Shown here piece after piece: positions 1 through 64,000 of a DNA stretch of 64,000 bases. Numbering within the stretch: the stretch's first letter is position 1; each line of letters begins with the position of its first letter. The stretch comes from Pyropia yezoensis (taxonomy: Eukaryota; Rhodophyta; Bangiophyceae; Bangiales; Bangiaceae). The notes beneath the pieces are model-generated. The model saw nothing but the letters and a program-made list of their open reading frames with translations. It was not told the DNA's origin and did no database searches. The position numbers and the translations under genes are program-made. The DNA lies in assembly GCA_009829735.1 (NCBI GenBank), contig CM020619.1, forward strand, positions 5,472,083 through 5,536,082. Direction: 5' to 3'.

Positions 1-2414
1 TGCCTCCAGCATCCGGTGAATGGTTACCGGTTGATGAGCTTCAGGTGTCTTATACAGGGGAGCGTGCCAGCCACGTCCGACATTCGGGAGGATGAAGCAA
101 GGTATTTCCTCCGGGATAGGACCGGTATCGGCTGCAGGAGTCTCCAGCCGGGACATGGTGTCGGCGCAGTGGTGCTCCCTCCCTGCTCTGGTGCACACCT
201 TGTACTTGAACTCCGAAAGGCGTAGGCGCCACCGGGCTACCCTTCCTTGACTGCTGTCCATACATAGCAGCCACCTTAGGCTGGCGTGGTCCGTCCGGAT
301 GAGGAACTCTTGTCCTTCAAGATATGGCCGTAACAAGAAGCAAGCCCAGACGACTGCCAAGCACTCGCGCTCGGTCGTGGAATAGTTCTTCTCAGCTGGA
401 GTCAAGACGCGACTGTAGTAGCCTATCGGGAGAAAGTGCCCATCAGGTTGCTGCTGGAGTAGAGAGCACCCCACCTGGACGCCACAGGCATCCGTCTCCA
501 GAACAAACTGGCCCTCCCGCTTGGGTAACGCCAGTACTGGAGTGGTGGTCAGGCGCTTCTTGAGCTCTTCGAAGGCCGCGGTCTGCTTCTCGTCGAACAC
601 CGGGAGTTGTGCGGGAAGCTTCTTGCTGGTCAGCTTGGTCAGTGGCCGGGCAATAAGAGCATAGTCCCGTACGAACCGGCGATAGACGTTGCACATACCC
701 AGGAAGCTCTTGAGTTCCGTCTGGGTTTTGGGTTGCCGTGCATGCCGGAGGGCCTTGATGTTCTTCTCATTGACTCGGAGCTCCCCAGGACTCAGCACGT
801 GCCCCAGATACTCCACCTCAGTTCCAAACAGGTGACACTTCTCGGCCTTGAGGGTAACTCCAGCCTTGGACAGGAGGGCCAGGACCTCCCGAAGGTGCTC
901 CAGGTGTTCCGCTGGGGTCTTGGAGAAAACGATAATGTCATCCAGGTAGACCAAACATGTTCTCCACCTTAGCCCGGACAGGATGATGTCGATGGCTCTT
1001 TGGAAGGTCGCCGGAGCATTGGTGAGACCAAAAGGAAGACGCTTGCACCGGAATAGTCCCAGGTGGCACGTGAAGGTGGTCTTGTCCTTGCCCTCGTCAG
1101 CCAGAGGGATCTGCCAGTAACCGGCATTACAATCCAGCGTCGAGAAGAGGGTGGCATCACCAAGAAAGTCGAGGCAATCATCCCATCCGGGGTATCGGGT
1201 ATACGTCCTTGACTGTCATCTCGTTCAGGCGCCGGTAGTCAACGCAGAAACAGACGTGACCGCCGGTTTTCGGGACGACTACCACCGGGAAAGCCCACTC
1301 GCCATCAGACGGCTCGATAACATCCATCTTGAGCATCTTGTTAACCTGCTTCTCAATCTCATCCCGGCGATGAGGTCCAGCCCGATATGGTTGCATGTGC
1401 ACGGGTTTAGCTTCCGGCTTGAGTTGAATCCGGTGTAGAGTGGCGTCCATCTTGCCCAGCTCTCCCGACCACAGGTGCCGATATTCCTGGAGAAGCTTCT
1501 TTAGTGCCTCCTTCAAGTCGGGAGGGACATTTTCTTGCTTGACCTCCGGCATCCCGGTGGTGCTTGTTCGGGTTTCGGAGTAGCGCTGCCAGCCTGCTCT
1601 TGTTTCGGAGGTACGTCTAAGGCCGTCAAGTTGGATGCCAGTCCTTGTTGCAGGTTCAGGAGGTCTTCCTTGCTCATAGCACGGGCGGATCCCCGGTGAG
1701 GCTCTGCTGTACCAACTCGGGTGCCCTTGGCGAGGGTTATTGGCTTCCGGCTCACGTTGACGATTAGCACCGAGAACGGGGTGTGCCTTTCTACCTTCTT
1801 GTGATGTCCGTGGGCCAAGTATAACCGGTGTTTCGCCAGAAATCCCCTTACGTCCGTAGATCAGGCATTGACCTGCAATCCGGGTCGTTACTTGAACCTT
1901 GGTCTTCGAGCGAGGAGGTAGGAGCACCGGTTTGAAGAGAGTCAAGGTAGAGGTGGGATGCGTTCCTCTTGCTCTTGGCTACACGAACCTTGGCGTCCAG
2001 ATGCTCCAATACCCGTGACACAAACCCATGGTTGAACTGGACCTTCCCTTCTCCGGGTAGGATGCTCTTGACATGCTGCTTCTGGAAACCCCAGCCTAGG
2101 ATGAGGGGGACTGATAGGGTCTTGACTACTAGAAAGGGAAAAAGCATTGGTTCATTGTTGACATAGATGGCGACAGGAAGACGGCCAAGCGGTCGTAGGG
2201 TTTGACCCGAAGCGTCGACGATATGGGTCCGGGTAGGCGCTCTCCAGGCATGTCGACGCCAGCCCGGCGGTAACAGGTTCTCAGTGATGACGCTTGGTCC
2301 GGCTCCCGTGTCAACCACCGGCGTAACAGCTTGGGGGAGGCTATCCCCCACACGCATACGAGCATGAATCTTGAGGTTTTCTTTACGCAGGACGAGCAAT
2401 GTCCCCTTGAACAA
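1..2414 (-). pseudogene. pol: pol region of A1 (protease to RNase H), partial
   Basis: Matches the pol of copy A2 at over 99% by eye. Visible blocks are an aspartic protease region with DTGAGPSVI, a reverse transcriptase, and the start of RNase H. The RNase H is cut by the window edge, so integrase and chromodomain would lie outside. The reading frame is interrupted a few times. The fossil adds nothing functional beyond A2 but serves as a second sequence of the same stretch. Confidence 0.85.
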
Positions 2415-2542
2415 ACAGGGTGTCCAGGCGGCTACCGGTTGAGCGGGTAACTGCCGTCCTTTCTCCCGGCACGCAAGGGGAGAACAGGTAGAAGTACCCT
2501 GCCGTTGGAGATTCGGGAAGACACTTGTGGAGAGCGCCTGCC

Positions 2543-3838
2543 CTACTCGTTTCCCGGGTCCGAGGAGTCCTCAGAGGCTTCGGTCTCCAGGTCGAAGTCC
2601 GTAGGAGCTGCCCTTGCCAGAGCCTCCGTGATGCTCTGTAAGGTTGCCACTCGGATTGCGTGTACCTGTGCCTGGTCCATCTTGGAGGGTGCTCGCCGGT
2701 CAGCCCAGTTGACCGCCTTTGCAAACACCAGTCGTTGACGCTTAAGTTTCTCCTGGAGGTCCTTGGGAATGGTCGGGCACTGGTAGGACATGTGATCCTC
2801 CTTCTGGCACAGCCAACAAGACCGGAACCGCTGGTTTCTTGACTTGCTTGGGGGCGACCAGGGATGGTTGCTCCTTAGAAATGAAGCCGCCCCACTTGTC
2901 CCCTGACCCCACGGTTGAGGCCTCGCCAACTGCGAGTACCGGTACAGGGCTATCACATCCCTTATATTTGTCGGGTCCGGGACGAACTCGCGACAACGGC
3001 TTGGGAGTTGATACCAGGGGAGCTGGGAGGGCCCTGGCTTGCCGGTACTTGCCCTGGGTGTAGGCCATCAACTGCTGGAAGGCATGTTCTTGATGTTCCT
3101 GGTTGTAGTTTTCCGCATCCACTTGAAGATATTTAGGAAGCCCTTCCGAGAAGATCATCTTGAGCCTGTCCTCAGGGTAAACGTTGCCACAAGCATCGCT
3201 CATCTCCCGGACACGACGGGCGAACGCCTCTGGAGTCCCTTGTCTTTCCATGGTTGCCCGGTTCAGCCTGCCGACTGCTTTACGCAGAGAGTCCGCGTCA
3301 GCGTAGTTGGACAGGAGCCAGTTGACCGCCTCCGGATAACTCGCGACGGTACGTCCGACAATGTGTCCGGCAGAGTCTGGTAGAACCTGTGCAAACCGCT
3401 GTTCCGCTTCTCCGGTCATGAAGTTAACCAGGAGGTAGAGAGCCTTGCCCTCGGACACATCGTTGTCATTGCATGCCTTGACAAACCGGTGCAGGAAGGC
3501 AAAGATAAGCACCGGTCTCTTCCGGAAAACTTAGGATGTCCCCGGAAGCTCGGCTGCATTTGCCGGTTCAGGGACGCCATCTTCTTGGCCATCTTCCGGG
3601 TGTAACCTTGGTCTTGGTTCTCCAGCCGGTAGTTACCCCAATACGTGACCTTGTTCAGGGTGGCATCTCCCACTTGGTGGGCAGGGAAGTCAAACTCGAC
3701 TAGCCTGCGCCGGGTGGGACCGGAGATGCATCCCAATCATATCCCTCCTCAGAGCTGGAGGAACTGGTCTCGCTGGTGCTAGAGCGACGGCGATGACGCC
3801 GACGCCTTCGGCTGCTCCGGTTACCGGTCTTTGGAGCT
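2543..3838 (-). pseudogene. gag: gag region of A1, partial
   Basis: Same protein as the A2 gag: a helical capsid-like region and the CCHC knuckle C-x2-C-x4-H-x4-C near its C-terminus. The N-terminal part falls in the assembly gap. The frame is broken about three times. Confidence 0.8.
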
Positions 3839-4338
3839 NNNNNNNNNNNNNNNNNNNNNNNNNNNNNNNNNNNNNNNNNNNNNNNNNNNNNNNNNNNNNN
3901 NNNNNNNNNNNNNNNNNNNNNNNNNNNNNNNNNNNNNNNNNNNNNNNNNNNNNNNNNNNNNNNNNNNNNNNNNNNNNNNNNNNNNNNNNNNNNNNNNNNN
4001 NNNNNNNNNNNNNNNNNNNNNNNNNNNNNNNNNNNNNNNNNNNNNNNNNNNNNNNNNNNNNNNNNNNNNNNNNNNNNNNNNNNNNNNNNNNNNNNNNNNN
4101 NNNNNNNNNNNNNNNNNNNNNNNNNNNNNNNNNNNNNNNNNNNNNNNNNNNNNNNNNNNNNNNNNNNNNNNNNNNNNNNNNNNNNNNNNNNNNNNNNNNN
4201 NNNNNNNNNNNNNNNNNNNNNNNNNNNNNNNNNNNNNNNNNNNNNNNNNNNNNNNNNNNNNNNNNNNNNNNNNNNNNNNNNNNNNNNNNNNNNNNNNNNN
4301 NNNNNNNNNNNNNNNNNNNNNNNNNNNNNNNNNNNNNN
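3839..4338. other. assembly gap (500 N)
   Basis: Exactly 500 consecutive Ns, the usual placeholder for a gap of unknown size. It lies between the gag and the 5' LTR of A1. By comparison with A2 and A3 the gap should cover the gag N-terminus, the leader, the primer-binding site and the first bases of the LTR. In A2 that stretch is about 690 bp, so the true gap is probably a little larger than 500. Confidence 0.95.
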
Positions 4339-4893
4339 CTCGATCCTCTCAGACACGTGTCAATATTCCTCGGGGAAAGGGACAGGTAACACAGAAAGGG
4401 GAACGAGAAAGGTATGCCTGTTGCCTCACGTGCCTGCTCGCAGAGCAAACAGATACGCACGGTAGTGCACACGGGGAAGAGGAAAGCAAACGCGCAGTTG
4501 TCTTTTTCCTGAGGGTGCGGGCCAAGGGCGCCTCGCTGTCCCTCTTAACGTGCATCTGGGGGAGCCTCGGCACGTTGGCCAGGTAGCCCCCCCATAACCC
4601 CGAGTGGCCCCGACCCGAGTCTAATCTCGTCAGGTCGGGGGCCACTATCACTACTAATTCTATTCCCACTCACTAATCTCACACTCAAATTCTCTCAAAT
4701 CAAGTCCCTCACAAGTATGCAAAAACCCATCAGCAATCCCTCTCTCACGTGTGGATAGCGTAGTCCACCGCATCCCAGTGCCGGGCACGGGCCACGGCCG
4801 CCAACCATCACCACACGGCGGGCGTGTTCTGGCACCTGTTGCCCTCTGGTTGTAGTCCCGGGTCGGCGCCAAGTCGGGGCCAGGGATGCTACA
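4339..4893 (-). repeat. family A LTR shared by A1 and A2 (left edge in gap)
   Basis: Matches 13397-13967 and 33381-33953 closely. Read on the minus strand it begins TGTAGCATCC at 4893. Its other end (expected ...CCACA) is hidden in the Ns. It is the 3' LTR of A2 and, if the assembly is right, the 5' LTR of A1. It contains the same inverted repeat as the other family A LTRs (two 13-14 nt arms around AGTGGCCCCGACC). Confidence 0.93.
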
Positions 4894-7190
4894 TAGCTCC
4901 CCCTAGTCCGGCACGTCCTCGGGCCGAACCAGGTGCCACCGTGCACAGCCTCGAGCACGTCCACACCGGTGCCGAGGTCGAGCGTCTTCACCCTGGTCAC
5001 GATCACCTGCTCCGGTTCTCTGCCCCCCTTCTCTCCTTCACCTTGGCCCTCTCGTTCCCCCGGAGTCTGGACGTCATGTCCAGTTCCGAGATCCAAGCTG
5101 GGCCCGTGGTTCCGGCGGCGAGTGTTGCGGAGGAGAACTCGGGTAGTCGCGCCCCTCTCCTGCCTCCGGTTCCTCGGGTGTCGATGTCGGCGCCGGTCGC
5201 CACGGCGGGGACGGATCGGGTTCCCCCCGGCTTCTGTGATGCACCCGGTCGAGACCCCCCGGTGGGTCTCCCGGAGATGCTTCTTGGGCAGGACCCTCTG
5301 GCGGCCCGGCGTTACTCCACGGTGGTCGGCAACGCCGGCGCGGGCCCAGTGCCAGCAAGATTGCTTGGACCTCTGGCGCAAGGAACTCCAGCGCGGGGTC
5401 TTGACAGAGATGGATAAGGCTCGTCTTCACACGGCGGACCAGATGCGCCTGGCACAAGACCGCTCCCAGAGCTTCTCGGGTTTCTCTTGGGTTGCTCGTG
5501 TGGAGGATCTCCCCTTCGCGCTGGTGCTGGATCTGCCTTGACCGAGCGTCGCGTGTCCGCGTCCGTTCTCCGGTGGCCGGAGGAGGAGAGTACGTCCACC
5601 GGGCGCTCAAGGTCTGGGACGAGGCGCTCAAGGAGTCGGGGAGCCTGAACTGCGACCCCCGTCCGAGCATGGTCGCTCTGGAGCCGCCTTTCCTGACCCG
5701 GAAGTACTCCAAGTTGTCACCGGCACGGGAGCAAGGCGAGCGACGCGGCCGTCAGCGTGACTTCCTCGTGAGCTGCAACCATCAGGAGTTCTGGAAGCTG
5801 GATAAGGCTAACCGGGCGGCGTACTACCCCAAGGTCATCCCGCAGCAGCAGGAAGTCGAGATCCCGGTCGGTTTGCTCCTTCCAGCATCCCTTCACCTGG
5901 TACTTCTGGACGCCTTGACTCAGGCGTCAATCAAGGGCTTCTTCCACTCGATCCCGTACATGATGTACACGTCCGAGATGACAGTCTTGGCGGCCAACCA
6001 CTGGCTTCACGAGGTCTTGGTGTCCAACCGGCTTTGGTTTCTCCCTGACCTCCTGATGGTCTGGATTGTCGACAAGTTGACCGTCGACTTCCTGTGCAGC
6101 CAGGACGAAGAGTACAAGGGGCTCTTCCAGGCGATGATTGACTTCCGGCGTCTGGTGCCGGTGCATGACCGGAACCTCTTGAACGCGATTGCCGACCAGA
6201 ACCGCCCCGCGTCGGGATGGCTTCGGATGGGCGCAGGTGGTCTACCAGTCTTCTCCGGCCAAGGTGCAGCTGGCGACGCCGCTTCCGGCGTGGCCGCAGC
6301 TAGGTAGCTTTCCTGCCCCGGCCGCCCTTGATCTGCTGCCAGTTGGGCCGCCGGTGCAGGAGTCGGGATGGGCCGCGGCGGTCGGTCAGGCGTCTGCGGC
6401 GGCTCCGCTTCCTCCTGTTGCACCTGTGGCCCCGGTGGCCTCGCCTGAACCGTCGCCGGCGCGTTCACGCCCTGTTTCCGGCTGTGCCGGTACTTCAAGC
6501 TCCTGCGGCACCGCGCCTGTCTGCGGCGAGTCTGGGGGTGACCGTGCGGTCGCCTACCACTCCGGCCGCTCCGCCTCGGACGCCTTCTTCCAACGCCGGC
6601 GGCGCTGTGCCTCCGCTGGAGTTGGGTACTCCGGTTTCGGGGGCCGTTGTGGACCGTCCGGTGGTGTCATCCTCGGGGCGGTTCGAGATTCCGGCGCCGA
6701 CTCTGCGCCTTACCCGCTTCCGGGTGCCTGACTGGTACCTGAACCATGGTGGCCCGACATGCGACCAGTACGACGTCCGTATGATTGAAGACCAGCTGGG
6801 TCGTCTTCCGGTGCAGGTTGAGGGCGTCGGGTCTTCCCTGGTGCTGGGCACTTATGCCAGCGTCTTGAACAACGTGGTTGACCGGGTGTTTGCTTGCGCG
6901 GATAGCGGCCAGATGTCGAACAGCCCGGTGGTTGGCGAACTTCTGGCGACCTTGACGCGGCATGGCTTGGCCCAGCAGTGGTCAGAAACCTTCACTGGCT
7001 TCCAGGGGCGCCGACGGGCACATCTGGATGAGCGGGAGCCCCCGGCAACTACCGGTACTACTCCGATGGCGTCATACCGGGATGCCCCGCGTCCACCGCA
7101 CTACGTCATCCCGTCTTCCTCCGGTTCCCGTCGTGCCGCGGAGGCAGCGCTGGAGGACACTCCGCGGCTCAGCGTCCGCGCCGGGAGTAG
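4886..7190 (+). pseudogene. antisense frame of A2, broken copy
   Basis: Plus-strand counterpart of the 769-codon antisense frame of A3 (33946-36255), at the same place between the 3' LTR and the end of pol. The nucleotide sequence is nearly the same as in A3 throughout, but here the frame is interrupted about five times. It is therefore treated as a fossil copy. The neighbouring pol of A2 is open along its whole length, so decay is not uniform across this copy. Confidence 0.75.
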
Positions 7191-7335
7191 TAGTTGGAGG
7201 CAAGGAGGGTGAGGGTCTTGGGAGAAGCGAGGAGGGAAGAGGCGGAGAGAAGGGTTGCCCGAGCGGGTGCTTGTTTTCCTTGATTGTTCCATGCTTGTAT
7301 TGCGTGTTCTCCTTGATATACCCGTTCCCTTCTTC

Positions 7336-10300
7336 TCAATCCTCTTGTTCCGCATCCGTTGCAGATGAACTCGGCTCGTCCCGAGGGTCTTGGTTGGCCC
7401 CATCCTCTTGGTCCTCCTCCGAGTCCGACTCCAGAATCTTGCCGGCTCTGGCCACTGGAGTGCTCTCTATCCCGTTCCGTCGCGTGTAGGCACAGACATC
7501 CGCGATGGGTAGCCGGTTTGAGGGTTCCCAGGTATCATCTGCCGGGTTAAAACCGAACCAGCGTACTCGCAGGTACAGGCGTTTGTCTCTCCAGGCATGG
7601 TCCACAAACTTGACGTAGACATATTCCCGACCTTCTTCTTGGGATAGCCAGGGTACTGCGGCCCGCTTGCGCCGGGTAAAGTCCCGTTGGCTTGGCGGTG
7701 GAGCTCGGGTGACATGGTCGCTGCTCACGCGGTACGGGGAGCCATCCACGTCTAGAAGAAAGGTCCAACCGTCCGTATTCAGGATCTCATAAGGTCCATC
7801 CGTCTTCGAGTCCAGCTTCCCCCGGGTCTTGCTATGGTTGTCCACAAAAACCCAGTCGCCACCACCCAGTTCCTTGTTCTTTTCCCGAACGCCCTTGTCA
7901 TAGCCCCGCTTGTATCGCTCCTGGGTCTTCGAGATTGACTCCTTGACTCTTGGGAGCAGGAGCTTCAGTTGTTCGAAGAACTCATCCTTTGCCTTGGGAC
8001 CTGACTTCAGTGCAGGCTGAAGACCATCTGGTATTCTTTCCAGGGAGAAATTGGTCAGCCGCCTTGGGGTGACAAAGTCGAGTGGAGCGACTCCCGTTGT
8101 CCGGTGAACTCGGGAGTTGTAGGCTAGAGTGAGGACAGCCAGGAGCTCGTCCCAGTCTTCTTGGTGCTCCTCCACGTAGTGCCGTAGCATGTCCACTAGG
8201 GTCCGGTTGAATCGTTTCACCTGGCCGTTCGTTTGAGGGTGGTACGTCGCAGTGTACAAGTTCTTGATGCCCATCAGGTCACAGACTCCTTGGAAGAACA
8301 GGGATGCAAACTGGGGACCGTTGTCGGTTAAGACGGACTCTGGAGGGCCGTAGGCAGCTATCCAGTACTCGCAGAAGGCTGACGTGACATCCAGAGCCGT
8401 GATGGTCCTCAGCGGGATTGCTCGAGTGAACTTGGAGAACCGGTCACATATGATGAGCAGGTATATGTTGCCATTGGATGTTTCAGGTAGGGGCCCCAGG
8501 ATGTCCATGCTTAAGCTTGCAAAGGGCTCCGCCGCAGGGAATAGGCGTAGCTTAGAAGTCTTCTTCCTCTGGGACAACCGGTTCCTTGCACACGAAACAC
8601 AAGCCTCCAGGTACTTATGGACGTCACTGGCCATGGTTTCCCAGTAATAGTGTCGTCTCATGGAAGCATACATCCGATTGATACCAGGATGTCCGGCCTG
8701 GGGAGACGAGTGCTCCAGGCGTAGGATGTCAGCTCGTAGTCCCCGGGGTACGTAGACTTGAGTGGCCCCATCGAAGGGTGACACCCGTACTAGGAGTCCG
8801 TCCGTAGACTCGGAGAAGCGACTGTTCCGGTTCAGGTCCATTTGGTGGCGAAGCTCCAAGCATTGAGGATCCGTCAGTTGTGCCTCCAGCATCCGGTGAA
8901 TGGTTACCGGTTGATGAGCTTCAGGTGTCTTATACAGGGGAGCGTGCCAGCCACGTCCGACATTCGGGAGGATGAAGCAAGGTATTTCCTCCGGGATAGG
9001 ACCGGTATCGGCTGCAGGAGTCTCCAGCCGGGACATGGTGTCGGCGCAGTGGTGCTCCCTCCCTGCTCTGGTGCACACCTTGTACTTGAACTCCGAAAGG
9101 CGTAGGCGCCACCGGGCTACCCTTCCTTGACTGCTGTCCATACATAGCAGCCACCTTAGGCTGGCGTGGTCCGTCCGGATGAGGAACTCTTGTCCTTCAA
9201 GATATGGCCGTAACAAGAAGCAAGCCCAGACGACTGCCAAGCACTCGCGCTCGGTCGTGGAATAGTTCTTCTCAGCTGGAGTCAAGACGCGACTGTAGTA
9301 GCCTATCGGGAGAAAGTGCCCATCAGGTTGCTGCTGGAGTAGAGAGCACCCCACCTGGACGCCACAGGCATCCGTCTCCAGAACAAACTGGCCCTCCCGC
9401 TTGGGTAACGCCAGTACTGGAGTGGTGGTCAGGCGCTTCTTGAGCTCTTCGAAGGCCGCGGTCTGCTTCTCGTCGAACACCGGGAGTTGTGCGGGAAGCT
9501 TCTTGCTGGTCAGCTTGGTCAGTGGCCGGGCAATAAGAGCATAGTCCCGTACGAACCGGCGATAGACGTTGCACATACCCAGGAAGCTCTTGAGTTCCGT
9601 CTGGGTTTTGGGTTGCCGTGCATGCCGGAGGGCCTTGATGTTCTTCTCATTGACTCGGAGCTCCCCAGGACTCAGCACGTGCCCCAGATACTCCACCTCA
9701 GTTCCAAACAGGTGACACTTCTCGGCCTTGAGGGTAACTCCAGCCTTGGACAGGAGGGCCAGGACCTCCCGAAGGTGCTCCAGGTGTTCCGCTGGGGTCT
9801 TGGAGAAAACGATAATGTCATCCAGGTAGACCAAACATGTTCTCCACCTTAGCCCGGACAGGATGATGTCGATGGCTCTTTGGAAGGTCGCCGGAGCATT
9901 GGTGAGACCAAAAGGAAGACGCTTGCACCGGAATAGTCCCAGGTGGCACGTGAAGGTGGTCTTGTCCTTGCCCTCGTCAGCCAGAGGGATCTGCCAGTAA
10001 CCGGCATTACAATCCAGCGTCGAGAAGAGGGTGGCATCACCAAGAAAGTCGAGGCAATCATCCATCCGGGGTATCGGGTATACGTCCTTGACTGTCATCT
10101 CGTTCAGGCGCCGGTAGTCAACGCAGAAACAGACGTGACCGCCGGTTTTCGGGACGACTACCACCGGGAAAGCCCACTCGCCATCAGACGGCTCGATAAC
10201 ATCCATCTTGAGCATCTTGTTAACCTGCTTCTCAATCTCATCCCGGCGATGAGGTCCAGCCCGATATGGTTGCATGTGCACGGGTTTAGCTTCCGGCTTG

Positions 10301-11295
10301 AGTTGAATCCGGTGTAGAGTGGCGTCCATCTTGCCCAGCTCTCCCGACCACAGGTGCCGATATTCCTGGAGAAGCTTCTTTAGTGCCTCCTTCAAGTCGG
10401 GAGGGACATTTTCTTGCTTGACCTCCGGCATCCCGGGTGGTGCTTGTTCGGGTTTCGGAGTAGCGCTGCCAGCCTGCTCTTGTTTCGGAGGTACGTCTAA
10501 GGCCGTCAAGTTGGATGCCAGTCCTTGTTGCAGGTTCAGGAGGTCTTCCTTGCTCATAGCACGGGCGGATCCCCGGTGAGGCTCTGCTGTACCAACTCGG
10601 GTGCCCTTGGCGAGGGTTATTGGCTTCCGGCTCACGTTGACGATTAGCACCGAGAACGGGGTGTGCCTTTCTACCTTCTTGTGATGTCCGTGGGCCAAGT
10701 ATAACCGGTGTTTCGCCAGAAATCCCTTACGTCCGTAGATCAGGCATTGACCTGCAATCCGGGTCGTTACTTGAACCTTGGTCTTCGAGCGAGGAGGTAG
10801 GAGCACCGGTTTGAAGAGAGTCAAGGTAGAGGGTGGGATGCGTTCCCTCTTGCTCTTGGCTACACGAACCTTGGCGTCCAGATGCTCCAATACCCGTGAC
10901 ACAAACCCATGGTTGAACTGGACCTTCCCTTCTCCGGGTAGGATGCTCTTGACATGCTGCTTCTGGAAACCCCAGCCTAGGATGAGGGGGACTGATAGGG
11001 TCTTGACTACTAGAAAGGGAAAAAGCATTGGTTCATTGTTGACATAGATGGCGACAGGAAGACGGCCAAGCGGTCGTAGGGTTTGACCCGAAGCGTCGAC
11101 GATATGGGTCCGGGTAGGCGCTCTCCAGGCATGTCGACGCCAGCCCGGCGGTAACAGGTTCTCAGTGATGACGCTTGGTCCGGCTCCCGTGTCAACCACC
11201 GGCGTAACAGCTTGGGGGAGGCTATCCCCCACACGCATACGAGCATGAATCTTGAGGTTTTCTTTACGCAGGACGAGCAATGTCCCCTTGAACAA
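7336..11295 (-). CDS. pol: Pol polyprotein of A2: protease, RT, RNase H, integrase, chromodomain
   Basis: 1319 codons, open throughout. Domains in order: aspartic protease with DTGAGPSVI near residue 35; reverse transcriptase with VYLDDIIVFS near residue 490; RNase H with ETDACGVQVG and FLIRTDHASL. Then come the integrase HHCC region (HSSPQAGHPG... CVSCARNR), the integrase core with MDILGPLP and LTDNGPQFAS, a GPY/F-type tail (DGPYEILNTDG), and a chromodomain-like C-terminus at about 1223-1275 (EYVYVKFVDHAW, LYLRVRWFGF, DDTWEPSNRLP). The order PR-RT-RH-IN defines Ty3/gypsy, and chromodomains in chromoviruses are known to steer integration. Gag lies upstream in a different frame, about 130 bp away, so expression probably needs recoding or a separate start. 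The end of pol faces the antisense frame tail to tail. Confidence 0.95.
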   Translation of the reverse strand: MFKGTLLVLRKENLKIHARMRVGDSLPQAVTPVVDTGAGPSVITENLLPPGWRRHAWRAPTRTHIVDASGQTLRPLGRLPVAIYVNNEPMLFPFLVVKTLSVPLILGWGFQKQHVKSILPGEGKVQFNHGFVSRVLEHLDAKVRVAKSKRERIPPSTLTLFKPVLLPPRSKTKVQVTTRIAGQCLIYGRKGFLAKHRLYLAHGHHKKVERHTPFSVLIVNVSRKPITLAKGTRVGTAEPHRGSARAMSKEDLLNLQQGLASNLTALDVPPKQEQAGSATPKPEQAPPGMPEVKQENVPPDLKEALKKLLQEYRHLWSGELGKMDATLHRIQLKPEAKPVHMQPYRAGPHRRDEIEKQVNKMLKMDVIEPSDGEWAFPVVVVPKTGGHVCFCVDYRRLNEMTVKDVYPIPRMDDCLDFLGDATLFSTLDCNAGYWQIPLADEGKDKTTFTCHLGLFRCKRLPFGLTNAPATFQRAIDIILSGLRWRTCLVYLDDIIVFSKTPAEHLEHLREVLALLSKAGVTLKAEKCHLFGTEVEYLGHVLSPGELRVNEKNIKALRHARQPKTQTELKSFLGMCNVYRRFVRDYALIARPLTKLTSKKLPAQLPVFDEKQTAAFEELKKRLTTTPVLALPKREGQFVLETDACGVQVGCSLLQQQPDGHFLPIGYYSRVLTPAEKNYSTTERECLAVVWACFLLRPYLEGQEFLIRTDHASLRWLLCMDSSQGRVARWRLRLSEFKYKVCTRAGREHHCADTMSRLETPAADTGPIPEEIPCFILPNVGRGWHAPLYKTPEAHQPVTIHRMLEAQLTDPQCLELRHQMDLNRNSRFSESTDGLLVRVSPFDGATQVYVPRGLRADILRLEHSSPQAGHPGINRMYASMRRHYYWETMASDVHKYLEACVSCARNRLSQRKKTSKLRLFPAAEPFASLSMDILGPLPETSNGNIYLLIICDRFSKFTRAIPLRTITALDVTSAFCEYWIAAYGPPESVLTDNGPQFASLFFQGVCDLMGIKNLYTATYHPQTNGQVKRFNRTLVDMLRHYVEEHQEDWDELLAVLTLAYNSRVHRTTGVAPLDFVTPRRLTNFSLERIPDGLQPALKSGPKAKDEFFEQLKLLLPRVKESISKTQERYKRGYDKGVREKNKELGGGDWVFVDNHSKTRGKLDSKTDGPYEILNTDGWTFLLDVDGSPYRVSSDHVTRAPPPSQRDFTRRKRAAVPWLSQEEGREYVYVKFVDHAWRDKRLYLRVRWFGFNPADDTWEPSNRLPIADVCAYTRRNGIESTPVARAGKILESDSEEDQEDGANQDPRDEPSSSATDAEQED

Positions 11296-11423
11296 ACAGG
11301 GTGTCCAGGCGGCTACCGGTTGAGCGGGTAACTGCCGTCCTTTCTCCCGGCACGCAAGGGGAGAACAGGTAGAAGTACCCTGCCGTTGGAGATTCGGGAA
11401 GACACTTGTGGAGAGCGCCTGCC

Positions 11424-13058
11424 CTACTCGTTTCCCGGGTCCGAGGAGTCCTCAGAGGCTTCGGTCTCCAGGTCGAAGTCCGTAGGAGCTGCCCTTGCCA
11501 GAGCCTCCGTGATGCTCTGTAAGGTTGCCACTCGGATTGCGTGTACCTGTGCCTGGTCCATCTTGGAGGGTGCTCGCCGGTCAGCCCAGTTGACCGCCTT
11601 TGCAAACACCAGTCGTTGACGCTTAAGTTTCTCCTGGAGGTCCTTGGGAATGGTCGGGCACTGGTAGGACATGTGATCCTCCTTCTGGCACAGCCAACAA
11701 GACCGGAACCGCTGGTTCTTGACTTGCTTGGGGGCGACCAGGGATGGTTGCTCCTTAGAAATGAAGCCGCCCCACTTGTCCCCTGACCCCACGGTTGAGG
11801 CCTCGCCAACTGCGAGTACCGGTACAGGGCTATCACATCCCTTATATTTGTCGGGTCCGGGACGAACTCGCGACAACGGCTTGGGAGTTGATACCAGGGG
11901 AGCTGGGAGGGCCCTGGCTTGCCGGTACTTGCCCTGGGTGTAGGCCATCAACTGCTGGAAGGCATGTTCTTGATGTTCCTGGTTGTAGTTCTCCGCATCC
12001 ACTTGAAGATATTTAGGAAGCCCTTCCGAGAAGATCATCTTGAGCCTGTCCTCAGGGTAAACGTTGCCACAAGCATCGCTCATCTCCCGGACACGACGGG
12101 CGAACGCCTCTGGAGTCCCTTGTCTTTCCATGGTTGCCCGGTTCAGCCTGCCGACTGCTTTACGCAGAGAGTCCGCGTCAGCGTAGTTGGACAGGAGCCA
12201 GTTGACCGCCTCCGGATAACTCGCGACGGTACGTCCGACAATGTGTCCGGCAGAGTCTGGTAGAACCTGTGCAAACCGCTGTTCCGCTTCTCCGGTCATG
12301 AAGTTAACCAGGAGGTAGAGAGCCTTGCCCTCGGACACATCGTTGTCATTGCATGCCTTGACAAACCGGTGCAGGAAGGCAAAGATAAGCACCGGTCTCT
12401 TCCCGGAAAACTTAGGATGTCCCCCGAAGCTCGGCTGCATTTGCCGGTTCAGGGACGCCATCTTCTTGGCCATCTTCCGGGTGTAACCTTGGTCTTGGTT
12501 CTCCAGCCGGTAGTTACCCCAATACGTGACCTTGTTCAGGGTGGCATCTCCCACTTGGTGGGCAGGGAAGTCAAACTCGACTAGCCTGCGCCGGGTGGGA
12601 CCGGGAGATGCATCCCAATCATATCCCTCCTCAGAGCTGGAGGAACTGGTCTCGCTGGTGCTAGAGCGACGGCGATGACGCCGACGCCTTCGGCTGCTCC
12701 GGTTACCGGTCTTGGAGCTCCCCGCCCCATAGGATGCAAGGGGAGGAAAAGCTTGGCCGGTCCCAGGAGTCGAGGTCTCAGGGAGACCCGTAGAACCAGT
12801 CACAACGGTGCCTCTGGCATCGCTAGTGCCCACAGGGAGAGGTGTATACACCCAACTGCCATGTGTGGGTCCAGGAGTAAACATACCAGGGGCTATCCCT
12901 GGAGGCTGAGGAGTAGAACCGACAGGAGGGAGACGTCTGCTGCGAGCGGACTCAAACGCCGTTGACCCCGGGGTGGCTCCCACAGGAGGAACAGCCGGAG
13001 GAACGGGAGCAGGTGGTGCTTGGCCGCCTGTGGACTCCAGTCCGCTACCGGATGTCAC
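11424..13058 (-). CDS. gag: Gag of A2
   Basis: 544 codons. The N-terminal third is Pro/Gly/Thr-rich and low in complexity. An Arg/Ser patch follows around residues 112-135 (RSSRRRRRHRRRSSTSE, then acidic SSSSEEG). A helical capsid-like region is centred on 200-370. A zinc knuckle CWLCQKEDHMSYQC sits near 453-466 with an acidic C-terminal tail. The first ATG of the frame is taken as the start, leaving a leader of about 340 bp to the 5' LTR. The RS-rich patch before the capsid is unusual for Ty3/gypsy Gag and may bind RNA or act as a nuclear signal; that role is inference. Confidence 0.9.
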   Translation of the reverse strand: MTSGSGLESTGGQAPPAPVPPAVPPVGATPGSTAFESARSRRLPPVGSTPQPPGIAPGMFTPGPTHGSWVYTPLPVGTSDARGTVVTGSTGLPETSTPGTGQAFPPLASYGAGSSKTGNRSSRRRRRHRRRSSTSETSSSSSEEGYDWDASPGPTRRRLVEFDFPAHQVGDATLNKVTYWGNYRLENQDQGYTRKMAKKMASLNRQMQPSFGGHPKFSGKRPVLIFAFLHRFVKACNDNDVSEGKALYLLVNFMTGEAEQRFAQVLPDSAGHIVGRTVASYPEAVNWLLSNYADADSLRKAVGRLNRATMERQGTPEAFARRVREMSDACGNVYPEDRLKMIFSEGLPKYLQVDAENYNQEHQEHAFQQLMAYTQGKYRQARALPAPLVSTPKPLSRVRPGPDKYKGCDSPVPVLAVGEASTVGSGDKWGGFISKEQPSLVAPKQVKNQRFRSCWLCQKEDHMSYQCPTIPKDLQEKLKRQRLVFAKAVNWADRRAPSKMDQAQVHAIRVATLQSITEALARAAPTDFDLETEASEDSSDPGNE

Positions 13059-13396
13059 ACCCAGATCTGCTTCACCCGTAGGGAGAACGCCGGGTTAGGC
13101 ACCGTCCCCCGCCGTGACCAGGGATGCATCAAGGGACGCGGGGTCTACCCCTTCGGGCACCGTCGTGCCAGGGAGGGTAGCCATATTGGTCTCTTGACAG
13201 CCACAGTCCAGTTGCCTGCGTGTCCAACGATCGCCAGACCACAAGAGAGGGGTTAGAGAGCCAGGAATGGGATTCCCGTGAACGGGTGCAAATAATTCCC
13301 AAACCACAGAAAAAGACAGAACAGGAACAACCCAACCACTGCTCCCAGATGTCTCTTCTCAAACACTCCAATCATCCCCTGCTGCTCCACCAAATA
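13059..13396 (-). other. 5' leader of A2 between gag and LTR
   Basis: Untranslated leader of the A2 transcript. It holds the primer-binding site next to the LTR and, presumably, packaging signals. No gene is seen in it. The corresponding stretch in A3 is 42124-42461. Confidence 0.7.
13376..13392 (-). promoter_or_regulatory. primer-binding site of A2
   Basis: On the minus strand it reads TGGTGGAGCAGCAGGGG, starting 4 nt inside the 5' LTR end. It begins with TGG, the complement of a tRNA CCA tail, as expected of a tRNA primer site. The same 17 nt recur at the same place in A3 and in family B. Confidence 0.75.
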
Positions 13397-13967
13397 TGTG
13401 GTATAAAACTCGATCCTCTCAGACACGTGTCAATATCCCTCGGGGGAAAGGGACAGGTAACACAGAAAGGGGAACTACGAGAATGGTATGCCTGTTGCCT
13501 CACGTGCCTGCTCGCAGAGCAAACAGATACGCACGGTAGTGCACACGGGGAAGAGGAAAGCAAACGCGCAGTTGTCTTTTTCCTGAGGGTGCGGGCCAAG
13601 GGCGCCTCGCTGTCCCTCTTAACGTGCATCTGGGGGAGCCTCGGCACGTTGGCCAGGTAGCCCCCCCATAACCCCGAGTGGCCCCGACCCGAGTCTAACC
13701 TCGTCAGGTCGGGGGCCACTATCACTACTAATTCTATTCCCACTCACTAATCTCACACTCAAGTTCTCTCAAATCAAGTCCCTCACAAGTATGCAAAAAC
13801 CCATCAGCAATCCCTCTCTCACGTGTGGATAGCGTAGTCCACCGCATCCCAGTGCCGGGCACGGGCCACGGCCGCCAACCATCACCACACGGCGGGCGTG
13901 TTCTGGCACCTGGTGCCCTCTGGTTGTAGTCCCGAGTCGGCGCCAAGTCGGGGCCAGGGATGCTACA
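13397..13967 (-). repeat. family A 5' LTR of A2 (571 bp)
   Basis: Begins TGTAGCATCC and ends CCACA on the minus strand. It carries a GACACGTGTC palindrome (with a CACGTG core) near its 3' edge, a long near-perfect inverted repeat in the middle, and a TATAAAA on the plus strand at 13402-13408. About 2% by eye separates it from the partner at 4339-4893. Confidence 0.95.
13677..13720. repeat. inverted repeat inside the family A LTR
   Basis: Arms AGTGGCCCCGACC (13677-13689) and GGTCGGGGGCCACT (13707-13720) are reverse complements apart from one bulged base, with a 17-nt loop. It is present in every family A LTR here (for example 33663-33706). Such a stable hairpin could shape transcript ends or be a protein site on either strand; this role is inferred. 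Confidence 0.7.
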
Positions 13968-15287
13968 GACCGGTCCATTGCGGATAACCGATCCGTACAT
14001 GTTGCAGGCGAGCTCGGAGTAAAGGTCGTCATCGACCATAGGGGAAATGACCCCCCGAGCAGAGGCCGCCTTAACGATGGTGTGCGCAACCGTCAGAGTA
14101 CTCACGTCGACCTCTTGCCCCCGTGCGACGGCGTCTAGGACGGCTGGCCGCGTGGCCGTCTCAGGGTGGGCATCAAAGCCGTCTCGCCTGGCAATCAGTG
14201 CCGCGAGGGCGGAAGCGGCGGAGTCACTCTCCACCGAGGCAGACATTGTCTGCGACATGCGGGTATCGTCTGTGCCATGGAGGCAGGGAGAGGGCAGGCC
14301 GTACTCCGTTGCCACTTCCCGCAGCTTCCGGTCCAGCACCTTCCTTGCCTCCTGGCGCTCGGATGGGGTGAGACAACCCGTCTCCTCAACAAGGGCGCGG
14401 GCCCTGCTCGCCAGTGCCTCGTCAGCGGCCACCATTGGATGCCTTTCCAAATATTTGGAGGCAGTGGCGCAGTCCGGCCCCCAAGCACGAAGCAAGCGAA
14501 AGATACGCCGATGATCATCACTCGAGTTGTCCGACGCGCACCCAGACAGAGTCTCGATGGCATACGTGATGAACATAGATTCGCATATAGCAGGCGACAT
14601 GGCAGCAAGCAGCGTCCATACCACTTGTACTCTACCCGACGCGACAGCGACTCCGAGGGCCGCGCAGAGAGGCTCATCCGACATTGCCTTGCCATCTAGA
14701 CGCGAGCCGGCCGCAATCAAAAGGCGAACGACAGCTCTGCGTCCGTGCATCGCCGCGAGCGCTAACAGTGGATGGTCTGTTCCAAAAGATATCGATGACT
14801 TGCTTGTTCCGAGCCCTGCCTGATCAATTGATACGCGCATAATAGCCATAAAGAGGGAGAGCACAGCACCAGCAACCGGAAAACTCTCTCCCCACCTGAG
14901 GTCTGGCTTGAATCGAGCACCCCCCGCGGGGCGGCTGCCGTCGCCACGGCTGCCACGGTCAATGCCGAGGTCACGGCCTCCGACAAAGCCTGTGACATTC
15001 GCTGAACCGCGACGAACATCAAAGCCACTGGCGTTGTCGTCCTCACCCGCCCAAGCCGGCACATTGCAGCCGAGCGCCCTCTTCCAGCTTGAATGTTGAT
15101 GATCGTCCAGGATCCCGCAGGCCATGACCTCCTTGATCACTCGAGCCATCTCGTCCGCGTCGCCAGTGATGCAGGCACTCTCCATTTGTCGGACCGCCGA
15201 CATCGCATCTGGGCTGGAAGCAGGACGACGCAATGTGGCTGCCCCCCCGGGACCAGACCTCTTTGCAAAGAGCTTCGGACCCGGCAT
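13968..15287 (-). pseudogene. ankyrin-like host protein, cut by A2
   Basis: About 440 codons of host frame run from an ATG at 15287 to the edge of the A2 LTR. Beyond that point the frame reads into LTR sequence, so the native 3' part is missing. A later ATG, 27 codons in (MSAVRQMESACITGDADEM), is an equally good start. The middle shows ankyrin-like helix-turn-helix units: HPLLALAAMHGRRAVVRLLI, followed by a second unit of the form LCAALGVAVASGRVQVVWTLL. The rest is mostly helical and Ala-rich, with no further motif. Ankyrin repeats are protein-binding scaffolds; no enzymatic role is visible. It could alternatively be one of a multicopy ankyrin gene family, or already a pseudogene before insertion. 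Expression is probably abolished or altered. Confidence 0.6.
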
Positions 15288-17423
15288 GGCAGCAACTGAG
15301 TGTGGTGCACTTCAGCACTTCACTCGGCCCGTGAGCCAATGTCCCCACGCCGTCCTCGATCGCGCCGCCGCCGAGCTCGCCTCGAACGTCACCGGCGCCG
15401 CCCGAACGTCCACTAATGCCGCTTCTCGGCGCCACAGCAGCGTCTCAAGCGGCGGCGGCGCGGTCACCCTCCCCTGTCTCCCGGGCAATGGCGCGGTCAC
15501 CCCCTCTCCCCCCCCACAGTGGGCCAGCAATGCACCGATGACGAGGGCCCACCCGCAAGGCGCCCTCCGTTCGCCCCGTGCAATGCGCGCGTTGGGCATG
15601 ATGCACGAGATCGCAGCTGCGTGCACGCACCGAGTCGGCGACACGCGCGCATGGTGCCCTTCACACAGGTTGTCAGCCGGACAGCAGGGCACTGTCAATC
15701 TTGGCGGGAACGTGAGATTGAGGTGAGTCTGAGTCAGATCGGGTAAAATGGGAATCCACCCTGCCAGACTGAGCATATGGTAGCACCCCCAGGTACAGCA
15801 AGGTTGGGCATTCATGGGTAGGCCGTCTACACAGCGAATTGCGCCGATTTGTGGAAACTGAGATTGACCGGTTCATAAGAATCCGGAGAAAATATCTTGG
15901 ACATTGTTCAGGCCGATCCCAGGATCGTCTCGGCAACTTTCCCCAAAAGTCACGGGGGCAGCTATCGCAAACAGATGTTGTCAACATTCGCTACTGCTTT
16001 CCCAGATAATGTAGAAAGAAATTTCCTGGAGCGCTAAGGAGTTTTTCGAAATCTCTGACGTCGCCAGTGATGTCGTGAAAAACGCTGCTGGACCTCGCAA
16101 ATGTTCAGGAACGGTTTCGAAGACGCCTCAGAGTTCGGCTATCGAATGCCTTCTCGGATAATGTCGGGGTCCCATTCTGCGACCCGCAGTCTCTGCTACA
16201 GTCTTCACAGACGATCTCGGGAACAGTTCTGAGAGTAGTTCTGAGAACAGTTCGCACTTCTCAATGCATTTCTTTTGTGTTATTGAAGTACTGGATCGTC
16301 GTCACGGCACGTCCAGTTGACAGAATGTAGCACCCTTCAGTGGTCGAGCAAGCGCTTTACTTGCCTTCTTGACCCAGATCTTTACGCCATCTCATGCGAG
16401 TGTGCAGTGCGGCCCCACCTCGGTGGATACCGGGCTCCAAAAAACGCCGACCTTCCCTCACACCCGCGCCCGCCGGGACTCCCAACAGTGGTGCACTGTT
16501 TTTTGCCAAGTAGTGTGCACTTGACAGTTGCCAGCGGCGTCCGCGGCCCCTCCACCCCATGGGGGGGGGGGGGGGCGGGGGAGGCCCTGGGCGCACGTCC
16601 CCCTCGTGCTACCCGCCCCCCCGCGTCCACGGAGTGCTCAGCAGCCGGGTACCTGTGACCACGCGGCTCTTATCCCCACGTCCCCGTTCCTCCCCGGCCT
16701 TTTGACTGCTGGTGCCCGCGATCTCAACCAGGTAGATTGGTGGCGGGCGGAGACAAAGACGATTATGAACGCACCGATCCACAGCGTCCACGTGAATTAC
16801 AAGAAAAAAATGCAAAGCTCAACTCAATCGATAAAGCGCGCACTTCCAGACCCACAGACATCAAAGCGCGTCCAGGGACCGAAGCATCACGTATCCGTGT
16901 GTGGCGCCTTACGATGGAACACTCATTATTTTTGGCTCCGAACATTTTTGAGTAATCACCTGGACCATGACCGACTTTCAGTGAGCTGTCCATTGCGCCC
17001 TCTTTCGTTGCCATGCCTTCAAAGTTCAGAAAGTTCCATCAAACTATGCGAGCGTTGAACGTTTCTCATACTTCGGCGGACCGTCCAGAAAGTGAAGTTT
17101 CCTTGGATTTCACTTGCCCCGAGTTGGGGACTGTGGTCAGCGAGCTGCGCGATTCCTGCGCGCGCGCTCTGGGACGCGTCGGTCCCGCGGGAGCAAACGT
17201 GCTGTGACGCCTTCTGCAGTTTGCTCGTGTACCTGGGCGCGCGCCGCATTCCTTTGGGGCAGCGCCAGTACACTCGGAGCGACGCCGCCTCGCAGGCAGC
17301 AAAACCCCCATGGGCACCACACCCACCGGCGGCAACCGCAGCGCCTCCCCAGCCGCCGGTCACCTACGCGCCCCTGCGACTGGCAGCTGTAGCATATCCG
17401 ACGTTCACACCGAATTCCGGTAT
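15288..17423. other. intergenic region without a recognised gene
   Basis: 15288-15720 is GC-rich and may be the upstream region of the ankyrin-like gene. 15720-16330 is less GC-rich and looks unique, with no sizeable open frame that resembles a protein. 16330-17420 contains a run of 15 G, one C, then 5 G at 16561-16581 and only short frames. No RNA gene was recognised. Confidence 0.5.
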
Positions 17424-19825
17424 TCACGGGCTCGTAGCCCCCCTGACTGGTGGCCCCAACCTTGCCCCCACCGTGGCGGCATCGCCCATCACAGCGGCCA
17501 GGCCCCCCGGCGCGCCCGCCGCGACCACGTTGTCGTTGAAGGCGCGGCCGAGCACGCCGGGGTGGCCGTCCCGCAGACGCCGCAGGACCAGCCACAAGGC
17601 GGCCGCGTGCAGCAGCGGGCCGAGCGGATCGCCCTGCTGCGCGCCCCGCTCGGCCCGCAGCGCCAGTCGGGTGGGCGGTCGTGGGGGGAGAGGTAGAGGG
17701 AGAGGGGGGAGACCATCCGCCGGAAGTGCCGCACCGTCGCCGCCGCCCGCGTCGCCGCCGTCGCCGTCGCCGCCGCCAGTATCCCCGCCGTCGCCGCCGC
17801 CAGAATCCCCGTCCTTACCACCGCCATCGTCGCTGCCGTCGCCGCGGCCATCATCCCCGCTGTCGTCAGCTCCACCGTCCTCGCCCGCCACCTCCGCCGC
17901 CGCCGCCCAGCCGTACACCGTCGGCGCCTCCTCCCCCCTATACACCCACTCCAGGTATGGGGCTAGGGGGGGGAGGGCGCGGCGCAGTACGGCAGTGGCG
18001 GCCGCCCGCGACACCAGTTTGAAGGCGTTGCGGTAGTCTAACTGGACTACCGCATGCTGGGGGTGGTGAGCGCGGTGTGCTTTCAGCTCGTGCACGAGCC
18101 GCTCACACGCGCTCGGCACCCCCACCCCCAGCTGCGCCGGTGCCAGCAGCTCCGCCGCCGCCCCCCGCACCGTCGCCGCGAGCGCGGACGCCGCCAGCTT
18201 GCGGAGGGTCTCGGGCATGCCGATGGGCCGCAGCCCTGGCAGCCTGTCCGGTCCGACCCCTCCCGGCTTGGCGAGGAGCAGGAGGTCCGCGCCAGCGATG
18301 GCGTGGGCCGCCGCGGCGGGCACGCATGCGACCGCCGCGTCCGACATCAGCAGCTCCAATACTCCCACGAGCGCGTCCTGCCCCCCCCCGTCCAGCGCCC
18401 ACAGGTGCTCGGCCTGCAGGCCAGACGGGCCCGGTGTCGCTCCACGGGGGGCTCGGCGGACGGCATCCACCATCGCCTCCCGCGTCACCCCCCGCGGCAC
18501 CGTGGCGGCGTCGCCAAAATCCGCCGCGTCGGCCAGAAGGTCGGCGAACTCGGCCTCCACCGACGCGGCGGAGGCAGATGCAGACGAAGCAGAGGAAGGA
18601 GGAGGAGCGCCTTCCGCCACACGGCGGCGCAGTGCGGCGCCGGCTCGTCCGCCACCAGGGCGCGGGCGGCGGCACTCAGCCGGCCCGCCCGCATCAGGCG
18701 CAGCGCTCGCCGCTGGGACGGCGCCAGCCCTGTCGCCGCCTGGTCCCCCTCGCGCACCACCATCCGCCGGCCATCTATACGCCCCCGCCACGACGGCGGC
18801 CACACCCCCGCATTGCGGTAGGCCAGGGCGGTGCTGAACTCGCCGTTCAGCACCGCCTCGGCACGCAAGGAATGGGTAAGCGGCGGCCGTGGCGCGTCAG
18901 GCGCTGTGGCCGGTGCCGCGGCCGGCACGTGCAGACCCAGGGAGGGCAGCAGCAGCAGCCACAGCCAGGCGGTCTGCTGCTCCGCCTCGCGGCGGACCCA
19001 GTCCAGGACGTCCGCCGCAAGCACCCTCCAGGCGCCCAGGAGCGCCGCTGGCACGTGTGCCACAGTGCGGGCGCCGAACGCCACGAGCGGCGCCCAGTCC
19101 GCCGCCGTCGGCGCCGCGCGGCGCAGGAAGTCGGCACGCGCTGCCGCTCAGGCGGGGGGGTCAACCGTGAACAGCGTGTTTCCTTCCCCCGCCGCAACAG
19201 CCCCCTGCGCCGTTCGCGTGGTCCCCGCTTCCCCAGCTGCGGGCGCAGGCGCCGCGGCGGCCGCCTCCCGAGCTCGCTGCCGTCGGGGGTTGAGGCGGCA
19301 GAGGGCCTCATGGGCAGAGAGAGAGCTCCGCCCACGAGGCCCCCGCTGCGCGCAGTACGGCCGCCCACACCAGCGGCACCCCCCCAGCCCAAGCGCCGTG
19401 GCCGCGGCCACCGGCACCTTGCTGATCTCGTGGGCCTGGCTGAGGTGAGCCAGGCCTGCGCGATCGGCGACGGCCCCGCGGAGAACCACGCGGCAGCCCA
19501 CCACCGGGCAGACGCAGGGAGGCGCTGCACCGCCATCCCCCATCGCCACCGCCGCCACCGGTGCCACCGCCGCCGTCCCCACCGTCGCCTCCCCCGTCGC
19601 CGTCGCCGCAGTCTTTGCCGCTGTCGCCTCGGCCGTCGCGTCCTCCGGCGCCGTGGAGCCGCCCGGGGGGTCGCCCGCCACGGCCGTACCAGCGTCCACG
19701 CCCCCTTCCTGCTCGCCGGCGTCGCCGCGTCGACCACCGCGCCTCCCCCTTCCGGGAGCCGGCAAAGTGCGCGATGGCACCGTGTCGGCACCCGGGCCCC
19801 CGCCCGCGCCCGAAGGGTCACTCAT
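17424..19825 (-). pseudogene. ORF2 of LINE-like fragment 1: zinc finger and reverse transcriptase
   Basis: Three frame segments. 19825-19148 starts MSDPSGAGGG and carries a C2H2-type finger (CPVVGCRVV ... LAHLSQAHEI) followed by CRWCGRPYC with a second Cys/His group. 19084-18560 holds a linker with SQRRALRLMRAGRLSAAAR. The segment ending at 17424 holds the RT: TPGPSGLQAEHL, LRPIGMPETLRKLA, SQLGVGVP-like AQLGVGVPSACE, VQLDYRNAFKLVSR, GAQQGDPLGPLL and AFNDNVVAAGAP. The catalytic box is F-N-D-N where the family has YxDD, so the second aspartate is replaced by Asn. A Gly/Asp-rich insert of about 80 residues sits just before GAQQGDPLG. Frame breaks, the altered box and the missing C-terminus all indicate a dead copy. 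Confidence 0.65.
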
Positions 19826-21263
19826 TGTGACCCTCGTCGCTGACGCGGGCCGCAGCCCCCGGCCGGTATGGCCCAGGGATGGCGGGGGAGGAGGGCAGAC
19901 TCGCCGTCGCCGACGCGATGGTGGCAGCCCCAGGTGCCGCCTGTGGCGGAGGGGAGGCCGCCGCCGCGGCACGGCGGGCGCGTTTGAGGGCACAGGTGCG
20001 ACCGGCCTGCTGTACGACAGCGGCGCACGCGGCCGACCGCGCAGCCCGTGTGGAGCGGCCGACGGTGCGTCCAGACGACGCGGGCGCGCCGCCCAGGCGC
20101 GAAGCTGCCAGCGCCTGACGCGCCTGCCCACGCCCCGCCCGTGGGCGGGGCGCAGGCGAGCGGCTGCGCTCGGTCGCCGCCCGCTTGCGGGCGGCTACCT
20201 CGAGCGGCAGCGCCACCGAGGCCGCAAAAGCGGTGGCCCGCACCGCGCTCAGGGAGGGCGAGGCCGGCGGCAGAGGGAGCGGCGGGTGCCCCCCGCAGGC
20301 CAGTGTTCCCGTGCCCGGCGGCTGCGCCACGGGGGGGGCTCGCCGGACCCAGCCCCGACGGATGGGGTGGCCAGCTGAAGGGGGAGAGGCAGGCGTGTGG
20401 GGGGGTGCCACCTGGGCGGCGCCTGGGCTGCGGCTCGGCCACGCGGCCCCCTGGCCTACCGCGAAATGGCCGTCGACGGCCGCCCCCGTCACACCGGCCA
20501 TGGCGCTGCCGATAACCGGCGACTCCTGGTCGGCGGGGGCGGCCGCGACCCGGCCAGCAGGCGAAGGCAGGCGGGGGCCAGCCGTAGCGGCCATGTCGGG
20601 CGGCGGGGGTGGGCACGTGTCGGAGGAGGCGGCCGGCGAGGTGTCCATTGCCTCGCCGCCCGCAGCAGCCACGCCAGCTTCGCTCCCCGCCGTCCCCGCT
20701 GCGGCCGGCTGGCCGGCCCCTTTCGCGGCCGATTCTAGGGCGGCAGCCGGCTGGGCTGTCGTTGCGGTTGGCGGCGCTGTGCCGTTTTCGGCGACGGCGC
20801 CGCGGGCCGGCTGCTGCGGCTGCCGGCCGGCCGCCAAATCAGCGTGTCGTGGCGGTTGGCAGCTCGGGGTGGGGCCCCCAGGTGACGCCAGGGCTGTGCC
20901 TCCGCCCGAGTGCGACGCCAGCATGCCCTGAATGCGGGCACGCAGCGCCGCACGCAGGTGGGGGGGCATGGCCGCACGGGCGGGGAGCTGGGCCAGCTTG
21001 GCCTCGAGGCGGCGGTGGCAAAAATCGGCCGCCGCCTCGGCCGCGGCTGCACCACCCAGGCCGCGCCGACGCGCGGCGCCCAGGAGGACCCGGGCCCACG
21101 GGTCGGCGTCGGGAAGGAGGCGTAGCACAGTGGCCGCACGCCCCTTCCCCACCGCCAGCCGAAAAGTGTCCGGCGCCGCAGCCACCACCGTCAATGCGGT
21201 GGTGGCGCCAAACCGGTCGACGTCCACAAAACTGTGGGCGTCGACCCACGTGACGTCCGCCAA
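19818..21263 (-). CDS. ORF1 of LINE-like fragment 1
   Basis: 481 codons, Ala/Pro/Gly-rich. The N-terminus (MADVTWVDAHSFVDVDRFGA, then a hydrophobic TVVAAAP stretch) looks like folded protein. The rest is low-complexity and rich in proline and alanine, with Arg patches around residues 350-440. No known nucleic-acid-binding fold is recognised. It ends in HNE-stop, and the stop overlaps the ORF2 ATG by 8 nt (19818-19825). Tightly overlapped stop and start codons are known to couple ORF1 and ORF2 translation in some LINEs such as SART1. The frame is open, but whether it is expressed is unknown. Confidence 0.5.
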   Translation of the reverse strand: MADVTWVDAHSFVDVDRFGATTALTVVAAAPDTFRLAVGKGRAATVLRLLPDADPWARVLLGAARRRGLGGAAAAEAAADFCHRRLEAKLAQLPARAAMPPHLRAALRARIQGMLASHSGGGTALASPGGPTPSCQPPRHADLAAGRQPQQPARGAVAENGTAPPTATTAQPAAALESAAKGAGQPAAAGTAGSEAGVAAAGGEAMDTSPAASSDTCPPPPPDMAATAGPRLPSPAGRVAAAPADQESPVIGSAMAGVTGAAVDGHFAVGQGAAWPSRSPGAAQVAPPHTPASPPSAGHPIRRGWVRRAPPVAQPPGTGTLACGGHPPLPLPPASPSLSAVRATAFAASVALPLEVAARKRAATERSRSPAPRPRAGRGQARQALAASRLGGAPASSGRTVGRSTRAARSAACAAVVQQAGRTCALKRARRAAAAASPPPQAAPGAATIASATASLPSSPAIPGPYRPGAAARVSDEGHNE

Positions 21264-22481
21264 CTACGTGCGCATTCGGTGCTGACGGACGTCACGGGAC
21301 TCCCCCGAGGCATACACAGTCTCGAGGGTGGGGGCGTTGGCGGGGCGGCGGCGGACACGGCCAAGCTCCGCCACAGCTGCGGCGGCACGAGCGTCGGCGC
21401 GGACGGCGGCACCTCCCGCACCCCGGCCAGCACCCACAGCACCACCCGCGCCAGCACCCCCGGCACCCCCCTTCGGCAGCCCTCATCGCACGGCAACCAC
21501 ACTCCTCGGCTGCGTCAGGGGCACCCTCCGCCGCCAACGCACGACGCGCACCAGCAGCAGCACCGCCGCCGCCAGAGGCGCGGGCGTCCCGCCCGCCCGT
21601 CGTCGGCGCCCGGCCGGGGCCGTCCGCAAGGGCGGGTGACACGCAAGGGCGGGCGTGGTTGCTGAGACCGCGCTGCACCGCCGCCACCCAGCCGCCCGTT
21701 GCCCCTCCGGCGGCGGCAGCCCCGCCTGCTGACGGAGCCGCCAGCGAAGGGTCTCGCGGGGCGGCGAGGGAAGCGTCGACAGCGCGGCCACCCGCCATGC
21801 CACGCCCACCCACACCCGCACCCTCACCCTCGCCCACTCTTCTCCCTCCCTCCCCGCGTCCTTGTCCTTTAGGTAGAGCGTGTAGACCTTGAGGTAGTAC
21901 CGGTTGAACAGGTAGACGAGGAAGACCTTGACCCGCTCCGCCCCATCCACCTTGCCGGCCGCCACCGAGACCCGCTGCCGCCTCCCCCCGAGCCGTCCCT
22001 CACAGCAGAAGCACCACCCGCCGCCGCGCCACCCCCGCCGCGACTGCACGCCACACCGAGCGAGGTCCCACCCCCGCCAGCAGCACCACCCGCACCGCCA
22101 CACAACCCAGCAGCACCCCGCGCACACGCAGCACCACCGGCACCGGTGACAACAGCGCCGCGAGCGACACCCACGCGGCCGACTTCGGCCGACGCCGCCG
22201 CGCCGCGCCCAGCCGCCCCCGCGGCCCCGCCACACGCGCCAGCGCCGCAGACACGACGAGAGGGCACGTCAGCAGGAAGGCCGCCAGACGCCGGGGCGCC
22301 CGCCGCCCGGGAAGCCGCAACCACCACGCCACGACCCGGAAGAGGAGCAGAGGCACCCCCCCCGCCAGCCTACCGCGCTCCCCCCTCGCCAACCGACGCC
22401 GCCCGGCCAGGCCGCGCGGCACACCCCCGCACAGAGGGAGACAGGGCGGAGCCAGCCCAGCCGCCCCCCGGGGTAGACATC
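21264..22481. other. region between LINE fragment 1 and B1; one possible exon
   Basis: GC-rich with no full gene recognised. On the minus strand around 21880-21960 a short stretch reads KVFLVYLFNRYYLKVYTLYL with strong C/G-ending codons. It stands out from the low-complexity frames around it and could be a short exon or part of the LINE leader. The rest may be 3' tail of LINE fragment 2 and 5' leader of fragment 1; this is inference. Confidence 0.35.
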
Positions 22482-22486
22482 CCCGC
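22482..22486. repeat. left target-site duplication of B1 (CCCGC)
   Basis: Five bases immediately left of the B1 LTR, repeated at 30973-30977 immediately right of the other LTR. Confidence 0.85.
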
Positions 22487-22955
22487 TGTGGCAAAAACCA
22501 CATGCACACACGGCACCCAAGTTGGGGCGGTGTGCAAGGGCTGCACCCCGTGTCGGGGGAACCGGAAGAAGTGCAAGTCGCACACACTCTGTCCCTGTTG
22601 TGGGGCAAACCCCCCACGGACAAACAAGAGGATGGTGTGTGGTCCAACAGTTTCTTGGTCGGGACGGGGACGCAGGGCCAAGCCCCGCTGTCCCTCCCCT
22701 TATCCCCCCAGGGTCCACTCAGAATCTCGCCACTCAGAATCTCCCACCCCAGCACCTGCCCACCGGGCCTCACGAAAATTCAAGACGATAAATGCAGAAA
22801 ACCCTCAAATCCAAGTTGGATTTACTACTAAGCTAACTATCCCAAACTTAGGGAATATGGACCCAAATGCAGGGGGAGGAACGGATCAGGCTAGTGGCCT
22901 GCCGCCCCTTGCATGGCACGTGTTGCCCCCCTACCTGGGGGTCAATACTGCCACA
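22487..22955 (-). repeat. family B 3' LTR of B1 (469 bp)
   Basis: Begins TGTGGCAGTA and ends GCCACA on the minus strand. Partner at 30504-30972, third copy at 60090-60558. A purine-rich tract on the minus strand (GAGGAGAGGGGAG, 22956-22968) abuts it and is the likely polypurine tract. Confidence 0.93.
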
Positions 22956-22968
22956 CTCCCCTCTCCTC
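22956..22968 (-). promoter_or_regulatory. polypurine tract of B1
   Basis: Minus strand GAGGAGAGGGGAG directly upstream of the 3' LTR, the expected site of plus-strand DNA priming. The same sequence lies at 60559-60571 in B2. Confidence 0.65.
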
Positions 22969-23122
22969 AGTTCCGACCGACCCGGTCGGCCCTGTGAGGG
23001 GGTGCGTAAACGCACGTCTCGGCGTTGGGGGCGCGACTTGCTGTCCCCCATCGAGTACGTAACATGGATGTGGAGGCGGTCACGTTGACCGCCCCTCTCC
23101 TCAAGCTTGCCCACTCGGCAGC

Positions 23123-24802
23123 TTGCTCTCCTCAGTTCACACTTCACCATCACCACCACCTCCCCTTCACCTTCCACTGGGCCGCCCCACGCTGGGGAGG
23201 CCACCCGTCTACCCACGATCCGAGTCCCCCTCAACTCGAGGCGGGTCTCGCGCCGCGATAGCCAGAGCGTCTCTCCCCAACTTGGGGAGAGTCATGGCGA
23301 TACCGGGAGTGGAGTCGGACTCTCTTGACGAGCGTATTGAGGACACCACCTACGGTGCAGCACCCGCCGGGACTTCCGGCGGGGGCTCCGCGATCGCTCC
23401 GGGGGATGGGACTCCCGCGTCTCCCGGCTTTTGGTTGACGGCGGGATCTCCCCCTGAGGCGGGACACGTTGTCCCGCGGGAGGCCTTGGGGCGGTGGTTT
23501 TACCCCGCTTGGCCTCTCTATGAGGAGGGGTTGACTGTTCTTCGCTGTGGCCGACTTGGCGCAGCGATGGGTCGGGTATGGGACCGCCTACGGGAGAAGT
23601 ATCCCCGTAGGGTCGGGTTCCCTGCCGGCTTCAGGACGGACCAGTTTGCCTTCCTGGACGATGAGGAGGTTGAGGACGTTCAGCGTGCCAAGGCCATGGT
23701 GGACCGCGGGGGAACTATCCCGGGTCCCGGCGACTTGCCGACCTTAACTTGGGACGCGGTGGCAACTCGCCCCCCGTACCTTCACGAGGCCGATCCGCAC
23801 ACTCATCACTTTGACGTGCGGATGGAGGAAGACTTCCGGCGAGGTCCCTACTTGGTGACCTCGGCTCAACTTGAGCTTCCACAGCAGTCTGCTGCCAGTA
23901 AGGAGCAGTACTATCCGAAGAAGCCCGAGTGGTGGCCTCAAGTTGAGGTCCCCTACGGGTTCCCGGCGTTGCTGCCACGGTTGCTTGACCACTTCGGCTC
24001 TGTCATGTTGACGGCTGGCCCTGATCACCTGGTGTGGGCCATGTTGGCCACCCAGTGGCTCCTCGAGGTCATGTCGACCTGGGTGTCTCGTGTTCAGCGG
24101 CGGGGAGTGCTCTGGCATCTCCCCCTCCGGCTCATCCAAGGTTCGGAACAGCTCACCCCTCAGCTAGTTGCTGAGGGGTGCTCATCAGGACAACTCACTC
24201 TACTTGAGGAGATGCTCCGCCTCCACAAGATCATCGAGTGGGAGAGCATTGAGCACAAGTTGCGCCGCCCCACTCGTGGGCCCAAGGACGATGGCGCACT
24301 TCGCCAGTTCGTATGGGTCGGTCGTGAACTTCACGACGGCCGTGTGGTCCTACGAGAGGGGCTGGGCATCGGGGACTACCCGTATGCCCCGGGGGTGGAT
24401 CGCCACACTGCGCCACCCCCGGACAAGCCCATAGTTATGGCCGTGCCCTCAAATGATGACCATATGACTCAACCTACTGCGGGGGCCCCAAGTCGGGGTC
24501 GCAGTTACACCCGGGTAACGCCACCTCGGCGGGCCCCTCCGCTTCCTCCTGTCCCCTACCAGCCGCACGGGAACATCCCGATCAGCGTGGCCGTGGAGTC
24601 ATCCACCCCGGTGTCCCCCATCTTGGGGGCCACCCTCCTGACGGTATGCCCCAAGTTGGTGTTACCGCCCACGCAGGCAGTGAGGGGAGGCGCCACGCTT
24701 CCAACGCACGCGCCCAAGCTGGGTCGCTTGCAGGCGGTGGTGCAACTTTTACCACGTCCTGTCCGTTTACGGTGCGGACCCCATCGTCACTTTCGATGGT
24801 GA
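23123..24802 (+). pseudogene. antisense protein of family B, incomplete copy in B1
   Basis: Plus-strand frame convergent with pol, nearly identical to the first three quarters of the 704-codon frame of B2. A likely start is the in-frame ATG at 23294 (MAIPGVESDSLDER); the upstream codons are Pro/Ser-rich and may be leader. The folded part has WFYPAWPLYEEGLTVL, RPPYL, EQYYPKKPEWWPQVEVP and LWHLPLRLIQGSEQLT. The C-terminal basic RS-rich part known from B2 is not present, and the frame instead runs into pol sequence of the other strand. It is taken as a broken copy. Confidence 0.6.
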
Positions 24803-27800
24803 AGCGCCGCCCATCAGTACGAAGGACCTGGTACGGCTTCTTCGTCTGGAATACCAACTTACCCCCAGTTGGGGTGTGTGAGTGTACCAGCACCCAGTCA
24901 CCCTGCTCGGGGACATGCTTGGCGTTGCGCACCTTTTTGTCAAAGGTACGCTTGTAGCGCTTTTGTGCTTTGTCCATCTCAGCCCTGACTTTAGGGATGA
25001 GTTTTTCAAGCCTAGCAGCGAGCTCCGCCTTACTCTCAGTAGGAGTAGGCGTACTGCCGCCATCCTCCCTAGTTGGGAGCGACCGCCTCGCGGCAATAGA
25101 CCGCACGCGACGGGGGGTCACAAAAGCGAGGGGTACTTCCCCAGTAGATCAGTAAACCTGCGAATTGTAGGCAGTAGTAGGAATAGTAATGTATTGGTCC
25201 CACGTTTTCACGTGCTCACTCACATAGTGGCGCAGCTGCCAAACAATAGTTTTGTTGAAGCGCTCCACCTGCCCATTAGCTTGTGGGTGGTAGGGGGTGG
25301 CATAGTTTGCCTTAACCCCCAACATATCCAGCACTCCCTGGAACAGTTCAGACGCAAATTGCGGTCCATTGTCCGATAGTGTACTATCCGGAATGCCATA
25401 CGCGGCAACCCAGTCATCCAGGAAGGCTGACACGACCGACATGGCCGTGATCTTCGCCAGTGGGATCGCTCGCGTAAGTTTCGTGAAGCGGTCACAGATG
25501 ACCAGGAGGTACTGGTTGCCCTCCTCGGTCACGGGCAGTGGCCCAAGGATGTCCATTGCCAACGCGGCAAAGGGCTCCTTGGCCGGGAAAAATAGCATAG
25601 CCGTACTAGGCCGCCGTTCCATCAGACGGTTCTGTGCACAACTTGTGCAGGCAGCCACCCAACTGTAGATGTCCACCACCATGGACGACCAGTAGTACCT
25701 GGTCCTCAGGGTCTGGTACAGTTTACTAGACCCCAGGTGTCCACCTGTGGGAGCGTTATGCTCCCTCTCAAGGATACTGCCCTTGAGGGATGCGGGGACG
25801 ACAAGTTGTTCAGCCCCTTGGAATACCCCCCTCCTCATGAGGAGGCCATCGACTCCCAGAAAGAAACGCGTTTCCACCACTGTATCCAGTGTATCCCTCT
25901 GCGACTTGCAGAAGGGGTCCTCGGCCTGGGCCTTCACCACCTCGTCCAGGGACAGGGGCAAGTACTTCTTGTTCCCTGGCGCCTCGGGGTTCAACGCCTG
26001 ACCCGAGCACGTGACTACCCCCACGATGGGGATGTCCTCATCGACTGGGTAAGTGTCCAGCCCCTCGGTCGGTACCCGATAAAGGCCGTCGGCAAGGGCA
26101 TGTTGCCTGCCGGGTCGGTACTCAATGTCAAAGTTGAAGGGTGCCAGTCGCACCCTCCACCGGTTGAGACGAGTGTTCGTACAGTCCGTCTTACAGATGA
26201 ACTGCAACGCGCGGTGGTCACAGCGGGTGAGGAACTTCTCACCCTCTAGGTAGTGACGAAGTGACGTCACCGCCCACACCACTGCGAGTCCTTCCAACTC
26301 AGTGACTCCGTAGTTCTTCTCGGCCGAGTTCAGCACCTTGCTGAAGTATCCCACCGGCAAGTACTCCTTGTCCGGCTGCTGCTGAAGCAACACACAACCA
26401 AGTTGGTCGTAGCTAGCGTCCACATCCAGGATGTAGTGACCTCCCAACCTGGGAATAGCCAAGATGGGGGGCTTCAGCAGAAGGTCCCGAAGAGTCTCAA
26501 AGGATTCCTGCTCCACCCGACTTGGGGGAGGCAGGTGCTTCGGTAGCGTTGAGCTCACTAGCTCATTCAACGGCTTCGCCACCTTGGCGAAGCCCTTGGT
26601 GAAACGTCGGTACACGGTACACATCCCGAGTAAGCTCCTCATCTGGGTCTGGGTCCGGGGGTACTGAGCCTTACGAATGGCCCTCAAGTTCTTCTCGTTA
26701 ACACTGAGACGCCCCGGACGGACAACATGTCCCAAGTACTCCACCTCTTGAGTGAAGAGGTGGCACTTACTCGCCTTCAGCGACACACCGGCGTCAGCAA
26801 GTAGCTTGAACACCTGGCCAAGATGGCCAATGTGTTCCTCTGGACTTCGGGAGAACACAATAATTTCGTCTAGGTACACGAGACAGATCTGCCACCGTAC
26901 ACCGGCCAGAATTATGTCCATAGCGCGCTGGAAAGTTGCCGGCGCGTTGCACAGTCCAAACGGTTGTCGCTTGCACTGGTAGGTACCACAGTTACAGGTA
27001 AAGGTAGTTTTATGCCTGTCTTCCGGGGCAATGGGAATTTGCCAGTACCCCGCGTTACAGTCCAGGGTAGCGAACACGTTTGCCTCCCCCCGAGAGTCCA
27101 GACAGTCGTCCATCCTAGGTAGGGGATAACTGTCCTTCACCGTGCTCTCGTTGAGCTTACGGTAGTCGATACAAAACCGGGGGGTCCCATCAACTTTGGG
27201 GACGATAACCACCGGACTCGCCCACTCGGCGTTGCTGGCCTCGATTACATCGAGGGCCTCCATGCGGGCGACTTGCTCCTTGACGAGGGCCCTTGAACGA
27301 GGTCCTCCCCTATACGGTTGTTGGCGTATAGGGGGTGCACCGGGCTTCAACTCGATCCGGTGTTGGGTGGCTCTCATGAGTCCCAATTGACCATCCCACA
27401 ACTTGTGATATTGGTCCAAGAGGCGTTCAACTTGAACCCTCAACCTGGGTGGGACACCCTCCATGTTCACATGGGGCCGAGGAGAGGCGGCCGACTTGGC
27501 TTGATGCTTCTCCTTTCCGGACTTCGGGTCGCTACTCGCGCCCGCATTGAGGGTGACGGCCACTACCGGTCCCTCATGTTGGTCGATATAGCCGAACTTG
27601 GCTCCCGACTTGAAGTACTGGGGCGACTCAGGTTCATAACCTAGATCCCCCACGGAACCCCGGCACTGGAGTCCATCGTGCCAAGGGCAACATGCACTTG
27701 GTGCTTGCGAGCAAGACGGGGGTGAGGGTGCACCAACCCGTTCCCCGTATAATCAGTTACAACGTCAGCGTGCGCCACCGAGTTGGGAAGCAACGTGACT

Positions 27801-28441
27801 TTACGGGCTAGACGCAGGGTAGCAGTAAACCCTTCCCTCTCAGAGCAAACAGGCTTTGACTGTGAGACTGTCACAGGAGCCACAGACTTTCCCTTACCAA
27901 GGATGGGGATGGTCTCCCCATTCATCAACTTGACCCAATACTCAGGGCCACAAATCAAAGGCACTTGTGTTACAACATAAGGGGTACCCAGAAGCAGGGG
28001 TACCGATATATTCTCGACTACTCCATAGGTCACGTCGACCTGATGGGTTCCCAACCTAGTTGGTAGGGTCACGGCGCCAACGATGGGAAGTACCCCACCA
28101 TTGATACCGATCAGATGGTCAGCTTTAGACCTCCAGGGTTGGAGCTTCACCTCCTTTGGTAATAGCGACTTGCGTATCAAGGAGGATCCTGACCCAGTAT
28201 CAAGTACGATACGGGCACAACAGGCGCGGCCGGGGGCAAGTTGCACCCGTCCAGCCACCTGGAAGTTCTCACCCGTCAGCACCGCGATGACCCGACGTGG
28301 GTTTACGTTCTTGGGGAGTCCTACCCGAGGTGGGCGGACTCCCTTAGGTCGCCGCAGTATCCGGCACGGTTGGTTCGTCCTCCTGGCCCACTTGGCCGAG
28401 GCTGCCGTTGTGAGCTTCGGACGACCAGCCCCAACGGTCAT
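24680..28441 (-). pseudogene. pol: Pol region of B1: protease, RT, RNase H, integrase
   Basis: Protease block VLDTGSGSSLI near 28220, RT and RNase H blocks (PRFCIDYRKLNE, GYWQIPIAPEDR, NYGVTELEGLAVVWA, RCDHRALQF). Integrase HHCC region (NAPTGGHLGSSKLYQ ... CTSCAQNRL) and core (MDILGPLPVTEEG, LSDNGPQFASELF), then a GPY/F-type tail (KKPYQVLRTDG). The order is Ty3/gypsy. The region is broken about three times. The longest open stretch is 25149-27653, with the protease in a separate open stretch at 27641-28441. Confidence 0.88.
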
Positions 28442-30408
28442 TCGTTTCCCGCCGACTTGGCGTCCGAATCTGAGGGCGGGGAGGAAGACGACGAGTCCGA
28501 GGACGACGCTTCCGCCTCCTTCGCCGAGGGTGTGGCGACCGCCACTACCGGTCGAGACCCACCCTCGCGGCGTGAACGTACTTCGTTCGTAGCCGACTTC
28601 CTACTCGCATTCCTAACAAGTTGTTGAATGCGTTTACTCAACTTGGGGCAATCAGATGCCCAGTGTCCATCGGAGTTGCAGTTGCATCACCAATTTTCAG
28701 TTCCCGGAGGGGTCTTCCCGACTGGGGAAGACGAAGAGGTACCCTGGGAAGTTCCCACGGCAGCTACCACCCTTTCCTTGCGGATTCGGCGCGCCTCCCT
28801 CAGCTCTCTGGCCTGGCGCGCCTCCTCCCGTTCCTTGGCCAACTCGGCCTGACGCTCCTGGCGTTGTTCCTCCCGCAACTTGCGGTAGGCCTCACCTCTG
28901 CGGTAGGCGAACCTAGCGAACTCGGCCAGGGTCGCCCGGGCAGTGTTATGCTCCCGGGTCTCGCTCCGGACTGACCAATGGAGTCCCTCCACAAACCAAC
29001 TCTTCACCACAGCTTGTGGATGAAGAAACCCACAAAGATTGTTGAGCTTACGAACTCGCTCCGCAACGGACAACTCGTCCTCGGCCTATTCGTGATGGGC
29101 TTGCGTAAACTCCTCGACTTGAGAAGCCAACGCCGCTTCATCAACCATGGCTCTCAACAACCAGTTGACGAGCTCCAAATAGGACGTCACCTCCCCAGCG
29201 CCTCCACTTGAGGAGCTGGGCATGACGGACATAAGTTCTGTCCGCAGGTCGCCCTTCGTAAACTCCTGTAGCATGTAAAAAGCCATGCCTTCACTTATGG
29301 CATTGTCGTCACAGGCTTTTGTGAAATGACGTAGAAACTCAAAGACACGGAGGGGGGGAGTTCCATCCCACTCCGCTTTGTGCCCAAAAGAATGAAGTGC
29401 ATTCTTCTTGGCACGGCCCATGGCTCGGGCCTGGTCAGGACCATACGCCACCGAGATGTTGTGGAGGGCGTAGGTCTCACAGTCAAAGATCCTCTGGTAG
29501 ACCGGGTTGGCTACCTGGATCTTTGGCGGCACCTCACGTTGAGGGAACAGCCGCTGTGGCACTGGGGAAAGTTAACCCTCCGCGCCTGTAGTCCGGCGCG
29601 GCGCGCTTGGTGTAGCCCCCGGCGTTTCCGGGGGAAACTCCCCCATGAAGGGCGTGCGCCCCACCGAGTATGGTGTGGCTCCCTCGTTGGGAGTCACAGG
29701 TGTCGCCCCCTGTTCGGGGCGACCCGAGATAGGCGTCAGGAGGGATTCCCCCTGCGCCTGCGGGCTCGAAAGCCCCAATCCGGTCTGGACATTAAGGCCA
29801 TCTGGCAAACTCGCCACAATCTGATTCAGAATAGTATTCGTCATCGTGACCACCAGGTCCGGCAAAGTCTGCCGTAACACATTGGTCGCCTCCCGACGGA
29901 CAGTCTCCGCGAGGAGTGGATTGACGACTCCAGTTGAGTCTCGGTCCGCCTCCGGGAGTCCACCTGAGGGGTAACCACGATCCTCAGGGGTCTCAACCGG
30001 GGGCATGGGCGCGAGCCCATCGCCGACCAACGGAGGTCCGCCGTCCTCCGAAAGCCTAGTTGGCGACGGCTCCAAGCCAAAGTTGGCTCCAACCCGAGTG
30101 GAACCCGCGGGGACAGTCCTCACCCCTTGGGACGTTCCCGTTGAGTATACCACACGGTGGCCAGACTTCGGCCCACCCACATCAGAAGTGTCACCCGAGT
30201 GAACTCCCGACTGAGTCGGGGTGGCCTGTTGCCCGCCCGCGCTTCCATTCTTGCTGGCTTGAGGGACCTCTAGTCCCTCTGCGACCCCAGGTAAACCCAC
30301 CAGTGTCTCACCAGTATTCGAAGGCACTGAAGTACGTGCGTCACTCGTGTACTTCCCGGACGACGGGGGGTCCGAACTAGCCATGTTGGCTGACGATCCG
30401 TATGACAC
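28438..30408 (-). pseudogene. gag: Gag region of B1
   Basis: The N-terminal part (30408-29572) is Gly/Pro/Ser/Thr-rich with no clear fold. A capsid-like helical part follows at 29562-29086 (YGPDQARAMGRAKKNALHSF, FLRHFTKACDDNAISEGMAF), closely comparable in pattern to the family A capsid (FLHRFVKACNDNDVSEGKAL). Then a coiled-coil-like Arg/Glu-rich part at 29073-28687 and a CCHC-like cysteine/histidine cluster near 28660. It is broken about three times. The shared K-A-C-D/N-D-N block supports common descent of the A and B Gags. Confidence 0.75.
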
Positions 30409-30484
30409 GGTCCAAGTCCACCAGTCTTCTGAGACAGAGGGCCCCCTACACCCGGGCGCACCCGGAGGTAAAGCTTACCTCTGT

Positions 30485-30501
30485 CCCCTGCTGCTCCACC
30501 A
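30485..30501 (-). promoter_or_regulatory. primer-binding site of B1
   Basis: Minus strand TGGTGGAGCAGCAGGGG, 2 nt inside the 5' LTR. All 17 bases equal the family A site at 13376-13392. Confidence 0.75.
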
Positions 30502-30503
30502 AA

Positions 30504-30972
30504 TGTGGCAAAAACCTCTCGCACACACGACACCCAAGTTGGGGCGGTGTACAAGGGCTGCATCCCGTGTCGGGGGAACCGGAAGAAGTGCAAGTCGCAC
30601 ACGCTCTATCCTTGTTGTGGGGCAATCCCCCCACTGACAAACAAGAAGATGGTGTGTGGTCCAACAGTTTCTTGGTCGGGACGGGGAAGCATGGCCAAGC
30701 CCCGCTGTCCCTCCCCTCATCCCCCCAGGGTCCACTCAGAATCTCGCCACTCAGAATCTCCCACCCCAGCACCTGCCCACCGGGCCACACGAAAATTCAA
30801 GACGATAAATGCAGAAAACCCTCAAATCCAAGTTGGATTTACCACTAAGCTAACTATCCCAAACTTAGGGAATATGGACCCAAATGCAGGGGGAGGAACG
30901 GGTCAGGCTAGTGGCCTCCCGCCCCTTGCATGGCACGTGTTGCCCCCCTACCTGGGGGTCAATACTCTCACA
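30504..30972 (-). repeat. family B 5' LTR of B1 (469 bp)
   Basis: Same length as the partner at 22487-22955. Its inner edge is followed by the PBS and its outer edge by the CCCGC target duplication. Confidence 0.93.
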
Positions 30973-30977
30973 CCCGC
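30973..30977. repeat. right target-site duplication of B1 (CCCGC)
   Basis: Copy of 22482-22486. Five base pairs is the usual duplication for Ty3/gypsy integrases. Confidence 0.85.
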
Positions 30978-31360
30978 CTCTCGGCCGCAACAGCCCGCAA
31001 GGGGCTGGCGGCAGGCGGCGCGGTGGCGCGGGAGCCAAAGGGCGCTGTAACCGACGCGTCGGCCCGCACCACCGCCCCCGACGCGGCGTGTGTGGCGCGC
31101 AGGTCGGGGCGTAGAGCGCCCCGCCCGCGGGCCAGCACCGCCTCCACCTCGACCGGCCCCTAAGAGGGCGTGCGGCGCAGCACCTCTGCCACCAGGTGCA
31201 CCAGGTGGTGGTAAAGGCGCACGTGCCTGGAGGACTGCTCCGGGCACGCCGAAAGGAAGTGCCGCCCGTCGGCGCCCGCGTTGCGGCCGCAGCGACAGCG
31301 GGGCGCCGGCGGTACAGACCGCGGCGGCGTCCCGAGCCACAGACTATCAGGACCCACCCA
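30978..31360 (-). pseudogene. LINE-like fragment 2: C-terminal zinc finger and endonuclease-like end
   Basis: The minus strand reads CRCGRNAGADGRHFLSACPE, then RHVRLYHHLVHLVAEVLRR, a CCHC-type knuckle typical of the C-terminus of zinc-finger LINEs. One in-frame TAG follows (about 31162). The same frame then continues with ALRPDLRATHAASGAVVRAD and ASVTAPFGSR, a R-P-D ... D-x-S-V-T-x-P pattern like a PD-(D/E)XK (restriction-like) endonuclease. It ends where B1 is inserted. The in-frame stop indicates a dead copy, and the nuclease assignment is by motif only. Confidence 0.6.
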
Positions 31361-32290
31361 AGACCGGGGAGCCCTCAACGTACTCGTGGGGGTGTCAGCG
31401 GGCCCTGCCAGCCAAAAGGGCGCCGGGGCACGGGGAAGAGGACGGTGCTCTCGACGAAGGTGGGTCTGGGGAAGAAGATGGGCGCGACGTCGGTGGGGAT
31501 CGACGGTACAAATGGTCAGTGTCTTTGGTCTGTGTCTGTTGTTTCCCCTCTCGTCTCCCCCAGTGGCGCCGACACCCACACACGATATACTCGCGTCGGG
31601 GTACCCGAGGTGCCCTAAAGCATGCGTTTCCCCATCGCACCGCCGGTAGGCACAGAACGGTCCAAACACAAAGCATGTCTCTCAAAACAAAGCATGGGCG
31701 GGCGTGCGCACTAACGAAGTGCAGCCCCAGTTTGCCCGAAACGAAGGGTGTCCCGTCGATGGCCCCCAGCACGCCCCACCAGCCGGCTCCAAACGCCGGT
31801 CGGCCAGAAGGTCCGACCGGCTGTAAGGGCCAGCAAGGCCAAATTCAATCAATCCCTTGACCGGCCAGCCAGTCACCAACCAGCTGGCCTAATTCAATCA
31901 ATCCAAAAGCCGGCGAGCCAGTCATATCGCACTCAGCCGCCAGCGAGGATGTGTGGTATCCTCAGTGTCGGTGAATCATGTGACTGGTCCTTGATGCCAG
32001 CTTTCAAGCAGCGCAGAGAAGAAAATTCAGGCAGCACAGACGGGGATGTCCGCCCGTGGTTGGTCGACGATGCCATTCGCTCCTCGTTGTCGAGTTTCGA
32101 CGTCCATGACAGGGTTCCGACAGTGCGTTGACGGCGGCTTTCGTGCGGTCGGCCGACACCCGCAAAATGTCAGGGATACAGCGTGGTGTCGCCCAGGAGA
32201 GTGGGGGATTGATGTGGCTTGGGGGGAGTTATCGGGACCGGACATGCAAGGAGAGGTCCCAGTCCATATCCCCTGGGATCCGGGTGGGGA
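31361..32290. other. unassigned sequence inside LINE-like fragment 2
   Basis: About 930 bp between the RT C-terminal part and the zinc-finger part, where the family should be continuous, so it is probably an insertion or rearranged DNA. It contains short repeated words (ATTCAATCAATCC twice, at about 31844 and 31892; GCCAGTCA-type motifs nearby). No gene is recognised. Confidence 0.4.
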
Positions 32291-33375
32291 ATTCAAGGGC
32301 AAATCCTTACACAGACGCACCGCCGCCCGCATAACGGCGCCGGGGATGGCCGTGCCGCCCGTCCCCGGCGTCGGAAGCGCCGACAGCCAGCGGGCCGCCC
32401 CACCCCCCTGGCATGCCGCCATGCCCGCACGCCGCCAGAGCGACAGCTCGGCGTAGAACCGCGTGCGGGCGGCGGCATCGGCGGGGCGGGACAGGTCCCG
32501 CCGCGCCGCCTGTGCCTCTCCCCCCAGGAGAGACTTCCACGTGGGTGGCGAGTACAGCGCCGGGCTGTGTGGCCCGTCGGCCGAGGTGCTGTCGGTCGCA
32601 CCGGCGCTGTACTCAGGGTAGGTGGGGGTGGGGGGTAGGGCAGGGGCTAGAGGGTCGGCGGCCTCGTCGGCCGCCGCGTTGGGCCCCCCCCTCGCCAGCG
32701 ACCACAGCAGGCCGCTGGGAGGGGCCGCGCAGAGCGCCTCATGGGCCGCCAGCAGGCCTAGGAGGGCCTTCCGGAGCGCACCTGCAGCAGGCGCACTGCG
32801 GTCAGGGTCGGGGAGGGGGGCAGGCCGCGCCCCCGGAAGCGAGTCACCCTCCGGGCCCCCGCCGCGTGCCCCCGTTGACGCCCCGGCCGCCTCATCGGGC
32901 GGCCACGGCCCACCGTAGGACGCGACGCGCGGTACAGCCAGCAGGCCGTCCGCCGTGGCGCGCAGTGTGGGGGAGTACGCCTCCCCCGCCCGCAGCGCAT
33001 CCACCCACGACGCCAGCAGAGCAGCGGGTACTACACGCGTGCGGCCGCCGGCAACCAGACCGCCCATGGCGGAGGGGAGTGCCGCACGCTCCAGCACCGC
33101 CGCACGTTTGGCGGTGCTGTCGCGTGCGTCGCACAGCATTCTCCCCAGGGCGGTCTTGGCCTGGGCATCGACGGCCGCGGCCAGCCGGGCGCCGGCCTTC
33201 AGCGGGAGGCAGCGCAGCCAGTAGTTGGCGCGCGGCCCCGCGCAAGGCCGCAGCAGGAGGAATTGCGACTGCAACTCCTCCGCTGGCAGGGCCGCGATCG
33301 CCACCACCAGGCCGCGTTGCTCCACCACGAGGCCGTCCATCCGCGCTGACACAAAAGCGGGGTGTAGCACAATAG
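32291..33375 (-). pseudogene. LINE-like fragment 2: region after the RT (thumb and linker)
   Basis: Open minus-strand frame with FPIVLHPAFVSARMDGLVV, LLLRPCAGPRANYWLRCLPL, RAALPSAMGGLVAGGRTRVV and ARWLSALPTPGTGGTAIPG. These are the blocks that follow the RT in the GPSGL..EHL family. It is interrupted on its 5' side by element A3 (33381-43034), and a few more residues of the same frame are visible at 43040-43130 on the far side. The family match is from block pattern, not from a search. Confidence 0.6.
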
Positions 33376-33380
33376 GAAAC
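33376..33380. repeat. left target-site duplication of A3 (GAAAC)
   Basis: Repeated at 43035-43039 on the other side of A3. Confidence 0.9.
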
Positions 33381-33953
33381 TGTGGTATAAAACTCGATCC
33401 TCTCAGACACGTGTCAATGTCCCTCGGGGGAAAGGGACAGGTAACACAGAAAGGGGAACTACGAGAATGATATGCCTGTTGCCTCACGTGCCTGCTCGCA
33501 GAGCAAACAGATACGCACGGTAGTGCACACGGGGAAGACGAAAGCAAACGCGCAGTTGTCTTTTTCCTGAGGGCGCGGGCCAAGGGCGCCTCGCTGTCCC
33601 TCTTAACGTGCATCTGGGGGAGCCTCGGCACGTTGGCCAGGTAGCCCCCCCCCATAACCCCAAGTGGCCCCGACCCGAGTCTAACCTCGTCAGGTCGGGG
33701 GCCACTATCACTACTAATTCTATTCCCACTCACTAATCTCACACTCGAATTCTCTCAAATCAAGTCCCTCACAAGTATGCAAAAACCCATCAGCAATCCC
33801 TCTCTCACGTGTGGATAGCGTAGTCCACCGCATCCCAGTGCCGGGCACGGGCCACGGCCGCCAACCATCACCACACGGCGGGCGTGTTCTGGCACCTGGT
33901 GCCCTCTGGTTGTAATCCCGGGTCGGCGCCAAGTCGGGGCCAGGGATGCTACA
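33381..33953 (-). repeat. family A 3' LTR of A3 (573 bp)
   Basis: TG...CA termini on the minus strand. Partner at 42462-43034. It contains the GACACGTGTC palindrome (33406-33415) and the inverted repeat (33663-33706). The last bases on the plus strand, GGATGCTACA, supply an ATG that opens the antisense frame. Confidence 0.96.
33386..33392 (+). promoter_or_regulatory. TATAAAA on the antisense strand of the A3 3' LTR
   Basis: A perfect TATA-like box at the outer edge of the LTR, pointing right, that is through the LTR toward the antisense frame at 33946. It lies 20 bp before the GACACGTGTC palindrome. It is the only plausible promoter element for the antisense gene I can see. Whether it is used is unknown; it would give a leader of about 500 nt. 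Confidence 0.4.
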
Positions 33954-36255
33954 TAGCTCCCTCCCTAGTCCGGCACGTCCTCGGGCCGAACCAGGTGCCA
34001 CCGTGCACAGCCTCGAGCACGTCCACACCGGTGCCGAGGTCGAGCGTCTTCACCCTGGTCACGATCACCTGCTCCGGTTCTCTGCCCCCCTTCTCTCCTT
34101 CACCTTGGCCCTCTCGTTCCCCCGGAGTCTGGACGTCATGTCCAGTTCCGAGATCCAAGCTGGGCCCGTGGTTCCGGCGGCGAGTGTTGCGGAGGAGAAC
34201 TCGGGTGGTCGCGCCCCTCTCCTGCCTCCGGTTCCTCGGGTGTCGATGTCGGCGCCGGTCGCCACGGCGGGGACGGATCGGGTTCCCCCGGCTTCTGTGA
34301 TGCACCCGGTCGAGACCCCCCCGGTGGGTCTCCCGGAGATGCTTCTTGGGCAGGACCCTCTGGCGGCCCGGCGTTACTCCACGGTGGTCGGCAACGCCGG
34401 CGCGGCCCAGTGCCAGCAAGATTGCTTGGACCTCTGGCGCAAGGAACTCCAGCGCGGGGTCTTGACAGAGATGGATAAGGCTCGTCTTCACACGGCGGAC
34501 CAGATGCGCCTGGCACAAGACCGCTCCCAGAGCTTCTCGGGTTTCTCTTGGGTTGCTCGTGTGGAGGATCTCCCCTTCGCGCTGGTGCTGGATCTGCCCT
34601 TGACCGAGCGTCGCGTGTCCGCGTCCGTTCTCCGGTGGCCGGAGGAGGAAGAGTACGTCCACCGGGCGCTCAAGGTCTGGGACGAGGCGCTCAAGGAGTC
34701 GGGGAGCCTGAACTGCGACCCCCGTCCGAGCATGGTCGCTCTGGAGCCGCCTTTCCTGACCCGGAAGTACTCCAAGTTGTCACCGGCACGGGAGCAAGGC
34801 GAGCGACGCGGCCGTCAGCGTGACTTCCTCGTGAGCTGCAACCATCAGGAGTTCTGGAAGCTGGATAAGGCTAACCGGGCGGCGTACTACCCCAAGGTCA
34901 TCCCGCAGCAGCAGGAAGTCGAGATCCCGGTCGGGTTTGCTCCTTCCAGCATCCCCTTCACCTGGTACTTCTTGGACGCCTTGACTCAGGCGTCAATCAA
35001 GGGCTTCTTCCACTCGATCCCGTACATGATGTACACGTCCGAGATGACAGTCTTGGCGGCCAACCACTGGCTTCACGAGGTCTTGGTGTCCAACCGGCTT
35101 TGGTTTCTCCCTGACCTCCTGATGGTCTGGATTGTCGACAAGTTGACCGTCGACTTCCTGTGCAGCCAGGACGAAGAGTACAAGGGGCTCTTCCAGGCGA
35201 TGATTGACTTCCGGCGTCTGGTGCCGGTGCATGACCGGAACTTCTTGAACGCGATTGCCGACCAGAACCGCCCGCGTCGGGATGGCTTCGGATGGGCGCA
35301 GGTGGTCTACCAGTCTTCTCCGGCCAAGGTGCAGCTGGCGACGCCGCTTCCGGCGTGGCCGCAGCTAGGTAGCTTTCCTGCCCCGGCCGCCCTTGATCTG
35401 CTGCCAGTTGGGCCGCCGGTGCAGGAGTCGGGATGGGCCGCGGCGGTCGGTCAGGCGTCTGCGGCGGCTCCGCTTCCTCCTGTTGCACCTGTGGCCCCGG
35501 TGGCCTCGCCTGAACCGCCGCCGGCGCGTTCACGCCCTGTTCCGGCTGTGCCGGTACTTCAAGCTCCTGCGGCACCGCGCCTGTCTGCGGCGAGTCTGGG
35601 GGTGACCGTGCGGTCGCGTACCACTCCAGCCGCTCCGCCTCGGACGCCTTCTTCCAACGCCGGTGGCGCTGTGCCTCCGCTGGAGTTGGGTACTCCGGTT
35701 TCGGGGGCCGTTGTGGACCGTCCGGTGGTGTCATCCTCGGGGCGGTTCGAGATTCCGGCGCCGACTCTGCGCCTTACCCGCTTCCGGGTGCCTGACTGGT
35801 ACCTGATCCAAGGTGGTCCGACATGCGACCTGTACGACGTCGGTATGATTCAAGACCAGCTGGGTCGTCTTCCGGTGCAGGTTGAAGGCGTTGGGTCCTC
35901 CCTGGTGCTGGGTACTTACGCCAGCGTCTTGAACAACGTGGTCGACCGGGTGTTTGCTTGCGCGGATAGCGGCCAGATGTCGAGCAGCCCGGTGGTTGGC
36001 GAACTTCTGGCGACCTTGACGCGGCATGGCTTGGCCCAGCAGTGGTCAGAAACCTTCACTGGCTTCCAGGGGCGCCGACGGGCATATCTGGATGAGCGGG
36101 AGCCCCCGGCAACTACCGGTACTACTCCGATGGCGTCATACCGGGATGCCCCGCGTCCACCGCACTGCGTCATCCCGTCTTCCTCCGGTTCCCGTCGTGC
36201 CGCGGAGGCAGCGCTGGAGGACACTCCCGCGGCTCAGCGTCCGCGCCGGGAGTAG
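33946..36255 (+). CDS. antisense accessory protein of family A (unknown function)
   Basis: 769 codons on the strand opposite to gag-pol, between the 3' LTR and the end of pol (about 145 bp separate the two stops). The first ATG is made by the LTR edge, but the ATG at 34138 (MSSSEIQAGPVVPAASVAEE) is a more likely start, giving about 705 residues. Regions after the upstream ATG: Pro-rich head to about 150; a folded, mainly helical part at about 150-440 with FSGFSWVARVEDLPFALVLD, EEEEYVHRALKVWDEAL, RAAYYPKVIPQQQEVEIPVG and LWFLPDLLMVWIVDKLT; an Ala/Pro-rich linker at about 450-600; a second folded part (TLRLTRFRVPDWYL ... YASVLNNVVDRVFACADSG); and a basic end. No signal peptide, zinc finger or catalytic motif is recognised. 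The hydrophobic helical part near 330-420 does not look like an envelope. I do not recognise the family. Confidence 0.75.
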   Translation: MLHSSLPSPARPRAEPGATVHSLEHVHTGAEVERLHPGHDHLLRFSAPLLSFTLALSFPRSLDVMSSSEIQAGPVVPAASVAEENSGGRAPLLPPVPRVSMSAPVATAGTDRVPPASVMHPVETPPVGLPEMLLGQDPLAARRYSTVVGNAGAAQCQQDCLDLWRKELQRGVLTEMDKARLHTADQMRLAQDRSQSFSGFSWVARVEDLPFALVLDLPLTERRVSASVLRWPEEEEYVHRALKVWDEALKESGSLNCDPRPSMVALEPPFLTRKYSKLSPAREQGERRGRQRDFLVSCNHQEFWKLDKANRAAYYPKVIPQQQEVEIPVGFAPSSIPFTWYFLDALTQASIKGFFHSIPYMMYTSEMTVLAANHWLHEVLVSNRLWFLPDLLMVWIVDKLTVDFLCSQDEEYKGLFQAMIDFRRLVPVHDRNFLNAIADQNRPRRDGFGWAQVVYQSSPAKVQLATPLPAWPQLGSFPAPAALDLLPVGPPVQESGWAAAVGQASAAAPLPPVAPVAPVASPEPPPARSRPVPAVPVLQAPAAPRLSAASLGVTVRSRTTPAAPPRTPSSNAGGAVPPLELGTPVSGAVVDRPVVSSSGRFEIPAPTLRLTRFRVPDWYLIQGGPTCDLYDVGMIQDQLGRLPVQVEGVGSSLVLGTYASVLNNVVDRVFACADSGQMSSSPVVGELLATLTRHGLAQQWSETFTGFQGRRRAYLDEREPPATTGTTPMASYRDAPRPPHCVIPSSSGSRRAAEAALEDTPAAQRPRRE
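33954..33966 (-). promoter_or_regulatory. polypurine tract of A3
   Basis: Minus strand AGGGAGGGAGCTA directly upstream of the 3' LTR. The equivalent in A2 (4894-4906) is slightly different but also purine-rich. It lies inside the head of the antisense frame on the other strand. Confidence 0.6.
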
Positions 36256-36400
36256 TAGTTGGAGGCAAGGAGGGTGAGGGTCTTGGGAGAAGCGAGGAGG
36301 GAAGAGGCGGAGAGAAGGGTTGCCCGAGCGGGTGCTTGTTTTCCTTGATTGTTCCATGCTTGTATTGCGTGTTCTCCTTGATATACCCGTTCCCTTCTTC

Positions 36401-39400
36401 TCAATCCTCTTGTTCCGCATCCGTTGCAGATGAACTCGGCTCGTCCCGAGGGTCTTGGTTGGCCCCATCCTCTTGGTCCTCCTCCGAGTCCGACTCCAGA
36501 ATCTTGCCGGCTCTGGCCACTGGAGTGCTCTCTATCCCGCTCCGTCGCGTGTAGGCACAGACATCCGCGATGGGTAGCCGGTTTGAGGGTTTCCAGGTAT
36601 CATCTGCCGGGTTAAAACCGAACCAGCGTACTCGCAGGTACAGGCGTTTGTCTCTCCAGGCATGGTCCACAAACTTGACGTAGACATATTCCCGACCTTC
36701 TTCTTGGGATAGCCAGGGTACTGCGGCCCGCATGCGCCGGGTCAAGTCCCGTTGGCTTGGCGGTGGAGCTCGGGTGACATGGTCGCTGCTCACGCGGTAC
36801 GGGGAGCCATCCACGTCTAGAAGAAAGGTCCAACCGTCCGTATTCAGGATCTCATAAGGTCCATCCGTCTTCGAGTCCAGCTTCCCCCGGGTCTTGCTAT
36901 GGTTGTCCACAAAGACCCAGTCGCCACCACCCAGTTCCTTGTTCTTTTCCCGAACGCCCTTGTCATAGCCCCGCTTGTATCGCTCCTGGGTCTTCGAGAT
37001 TGACTCCTTGACTCTTGGGAGCAGGAGCTTCAGTTGTTCCAGGAACTCATCCTTTGCCTTGGGACCTGACTTCAGTGCAGGCTGGAGACCGTCTGGTATT
37101 CTTTCCAGGGAGAAGTTGGTCAGCTGCCTTGGGGTGACAAAGTCGAGTGGAGCGACCCCCGTTGTCCGGTGAACTCGGGAGTTGTAGGCTAGAGTGAGGA
37201 CAGCCAGGAGCTCGTCCCAGTCTTCTTGGTGCTCCTCCACGTAGTGCCGTAGCATGTCTACTAGGGTCCGGTTGAATCGTTTCACCTGGCCGTTCGTTTG
37301 AGGGTGGTACGTCGTAGTGTACAAGTTCTTGATGCCCATCAGGTCACAGACTCCTTGGAAGAACAGGGATGCAAACTGGGGACCGTTGTCGGTTAAGACG
37401 GACTCTGGAGGGCCGTAGGCAGCTATCCAGTACTCGCAGAAGGCTGACGTGACATCCAGAGCCGTGATGGTCCTCAGCGGGATTGCTCGAGTGAACTTGG
37501 AGAACCGGTCACATATGATGAGCAGGTATATGTTGCCATTGGATGTTTCAGGTAGGGGCCCCAGGATGTCCATGCTTAAGCTTGCAAAGGGCTCCGCCGC
37601 CGGGAATAGGCGTAGCTTAGAAGTCTTCTTCCTCTGGGACAACCGGTTCCTTGCACACGAAACACAAGCCTCCAGGTACTTATGGACGTCACTGGCCATG
37701 GTTTCCCAGTAATAGTGTCGTCTCATGGAAGCATACATCCGATTGATACCAGGATGTCCGGCCTGGGGAGACGAGTGCTCCAGGCGTAGGATGTCAGCTC
37801 GTAGGCCCCGGGGTACGTAGACTTGAGTGGCCCCATCGAAGGGTGACACCCGTACTAGGAGTCCGTCCGTAGACTCGGAGAAGCGACTGTTCCGGTTCAG
37901 GTCCATTTGGTGGCGAAGCTCCAAGCATTGAGGATCCGTCAGTTGTGCCTCCAGCATCCGGTGAACGGTCACCGGTTGATGAGCTTCAGGTGTCTCATAC
38001 AGGGGAGCGTGCCAGCCACGTCCGACATTCGGGAGGATGAAGCAAGGTATTTCCTCCGGGATAGGACCGGTATCGGCTGCAGGAGTCTCCAGCCGGGACA
38101 TGGTGTCGGCGCAGTGGTGCTCCCTCCCTGCTCTGGTGCACACCTTGTACTTGAACTCCGAAAGGCGTAGGCGCCACCGGGCTACCCTTCCTTGACTGCT
38201 GTCCATACATAGCAGCCACCTTAGGCTGGCGTGGTCCGTCCGGATGAGGAACTCTTGTCCTTCAAGATATGGCCGTAACAGGAAGCAAGCCCAAACGACT
38301 GCCAAGCACTCGCGCTCGGTCGTGGAATAGTTCTTCTCAGCTGGAGTCAAGACGCGACTGTAGTAGCCCATCGGGAGAAAGTGCCAATCAGGTTGCTGCT
38401 GGAGTAGTGAGCACCCCACCTGGACGCCACAGGCATCCGTCTCCAGAACAAACTGGCCCTCCCGCTTGGGTAACGCCAGTACTGGAGTGGTGGTCAGGCG
38501 CTTCTTGAGCTCTTCGAAGGCCGCGGTCTGCTTCTCGTCGAACACCGGGAGTTGTGCGGGAAGCTTCTTGCTGGTCAGCTTGGTCAGTGGCCGGGCAATC
38601 AGAGCATAGTCCCGTACGAACCGGCGATAGACGTTGCACATACCCAGGAAGCTCTTGAGTTCCGTCTGGGTTTTGGGTTGCCGTGCATGCCGGAGGGCCT
38701 TGATGTTCTTCTCATTGACTCGGAGCTCCCCCGGACTCAGCACATGCCCCAGATACTCCACCTCAGTCTCAAACAGGTGGCACTTCTCGGCCTTGAGGGT
38801 AACTCCAGCCTTGGACAGGAGGGCCAGGACCTCCCTAAGGTGCTCCAGGTGTTCCGCTGGGGTCTTGGAGAAAACGATAATGTCATCCAGGTAGACCAAA
38901 CATGTTCTCCACCTTAGCCCGGACAGGATGATGTCGATGGCTCTTTGGAAGGTCGCCGGAGCATTGGTGAGACCAAAAGGAAGACGCTTGCACCGGAATA
39001 GTACCAGGTGGCACGTGAAGGTGGTCTTGTCCTTGTCCTCGTCAGCCAGAGGGATCTGCCAGTAACCGGCATTACAATCCAGCGTCGAGAAGAGGGTGGC
39101 ATCACCAAGAAAGTCGAGGCAATCATCCATCCGGGGTATCGGGTATACGTCCTTGACTGTCATCTCGTTCAGGCGCCGGTAGTCAACGCAGAAACGGAAG
39201 TGACCGCCGGTTTTCGGGACGACTACCACCGGGAAAGCCCACTCGCCATCAGACGGCTCGATAACATCCATCTTGAGCATCTTGTTAACCTGCTTCTCAA
39301 TCTCATCCCGGCGATGAGGTCCGGGCCGATATGGTTGCATGTGCACTGGCTTAGCTTCCGGCTTGAGTTGAGTCCGGTGTAGAGTGGCGTCCATCTTGCC

Positions 39401-40360
39401 CAGCTCTCCCGACCACAGGTGCCGATATTCCTGGAGAAGCTTCTCCAGTGCCTCCTTCAAGTCGGGAGGGACATTTTCTTGCTTGAACTTCGGCATCCCG
39501 GGTGGTGCTTGTTCGGGTTTCGGAGTAGCGCTGCCAGCCTGCTCTTGCTTCGGAGGTACGTCTAAGGCCGTCTAGTTGGATGCCAGTTCTTGTTGCAGGT
39601 TCAGGAGGTCTTCCTTGCTCATAGCACGGGCGGATCCCCGGTGAGGCTCTGCTGTACCAACTCGGGTACCCTTGGCGAGGGTTATTGGCTTCCGGCTCAC
39701 GTTGACGATTAGCACCGAGAACGGGGTGTGCCTTTCTACCTTCTTGTGATGTCCGTGGGCCAAGTATAACCGGTGTTTCGCCAGAAATCCCTTACGTCCG
39801 TAGATCAGGCATTGACCTGCAATCCGGGTCGTTACTTGAACCTTGGTCTTCGAGCGAGGAGGTAGGAGCACCGGTTTGAAGAGAGTCAAGGTAGAGGGTG
39901 GGATGCGTTCCCTCTTGCTCTTGGCTACACGAACCTTGGCGTCCAGATGCTCCAATACCGGTGACACAAACCCATGGTTGAACTGGACCTTCCCTTCTCC
40001 GGGTAGGATGCTCTTGACATGCTGCTTCTGGAAACCCCAGCCTAGGATGAGGGGGACTGATAGGGTCTTGACTACTAGAAAGGGAAAAAGCATTGGTTCA
40101 TTGTTGACATAGATGGCGACAGGAAGACGGCCAAGCGGTCGTAGGGTTTGACCCGAAGCGTCGACGATATGGGTCCGGGTAGGCGCTCTCCAGGCAAGTC
40201 GACGCCAGCCCGGAGGTAACAGGTTCTCAGTGATGACGCTTGGTCCGGCTCCCGTGTCAACCACCGGCGTAACAGCTTGGGGGAGGCTATCCCCCACACG
40301 CATACGAGCATTAATCTTGAGGTTTTCTTTACGCAGGACGAGCAATGTCCCCTTGAACAA
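36401..40360 (-). pseudogene. pol: Pol region of A3
   Basis: Same domain order and nearly the same sequence as the A2 pol: protease (DTGAGPSVI), RT, RNase H, HHCC and integrase core, GPY/F tail, chromodomain-like end. Two open stretches, 40360-39572 and 39496-36401, cover it. It has about one break, so it is listed as broken although most of it is intact. The region 36256-36400 between the two convergent stops holds no gene; its plus strand is purine-rich. Confidence 0.92.
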
Positions 40361-40488
40361 ACAGGGTGTCCAGGCGGCTACCGGTTGAGCGGGTAACTGC
40401 CGTCCTTTCTCCCGGCACGCAAGGGGAGAACAGGTAGAAGAACCCTGCCGTCGGAGATTCGGGAAGACACTTGGGGAGAGCGCCTGCC

Positions 40489-42123
40489 CTACTCGTTTCC
40501 CGGGTCCGAGGAGTCCTCAGAGGCTTCGGTCTCCAGGTCGAAGTCCGTAGGAGCTTCCCTTGCCAGAGCCTCCGTGATGCTCTGTAAGGTTGCCACTCGG
40601 ATTGCGTGTACCTGTGCTTGGTCCATCTTGGAGGGTGCCCGCCGGTCAGCCCAGTTGACCGCCTTTGCAAACACCAGTCGTTGACGCTTGAGCTTCTCCT
40701 GGAGGTCCTTGGGAATGGTCGGGCACTGGTAGGACATGTGATCCTCCTTCTGGCACAGCCAACAAGACCGGAACCGCTGGTTCTTGACTTGCTTGGGGGC
40801 GACCAGGGATGGTTGCTCCTTAGAAATGAAGCCGCCCCACTTGTCCCCTGACCCCATGGGTGAGGCCTCGCCAACTGCGAGTACTGGTACAGGGCTATCA
40901 CCTCCCTTATACTTGTCCGGTCCGGGTCGAACTCGCGACAACGGCTTGGGAGTTGATACCAGGGGAGCTGGGAGGGCCCTGGCTTGCCGGTACTTGCCCT
41001 GGGTGTAGGCCATCAACTGCTGGAAGGTATGTTCTTGATGTTCCTGGTTGTAGTTCTCCGCATCCACTTGAAGATATTCAGGAAGCCCTTCCGAGAAGAT
41101 CATCTTGAGCCTGTCCTCAGGGTAAACGTTGCCACAAGCATCGCTCATCTCCCGGACACGACGGGCGAACGCCTCTGGAGTCTCTTGTCTTTCCATGGTT
41201 GCCCGGTTCAGCCTGCCGACTGCTTTACGCAGAGAGTCCGCGTCAGCGTAGTTGGACAGGAGCCAGTTGACCGCTTCCGGATAACTCGCGACGGTACGTC
41301 CGACAATGTGTCCGGCAGAGTCTGGCAGAACCTGTGCAAGCCGCTGTTCCGCTTCTCCGGTCATGAAGTTAACCAGGAGGTAGAGAGCCTTGCCCTCGGA
41401 CACATCGTTGTCATTGCATGCCTTGACAAACCGGCGCAGGAAGGCAAAGATAAGCGCCGGTCTCTTCCCGGAAAACTTAGGATGTCCCCCGAAGCTCGGC
41501 TGCATTTGCCGGTTCAGGGACGCCATCTTCTTGGCCATCTTCCGGGTGTAACCTTGGTCTTGGTTCTCCAGCCGGTAGTTACCCCAATACGTGACCTTTT
41601 TCAGGGTGGCATCTCCCACTTGATGGGCAGGGAAGTCAAACTCGACTAGCCTGCGCCGGGTGGGACCGGGAGATGCATCCCGATCATATCCCTCCTCAGA
41701 GCTGGAGGAACTGGTCTCGCTGGTGCTAGAGCGACGGCGATGACGCCGACGCCTTCGGCTGCTCCGGTTACCGGTCTTGGAGCTCCCCGCCCCATAGGAT
41801 GCAAGGGGAGGAAAAGCTTGGCCGGTCCCAGGAGTCGAGGTCTCAGGGAGACCCGTAGAGCCAGTCACAACGGTGCCTCTGGCATCGCTAGTGCCCACAG
41901 GAAGAGGTGTATACACCCAGCTGCCATGTGTGGGTCCAGGAGTAAACACACCAGGGGCTATCCCTGGAGACTGAGGAGTAGAACCGACAGGAGGGAGACG
42001 TCTGCTGCGAGCGGACTCAAACGCCGTTGACCCCGGGGTGGCTCCCACAGGAGGAACAGCCGGAGGAACGGGAGCAGGTGGTGCTTGGCCGCCTGTGGAC
42101 TCCAGTCCGCTACCGGATGTCAC
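40489..42123 (-). CDS. gag: Gag of A3
   Basis: 544 codons, the same length as the A2 gag, with about 4-5% amino-acid differences by eye, many conservative. It has the same layout: Pro/Gly-rich head, RS-rich patch, capsid-like helices, CCHC knuckle CWLCQKEDHMSYQC and acidic tail. The open frame over its whole length supports recent activity. Confidence 0.9.
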   Translation of the reverse strand: MTSGSGLESTGGQAPPAPVPPAVPPVGATPGSTAFESARSRRLPPVGSTPQSPGIAPGVFTPGPTHGSWVYTPLPVGTSDARGTVVTGSTGLPETSTPGTGQAFPPLASYGAGSSKTGNRSSRRRRRHRRRSSTSETSSSSSEEGYDRDASPGPTRRRLVEFDFPAHQVGDATLKKVTYWGNYRLENQDQGYTRKMAKKMASLNRQMQPSFGGHPKFSGKRPALIFAFLRRFVKACNDNDVSEGKALYLLVNFMTGEAEQRLAQVLPDSAGHIVGRTVASYPEAVNWLLSNYADADSLRKAVGRLNRATMERQETPEAFARRVREMSDACGNVYPEDRLKMIFSEGLPEYLQVDAENYNQEHQEHTFQQLMAYTQGKYRQARALPAPLVSTPKPLSRVRPGPDKYKGGDSPVPVLAVGEASPMGSGDKWGGFISKEQPSLVAPKQVKNQRFRSCWLCQKEDHMSYQCPTIPKDLQEKLKRQRLVFAKAVNWADRRAPSKMDQAQVHAIRVATLQSITEALAREAPTDFDLETEASEDSSDPGNE

Positions 42124-42440
42124 ACCCAGATCTGCTTCACCCGTAGGGAGAACGCCGGGTTAGGCACCGTCCCCCGCCGTGACCAGGGATGCATCAAGGG
42201 ACGCGGGGTCTACCCCTTCGGGCACCGTCGTGCCAGGGAGGGTAGCCATGTTGGTCTCTTGACAGCCACAGTCCAGTTGCCTGCGTGTCCAACGATCGCC
42301 AGACCACAAGAGAGGGGTTAGAGAGCCAGGAATGGGATTCCCGTGAACGGGTGCAAATAATTCCCAAACCACAGAAAAAGACAGAACAGGAACAACCCAA
42401 CCGCTGCTCCCAAATGTCTCTTCTCAAACACTCCAATCAT

Positions 42441-42457
42441 CCCCTGCTGCTCCACCA
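42441..42457 (-). promoter_or_regulatory. primer-binding site of A3
   Basis: TGGTGGAGCAGCAGGGG on the minus strand, 4 nt from the LTR, as in A2. Confidence 0.75.
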
Positions 42458-42461
42458 AATA

Positions 42462-43034
42462 TGTGGTATAAAACTCGATCCTCTCAGACACGTGTCAATA
42501 TCCCTCGAGGGAAAGGGACAGGTAACACAGAAAGGGGAACTACGAGAATGGTATGCCTGTTGCCTCACGTGCCTGCTCGCAGAGCAAACAGATACGCACG
42601 GTAGTGCACACGGGGAAGAGGAAAGCAAACGCGCAGTTGTCTTTTTCCTGAGGGCGCGGGCCAAGGGCGCCTCGCTGTCCCTCTTAACGTGCATCTGGGG
42701 GAGCCTCGGCACGTTGGCCAGGTAGCCCCCCCCCATAACCCCGAGTGGCCCCGACCCGAGTCTAACCTCGTCAGGTCGGGGGCCACTATCACTACTAATT
42801 CTATTCCCACTCACTAATCTCACACTCGAATTCTCTCAAATCAAGTCCCTCACAAGTATGCAAAAACCCATCAGCAATCCCTCTCTCACGTGTGGATAGC
42901 GTAGTCCACCGCATACCAGTGCCGGGCACGGGCCACGGCCGCCAACCATCACCACACGGCGGGCGTGTTCTGGCACCTGGTGCCCTCTGGTTGTAATCCC
43001 GGGTCGGCGCCAAGTCGGGGCCAGGGATGCTACA
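42462..43034 (-). repeat. family A 5' LTR of A3 (573 bp)
   Basis: Partner of 33381-33953, followed at once by GAAAC (43035-43039). Confidence 0.96.
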
Positions 43035-43039
43035 GAAAC
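43035..43039. repeat. right target-site duplication of A3 (GAAAC)
   Basis: Copy of 33376-33380. Confidence 0.9.
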
Positions 43040-43130
43040 CGTCGCACGTCCACTCTCAGGGAACACTCACCAAGGGGGATCGGCACCAACGTCACCGGGA
43101 GGCCAAGGTTGCTGTTTTTGGAGCGCAAGC
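43040..43130 (-). pseudogene. LINE-like fragment 2, piece on the far side of A3
   Basis: The minus strand reads NLGLPVTLVPIPLGECSLRV and runs on in the same frame into the FPIVLHPAF block at 33375 once A3 and one duplication are discounted. The LINE resemblance fades above about 43130, so fragment 2 lacks the RT proper. Confidence 0.45.
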
Positions 43131-43603
43131 CACGGGACCAAGATGGGAGCCCAAATGGGAGGGATTTGTTGTTCTATCATGGCCGGCGGTGGATTCGCCG
43201 CCGGCCCCCTCGTTATAAACCCTCGGAAACACCACTAACTACCCTCCATCCCAAGATGCAAATCCCTCTTGTCATACGTACCTGGCAGTTACCGTGCCCA
43301 GTACGAACTCCCAAATTTAAATTCACTGGACATACGTAGCCCCTTACATTAGGATCACAATAAGGTCATCCATATTGCAACATATCCCCCCCTTAGATTT
43401 GGCCCGTCCTCGGGTCGAGTTGCATTCGGCTTTCCGAATGTAAGCAGGTCGTGTGACCGGTTACCAGTCTGATGAGGCTTTGCGCCCGCTCGCGGCAGCC
43501 ACCCTTTTCTGGGGTTGATTGAGGGAGGTACCCCCCTTTGAGTCGCGCGTAACGATCCATTTTCCGGCCCGTTAAACTCCCGATGCGGGTTTTGAGTCAC
43601 AAC
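43131..43603. other. unassigned flank before copia element C1
   Basis: No gene is recognised. It contains a perfect 9-bp inverted repeat, GGCCGGCGG / CCGCCGGCC, with an 8-nt loop (43181-43206). Confidence 0.4.
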
Positions 43604-44208
43604 TGTGGGAATCCAGGAACCATGGCGGCGGGTTCCACTTTGGGAAGATTGAGCATTGGTCAGATATGGCTGGCATTGGTGCGGAGGGGGGGAGAAGCGA
43701 GAGATTGAGTGGGAAGTGGTCGGCCACGGGGGGCTTGTGGTGCCTGGTCGGCCACCATTCCGGCTGCTCGAGCGGGAGGGACGCCCCGTTAGCTGGGCGC
43801 CCCGTGTCGACTTGTGGGCGGCCTCGTGACTGGGGGCCGCACGAGTCCCTGGCGCACGACCACACAGCTGTGCGCGCGACCGGGCCCGTGGGCCGAGTGG
43901 AGAAGGGGGGTTCTTTAGCGAGCCGGCGACACGCCGCAGGCGGCCGTCTCGCTCCCCTTTCGTTGTCTTGTTATTACGTTTGCAAACTCTGCATTTACGT
44001 TAGATTCGCTCGCACGAAGGCGCTTCACGTTGGGCAGGCACGGGGAACGGCGGAATCGATCCCCGCGAACAGGGCCACGCAGCTGACCAATAGTGTTCAC
44101 ATTCTCGAATTATGCTCTATTGGGCTCTGGCTCATCGGGTGTTTTTGACCCGTCATTTTTCTACCTCGGAACAGGCGGTCCCAGACGGGACCGTGTCGCG
44201 TCCGTTCA
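43604..44208 (+). repeat. C1 5' LTR (605 bp)
   Basis: Begins TGTGGGAATCC and ends CCGTTCA. Unrelated to the C2 LTR and to families A and B. Confidence 0.88.
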
Positions 44209-44283
44209 ATGCTAGCAGGATTGTAGCCGGCACTTGCTCGACCTGACGTTTGCCCCACAGCCCTGTTTGGTCATCCGACTCGC

Positions 44284-45870
44284 GTGGCCATGGCGGACGG
44301 CATCCAGCCCCAAGAGAGCGCGGCAGGCACGGGCGGTCGCCCTACCATTGCGTTCATGACAGGCGGTACGCTCTCGGACCTGACGATCACCCAGCGCGGC
44401 TTTGTCCTGGCGATGCGTAAGGTGGAGGAGGGCGTCACAGCAGCGACGACACGCGCACAGGTGAAGGAGATGATCGCTGAGACGTTCCCGCCAGAGTCGC
44501 TGTTTGACCCTGAACTGAAGGCAATCCCCACGTTGTACCGGGATCTACGTGCCTGGCTGCAGGCACACGGGGTGGTGATTGGCGTTCACCCCAAGCGCTG
44601 CATCCTCCACCATCTGGCCGAGTACCTCTACGACAATGAGGAGGACAAGCAGATGGCCCATGACATGGCGAGGATGGTGTTGGACAAGCAGCGCCGCATG
44701 CGGCAGGCTGACCCGGTACCGGTCGGTGAGGCGGTACCGCACAGGATGGTGGCAATCGGCGCGGACCATGAAGCGCCGACGCTACGCTCTCTGACTCAGC
44801 AGCTCGGGTCAGCTTACCGCCACGTATCCAAGAAGTTCAGCGATAGCGACGGGGAGGCTTTCCACGAGTACGTCGCCTCCTACCAACAGGTGATGCGAAC
44901 TTCCGGCGCCAGCCACGACCAGAAGCTGGAGCTGATGTACCATATCCTGCATGACGAGGCGAAGCGATTCTATGAAGAGCAGGTTGAGGGCCAGGTGGCT
45001 ACGTTTGCGGAGGCGGTCCATCTCATCTCGGAGAAGTTCAACCCGGAAATCACGCAGATACAGACGCGGAACGAGCTGGCTTTGCTAAGATTCAACGCCT
45101 TTGTCAAGCAAGGCATGTCGGAGATGAACGCGCTTAAGGAACTTCACAAGGTCATCACCAAGAACGCCCCTTTGCTTCCTCTCGAGTACCGGACCGACCG
45201 ACACAAGAGGGACTTCATCCGGCACGCGCTGGTGGGCGTCCCGTGGGCAGAGCCAGTTATCAACCGGTGCGCCTCTGTGGGCGCCCAGTTCCAAGAGCTC
45301 TACGCCGAGCTGGCGGGTTCGCTTCAGCTGAACCTGGAGGGGCGTATCACCCATGCGCGGGAGGACGGCCTTGAGGACCAGAAGCCAGTCGCAATCCCTG
45401 TCCAGTTCACGGCAGATGGCAAACACGTGGTCATCCCAACGCACTACGCCAACCAAGGCATGTACGCCCTCCCCAACAAGGGAGTGGGGGGCTTCGTCAA
45501 GGGCGATTGCGGCGGTGGGCCCAAGTTTGACCCCCTATCCATTTCTGGATGCTTCAATTGTGGCGCTAACGACCACGTGACGCGGGACTGTAAAAGGCCT
45601 GTCGACTACGTCAAGGCGCCGCAGCGGAAGCTCGCCTACTGGAGCAAGAAGAGGGCTGGCGGACCCACAGCGGCGGCCGTATTATTTGCTGCCATGGAAC
45701 AGATGAACCCTTCAGCCGTCGATGAGGGCACGGGGGCCAAAGAGGAGACGGTCGATGACGTGGAGGAGCTTTACTACGAGACTCTTCTGACGGCCAACGG
45801 CGGCACCGACGCAGAGGGCGACACCGAGTCGGGGTTTGAGGAGGGGCCGAGTTTCCGGCCGGGGGCGTAG
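44284..45870 (+). CDS. gag: Gag of C1
   Basis: 528 codons. The first two methionines are close together, and MADGIQPQESAAGTGGRP may be the start. A helical capsid-like body covers about 60-380 (SAYRHVSKKFSDSDGEAF, VASYQQVMRTSGASHDQ). A zinc knuckle CFNCGANDHVTRDC lies near 423-436, followed by an acidic tail. Pol lies in another frame shortly downstream. Its body is recognisably related to the C2 gag (for example FNCx..xxHxxRDC followed by KRKMEYWSKK versus RKLAYWSKKR). Confidence 0.88.
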   Translation: MAMADGIQPQESAAGTGGRPTIAFMTGGTLSDLTITQRGFVLAMRKVEEGVTAATTRAQVKEMIAETFPPESLFDPELKAIPTLYRDLRAWLQAHGVVIGVHPKRCILHHLAEYLYDNEEDKQMAHDMARMVLDKQRRMRQADPVPVGEAVPHRMVAIGADHEAPTLRSLTQQLGSAYRHVSKKFSDSDGEAFHEYVASYQQVMRTSGASHDQKLELMYHILHDEAKRFYEEQVEGQVATFAEAVHLISEKFNPEITQIQTRNELALLRFNAFVKQGMSEMNALKELHKVITKNAPLLPLEYRTDRHKRDFIRHALVGVPWAEPVINRCASVGAQFQELYAELAGSLQLNLEGRITHAREDGLEDQKPVAIPVQFTADGKHVVIPTHYANQGMYALPNKGVGGFVKGDCGGGPKFDPLSISGCFNCGANDHVTRDCKRPVDYVKAPQRKLAYWSKKRAGGPTAAAVLFAAMEQMNPSAVDEGTGAKEETVDDVEELYYETLLTANGGTDAEGDTESGFEEGPSFRPGA

Positions 45871-45932
45871 CTCGCCGTCCGCCCCCCGGTCCAAGACGAC
45901 CAGCCCCCCCGTGGGCACTGAGCCCATCCGCA

Positions 45933-48900
45933 ATGCATAACCTGTTCACCTGCACCCCTGACCGTCATGATATTCTTGGTGCCTGTATGGATACGGGCGC
46001 AGCCCGATCTGTTGTGGGGCGACCCCAAAAGCGGGCATACACCCGATTGACTGGCACCCTCACCTTGGCCAACAAGACTACGCCGGCTAAGTTTATGTTC
46101 GGGGGCACCATTACCCTCAGCCTTGGTATAATGAACATGCGAGTCCCTATCGCTTCAACCCTGTATGCCAACCTTCTGATCGACGTTGTGGACGTGGACG
46201 TCCCATTCTTGATGGGCCTAGACGCGCTGGATGCGCTGGGCCTCTACATCAACAACGTCGACAACATTTTGAAATGTGACAAACGCGGCATCGCCACCCC
46301 GTTAACGCGCAAGGACGGCCATATCTACCTCGAGTGGTCCAAGGGCGTGGACTACACGACGGGTGAGTTAGAGTGGTTGCACCGCCACTTCAACCACCCA
46401 AATGCAGGTCGACTGGCGGCTGTCCTTCGACGGGCCAAAGACCCCAAGGCCGTGCCTGGCACACAAGAGCAGCTGGAAGGCGTCAACAAGAGCTGCGACG
46501 TCTGCCAGCGCCTATCCGGGGCGCCTGGTCGGTTCCGAGTGGCGATGCCCCCAGGCGACATTGTCTTCAACCGGACATTGCTGATTGACCTGATGTACTT
46601 GGACGGGCGCAGCCTACTACATGTAGTGGACAAAGATACCCTGTACAGCGCGGCAAGCTTCTGCCGCGGTGAGACGCTGGAGGAGCTTTGGCAGCAGTTC
46701 CTCACCCTGTGGGTGCATGCATACGATGGCCATCCACAGGTGATGCACACCGACCAGGCACCGCAGTTTATGGCCGCTGCGTGGAAGGCGCTTACTGACT
46801 CAGCAGGCACCGAGCTCATGCACTCCGGGCTTGTGTCCCACAACGCCCTGGGTGTTGGTGAGCGGTACCATTCATTCCTCCGCGCCATCTGCCGTAAGGT
46901 ACGGCTTGTCCATCCGGGCCTGTCCCAAGAGATGGCACTCAGTATGGCAACGGCTACCATGAACCAGACGGCGGGCGGGCGCGGACTTATTCCGACCCTC
47001 CTGGTATTCGGCATCATCCCACGCATGCCGGTCTCCCCATTACCGTTACCTGCCCAGCGCAATCGCATCCTGGCAATGGTGACGGCACGTAAGGAGATGG
47101 CGGCCATGGTAGCCCGCGGCCGAGTGTGAACTGCGCTCGCTGCACGCGTCCCTAGGGCTGCTGATGCTTCTGTCCACCCTGGGATGGCTGTTCTGGTCTA
47201 CCGGGAGCCGCCGCAGGGCAGCTCGGAGGGGCCTTTCACCCTCATTGTACAACGAGATAAGCAGGTCTGGCTGGCTATCGACGGCCAGCTTAGGGTCTTC
47301 AGCATTGACAAGGTGAAACCCTACTCGCGGCCTCAACCACAATCTGCCCCGGATGCACCCTGTCCAGGAATACCGCCAAGTGGGACGGGTTGTCCCTCTG
47401 CTGAAGGGGGGGGGAGTAACGACAACACTCGACAGGAAGCAAATCCTGGGGCGACAGACAAGGCGACAGCCGGACCCGACACAGATGCTTCATCTGGCGA
47501 CCTGCCCGATGCTTCAGAAGCGACCCAGTCCGGATCTGGGACAACGGACAGCACGGACTACGGGCGCATCTTGGAGGCTGTCATTGCCGGGGAACGGTTC
47601 GTCTCCAAGGTCCACGCGGCGTCGGAAGCGTTTGTGTCAAGGCAGCTGCCGTTTGCGTCGCCGGTTGTGCGCGGCAAGCAACCGTCGCCAACCTCCCCTG
47701 TGTACTCCACCAGGCGCCCCGTCTCTGCGACACCGCGGCGGACCAAGGCAGCCCAAGAGTACATCACCGTCGTGGTACCTCCTGGCGACCCGCGCATAGC
47801 CACTGCGAATTTCCAGGCGGCAGCTGCGAAGGAGATTGACGGGCTCAATGATCGCGGCACCTTTCGTAAGGTCAATGAGTGTGACCTCCCCAAGGGCGCC
47901 AACGTGGTGAGCGGCAGTATTGTTTGGACACTGAAGAACGTCGGTACGGCTGAGGAGGCGCCCAAGGCCCACTTCGTTGCCCAAGGGCACCGCGACCAGG
48001 CCAAGCTGTTCGTGCTGCACAACCTCGCGACGCTGAAGCAGCGATCGACACGAATACTTGTGTCCACGGCGGCCAACCTCGGACTGCGACTCTTTTCGGA
48101 CGACATCACGCAGGCGTACCTGCAGAGCGAGGAGAGCTACACGCGGAGGATCGACCTTCGCCCACGCCCTGCCGACCGTAACTTATTTGGGCTCAAGGAA
48201 GGGGAACTTCTCCTGCTCCTTCGCCCGCTGTACGGGATGTGTGACGCTCGGGATTACTGGCACGCGACTGTGATCAACCATGTGGAAGGGGACCTGTCCA
48301 TTACCCCTCTGACCTCCGACCAGGCCATGTTCTTCGAACGGGAGGATAGTGGTGACCTCCTCGGCCTCCTCGCCGGCTATGTCGACGACCTGATGATGGC
48401 GGGCAAGCGGCAGTTCCAGGAGGAGACCGAGTGTACCCTCAAGAAGTTCGAGGCCAAGGAGCGCAGGTTTGACAGGATGGAGTTTCTGGGCGTTTCTATT
48501 GACACGAAGCCGGGTCCACAGCGGACCATTACGTTGGACCAGCCTGTCTACACCGACCGACTTGCCGCGCTGCCAACGGACGCTGCTTTCAAGACATTCA
48601 TCTCGGCGCGGGCAAGTATTGCCTGGTTGGCACATTCCCGCCCCGACCTGTGATGTGGCATCAAGAAGCTGGCGCAGATAACGGAGAGGGAGTTTGGGCA
48701 CGACACCGTCCGGGATTACAACGCGCTGGTCAAGCGCGCCAAAGCCGGGCGCAACCTGGCACAGCTCTATCCCGGGCTTGATGTGGACACCCTGCGCATC
48801 CGGGCGTACGCTGACGCTTCGTTTGCTGGCAACAAAGACCTGTCCTTTCAGGTGGGGTTTGTCGTCCTGCTCTGCGATGCGTCGGGCCGCAGGCATGTGC

Positions 48901-49340
48901 TTTGCTATGGTAGCCGCAAGTGCAAGCGGGTCGTACGGTCAGCGATGGCAGGGGAGATCTACGCCCTGACCGCTGCCCTTGACGACGCCTTCATTGTACG
49001 CTACGACCTGGAGGGGCTCTACCACCGCCAGATCCCCCTGTCGCTCTTCACCGAATCCAAGCAGGCCTTCGACGTCATCACGCGCGCTACCCACCCCACG
49101 GAGAAGCGGTTATTGATCGACGTAGCAGGGCTGCGCGAGTCCTACAACCGGCACGAGGTGTCCAACCTGGGCTTTGTCACGACGGAGAATAACATGGCCG
49201 ACGCCATGACCAAGCTCAAGTGTGGCAGCGCGCTGGAATGCCTGATCAAGACCGGGATTGACGCCACCCCGGTGGCCCAGTGGGTCATCCGCCCCGCGGT
49301 TGGACCCCCGTGTCCGACCAAAGGAGGCCGAGGAGTGTGA
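45933..49340 (+). pseudogene. pol: Pol region of C1
   Basis: Protease block CMDTGAARSVVG; integrase zinc-binding part with LHRHFNHPNAGRL and CDVCQRLSG; integrase core with LIDLMYLDGRSLLHVVDKDT and MHTDQAPQFMAAAW; copia-type RT with GTFRKVNECDLPKGANVVSG, DITQAYLQSEESY and AGYVDDLMMAGKR. RNase H follows with RAYADASFAGNKDLSFQVGF and KRVVRSAMAGEIYALTAAL. Integrase before RT is the copia order. About two or three breaks. The last stop lies at the first bases of the 3' LTR. Confidence 0.9.
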
Positions 49341-49966
49341 GAATCCAGGAACCATGGCGGCGGGTTCCACTTTGGGAAGATTGAGCAATGGTCAGATATG
49401 GCTTGCATTGGTGCGGAGGGGGGGAGAAGCGGGATATTGAGTGGAAAGTGGTCGTCCACGGGGGGCTTGTGGTGCCTCGTCGGCCATCATTCCGGCTGCT
49501 CGAGCGGGAGGGACGCCCCGTTAGCTGGGCGCCCCGTGTCGACTTGTGGGCGGCCTCGTGACTGGGGGCCGCACGAGTCCCTGGCGCACGACCGCACAGC
49601 TGTGCGCGCGACCGGGCCCGTGGGCCGAGTGGAGAAGGGGGGTTCTTTAGCGAGCCGGCGACACGCCGCAGGCGGCCGTCTCGCTCCCCTTTCGTTGTCT
49701 TGTTATTACGTTTGCAAACTCTGCATTTACGTTGGATGCGCTCGCACGAAGGCGCTTCACGTTGGGCAGGCACGGGGAACGGCGGAATCGATCCCCGCGA
49801 ACAGGGCCACGCAGCTGACCAATAGTGTTCACATTCTCGAATTATGCTCTATTGGGCTCTGGCTCATCGGGTGTTTTTGACCCGTCATTTTTCTACCTCG
49901 GAACAGGCGGTCCCAGACGGGACCGTGTCGCGTCCGTTCCAGACGGGACCGTTTCGCGTCCGTTCA
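49336..49966 (+). repeat. C1 3' LTR (631 bp)
   Basis: Same as the 5' LTR, but with a 26-bp unit near its end (CAGACGGGACCGTGTCGCGT...) present twice in tandem, the second with one substitution. This accounts for the length difference. Confidence 0.88.
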
Positions 49967-49975
49967 ATCCAAGGC

Positions 49976-50367
49976 TGGCGTCAACCCAGATATTGATGGA
50001 CGTGGCCGGCCGCTGGGGACGTGGTGGTCCGTCGGCCGCACCGGGGCGCGGCGGCGCGAGCAAGCACCGCGGCACACCCGAGTGGGGCACTCACGGTGGC
50101 GGATGCCCCCCTGGCCCCTCCCGGGAGTGGACCGGGAGGGGAGGCACGAGCGCGTGGCCGTGTGGCCACGCGCATGGGAGTGGCTTGCGTGCAGTGAGTC
50201 TGAGAGGAGTGCCTTAGGGGAGCGCCACACCGTCCAAACGGGTCGGCCTTGCTTTCGCTCGTCGCCTTTGTATTCTCAAGTAAACCTGCTTTTTGGAAGT
50301 AGGTTGCACGGTCGCCCACGCGACCGGAGGATACCGGGCCGTTGCGCTTCACCTCTGGCGCTTCACA
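49976..50367 (+). repeat. C2 5' LTR (392 bp)
   Basis: Begins TGGCGTCAACCC and ends GGCGCTTCACA. It contains GC-rich palindromic words such as GTGGCCGTGTGGCCACGCGC. Confidence 0.85.
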
Positions 50368-50518
50368 TCTCATACCTGGCACATCGACCAATTAACGGGT
50401 ACGGTTTTTTTCCGACATCACTTCCCCGCGGAGATTGCCGCAGCCTTTTTTGAACCGTCTGGCACGGCTCTTGTCCGGGCAGGATTTGTTCCCATCGGCC
50501 CATTGCCCCTAGGCCGCG

Positions 50519-52240
50519 ATGGACTCTGAGGACCACACGGGTGACGAGGCCAACGTCGTCGGCGGCATCCAGAACCTGCAGCCGTTTATGCATAGCATAG
50601 CCGATTCATCCTTCAACACGGCTCAACGGGGCATAGTCGCGTCCATGCGAGCCCTGGAGAGCGAGTGGACGGCGCAGACCACGCCAGCGGAGCTCAAGGA
50701 GTCCATGGCGGAGACCTTCCCCCGTTCGTCCTGTTCAGCCCCGACGTGGCCTGAATGCCCGTCATCTACCGTGAGATCTGGAAGCGGCTGGACCGCTTTG
50801 GCGCCATGCTGGGGGTCTACAGCACGCGCCACATCCCTACGCTCCTGGCCGACCGGCTGTACCAGCCGGGGCCGAAGCAAGACATGGCGATGGAGCTTGC
50901 CACCAACATTATCCATGGGAGGGTCCGCGGGTCCGTCTCGGCCGAGGGTGCGGCCGACACCAGCGTTGGATCGGGCGCGGCGGGTACAGCGAGCACAGCG
51001 TACGCCGTGTCCACCCCCTACGACCGCCTGTCGAAAAACATTTCGCAGCGCTACCGCGACGCGGCGAGCAAGTTCAGTGGCGAGCCCGACCAGGTTTGGC
51101 CCGAGTTTGTGCAGGACTACCTGCTGATGGCCCGTGACAACCACCTGTCCGTGGAGCAGCGCTGCCAGTATCTCCACTACGTACTGGCCGGCAACGCCAA
51201 ATGCTTCTACCTCAACACGGTCCAGGGCCACGGCTCCAGCTTCACGGAGGCCGTCGCCATGATTGAGGCGGAGTACAACTCCGCCGCAAAGCAGATGCAG
51301 GTCAAGAACACGCTGAGCAACCACAAGCTTAGCGCCATGGTGACAGCTGGCAAAAACATCAAAACCGCCCTGGCGGACACGTACAAAATGATTCTGCGCC
51401 TTTCTCCGCTGGTGCCGCAGGCGTACCGCTCGGACGCCAACAAGCTCGACTTCCTCCGGTCAGCGGTCGTCGGCCACCCTTGGGCCAACAGCTCGCTGCG
51501 CAAGCTAAACGCCGGTAACATCACGTTCCAGCAACTCTACACGGACCTGCAGTCATCTTTGCAACTGCACGAGGAGGCGTCCAAGGCGGCTGTGGCTAAC
51601 GGTATTCAGGTGCCCACCGCCGCTGTGAACTACGTGCCGCGCGCCCTGAACGCATACATCTTATACGCCGGCCAGGGTGTTTACGGTCGTCCCAACCGCA
51701 ATGTAGGGGCGACGCAGCCCCGCGTGCAAGCGCCGCGGCAGGTACAGCGCGTTGGACCTGCCCCTTCCCTGCGGTTTGACCCCCTCACTATCTTTGGGTG
51801 TTTTAACTGCGACAACCCAGGTCACACCATGCGCGACTGCCGGGCTCCAGTCAACACCACCCTAGCTGCCAAGCGAAAGATGGAGTACTGGTCCAAGAAA
51901 CACGCCGGCAAGCCCGTGGGCGCCGCCATCCTGTTCCAACTCTGCCGCCAGCTGGACGCGCTGGTTGGACCGGACGGCGAGCTCCACTCGACAAGCAACC
52001 CACCGGACATCCAGCTCCTGGAGGAGGACGGGGACGAGGCGACGCTCTTCCGCACCTGGGCAGCGGAAGAAGAGGGGAGCACCGAGCCGAGCGGCCAGCC
52101 CTCCGGCGTGGCCGCGTCGGCTGACCCTGCTCCCCACGGCGCCACGCTGGGCCAGCGGCTGCTCGGCAGTGGCTCCACGCTGCCTGCCCCGCAGAAGGGC
52201 ACGCTTTTTCTGACGGGGAAGAAAGTCGTCGATACTTCCC
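50519..52240 (+). pseudogene. gag: Gag region of C2
   Basis: Starts MDSEDHTGDEANVVGGIQNL and has a capsid-like helical body (RYRDAASKFSGEPDQVWPEF, QDYLLMARDNHLSVEQRCQY). A zinc knuckle CFNCDNPGHTMRDC follows, then an acidic and Ser/Pro-rich tail that runs in frame into the protease. It is broken about once. The layout parallels the C1 gag. Confidence 0.82.
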
Positions 52241-52299
52241 CATTTATCAGACGACCGGCCCCTTCCTGGAAGCAGGACCCGGCTGCCTTGCAGTGCCTC

Positions 52300-55200
52300 C
52301 TGGTGTCAAACCCAGACCAGGTCTTCCTAGGTGCCTGCATGGACACAGGTGCGACAAAAACCGTCATCGGGCTGCCCCAAGCCAAAGCTTATGCACGATT
52401 GCTTGGCGTCAACTACGCCCCTGAACCGACTGCGCGGAAGCGGTTCCTGTTCGGCGGGGTGGCCCACCCATCCCTGGGGACCATCCGCGTGAATGTTCCT
52501 ATTGCCGCTGAGTTTTAAGCATCCCTTGACGTCGACATCGTTGACTTGGACGTCCCGTTCCTGTTTGGTTTGGACACCCTGGACGAGCTAGCGCTGTACG
52601 TCAACAATGTTGAAAATCGGCTCAAGTGTGACCGGCGGGGCATTCGGACCCCATGGACGGGCAAGAATAAGCACCTCTTCCTCGAATGGGATGAGAAGGC
52701 ACACTACACTACGACGGAGCTGGGGCGGCTGCACCGCTATTTTGCGCACCCCCCTGTAGAACGGCTCGCGGCCATCCTGCGTCGCGCGGGTGACCCAACC
52801 GTAGAACAGGGGACCCGAGCCCTGCTGACCGAACTGACCAAGCACTGCGACATCTGTCAGCGGCTTGCGCGCCAGCCCGGCCGCTTTCGCGTGACGCTGC
52901 CGCCAGACGACGTGGTGTTCAACAGGACGGTCCTGCTCGACGTCATGTACCTGGACCGCCGCCCACTACTGCACATCATTGACAAGGTCACCCTGTTTAG
53001 CGCTGCCTGCTTCCTAAACGGGGAAACGGTCGAGGCTGTGTGGCAGGCGTACCTGGACTCGTGGGTGTGCCGATATATTGGCCACGCTGAGGCTATCCAC
53101 ATCCACGCCGCGCCGCAATTCCGGTCCGCAGCGTGGCAGGCACTTGCGCAGTCGGCCGGTACGCGCCTTATCAACGCTGGCGTTGAGTCACACAACGCAC
53201 TGAAAAGCGGCAAAAGGTACCACGAGTACTTGCGCAACATTCACCGCCGCATCCGATCCGAGCACGGTGGCCTGTCACAAGAGTCAGCGCTCATCCTGGC
53301 GTGCCATGCCATGAACTCCACGGCGGGCACGGACGGGCTAATCCCGACGCTGCTCGTGTTTGGCGTGATTCCCAGGATGCCTGTTGCCCCACTGCGGCTG
53401 CCGTTCCAGCGCGACCGCGTCCAAGCAATGGTCACGGCAAGGCCGGAAATGCTGGCCAACATTGCGCCGACACGCCTACGCACCGCACTAGCAACACCCG
53501 TCCCGTCTGCCGCCGACCGCGATGTCCACCCTGGGATGAAGATGCTAGTCTACAGGGAGCCGCCGGCCAACGATTGGGTCGGCCCCTACACCGTCATCTC
53601 CCAAGCTGACAAGATGGTCAGCCTGGCCGTGGACGGGCAGGCAAAGCTGTCTAGCATAGACAAGGTCAAGGAGTACCTACCCGCCGCACCGTCCCAGCCG
53701 GTGCCCCCCAACGTGCCGACCCCGCCGGCGATGCCAAACACGACGCCCGTGCCACCGACTGTAGTCGAGACTCCGCCCTCGCCGGTGCCGGCTACGGCCC
53801 CTACGTCGAGCCAACACCCGCCTCGATGACCTCGCCGACCCCGTGCTGGCTCCACCGCCGTGGACTTTGCCAACTCCCGCTACCGGCGAGACGGGCAGCA
53901 ATGGGCGGCAACCGCCCGGTGCTGCTGCAGCCTCGCCCGGTCTGGGCGAGGCGTTCTCTGCGACCGTGGACCTGCGCGCCCCCCGGCTCCGGTCTCGCCC
54001 AACGGCAAACTTACGCGGGCCAAGGGCACGCTGCTGTCCGGCGGCTCCGGTCATCCCCAGCCAGCATGGCGTACTCATCACGAAGGTCATTCCAGCCGGC
54101 GACCCGCGCCTCAAGACCGCGCGCTTCCAAGAGGCGGCAATCAAGGAAGTCGGCGGGCTCCGCGACCGTGGCACGTTCGAGGTGGTCAAGCTGGTGGACT
54201 TGCCATAGGGGGCCAACATCATCTCTGGGCGGTTTCTCTACACTTTAAAGCAAGTCGGCACGCCGGACGAGCTTCCGAAAACGCGGTTCGTTGCCCAAGG
54301 CCACCGAGACAAGGCCAAGGACTTTGTTGTGCACAACCACGCCGTTTTACGTCAACGCTCGACTCGAATGCTGGTGTCGACGTCGGCCATCCTCAATTTC
54401 AGGTTATACCTGCACGGTATCACGCAGGCGTATCTACAGAGCCAAGAGGACTTCACGAGGGACCTTTACCTACGCCCACGCGCAGAAGACTGCCATCTCT
54501 TTGACCTTGCGGAGGATGAGGTGTTGCTACTGGTGCTCCCCCTGTACGGCATCTGTGATGCCGGTGACTATTGGCATGTCACCCTCACCTCGCACATCGA
54601 AGAGGACCTGGGCATGGTGCCGCTGGTGTCCGACCCGGCCCTGTACGCCAAGCGGGACACCAAAGGCAAACAGCTTGGCCTGCTTGGTGCCTACGCTGAC
54701 GACTGTTTGATGGGTGGCAACCGGCAGTTCCAGCAGATAACGGAGCTGACCCTAAGGCGCTTTGAGGGCAAGCCGCGAAAGCTGGACGGGGCGGACTTCG
54801 TCGGCGTGGATTTTGCCACACACGCTGAGCCGACCCCCCCACTTCTCGCTTGGGCAGGTCATCTACATCGACAACCTCAAGGTCCTGCCCACGACGGCGT
54901 CCTTTTCGGAGTTCGCCTCGGCACGCGCCAGCGCCGCCTGGCTCGCCCACACAAGGCCAGACCTCTGCTGCGGCCTAAACCAGGCAGCACAAGTGAGTGA
55001 GGCGAACTTCCTGCCCACAGACGTCAAGGCCCTGAATGCGGTAGTGGGCAAGGCCAAGAGTAGACGGGATCTGGTGCGGACCTACCCGCGGCTCGACCTT
55101 GCCAGCCTGCGACTCCATGTCTACGCCGACGCGTCGTTTGCTACCAACAAGGACCAGTCGTCACAGATCGGCTACATCATACTACTGTGCGACGCATCCG

Positions 55201-55655
55201 GGCGAACCCACGTGTTGGACTGCACGAGCCGAAACAGCAAGCGGGTGGTACGGTCCATCATGGCGGGGGAGGTCTACGCCTTCTCCGCCGCCCTAGACGA
55301 GGCCTACATCACCCGCTACGACCTAGAGAGCCTCAACCAGCAGCATATCCCCATCACTATGCACACCGACTCCAAGCAGCTGTTCGACGATGTTACTCGC
55401 GGGTCCCACCCTACCGAGAAGCGCTCAATGATCGACGTCGCAGCGGCGCGGCAGGCCTACAAACGACACGACCTGGCCGAGGTAGCACTGGTCGCCAGCG
55501 AGCACAACTTCGCTGACGGCCTGACCGAGCCGCGTACCTGCACGGCGCTGGACTACATGCTCAAGGCGGGGGTCGACTCGACCCCCCTTGAGCAATGGGT
55601 GACCTGTACGAGTCTCTGTCCCCCGCGTCCGACCACGGGGCCTGGGGCAGTGTGA
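52300..55655 (+). pseudogene. pol: Pol region of C2
   Basis: Protease CMDTGATKTVIG; integrase with LGRLHRYFAHPPVERL, CDICQRLARQ, LLDVMYLDRRPLLHIID and IHAAPQFRSAAW; RT with HGITQAYLQSQEDF, YGICDAGDYWHVTL and AYADDCLMGGN; RNase H with YADASFATNKDQSSQIGYII and RSIMAGEVYAFSAAL. The region between integrase and RT is Pro/Thr/Val-rich. About four breaks. Confidence 0.85.
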
Positions 55656-55770
55656 CTTCGCTCCTCTTTCTCGTGCCCGGGGCTGGCCAATGTACAAGGT
55701 CGCCCCCCCCCATTCCCCCGTCACATATGTACCATGTGACGGGAGGCGGATGATGGTTTGCACTTCTGGC

Positions 55771-56162
55771 TGGCGTCAACCCAGATATTGATGGACGTGG
55801 CCGGCCGCTGGGGACGTGGTGGTCCGTCGGCCGCACCGGGGCGCGGCGGCGCGAGCAAGCACCGCGGCACACCCGAGTGGGGCACCCACGGTGGCGGATG
55901 CCCCCTTGGCCCCTCCCGGGAGTGGACCGGGAGGGGAGGCACGAGCGCGTGGCCGTGTGGCCACGCGCATGGGAGTGGCTTGCGTGCAGTGAGTGTGAGA
56001 GGAGTGCCTTAAGGGAGCGCCACACCGTCCAAGCGGGTCGGCCTTGCTTCCGCTCGTCGCCTTTGTATTCTCAACTAAGCCTGCTTTTTGGAAGTAGGTT
56101 GCACGGTCGCCCACGCGACCGGAGGATACCGGGCCGTTGCGCTTCACCTCTGGCGCTTCACA
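55771..56162 (+). repeat. C2 3' LTR (392 bp)
   Basis: Partner of 49976-50367, ending GGCGCTTCACA. It is preceded by GGGAGGCGGATGATGG, a purine-rich stretch that could be the polypurine tract. Confidence 0.85.
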
Positions 56163-58621
56163 CCCCATACCGAGCACAAGGAAACACTGCACTCCGCCTC
56201 GTGATATTCTGCTCCGCATCGAGACTATTCTACTCCGGGTACGCGTACATGGGGCTTCAGAGCATGGAGATTGCGGCTGCAATTGAGTCACTCCGCATCG
56301 AGACTGGTGCGTGGGCCAATAGAACCCGTCCAATCTGTCGGGCTGGCCGGCCTCTCGCTAAATTTGAGGCTGGCAATCACGCCCCCGGCTCGGTCTGAAC
56401 CGCATATTCACGCCGCCGTCGCACGGGTCCAATAACTCTTGCTGCTCACTCCTGTCCAGACCCCTTTCGGTAATGCCACGTTGATACCACTTTCAATTAT
56501 AGATCCGCCTCGTGGCTCCCAAAGTTTCACATGATAGAATGGGGCGCGGTCGCCCCATTTTTCGCCCGCCCCGGCGCGGCCGCCGGGCGGGGGGCTCCTG
56601 GCGCCCCTGGCGCCCCTGGCGCATCCCCTGGCGCCTCTACGCTTTTCTGGGTTCCTCCGTCCACCCAAGGCACGAAGCCGACTCCCTTCACGCCCAGAAG
56701 CGGTCTGGTGCCTCTTTTTGAGCGATCCGGTGCCTCTTTCGCCGCCCCTGGCGCTCCGGGGTGGCTCTGTGCCACCGGGGGGGGTTCTGGCTATGCCGCA
56801 CCGTCGGCGTGGCCACCAGCGCTTCGGAGCTCCTTTTGGTACCAGCCCCAGTCGAATTCGTTCTGTCGCCACCCCTCGCGACCTGACGCCGTCGGGCGCT
56901 CCTTGGGGCGCCTATGGCGCCCGGGGGCTGCCCCGGGCCACCGGGGTGGCTTCCGGCTGCCCCGAACCCCTGGCGGCCTCATGCTTAGTGCGGACCGTCC
57001 ACCCCGCAAGAGTGGCTACCGTCCAAAAGACATTGGGTGTATAAAACGTAAGCGTGCTGCTACCTGGGGGCGCCCACATGCATTCTCGGGGGTCGACGTG
57101 AACAACGTCCCCAAATCAAGTGCAGTCCCGTTTCGTACGTACTTACGAACGACTTCGGCAGGCTTCGGCTCCGTTAAGAATATGTTAGCTATCGAACAAT
57201 TGTATTCTTCAGATGGAGTTCATGGGAGCTTATCCAACGCTGTAAATTGCGCCGGTCCACGCATTGCTTTCACGATGCGCAACTACTACAACATCATTAT
57301 TCTGTGGGTCACTGTTTCATCAAATGTAAACGTGATAAGGAGCGCTTCTTCCAACAGTTTAGCACACCCGATGAGGGAGATATCGTGTGGTGGACGGGGC
57401 GCTGCCCTTCTTTCCACTTCTGCGTCGCGGCTCAGCGGGGGGGGGCGGGTGTCCACCCATCTCGGCGGTTGTGTGGGTCTCTGTGGCGGTGTACCTATCC
57501 GCCATCGGACCCAACAACCGCCATCGCTTTGGGCATGCCGTGACTCGCCCATCTTACTGTACCGCGCGGCAGTCCGGGTGCGCGCCGCATGAGCCGAGTC
57601 GTCGACCGACCCGTGTTGCCTGCGCGTATTGTCGGCGCGTGCTGCCGGTGCTTGTCCCCACGCGAGCCGCCGCCCGCCCGCACGCGCCGTGTGAGGGCAG
57701 TGGTGGCGGCCATCCCTAGCGTCGTCGACGATCGCGCCGCCGGACCAGCATTGGTATCGCTGGGGGTGCGGCGGCTGCGCGGTGGCTGGACATTGCGGAG
57801 GGGGTCGGCGCCACCGCGTCACTTGGGCGTCGCTCCCGCCCACTCCCCTGAGGGCGTGCACTTGTGCCCGCTTCGCCATTCTTCCACTACCATTGGCGTG
57901 ACGCCCGCACTGTGCTATCCTCACACGGTCTCGTTCTCTGGCACCGGTCCGGGCGCCGGCGTCCTTCCGCTGTCGGCTGACTCTACTCCCGTCTTGGTGA
58001 CTACGGGGTACTTTACCACCCCGTCTGGCGTTTTCATTGGGGACGCTGCTGGCTGTACGTCGCCATCCGAGCCCCCGGGTGCGTCCCGCTTCCACCTGGT
58101 CACCTCATCCACATCCATCTTTGGCGGCAGCTGGTGCACCGTGCTCGTGCTCTCATCCTCATCGTTGACAGCGGCATCACTGGGGACGCTGCCGGCTGTG
58201 CGTCACCATCCGTGCCCCCGAGTCGGTCCCGATAGCACCTGGTCACCTCGTCCACCTCCATCTTTGGCGACACGTGGTGCACGGTGCCTTCGCTCGGCTT
58301 CTCATCGTTGACGACTGCACCTGTGACCGTGACGACGTTTTTACTGGCTGCATTTTCGACGGCGTTGGCTCCGCTCTTGACGGCTGGCTATCCGTCCGTC
58401 ATTGGAGACGGCTTGTTGGCCATGCTGACTCGCTCTCGTTTGTCTACGGCGGAGTCCATCACGGGCCCGCTACTTGGTAGCCAGTCAATGTACAGCACCG
58501 GCGCCCTCAACCGGCGCACTGTCGCTCGCACTCTGTTACTGTGGCGAATGACGAGCAAGGGGCTGTGGGCGGCACTATGTCAGTGACGCTCGATGCGGTG
58601 ACTGCCTGACATTTTTGGCAC
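56163..58621. other. unassigned region with low-complexity and duplicated DNA
   Basis: 56500-57020 is very GC-rich, with short repeats of CCTGGCGCC (56597-56637). 57020-57400 is more balanced. 57590-58600 has open plus-strand frames (57589-58311, 58284-58586) with Ser/Thr/Val-rich composition. They could be remains of a gene related to the one downstream, but no motif is recognised. It contains the 143-bp tandem duplication listed separately. Confidence 0.4.
58039..58322. repeat. 143-bp tandem duplication
   Basis: GGGGACGCTGCTGGCTGTACG at 58039 recurs as a diverged copy at 58182. The two units share most bases through the CACCTGGTCACCTC and ATCTTTGGCG words. The copies have diverged by roughly 15-20% by eye, so the duplication is old. 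Confidence 0.65.
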
Positions 58622-60089
58622 ATGCGGGACATTGGGCGCTTGTGGGAGCAACATGCTCGTCAGTGTGGCGCACCAGTGGCTAGTTTAATTCTTCTGGACG
58701 TACCAGCCGCAGCGGCAGGTGTTGATCTGTCAACCGTGCACGTGTTTCCGGTCGCTGCGGTCAACGACGAGTCTCTTCTAGGTCGGACACTGGACGTGTA
58801 TGCGTCATGTGTGAGGTCACGGGTGCTCCCCAGCAATGTGCCAGATGGATCGTCTCGCGACGGCATTGTCCCACATGCTGAGATAGCAGACGCTCCACCA
58901 AGACTGTCGTCACCCAACGCCCTGTCGCAGCTGACTCCCGCGGATGGGGCCGAGCCCAACCCGTTCGTACATCCCGCTCCATATCTCTCCAACGGCATCA
59001 AGGCGGCCCCACGCATCGACGACGAGTTTGGATTGAAGAGGTTCCAGTCGACGTGGACGCAAGACAGGCTTGTCCGCTACGGCGATGTGGAACACCTTTG
59101 CCCGCGCATTTCTTTTTTAAACGACGACGATCCCGCCGGAGGTTTTGAGAAGCCTGTGATCAGACTGGAGGACAGTGTCGTCACTGCCTTCTTAGAGACC
59201 GTCGGCAAGGCGTCGCTGCAGAGCGTCACGTGGGACGTGGTCAATGGCGTGACCAGTTGCGCGCGCTTCTTCGTAGACAAAGTGTCGCTCAACAAAGCGT
59301 GGTATTCCATTGGACCTGTGCAAGCCCGAACCATCTCGTACGTGTACGACATTGGGAGCGAGGACGTGTTCTCGTTGTCCGTAGCTTCTATCGCCAGAAA
59401 GGAAGGCGGCGTGACTCTCTACGAGCGCGCATTGACCATCGCGATATTGAGCGCGCTGTCCCCGTTCTGGCGAATGGTGGTTGCAGCCTCATGTCTCTTC
59501 AGCCCCGGGCGGCGGCAAGCGCGGCGTGTCAAGGTGCCCCCAGAGTCCGGGCGGGCGAAGAAAGGATCTACTGGTACGCCTGCCAGGAAGGCGCGGAAGG
59601 GAGCTGGACCTCGTGAAGCTGGAGACAACCCTCCAGGAAGTTCTCGTCTTCGAGGTATACCTGGCCCGGTACCCATCCTGGGCGATGCTGCGGAACTGGA
59701 GATGTGGCAAGATGCACCTGGACTTGACGTGGAGGACCGCATTATTGTGCGAGAGGACCTAGTGGGCCGATGCGGCTGGTTCTGGCAGCATCGCCCGCAG
59801 CCCGGCGCTCGGTGTCTGGCATTACTGGCGTACAATACGCTGGGCGATCTGCGCCTCCTCCGGGTAGGCCCAGACATGTCGTCGATTCCGCCTGGAACCT
59901 TCGGTCGACTGGTCAACGTGCCAGGGGATAACGACTGTTTCTACCATGTCATTGCCAGCGGCCTCATGGGCAGGCTGATGGCTTTTCCAGACCTTTCCAA
60001 GAGCCCTTTCTGGAAAGATGTCGGTGCACACCCTGGGCTGCTCAGGTGGGGGGTTGCCGCGTATCAACGGGCCATGGTGGGAAATGGAC
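58622..60089 (+). pseudogene. unknown protein with OTU-protease-like motif, cut by B2
   Basis: 489 codons before the frame enters the B2 LTR. The first 290 residues look folded but unfamiliar (ILLDVPAAAAGVDLSTVHVF, GFEKPVIRLEDSVVTAFLET, KAWYSIGPVQARTISYVYDI). A Lys/Arg/Gly-rich stretch follows at about 300-350 and may be an unspliced intron or a linker. Near the end comes RLVNVPGDNDCFYHVIASGL with Cys at residue 439. This resembles the catalytic D-G-(D/N)-C-(L/F)-(F/Y)-x-x-(I/V) block of OTU deubiquitinases. The His part of an OTU domain would lie downstream and is cut off. It could be a host gene or an ORF of another mobile element, as OTU domains occur in both. The start is the first ATG in frame, with no support beyond that. 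Confidence 0.45.
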
Positions 60090-60558
60090 TGTGGCAAAAA
60101 CCACTAGCACACACGGCACCCAAGTTGGAGCGGTGGGCTAGGGCTGCCTCCCGTGTCGGGGGAACCGGAAGAAGTGCAAGTCGCACACACTCTGTCCCTG
60201 TTGTGGGGCAAACCCCCCACGGACAAACAAGAGGATGGTGTGTGGTCCAACAGTTTCTTGGTCGGGACGGCGACGCAGGGCCAAGCCCCGCTGTCCCTCC
60301 CCTTATCCCCCCAGGGTCCACTCAGAATCTCGCCACTCAGAATGTCCCACCCCAGCACCTGCCCACCGGGCCACACGAAAATTCAAGACGATAAATGCAG
60401 AAAACCCTCAAATCCAAGTTGGATTTACTACTAAGCTAACTATCCCAAACTTAGGGAATATGGACCCAAATGCAGGGGGAGGAACGGGTCAGGCTAGTGG
60501 CCTGCCGCCCCTTGCATGGCACGTGTTGCCCCCCTACCTGGGGGTCATTACTGCCACA
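60090..60558 (-). repeat. family B 3' LTR of B2 (469 bp)
   Basis: Same ends and length as the B1 LTRs. The likely PPT is at 60559-60571. Confidence 0.92.
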
Positions 60559-60725
60559 CTCCCCTCTCCTCAGTTCCGACCGACTCGGTCGGCCCTGTGA
60601 GGGGGTGCGTAAACGCACGTCTCGGCGTTGGGGGCGCGACTTGCTGTCCCCCATCGAGTACGTAGCGCGGATGTGGAGGCGGTCACGTTGACCGCCCCTC
60701 TCCTCAAGCTTGCCCACTCGGCAGC

Positions 60726-62840
60726 ATGCTCTCCTCCGTTCACACTTCACCATCACCACCACCTCCCCTTCACCTTCCACTGGGCCGCCCCACGCTGGGG
60801 AGGCCACCCGTATACCCACGATCCGAGTCCCCCTCAACTCGAGGCGGGTCTCGCGCCGCGATAGCCAGAGCGTCTCTCCCCAACTTGGGGAGAGCCATGG
60901 CGACCCCGGGTGTGGAGACGGACTCTCTAGATGAGCGTATGGAGGACACCTCCTACGGTGCAGCACCCGCCGGGACTTCCGGCGGGGGCTCCGCGATCGC
61001 TCCGGTGGACGGGACTCCCGCGTCGCCCGGCTTTGGGTTGACGGCGGGATCTCCCCCTGAGGCGGGACACGTTGTCCCGCGGGAGGCCTTGGGGCGGTGG
61101 TTTTACCCCGCTTGGCCTCTCTATGAGGAGGGGTTGACTGTTCTTCGCTGTGGCCGACTTGGCGCAGCGATGGGTCGGGTATGGGACCACCTACGGGAGA
61201 AGTATCCCCGTAGGGTCGGGTTCCCTGCCGGCTTCAGGACGGACCAGTTTGCCTTCCTGGACGATGCGGAGGTTGAGGACGTTCAGCGTGCCAAGGCCAT
61301 GGTGGACCGCGGGGGAACTATCCCGGGTCCCGGCGACTTGCCGACCTTTACTTGGGACGCGGTGGCAACTCGCCCCCCGTACCTTCACGAGGCCGATCCG
61401 CACACTCATCACTTTGATGTGCGGATGGAGGAAGACTTCCGGCGAGGTCCCTACTTGGTGACCTCGGCTCAACTTGAGCTTCCACAGCAGTCTGCTGCCA
61501 GTAAGGAGCAGTACTATCCGAAGAAGCCCGAGTGGTGGCCTCAAGTTGAGGTCCCCTACGAGTTCCCGGCGTTTATGCCACGGTTGCTTGACCACTTCGG
61601 CTCCGTCATGTTGACGGCTGCCCCTGATCACCTGGTGTGGGCCATGTTGGCCACCCAGTGGCTCCTCAAGGTCATGTCGACCTGGGTGTCCTGTGTTCAG
61701 CGGCGGGGGATGCTCTGGCATCTCCCCCTCCGGCTCCTCCAAGGTTTGGAACAGCTCACCCCTCAGCTAGTTGCTGAGAGGTGCTCATCAGGACAACTCA
61801 CTCTACTTGAGGGGATGCTCCGGCTCCATAAGTTTATCGAGTGGGAGAGCATTGAGCACAAGTTGCGCCGCCCCACTCGTGGGCCCAAGGACGATGGCGC
61901 ACTTCGCCAGTTCGTGTGGGTCGCTCGTGAACTTCACGACGGCCGTGTGGTCCTACGAGAGGGGTTGGGCATCGGGGACTACCCGTATGCCCCGGGGGTG
62001 GATCGCCACACTGCGCCACCCCCGGACAAGCCCATAGTTATGGCCGTGCCGTCCTATGATGACCATATGACTCAACCCACTGCGGGGGCCCCAAGTCGGG
62101 GTCGCAGTTGCACCCGGGTACCGCCACCTCGGCGGGCCCCTCCGCTTCCTCCTGTTCCTTTCCAACCTCACGGGAACATCCCGATCAGCGTGGCCGTGGA
62201 GTCTTCCACCCCGGTGTCCCCCAACTTGGGGGCCACCCTCCTGACGGTATGCCCCAAGTTGGTGTTGCCGCCCCCGCCTCTAACCTCAGAGATGATGATC
62301 ACCACGTTGGTGCGCACCATTTCCTGGTTGGCCGCGTCGACCGCCACCCTACAGAATTGCGAGACTCCTCAACTTGAGGCGCGCGTTCGTACTGCAGTGG
62401 CGACAGCGAGTTGCGAGTCGGTGGCGGAGTTTATGACAGCCGAGGTGGCTCGCATTTGGGCTATTATGCCCCTGCCAGCCCCACTTGGGCGTGGCAAACG
62501 TCGCGCGAGCCGGGCATACTCGCCTCCTCGCCGTCGTCGCCGACACTCGCGGCGCTCTCCTTCCGTATCGGAAGACGAGTTGTCTTACTCCGTTTCGGAG
62601 TCCTCTACCCCGTCGAAGACGGAGTCTGTCCAGCGTCTGCGTCGCAAACTTGCGCGCAAGACCATGCAGAAAAGTGGCCACGGTCGGCGCCACTTGCGCG
62701 ACCGTGAGGGGCGCGACGGTTCCGACTTGGAGCCGCCGCCCCCTCCAACAAGTGGAGACCGTTATCGGCGTGGGTCTCGCCGCTCGCCTCCACGTGAGGG
62801 CGAGGGCCGTGGAGTGGGAGAGTCTAGCATGCGTGCCTAA
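60726..62840 (+). CDS. antisense accessory protein of family B (unknown function)
   Basis: 704 codons on the strand opposite to gag-pol, between the 3' LTR and the end of pol. The in-frame ATG at 60897 (MATPGVETDSLDERMEDTSY) is a likely start, giving about 647 residues. The folded body has WFYPAWPLYEEGLTVLRCG, DAEVEDVQRAKAMVDRGG, WDAVATRPPYLHEAD, EQYYPKKPEWWPQVEVP and LWHLPLRLLQGLEQLT. A Pro-rich linker follows, then a short helical part (EMMITTLVRTISWLAASTAT). The C-terminus is Arg/Ser-rich (RRASRAYSPPRRRRRHSRRS, later RRGSRRSPPREGEGR). The pattern YYPK...(Q/E)VE(V/I)P, A..WL..V and LW.LP..L......LT is shared with the family A antisense protein. The basic RS tail suggests RNA binding or nuclear location; that is inference. 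Confidence 0.75.
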   Translation: MLSSVHTSPSPPPPLHLPLGRPTLGRPPVYPRSESPSTRGGSRAAIARASLPNLGRAMATPGVETDSLDERMEDTSYGAAPAGTSGGGSAIAPVDGTPASPGFGLTAGSPPEAGHVVPREALGRWFYPAWPLYEEGLTVLRCGRLGAAMGRVWDHLREKYPRRVGFPAGFRTDQFAFLDDAEVEDVQRAKAMVDRGGTIPGPGDLPTFTWDAVATRPPYLHEADPHTHHFDVRMEEDFRRGPYLVTSAQLELPQQSAASKEQYYPKKPEWWPQVEVPYEFPAFMPRLLDHFGSVMLTAAPDHLVWAMLATQWLLKVMSTWVSCVQRRGMLWHLPLRLLQGLEQLTPQLVAERCSSGQLTLLEGMLRLHKFIEWESIEHKLRRPTRGPKDDGALRQFVWVARELHDGRVVLREGLGIGDYPYAPGVDRHTAPPPDKPIVMAVPSYDDHMTQPTAGAPSRGRSCTRVPPPRRAPPLPPVPFQPHGNIPISVAVESSTPVSPNLGATLLTVCPKLVLPPPPLTSEMMITTLVRTISWLAASTATLQNCETPQLEARVRTAVATASCESVAEFMTAEVARIWAIMPLPAPLGRGKRRASRAYSPPRRRRRHSRRSPSVSEDELSYSVSESSTPSKTESVQRLRRKLARKTMQKSGHGRRHLRDREGRDGSDLEPPPPPTSGDRYRRGSRRSPPREGEGRGVGESSMRA

Positions 62841-62979
62841 TTGGTAGCTGCCTTTGTTGTGAGAGTGTGAGGGTTAGGGCTGTAGTTAAAAGCCACTCTG
62901 CGTACCACTTCGACTTGAAGCACTCTCTTGGCAATGTTGCTCGGCCTTCCCTCACGTTGAGGGGGGGCTGTTAGGGTCT

Positions 62980-64000
62980 ATCTCATTCCGGGCACAGTAC
63001 GCCCGGACCTTCTCAGCGGGAAGGTCCTCCACATACTCCCACGTATCGTCCTTGGCTTAGTAGCCAAACCAACGCACCCTCAACATGAGGCGGTCAGTGT
63101 CTTCATCCCATCCGTGGTCGATGAACTTATCGAACACGTACTCCTGCGGGCCCTGTTTGGCCGCAGGCAGTGAGGGGAGGCGCCACGCTTCCAAAGCACG
63201 CGCCCAAGCTGGGTCGCCTGCAGGCGGTGGTGCAACTTTGACCACGTCCTGTCCGTTCACTGTGCGGACCCCATCGTCACTTTCGATGGCGAAGCGCCGC
63301 CCATCAGTACGAAGGACCTGGTACGGTCCCTTCGTCTGGAATACCAGCTTACCCCCAGTTGGGGTGTGCGAGTGTACCAGCACCCAGTCACCCTGCTCGG
63401 GGACATGTTTAGCATTGCGCACCTTTTTGTCAAAGGTACGCTTGTAGCGCTTTTGTGCTTTGTCCATCTCAGCCCTGACTTTAGGGATGAGGTTTTCAAG
63501 CCTAGCGGCGAACTCCGCCTTACTCTCAGTAGGAGTAGGCGTACTGCCGCCATCCTCCCTAGTTGGGAGCGACCGCCGCACGGCAATAGACCGCACGCGA
63601 CGGGGGGTCACAAAAGCGAGGGGTACATCCCCTGTAGATAAGTGAACCTGCGAATTGTAGGCAGTAGTAAGGATAGAAATGTATTGGTCCCACGTCTTCA
63701 CGTGCTCACTCACATAGTGGCGTAGCTGCCTAACAATAGTTTTGTTGAAGCGCTCCACCTGCCCATTAGTTTGTGGGTGGTAGGGGGTGGCATAGTTTGC
63801 CTTAACCCCCAACATATCCAGCACTCCCTGAAACAGTACAGACGCAAATTGCGGTCCATTGTCCGATAGTGTACTATCTGGGATGCCATACGCGGCAACC
63901 CAGTGATCTAGGAAGGCTGACACGACCGACATGGCCGTGATCTCTGCCAGTGGGATCGCTCGCGTAAGTTTCGTGAAGCGGTCACAGATGACCAGGAGGT
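62980..64000 (-). pseudogene. pol: 3' part of B2 pol: integrase core, GPY/F tail, chromodomain-like end
   Basis: Integrase core end with LSDNGPQFASVLF and PYHPQTNGQVERFNKTIV, then the tail with GDWVLVHSHTPTGGKL and KGPYQVLRTDGRRF. A chromodomain-like end follows (QEYVFDKFIDHGWDEDTDRL, LRVRWFGY). The chromodomain resemblance to family A (YVYVKFVDHAW ... LRVRWFGF) is plain. About one break. The end of pol and the end of the antisense frame are about 130 bp apart, as in family A. Confidence 0.85.

What the first reader, a model, noticed from the sequence alone, without database searches (positions are those of the whole stretch)
33946..36255. Long open reading frame on the antisense strand of a Ty3/gypsy element, between pol and the 3' LTR
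Copy A3 carries an uninterrupted 769-codon plus-strand frame convergent with its minus-strand pol. It is not a shadow of pol or gag, since the pol frame ends about 145 bp away and the sense strand here has no long frame. It has folded-looking blocks separated by an Ala/Pro-rich linker. Antisense genes from 3' LTRs are known in deltaretroviruses (HBZ), and extra antisense frames between pol and the 3' LTR are reported in some plant Ty3/gypsy (Tat) elements. I know of none with this protein.
Basis: partly seen in the sequence, partly recalled or inferred. Interest (0 to 1): 0.88.

Follow-up and report, generated by a model that had tools for sequence, protein, structure and literature searches.

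The report
Antisense gene in red-algal retrotransposons
Retrotransposons in the genome of what appears to be the nori alga carry an extra gene on the strand opposite their usual genes, and the pattern of mutations shows that evolution keeps its protein intact, although what the protein does is not yet known.

Summary
Copy A3 is a complete Ty3/gypsy insertion (573-bp LTRs, 5-bp target duplication); its plus-strand frame 33946-36255 converges with minus-strand gag-PR-pol; the likelier start is ATG 34138 (705 aa). Contig sizes match Pyropia yezoensis (nori). The frame is no chance opening: variants shared between copies sit at codon position 3 in 24 of 34 cases (family A, omega about 0.16; pol 0.26, gag 0.34) and 25 of 29 (family B, 0.08). 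In the half of B not used to retrieve copies, 8 of 8 shared variants are synonymous while private ones look neutral (0.84). The same convergent gene follows pol in at least four families (A, B, K, M); a tryptophan-rich core links B, K and M clearly, A through B only. No credible Pfam, NCBIfam or PDB sequence match was found; the TRP28 domain of plant Retand antisense proteins was not found in this genome; both structure models failed (pLDDT about 30). Best reading: an antisense accessory gene of the described aORF-3R kind, with a protein family new to my searches, probably a nuclear regulator of the element. Transcription, localisation and function are untested. Known architecture; new protein family and host lineage.

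The parts
34138..36255 (+). Antisense gene of family A, copy A3 (705 aa; alternative upstream ATG at 33946 gives 769 aa)
   Evidence: open frame; codon-level constraint among 21 copies
34732..35223 (+). Conserved tryptophan-rich core (residues 199-362) shared with family B
   Evidence: BLASTP and hhalign with family B; 164-aa query 34735-35226 returned 150 scored copies, none with a stop inside, 98-100% identical
35461..35580 (+). Richest stretch of the Ala/Pro-rich linker (residues 442-481)
33381..33953 (-). 3' LTR of copy A3 (573 bp)
   Evidence: 98.95% identical to 42462-43034
42462..43034 (-). 5' LTR of copy A3
33376..33380 (.). Target-site duplication, low side (repeated at 43035-43039)
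   Evidence: flanks printed
36401..39571 (-). pol: RT, RNase H, integrase, weak chromodomain-like C-terminus
   Evidence: Pfam
39572..40516 (-). PR frame; in this copy an in-frame stop separates it from RT, absent from the majority of 17 copies
40489..42159 (-). gag with zinc-knuckle-like match under cut-off
33386..33392 (+). TATA-like heptamer in the 3' LTR in the antisense direction; candidate only
   Evidence: only this one LTR scanned
60897..62840 (+). Antisense gene of family B, copy B2 (647 aa)
23294..24802 (+). Antisense gene of family B, copy B1, altered near its end; converges with minus-strand pol 25149-27752
22487..22965 (-). 3' LTR of copy B1 (5' LTR at 30504-30982; copy B2 LTR at 60090-60568)
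4894..7212 (+). Antisense region of another family A copy (W1), broken by 12 indels of 1-2 bp

Best explanation
The frame is a real protein-coding accessory gene of the retrotransposon, carried antisense to gag-pol between pol and the 3' LTR. Most likely it is read from a promoter in or next to the 3' LTR into a convergent mRNA, and gives a soluble, largely helical protein with a conserved tryptophan-rich core. The role I think most likely is a nuclear regulator of the element's own RNA, chromatin or pre-integration complex. Shown here: the open frame, codon-level purifying selection in two families, and a gene at the same place and strand in at least four families, three of them clearly homologous and the fourth (A) linked through B. 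Inferred: transcription, nuclear entry (Arg/Ser-rich C-terminal regions in B, K and M; none in A) and regulatory function. Separate estimates: coding and conserved 0.93; made from an antisense mRNA 0.85; nuclear regulator 0.45.
For: Openness beyond chance. Shared variants: A 24 of 34 at codon position 3, omega about 0.16 (21 copies); B 25 of 29, omega about 0.08 (10 copies); in the half of B outside the retrieval query 8 of 8 synonymous, P 0.0004, against 0.84 for private variants there. For scale, pol 0.26 and gag 0.34. Related gene in family B, and in families K and M found 3' of pol on the opposite strand. Whole-genome search with the M core reaches K copies at E 3.5e-7 and B copies from 4.7e-6. 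Shuffle tests support B-M, B-K, M-K and A-B. Grande gene23, in the same position, is transcribed antisense and its product is nuclear (PMC7264820, passages).
Against: No transcript or protein evidence. All A copies tested for codon constraint, apart from A3, were retrieved by similarity to the antisense protein itself, and in the queried part of B even private variants look constrained (0.15), so retrieval bias is real there. A is not directly related to M or K beyond chance (P 0.076 and 0.39), and with a B-M-K profile an unrelated frame and one of 2000 shuffles score among the A copies. A has no basic cluster. Only one LTR was scanned for promoter motifs, and the motif is weak evidence. No fold was obtained.
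Confidence: 0.6

Rival explanations
1. The gene is real but not regulatory: its product serves particle assembly, RNA packaging or reverse transcription, as a second structural or chaperone protein made from the antisense strand.
For: Constraint is as strong as on pol and gag; basic Arg/Ser-rich regions in B, K and M would suit RNA binding as well as nuclear entry.
Against: A separate gag is present; the protein matches no gag or capsid family in Pfam. A protein made from an antisense mRNA would have to reach the particle in trans.
Confidence: 0.2
2. The antisense transcript acts as RNA (double-stranded RNA or small-RNA control of the element) and the open frame is incidental.
For: Such a role is discussed for antisense transcripts of LTR elements (PMC7264820, passages).
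Against: Does not explain third-position variation in two families or protein-level similarity between families.
Confidence: 0.08
3. A captured host gene carried along passively.
For: Gene transduction by LTR elements is described in plants (PMC7264820, passages).
Against: Present in four families at the same place and strand and under selection. The genome searches with A, B, K and M queries listed many copies and showed no obvious lone host homologue, but the lists are capped and I did not check each place.
Confidence: 0.08
4. Artefact: the apparent constraint comes from retrieval by protein similarity or from a sense-strand frame whose third positions coincide.
For: The A copies tested other than A3 were top protein hits; in the queried half of B private variants also look constrained (0.15); sense frame 1 shows a low ratio too (0.26 in A; 0.21 in B).
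Against: That sense frame has 13 stops in the majority sequence of A and fewer synonymous changes than the antisense frame (21 against 25). The half of B outside the query shows 8 of 8 synonymous shared variants and near-neutral private ones.
Confidence: 0.04

Closest known systems
Antisense ORFs of plant Retand-lineage Ty3/gypsy elements with the TRP28 domain (PF04195)
   Same: Long frame antisense to gag-pol between pol and 3' LTR, a regular feature of the lineage (97% of clusters, PMC11963269, passages)
   Different: No TRP28 match in this whole genome at E up to 10; A, B, K and M proteins match no TRP28 in Pfam scans
gene23 of maize Grande, and the antisense ORFs of RIRE2, its relatives and PvRetro13 (aORF-3R)
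   Same: Same position and orientation; gene23 is transcribed antisense and its product is nuclear (PMC7264820, passages)
   Different: Flowering-plant elements; sequences were not compared here
brtn of Boty elements in Botrytis cinerea
   Same: Additional antisense gene of an LTR element outside plants (PMC7264820 and PMC8365987, passages)
HBZ and other antisense genes of deltaretroviruses
   Same: Antisense gene at the 3' LTR end; HBZ is nuclear and regulatory (PMC11963269, passages)
   Different: No bZIP or other Pfam domain at E up to 1; HBZ itself was not compared; analogy only

Membership tests
[quoted passage not shown]
   A. B. For K and M the frame follows pol, but the LTR was not mapped
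Antisense additional ORF between pol and 3' LTR (aORF-3R) | Orientation opposite to gag-pol | tested here: met
   19 of 27 RT rows have an antisense place downstream, each on the opposite strand, 8 of 27 have none listed
Antisense additional ORF between pol and 3' LTR (aORF-3R) | Present in all or most copies of the family | tested here: inconclusive
   43 of 58 scored A copies have no stop, 150 of 150 for the core, but copies were found by this gene, so copies lacking it would be missed
Antisense additional ORF between pol and 3' LTR (aORF-3R) | Antisense transcription | not testable with these tools
   No transcript data at hand
Retand-type antisense protein | TRP28 domain (PF04195) | tested here: not met
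   0 matches in the genome at E up to 10; none in Pfam scans
HBZ-like deltaretroviral antisense protein | bZIP domain (recalled as the defining feature) | tested here: not met
   No Pfam family at E up to 1 for the A protein
Boty brtn | Sequence similarity to brtn | not tested
   Sequence not available; only passages mentioning it were seen
Ty3/gypsy element | PR, RT, RNase H, integrase in that order; short target duplication | tested here: met
   Pfam order, with PR under its cut-off (19.5 against 20.7 bits); 5-bp duplications can be read in 9 of the 15 copies with two LTR hits (flanks)
Chromovirus | Chromodomain at the C-terminus of integrase | tested here: inconclusive
   Chromo match E 0.012, 16.0 bits, under the cut-off of 25.1
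Envelope-like additional ORF | Sense orientation and a membrane helix | tested here: not met
   Antisense; maximum mean hydropathy over 19 residues 1.54 in A and 1.2-1.4 in B, K and M

The most novel reading that the evidence does not exclude
A protein family not described before, encoded antisense in several Ty3 lineages of a red alga since before those lineages split, acts as the elements' own nuclear regulator. Together with plant TRP28 genes, fungal brtn and HBZ this would mean that antisense accessory genes at the 3' LTR arose independently several times and are a general solution of LTR elements rather than a curiosity.
Probability: 0.35. Interest if true: 0.78.

Novelty: new variant of a known kind. 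Interest (0 to 1): 0.62.

Why it matters
The antisense genes of LTR elements that I met in the literature seen here come from plants, a fungus and deltaretroviruses, and for the plant ones the reviews call the function unknown (PMC7264820 and PMC11963269, passages). Here one is kept by selection about as strictly as pol and gag, and occurs in at least four families of one compact genome for which PacBio transcriptome data are mentioned (PMC7423979, passages). That makes the question of what such genes do directly testable. Gene models in that paper were predicted from the repeat-masked genome (same passages), which may be why such genes would go unannotated.

Tried and rejected
Chance openness: rejected. 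Shadow of a sense gene: rejected. TRP28 relative: no match in this genome (in its 14 control genomes the model rang only in E. coli, under the cut-off, so that control has no positive). Known domain: no Pfam family at E up to 1 for A, B and K; one chance-level match for M (E 0.34, far under its cut-off); none in NCBIfam at E up to 0.1 for the four. PHROGs and PADLOC were not scanned. PDB sequences: the A profile gave three weak Rieske-protein matches (best E 0.018), all within residues 471-558 in and after the Ala/Pro-rich linker, which I judge to be composition; the B profile gave none at E up to 1. Relatives elsewhere: viral contigs (A and B cores) and prokaryote contigs (A core) gave none by tblastn at 1e-3. 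Structure: both AlphaFold jobs gave mean pLDDT 32.5 and 29.9, so no fold search was made. Codon usage: the antisense frame correlates with pol and gag (0.63, 0.65), but so does an unused frame (0.68, 0.59), so not decisive. Promoter motifs: one TATA-like heptamer in the antisense direction and none in the sense direction in the one LTR scanned. Family C (L041) was meant as a look at a shorter family, but the stretch appears to lie outside the element, so it tells nothing firm. Chlamydomonas REM1, which I recall as having an extra ORF, was searched for; the listing showed no description of it.

Errors of mine: one search did not turn the minus-strand B loci, so its B counts are wrong and are replaced, in which two of eleven B loci (L012, L019; indel or partial match) were dropped. 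In one search the broken copy W1 was left out of the antisense test; pol used 17 and gag 15 of 22 copies because the rest were incomplete there. One search failed and was redone. A first attempt to hand in this report was garbled in form.

Full report
Host. The window lies in an assembly of 107.5 Mb in 11 contigs whose three large contigs are 43.6, 34.3 and 29.4 Mb. These sizes match the three scaffolds published for Pyropia yezoensis, the nori alga (43.6, 34.3 and 29.4 Mbp; PMC7423979, passages). The identification is my inference from those sizes. That paper reports 48% repeats, with LTR retrotransposons predominant, and gene models predicted from the repeat-masked genome (same passages).

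Anatomy. Copy A3 is a complete insertion on the minus strand: 573-bp LTRs at 33381-33953 and 42462-43034, 98.95% identical, with a 5-bp target duplication. It carries gag 40489-42159, PR 39572-40516 and RT-RNase H-integrase 36401-39571. In this copy an in-frame stop separates PR from RT; the majority of 17 copies lack it, so A3 is not an intact element although its antisense frame is open. [quoted passage not shown] ATG 33946 falls in the last bases of the LTR; ATG 34138 gives 705 aa.

More than chance. With the region's dinucleotides, 0 of 3000 simulations reached the observed open run. Genome-wide, 58 A copies were scored, 43 of them without a stop (24193 first-look candidates, best-first list). 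A 164-aa core query gave 150 scored copies of 1844 candidates, none with a stop inside (also best-first). Of 22 copies examined (A3, W1 and 20 fetched), 15 gave two LTR hits for comparison, 95.8-100% identical, so many insertions are young.

Selection. Variants shared by two or more copies arose mainly in the replicating lineage, private ones mainly after insertion (reasoning, not a tool result). In family A (21 copies) 24 of 34 shared variants sit at codon position 3 of the antisense frame, omega about 0.16; for pol (17 copies) it is about 0.26 and for gag (15 copies) about 0.34; private variants give 0.68, 0.80 and 0.79. In family B (10 copies) 25 of 29 shared variants sit at position 3, omega about 0.08; private ones give 0.42. 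Copies were found by protein similarity, and this bias shows: in the part of B used as the query, private variants give 0.15. The clean test is the half of B outside the query: 8 of 8 shared variants are synonymous (P 0.0004) while private ones give 0.84. For A the whole protein was the query, so its figures may be somewhat low. One sense frame whose third positions coincide also looks constrained, as it must (0.26), but it holds 13 stops in the majority sequence and has fewer synonymous changes, 21 against 25.

Other families. The window's second Ty3 family, B, has its own convergent frame between pol and 3' LTR (23294-24802 and 60897-62840; LTRs). A and B antisense proteins align over 166 columns at 22% (E 3e-6; hhalign E 1.5e-4, probability 52%); their pol is 52% identical and a gag segment 35%. 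From RT hits of other families I fetched three stretches downstream. Two of three showed a long antisense frame right after pol: L042 (family K, 716 aa to the edge; 883 with the adjoining piece L044; 995 in the genome) and L043 (family M, 608 aa; 941 in several other copies). The third, L041, seems to lie outside its element. M and K antisense proteins align at 29% (E 5e-9), like the tails of their pol (29%, E 2e-9); M and B at 22% (E 7e-7); M and A only at E 0.028. The M core searched against the whole genome returns graded M subfamilies, K copies at E 3.5e-7 and B copies from 4.7e-6, the window's own B1 copy at 9.4e-5 (150 scored of 1174 candidates). The K core returns M copies from 3.9e-7 and 724-aa B-type frames at about 0.002. 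Shuffle tests, 2000 each: M-K P 1.0e-9, B-M 1.4e-6, B-K 1.7e-6, A-B 1.2e-5; A-M 0.076 and A-K 0.39 are not significant. A B-M-K profile ranks A copies below B but near the top of 2440 frames and 2000 shuffles at weak E-values (0.014 to 0.25); one frame that is not the antisense gene (E 0.046) and one shuffle (0.11) fall among them, and the A copies are not independent. So A belongs to the family through B, with moderate support.

Position. Of the 150 RT rows I examined the 27 that match from profile position 1. For 19 of 27 one of 58 antisense places listed lies 3.5-5.2 kb downstream, every one on the opposite strand; 8 of 27 have none in that list. The other 123 rows were not examined, so I cannot say which families lack the gene.

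The protein. The models suggest helices in the core and, in B, two strands after it, but at very low confidence. B, M and K have Arg/Ser-rich stretches (55%, 45% and 82.5% R+S in the richest 40 residues; A 30%), and no membrane helix is evident in any. A has no window of ten residues with five or more Lys/Arg; B has many. Domain and PDB sequence searches gave nothing credible.

Mechanism. I propose an antisense mRNA from the 3' LTR region giving a nuclear accessory protein that tunes the element's expression or integration. Coding and conservation are shown; the transcript, the nuclear site and the role are inferred from position, from the basic regions in B, K and M, and from Grande gene23, which is transcribed antisense and nuclear (PMC7264820, passages). 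Retand elements of flowering plants carry antisense genes in the same place, 97% of clusters with a TRP28 domain (PMC11963269, passages). That domain was not found here, so the likeness is one of architecture, not of demonstrated descent.

Novelty. The kind of gene is known; I found no paper on this protein family or on antisense genes in red-algal LTR elements. The searches were (red algae; algal genome; Porphyra; Rhodophyta; Pyropia), judged by listings and starts of abstracts only. Much subscription literature is not held, and the large protein database was switched off, so unnamed protein records may exist.

Noticed in passing
window 1-13967: Two family A elements in tandem sharing one middle LTR (about 4339-4893); second partial copies also appear beside the first in several fetched loci such as L023, L026, L032 and L035.
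   Followed up: partly
window 3839-4338 and 4894-7212: A run of exactly 500 N next to a copy (W1) whose antisense region has 12 indels of 1-2 bp while most other copies have none; perhaps uncorrected long-read error beside an assembly gap.
   Followed up: partly
L042 3-692: The pol of family K ends in a stretch matching Dam, DNA N-6-adenine-methyltransferase (PF05869, E 6.2e-8, 32.9 bits, over the cut-off of 28.1).
   Followed up: no
window 39575-40516 (-): The PR frame also has a weak dUTPase-like match (PF00692, E 0.016, under the cut-off).
   Followed up: no
window 44227-48653 and 50755-55655 (+): Two plus-strand elements that look like Ty1/copia by eye, in broken frames; not searched.
   Followed up: no
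window 17424-18896 (-) and 32027-33754 (-): Very GC-rich stretches (76% in 18001-22000) with frames that by eye resemble reverse transcriptase of non-LTR elements; not searched.
   Followed up: no
window 13734-15311 (-): A 525-codon frame from outside the element runs into the LTR; it looks ankyrin-like by eye, perhaps a host gene cut by the insertion.
   Followed up: no
G000 C1:39368555 and C1:39374759; C1:23119020 and C1:23125666: Other Ty3 families repeat at only 6.2 and 6.6 kb spacing, which leaves little room for such an antisense gene; they may lack it.
   Followed up: no
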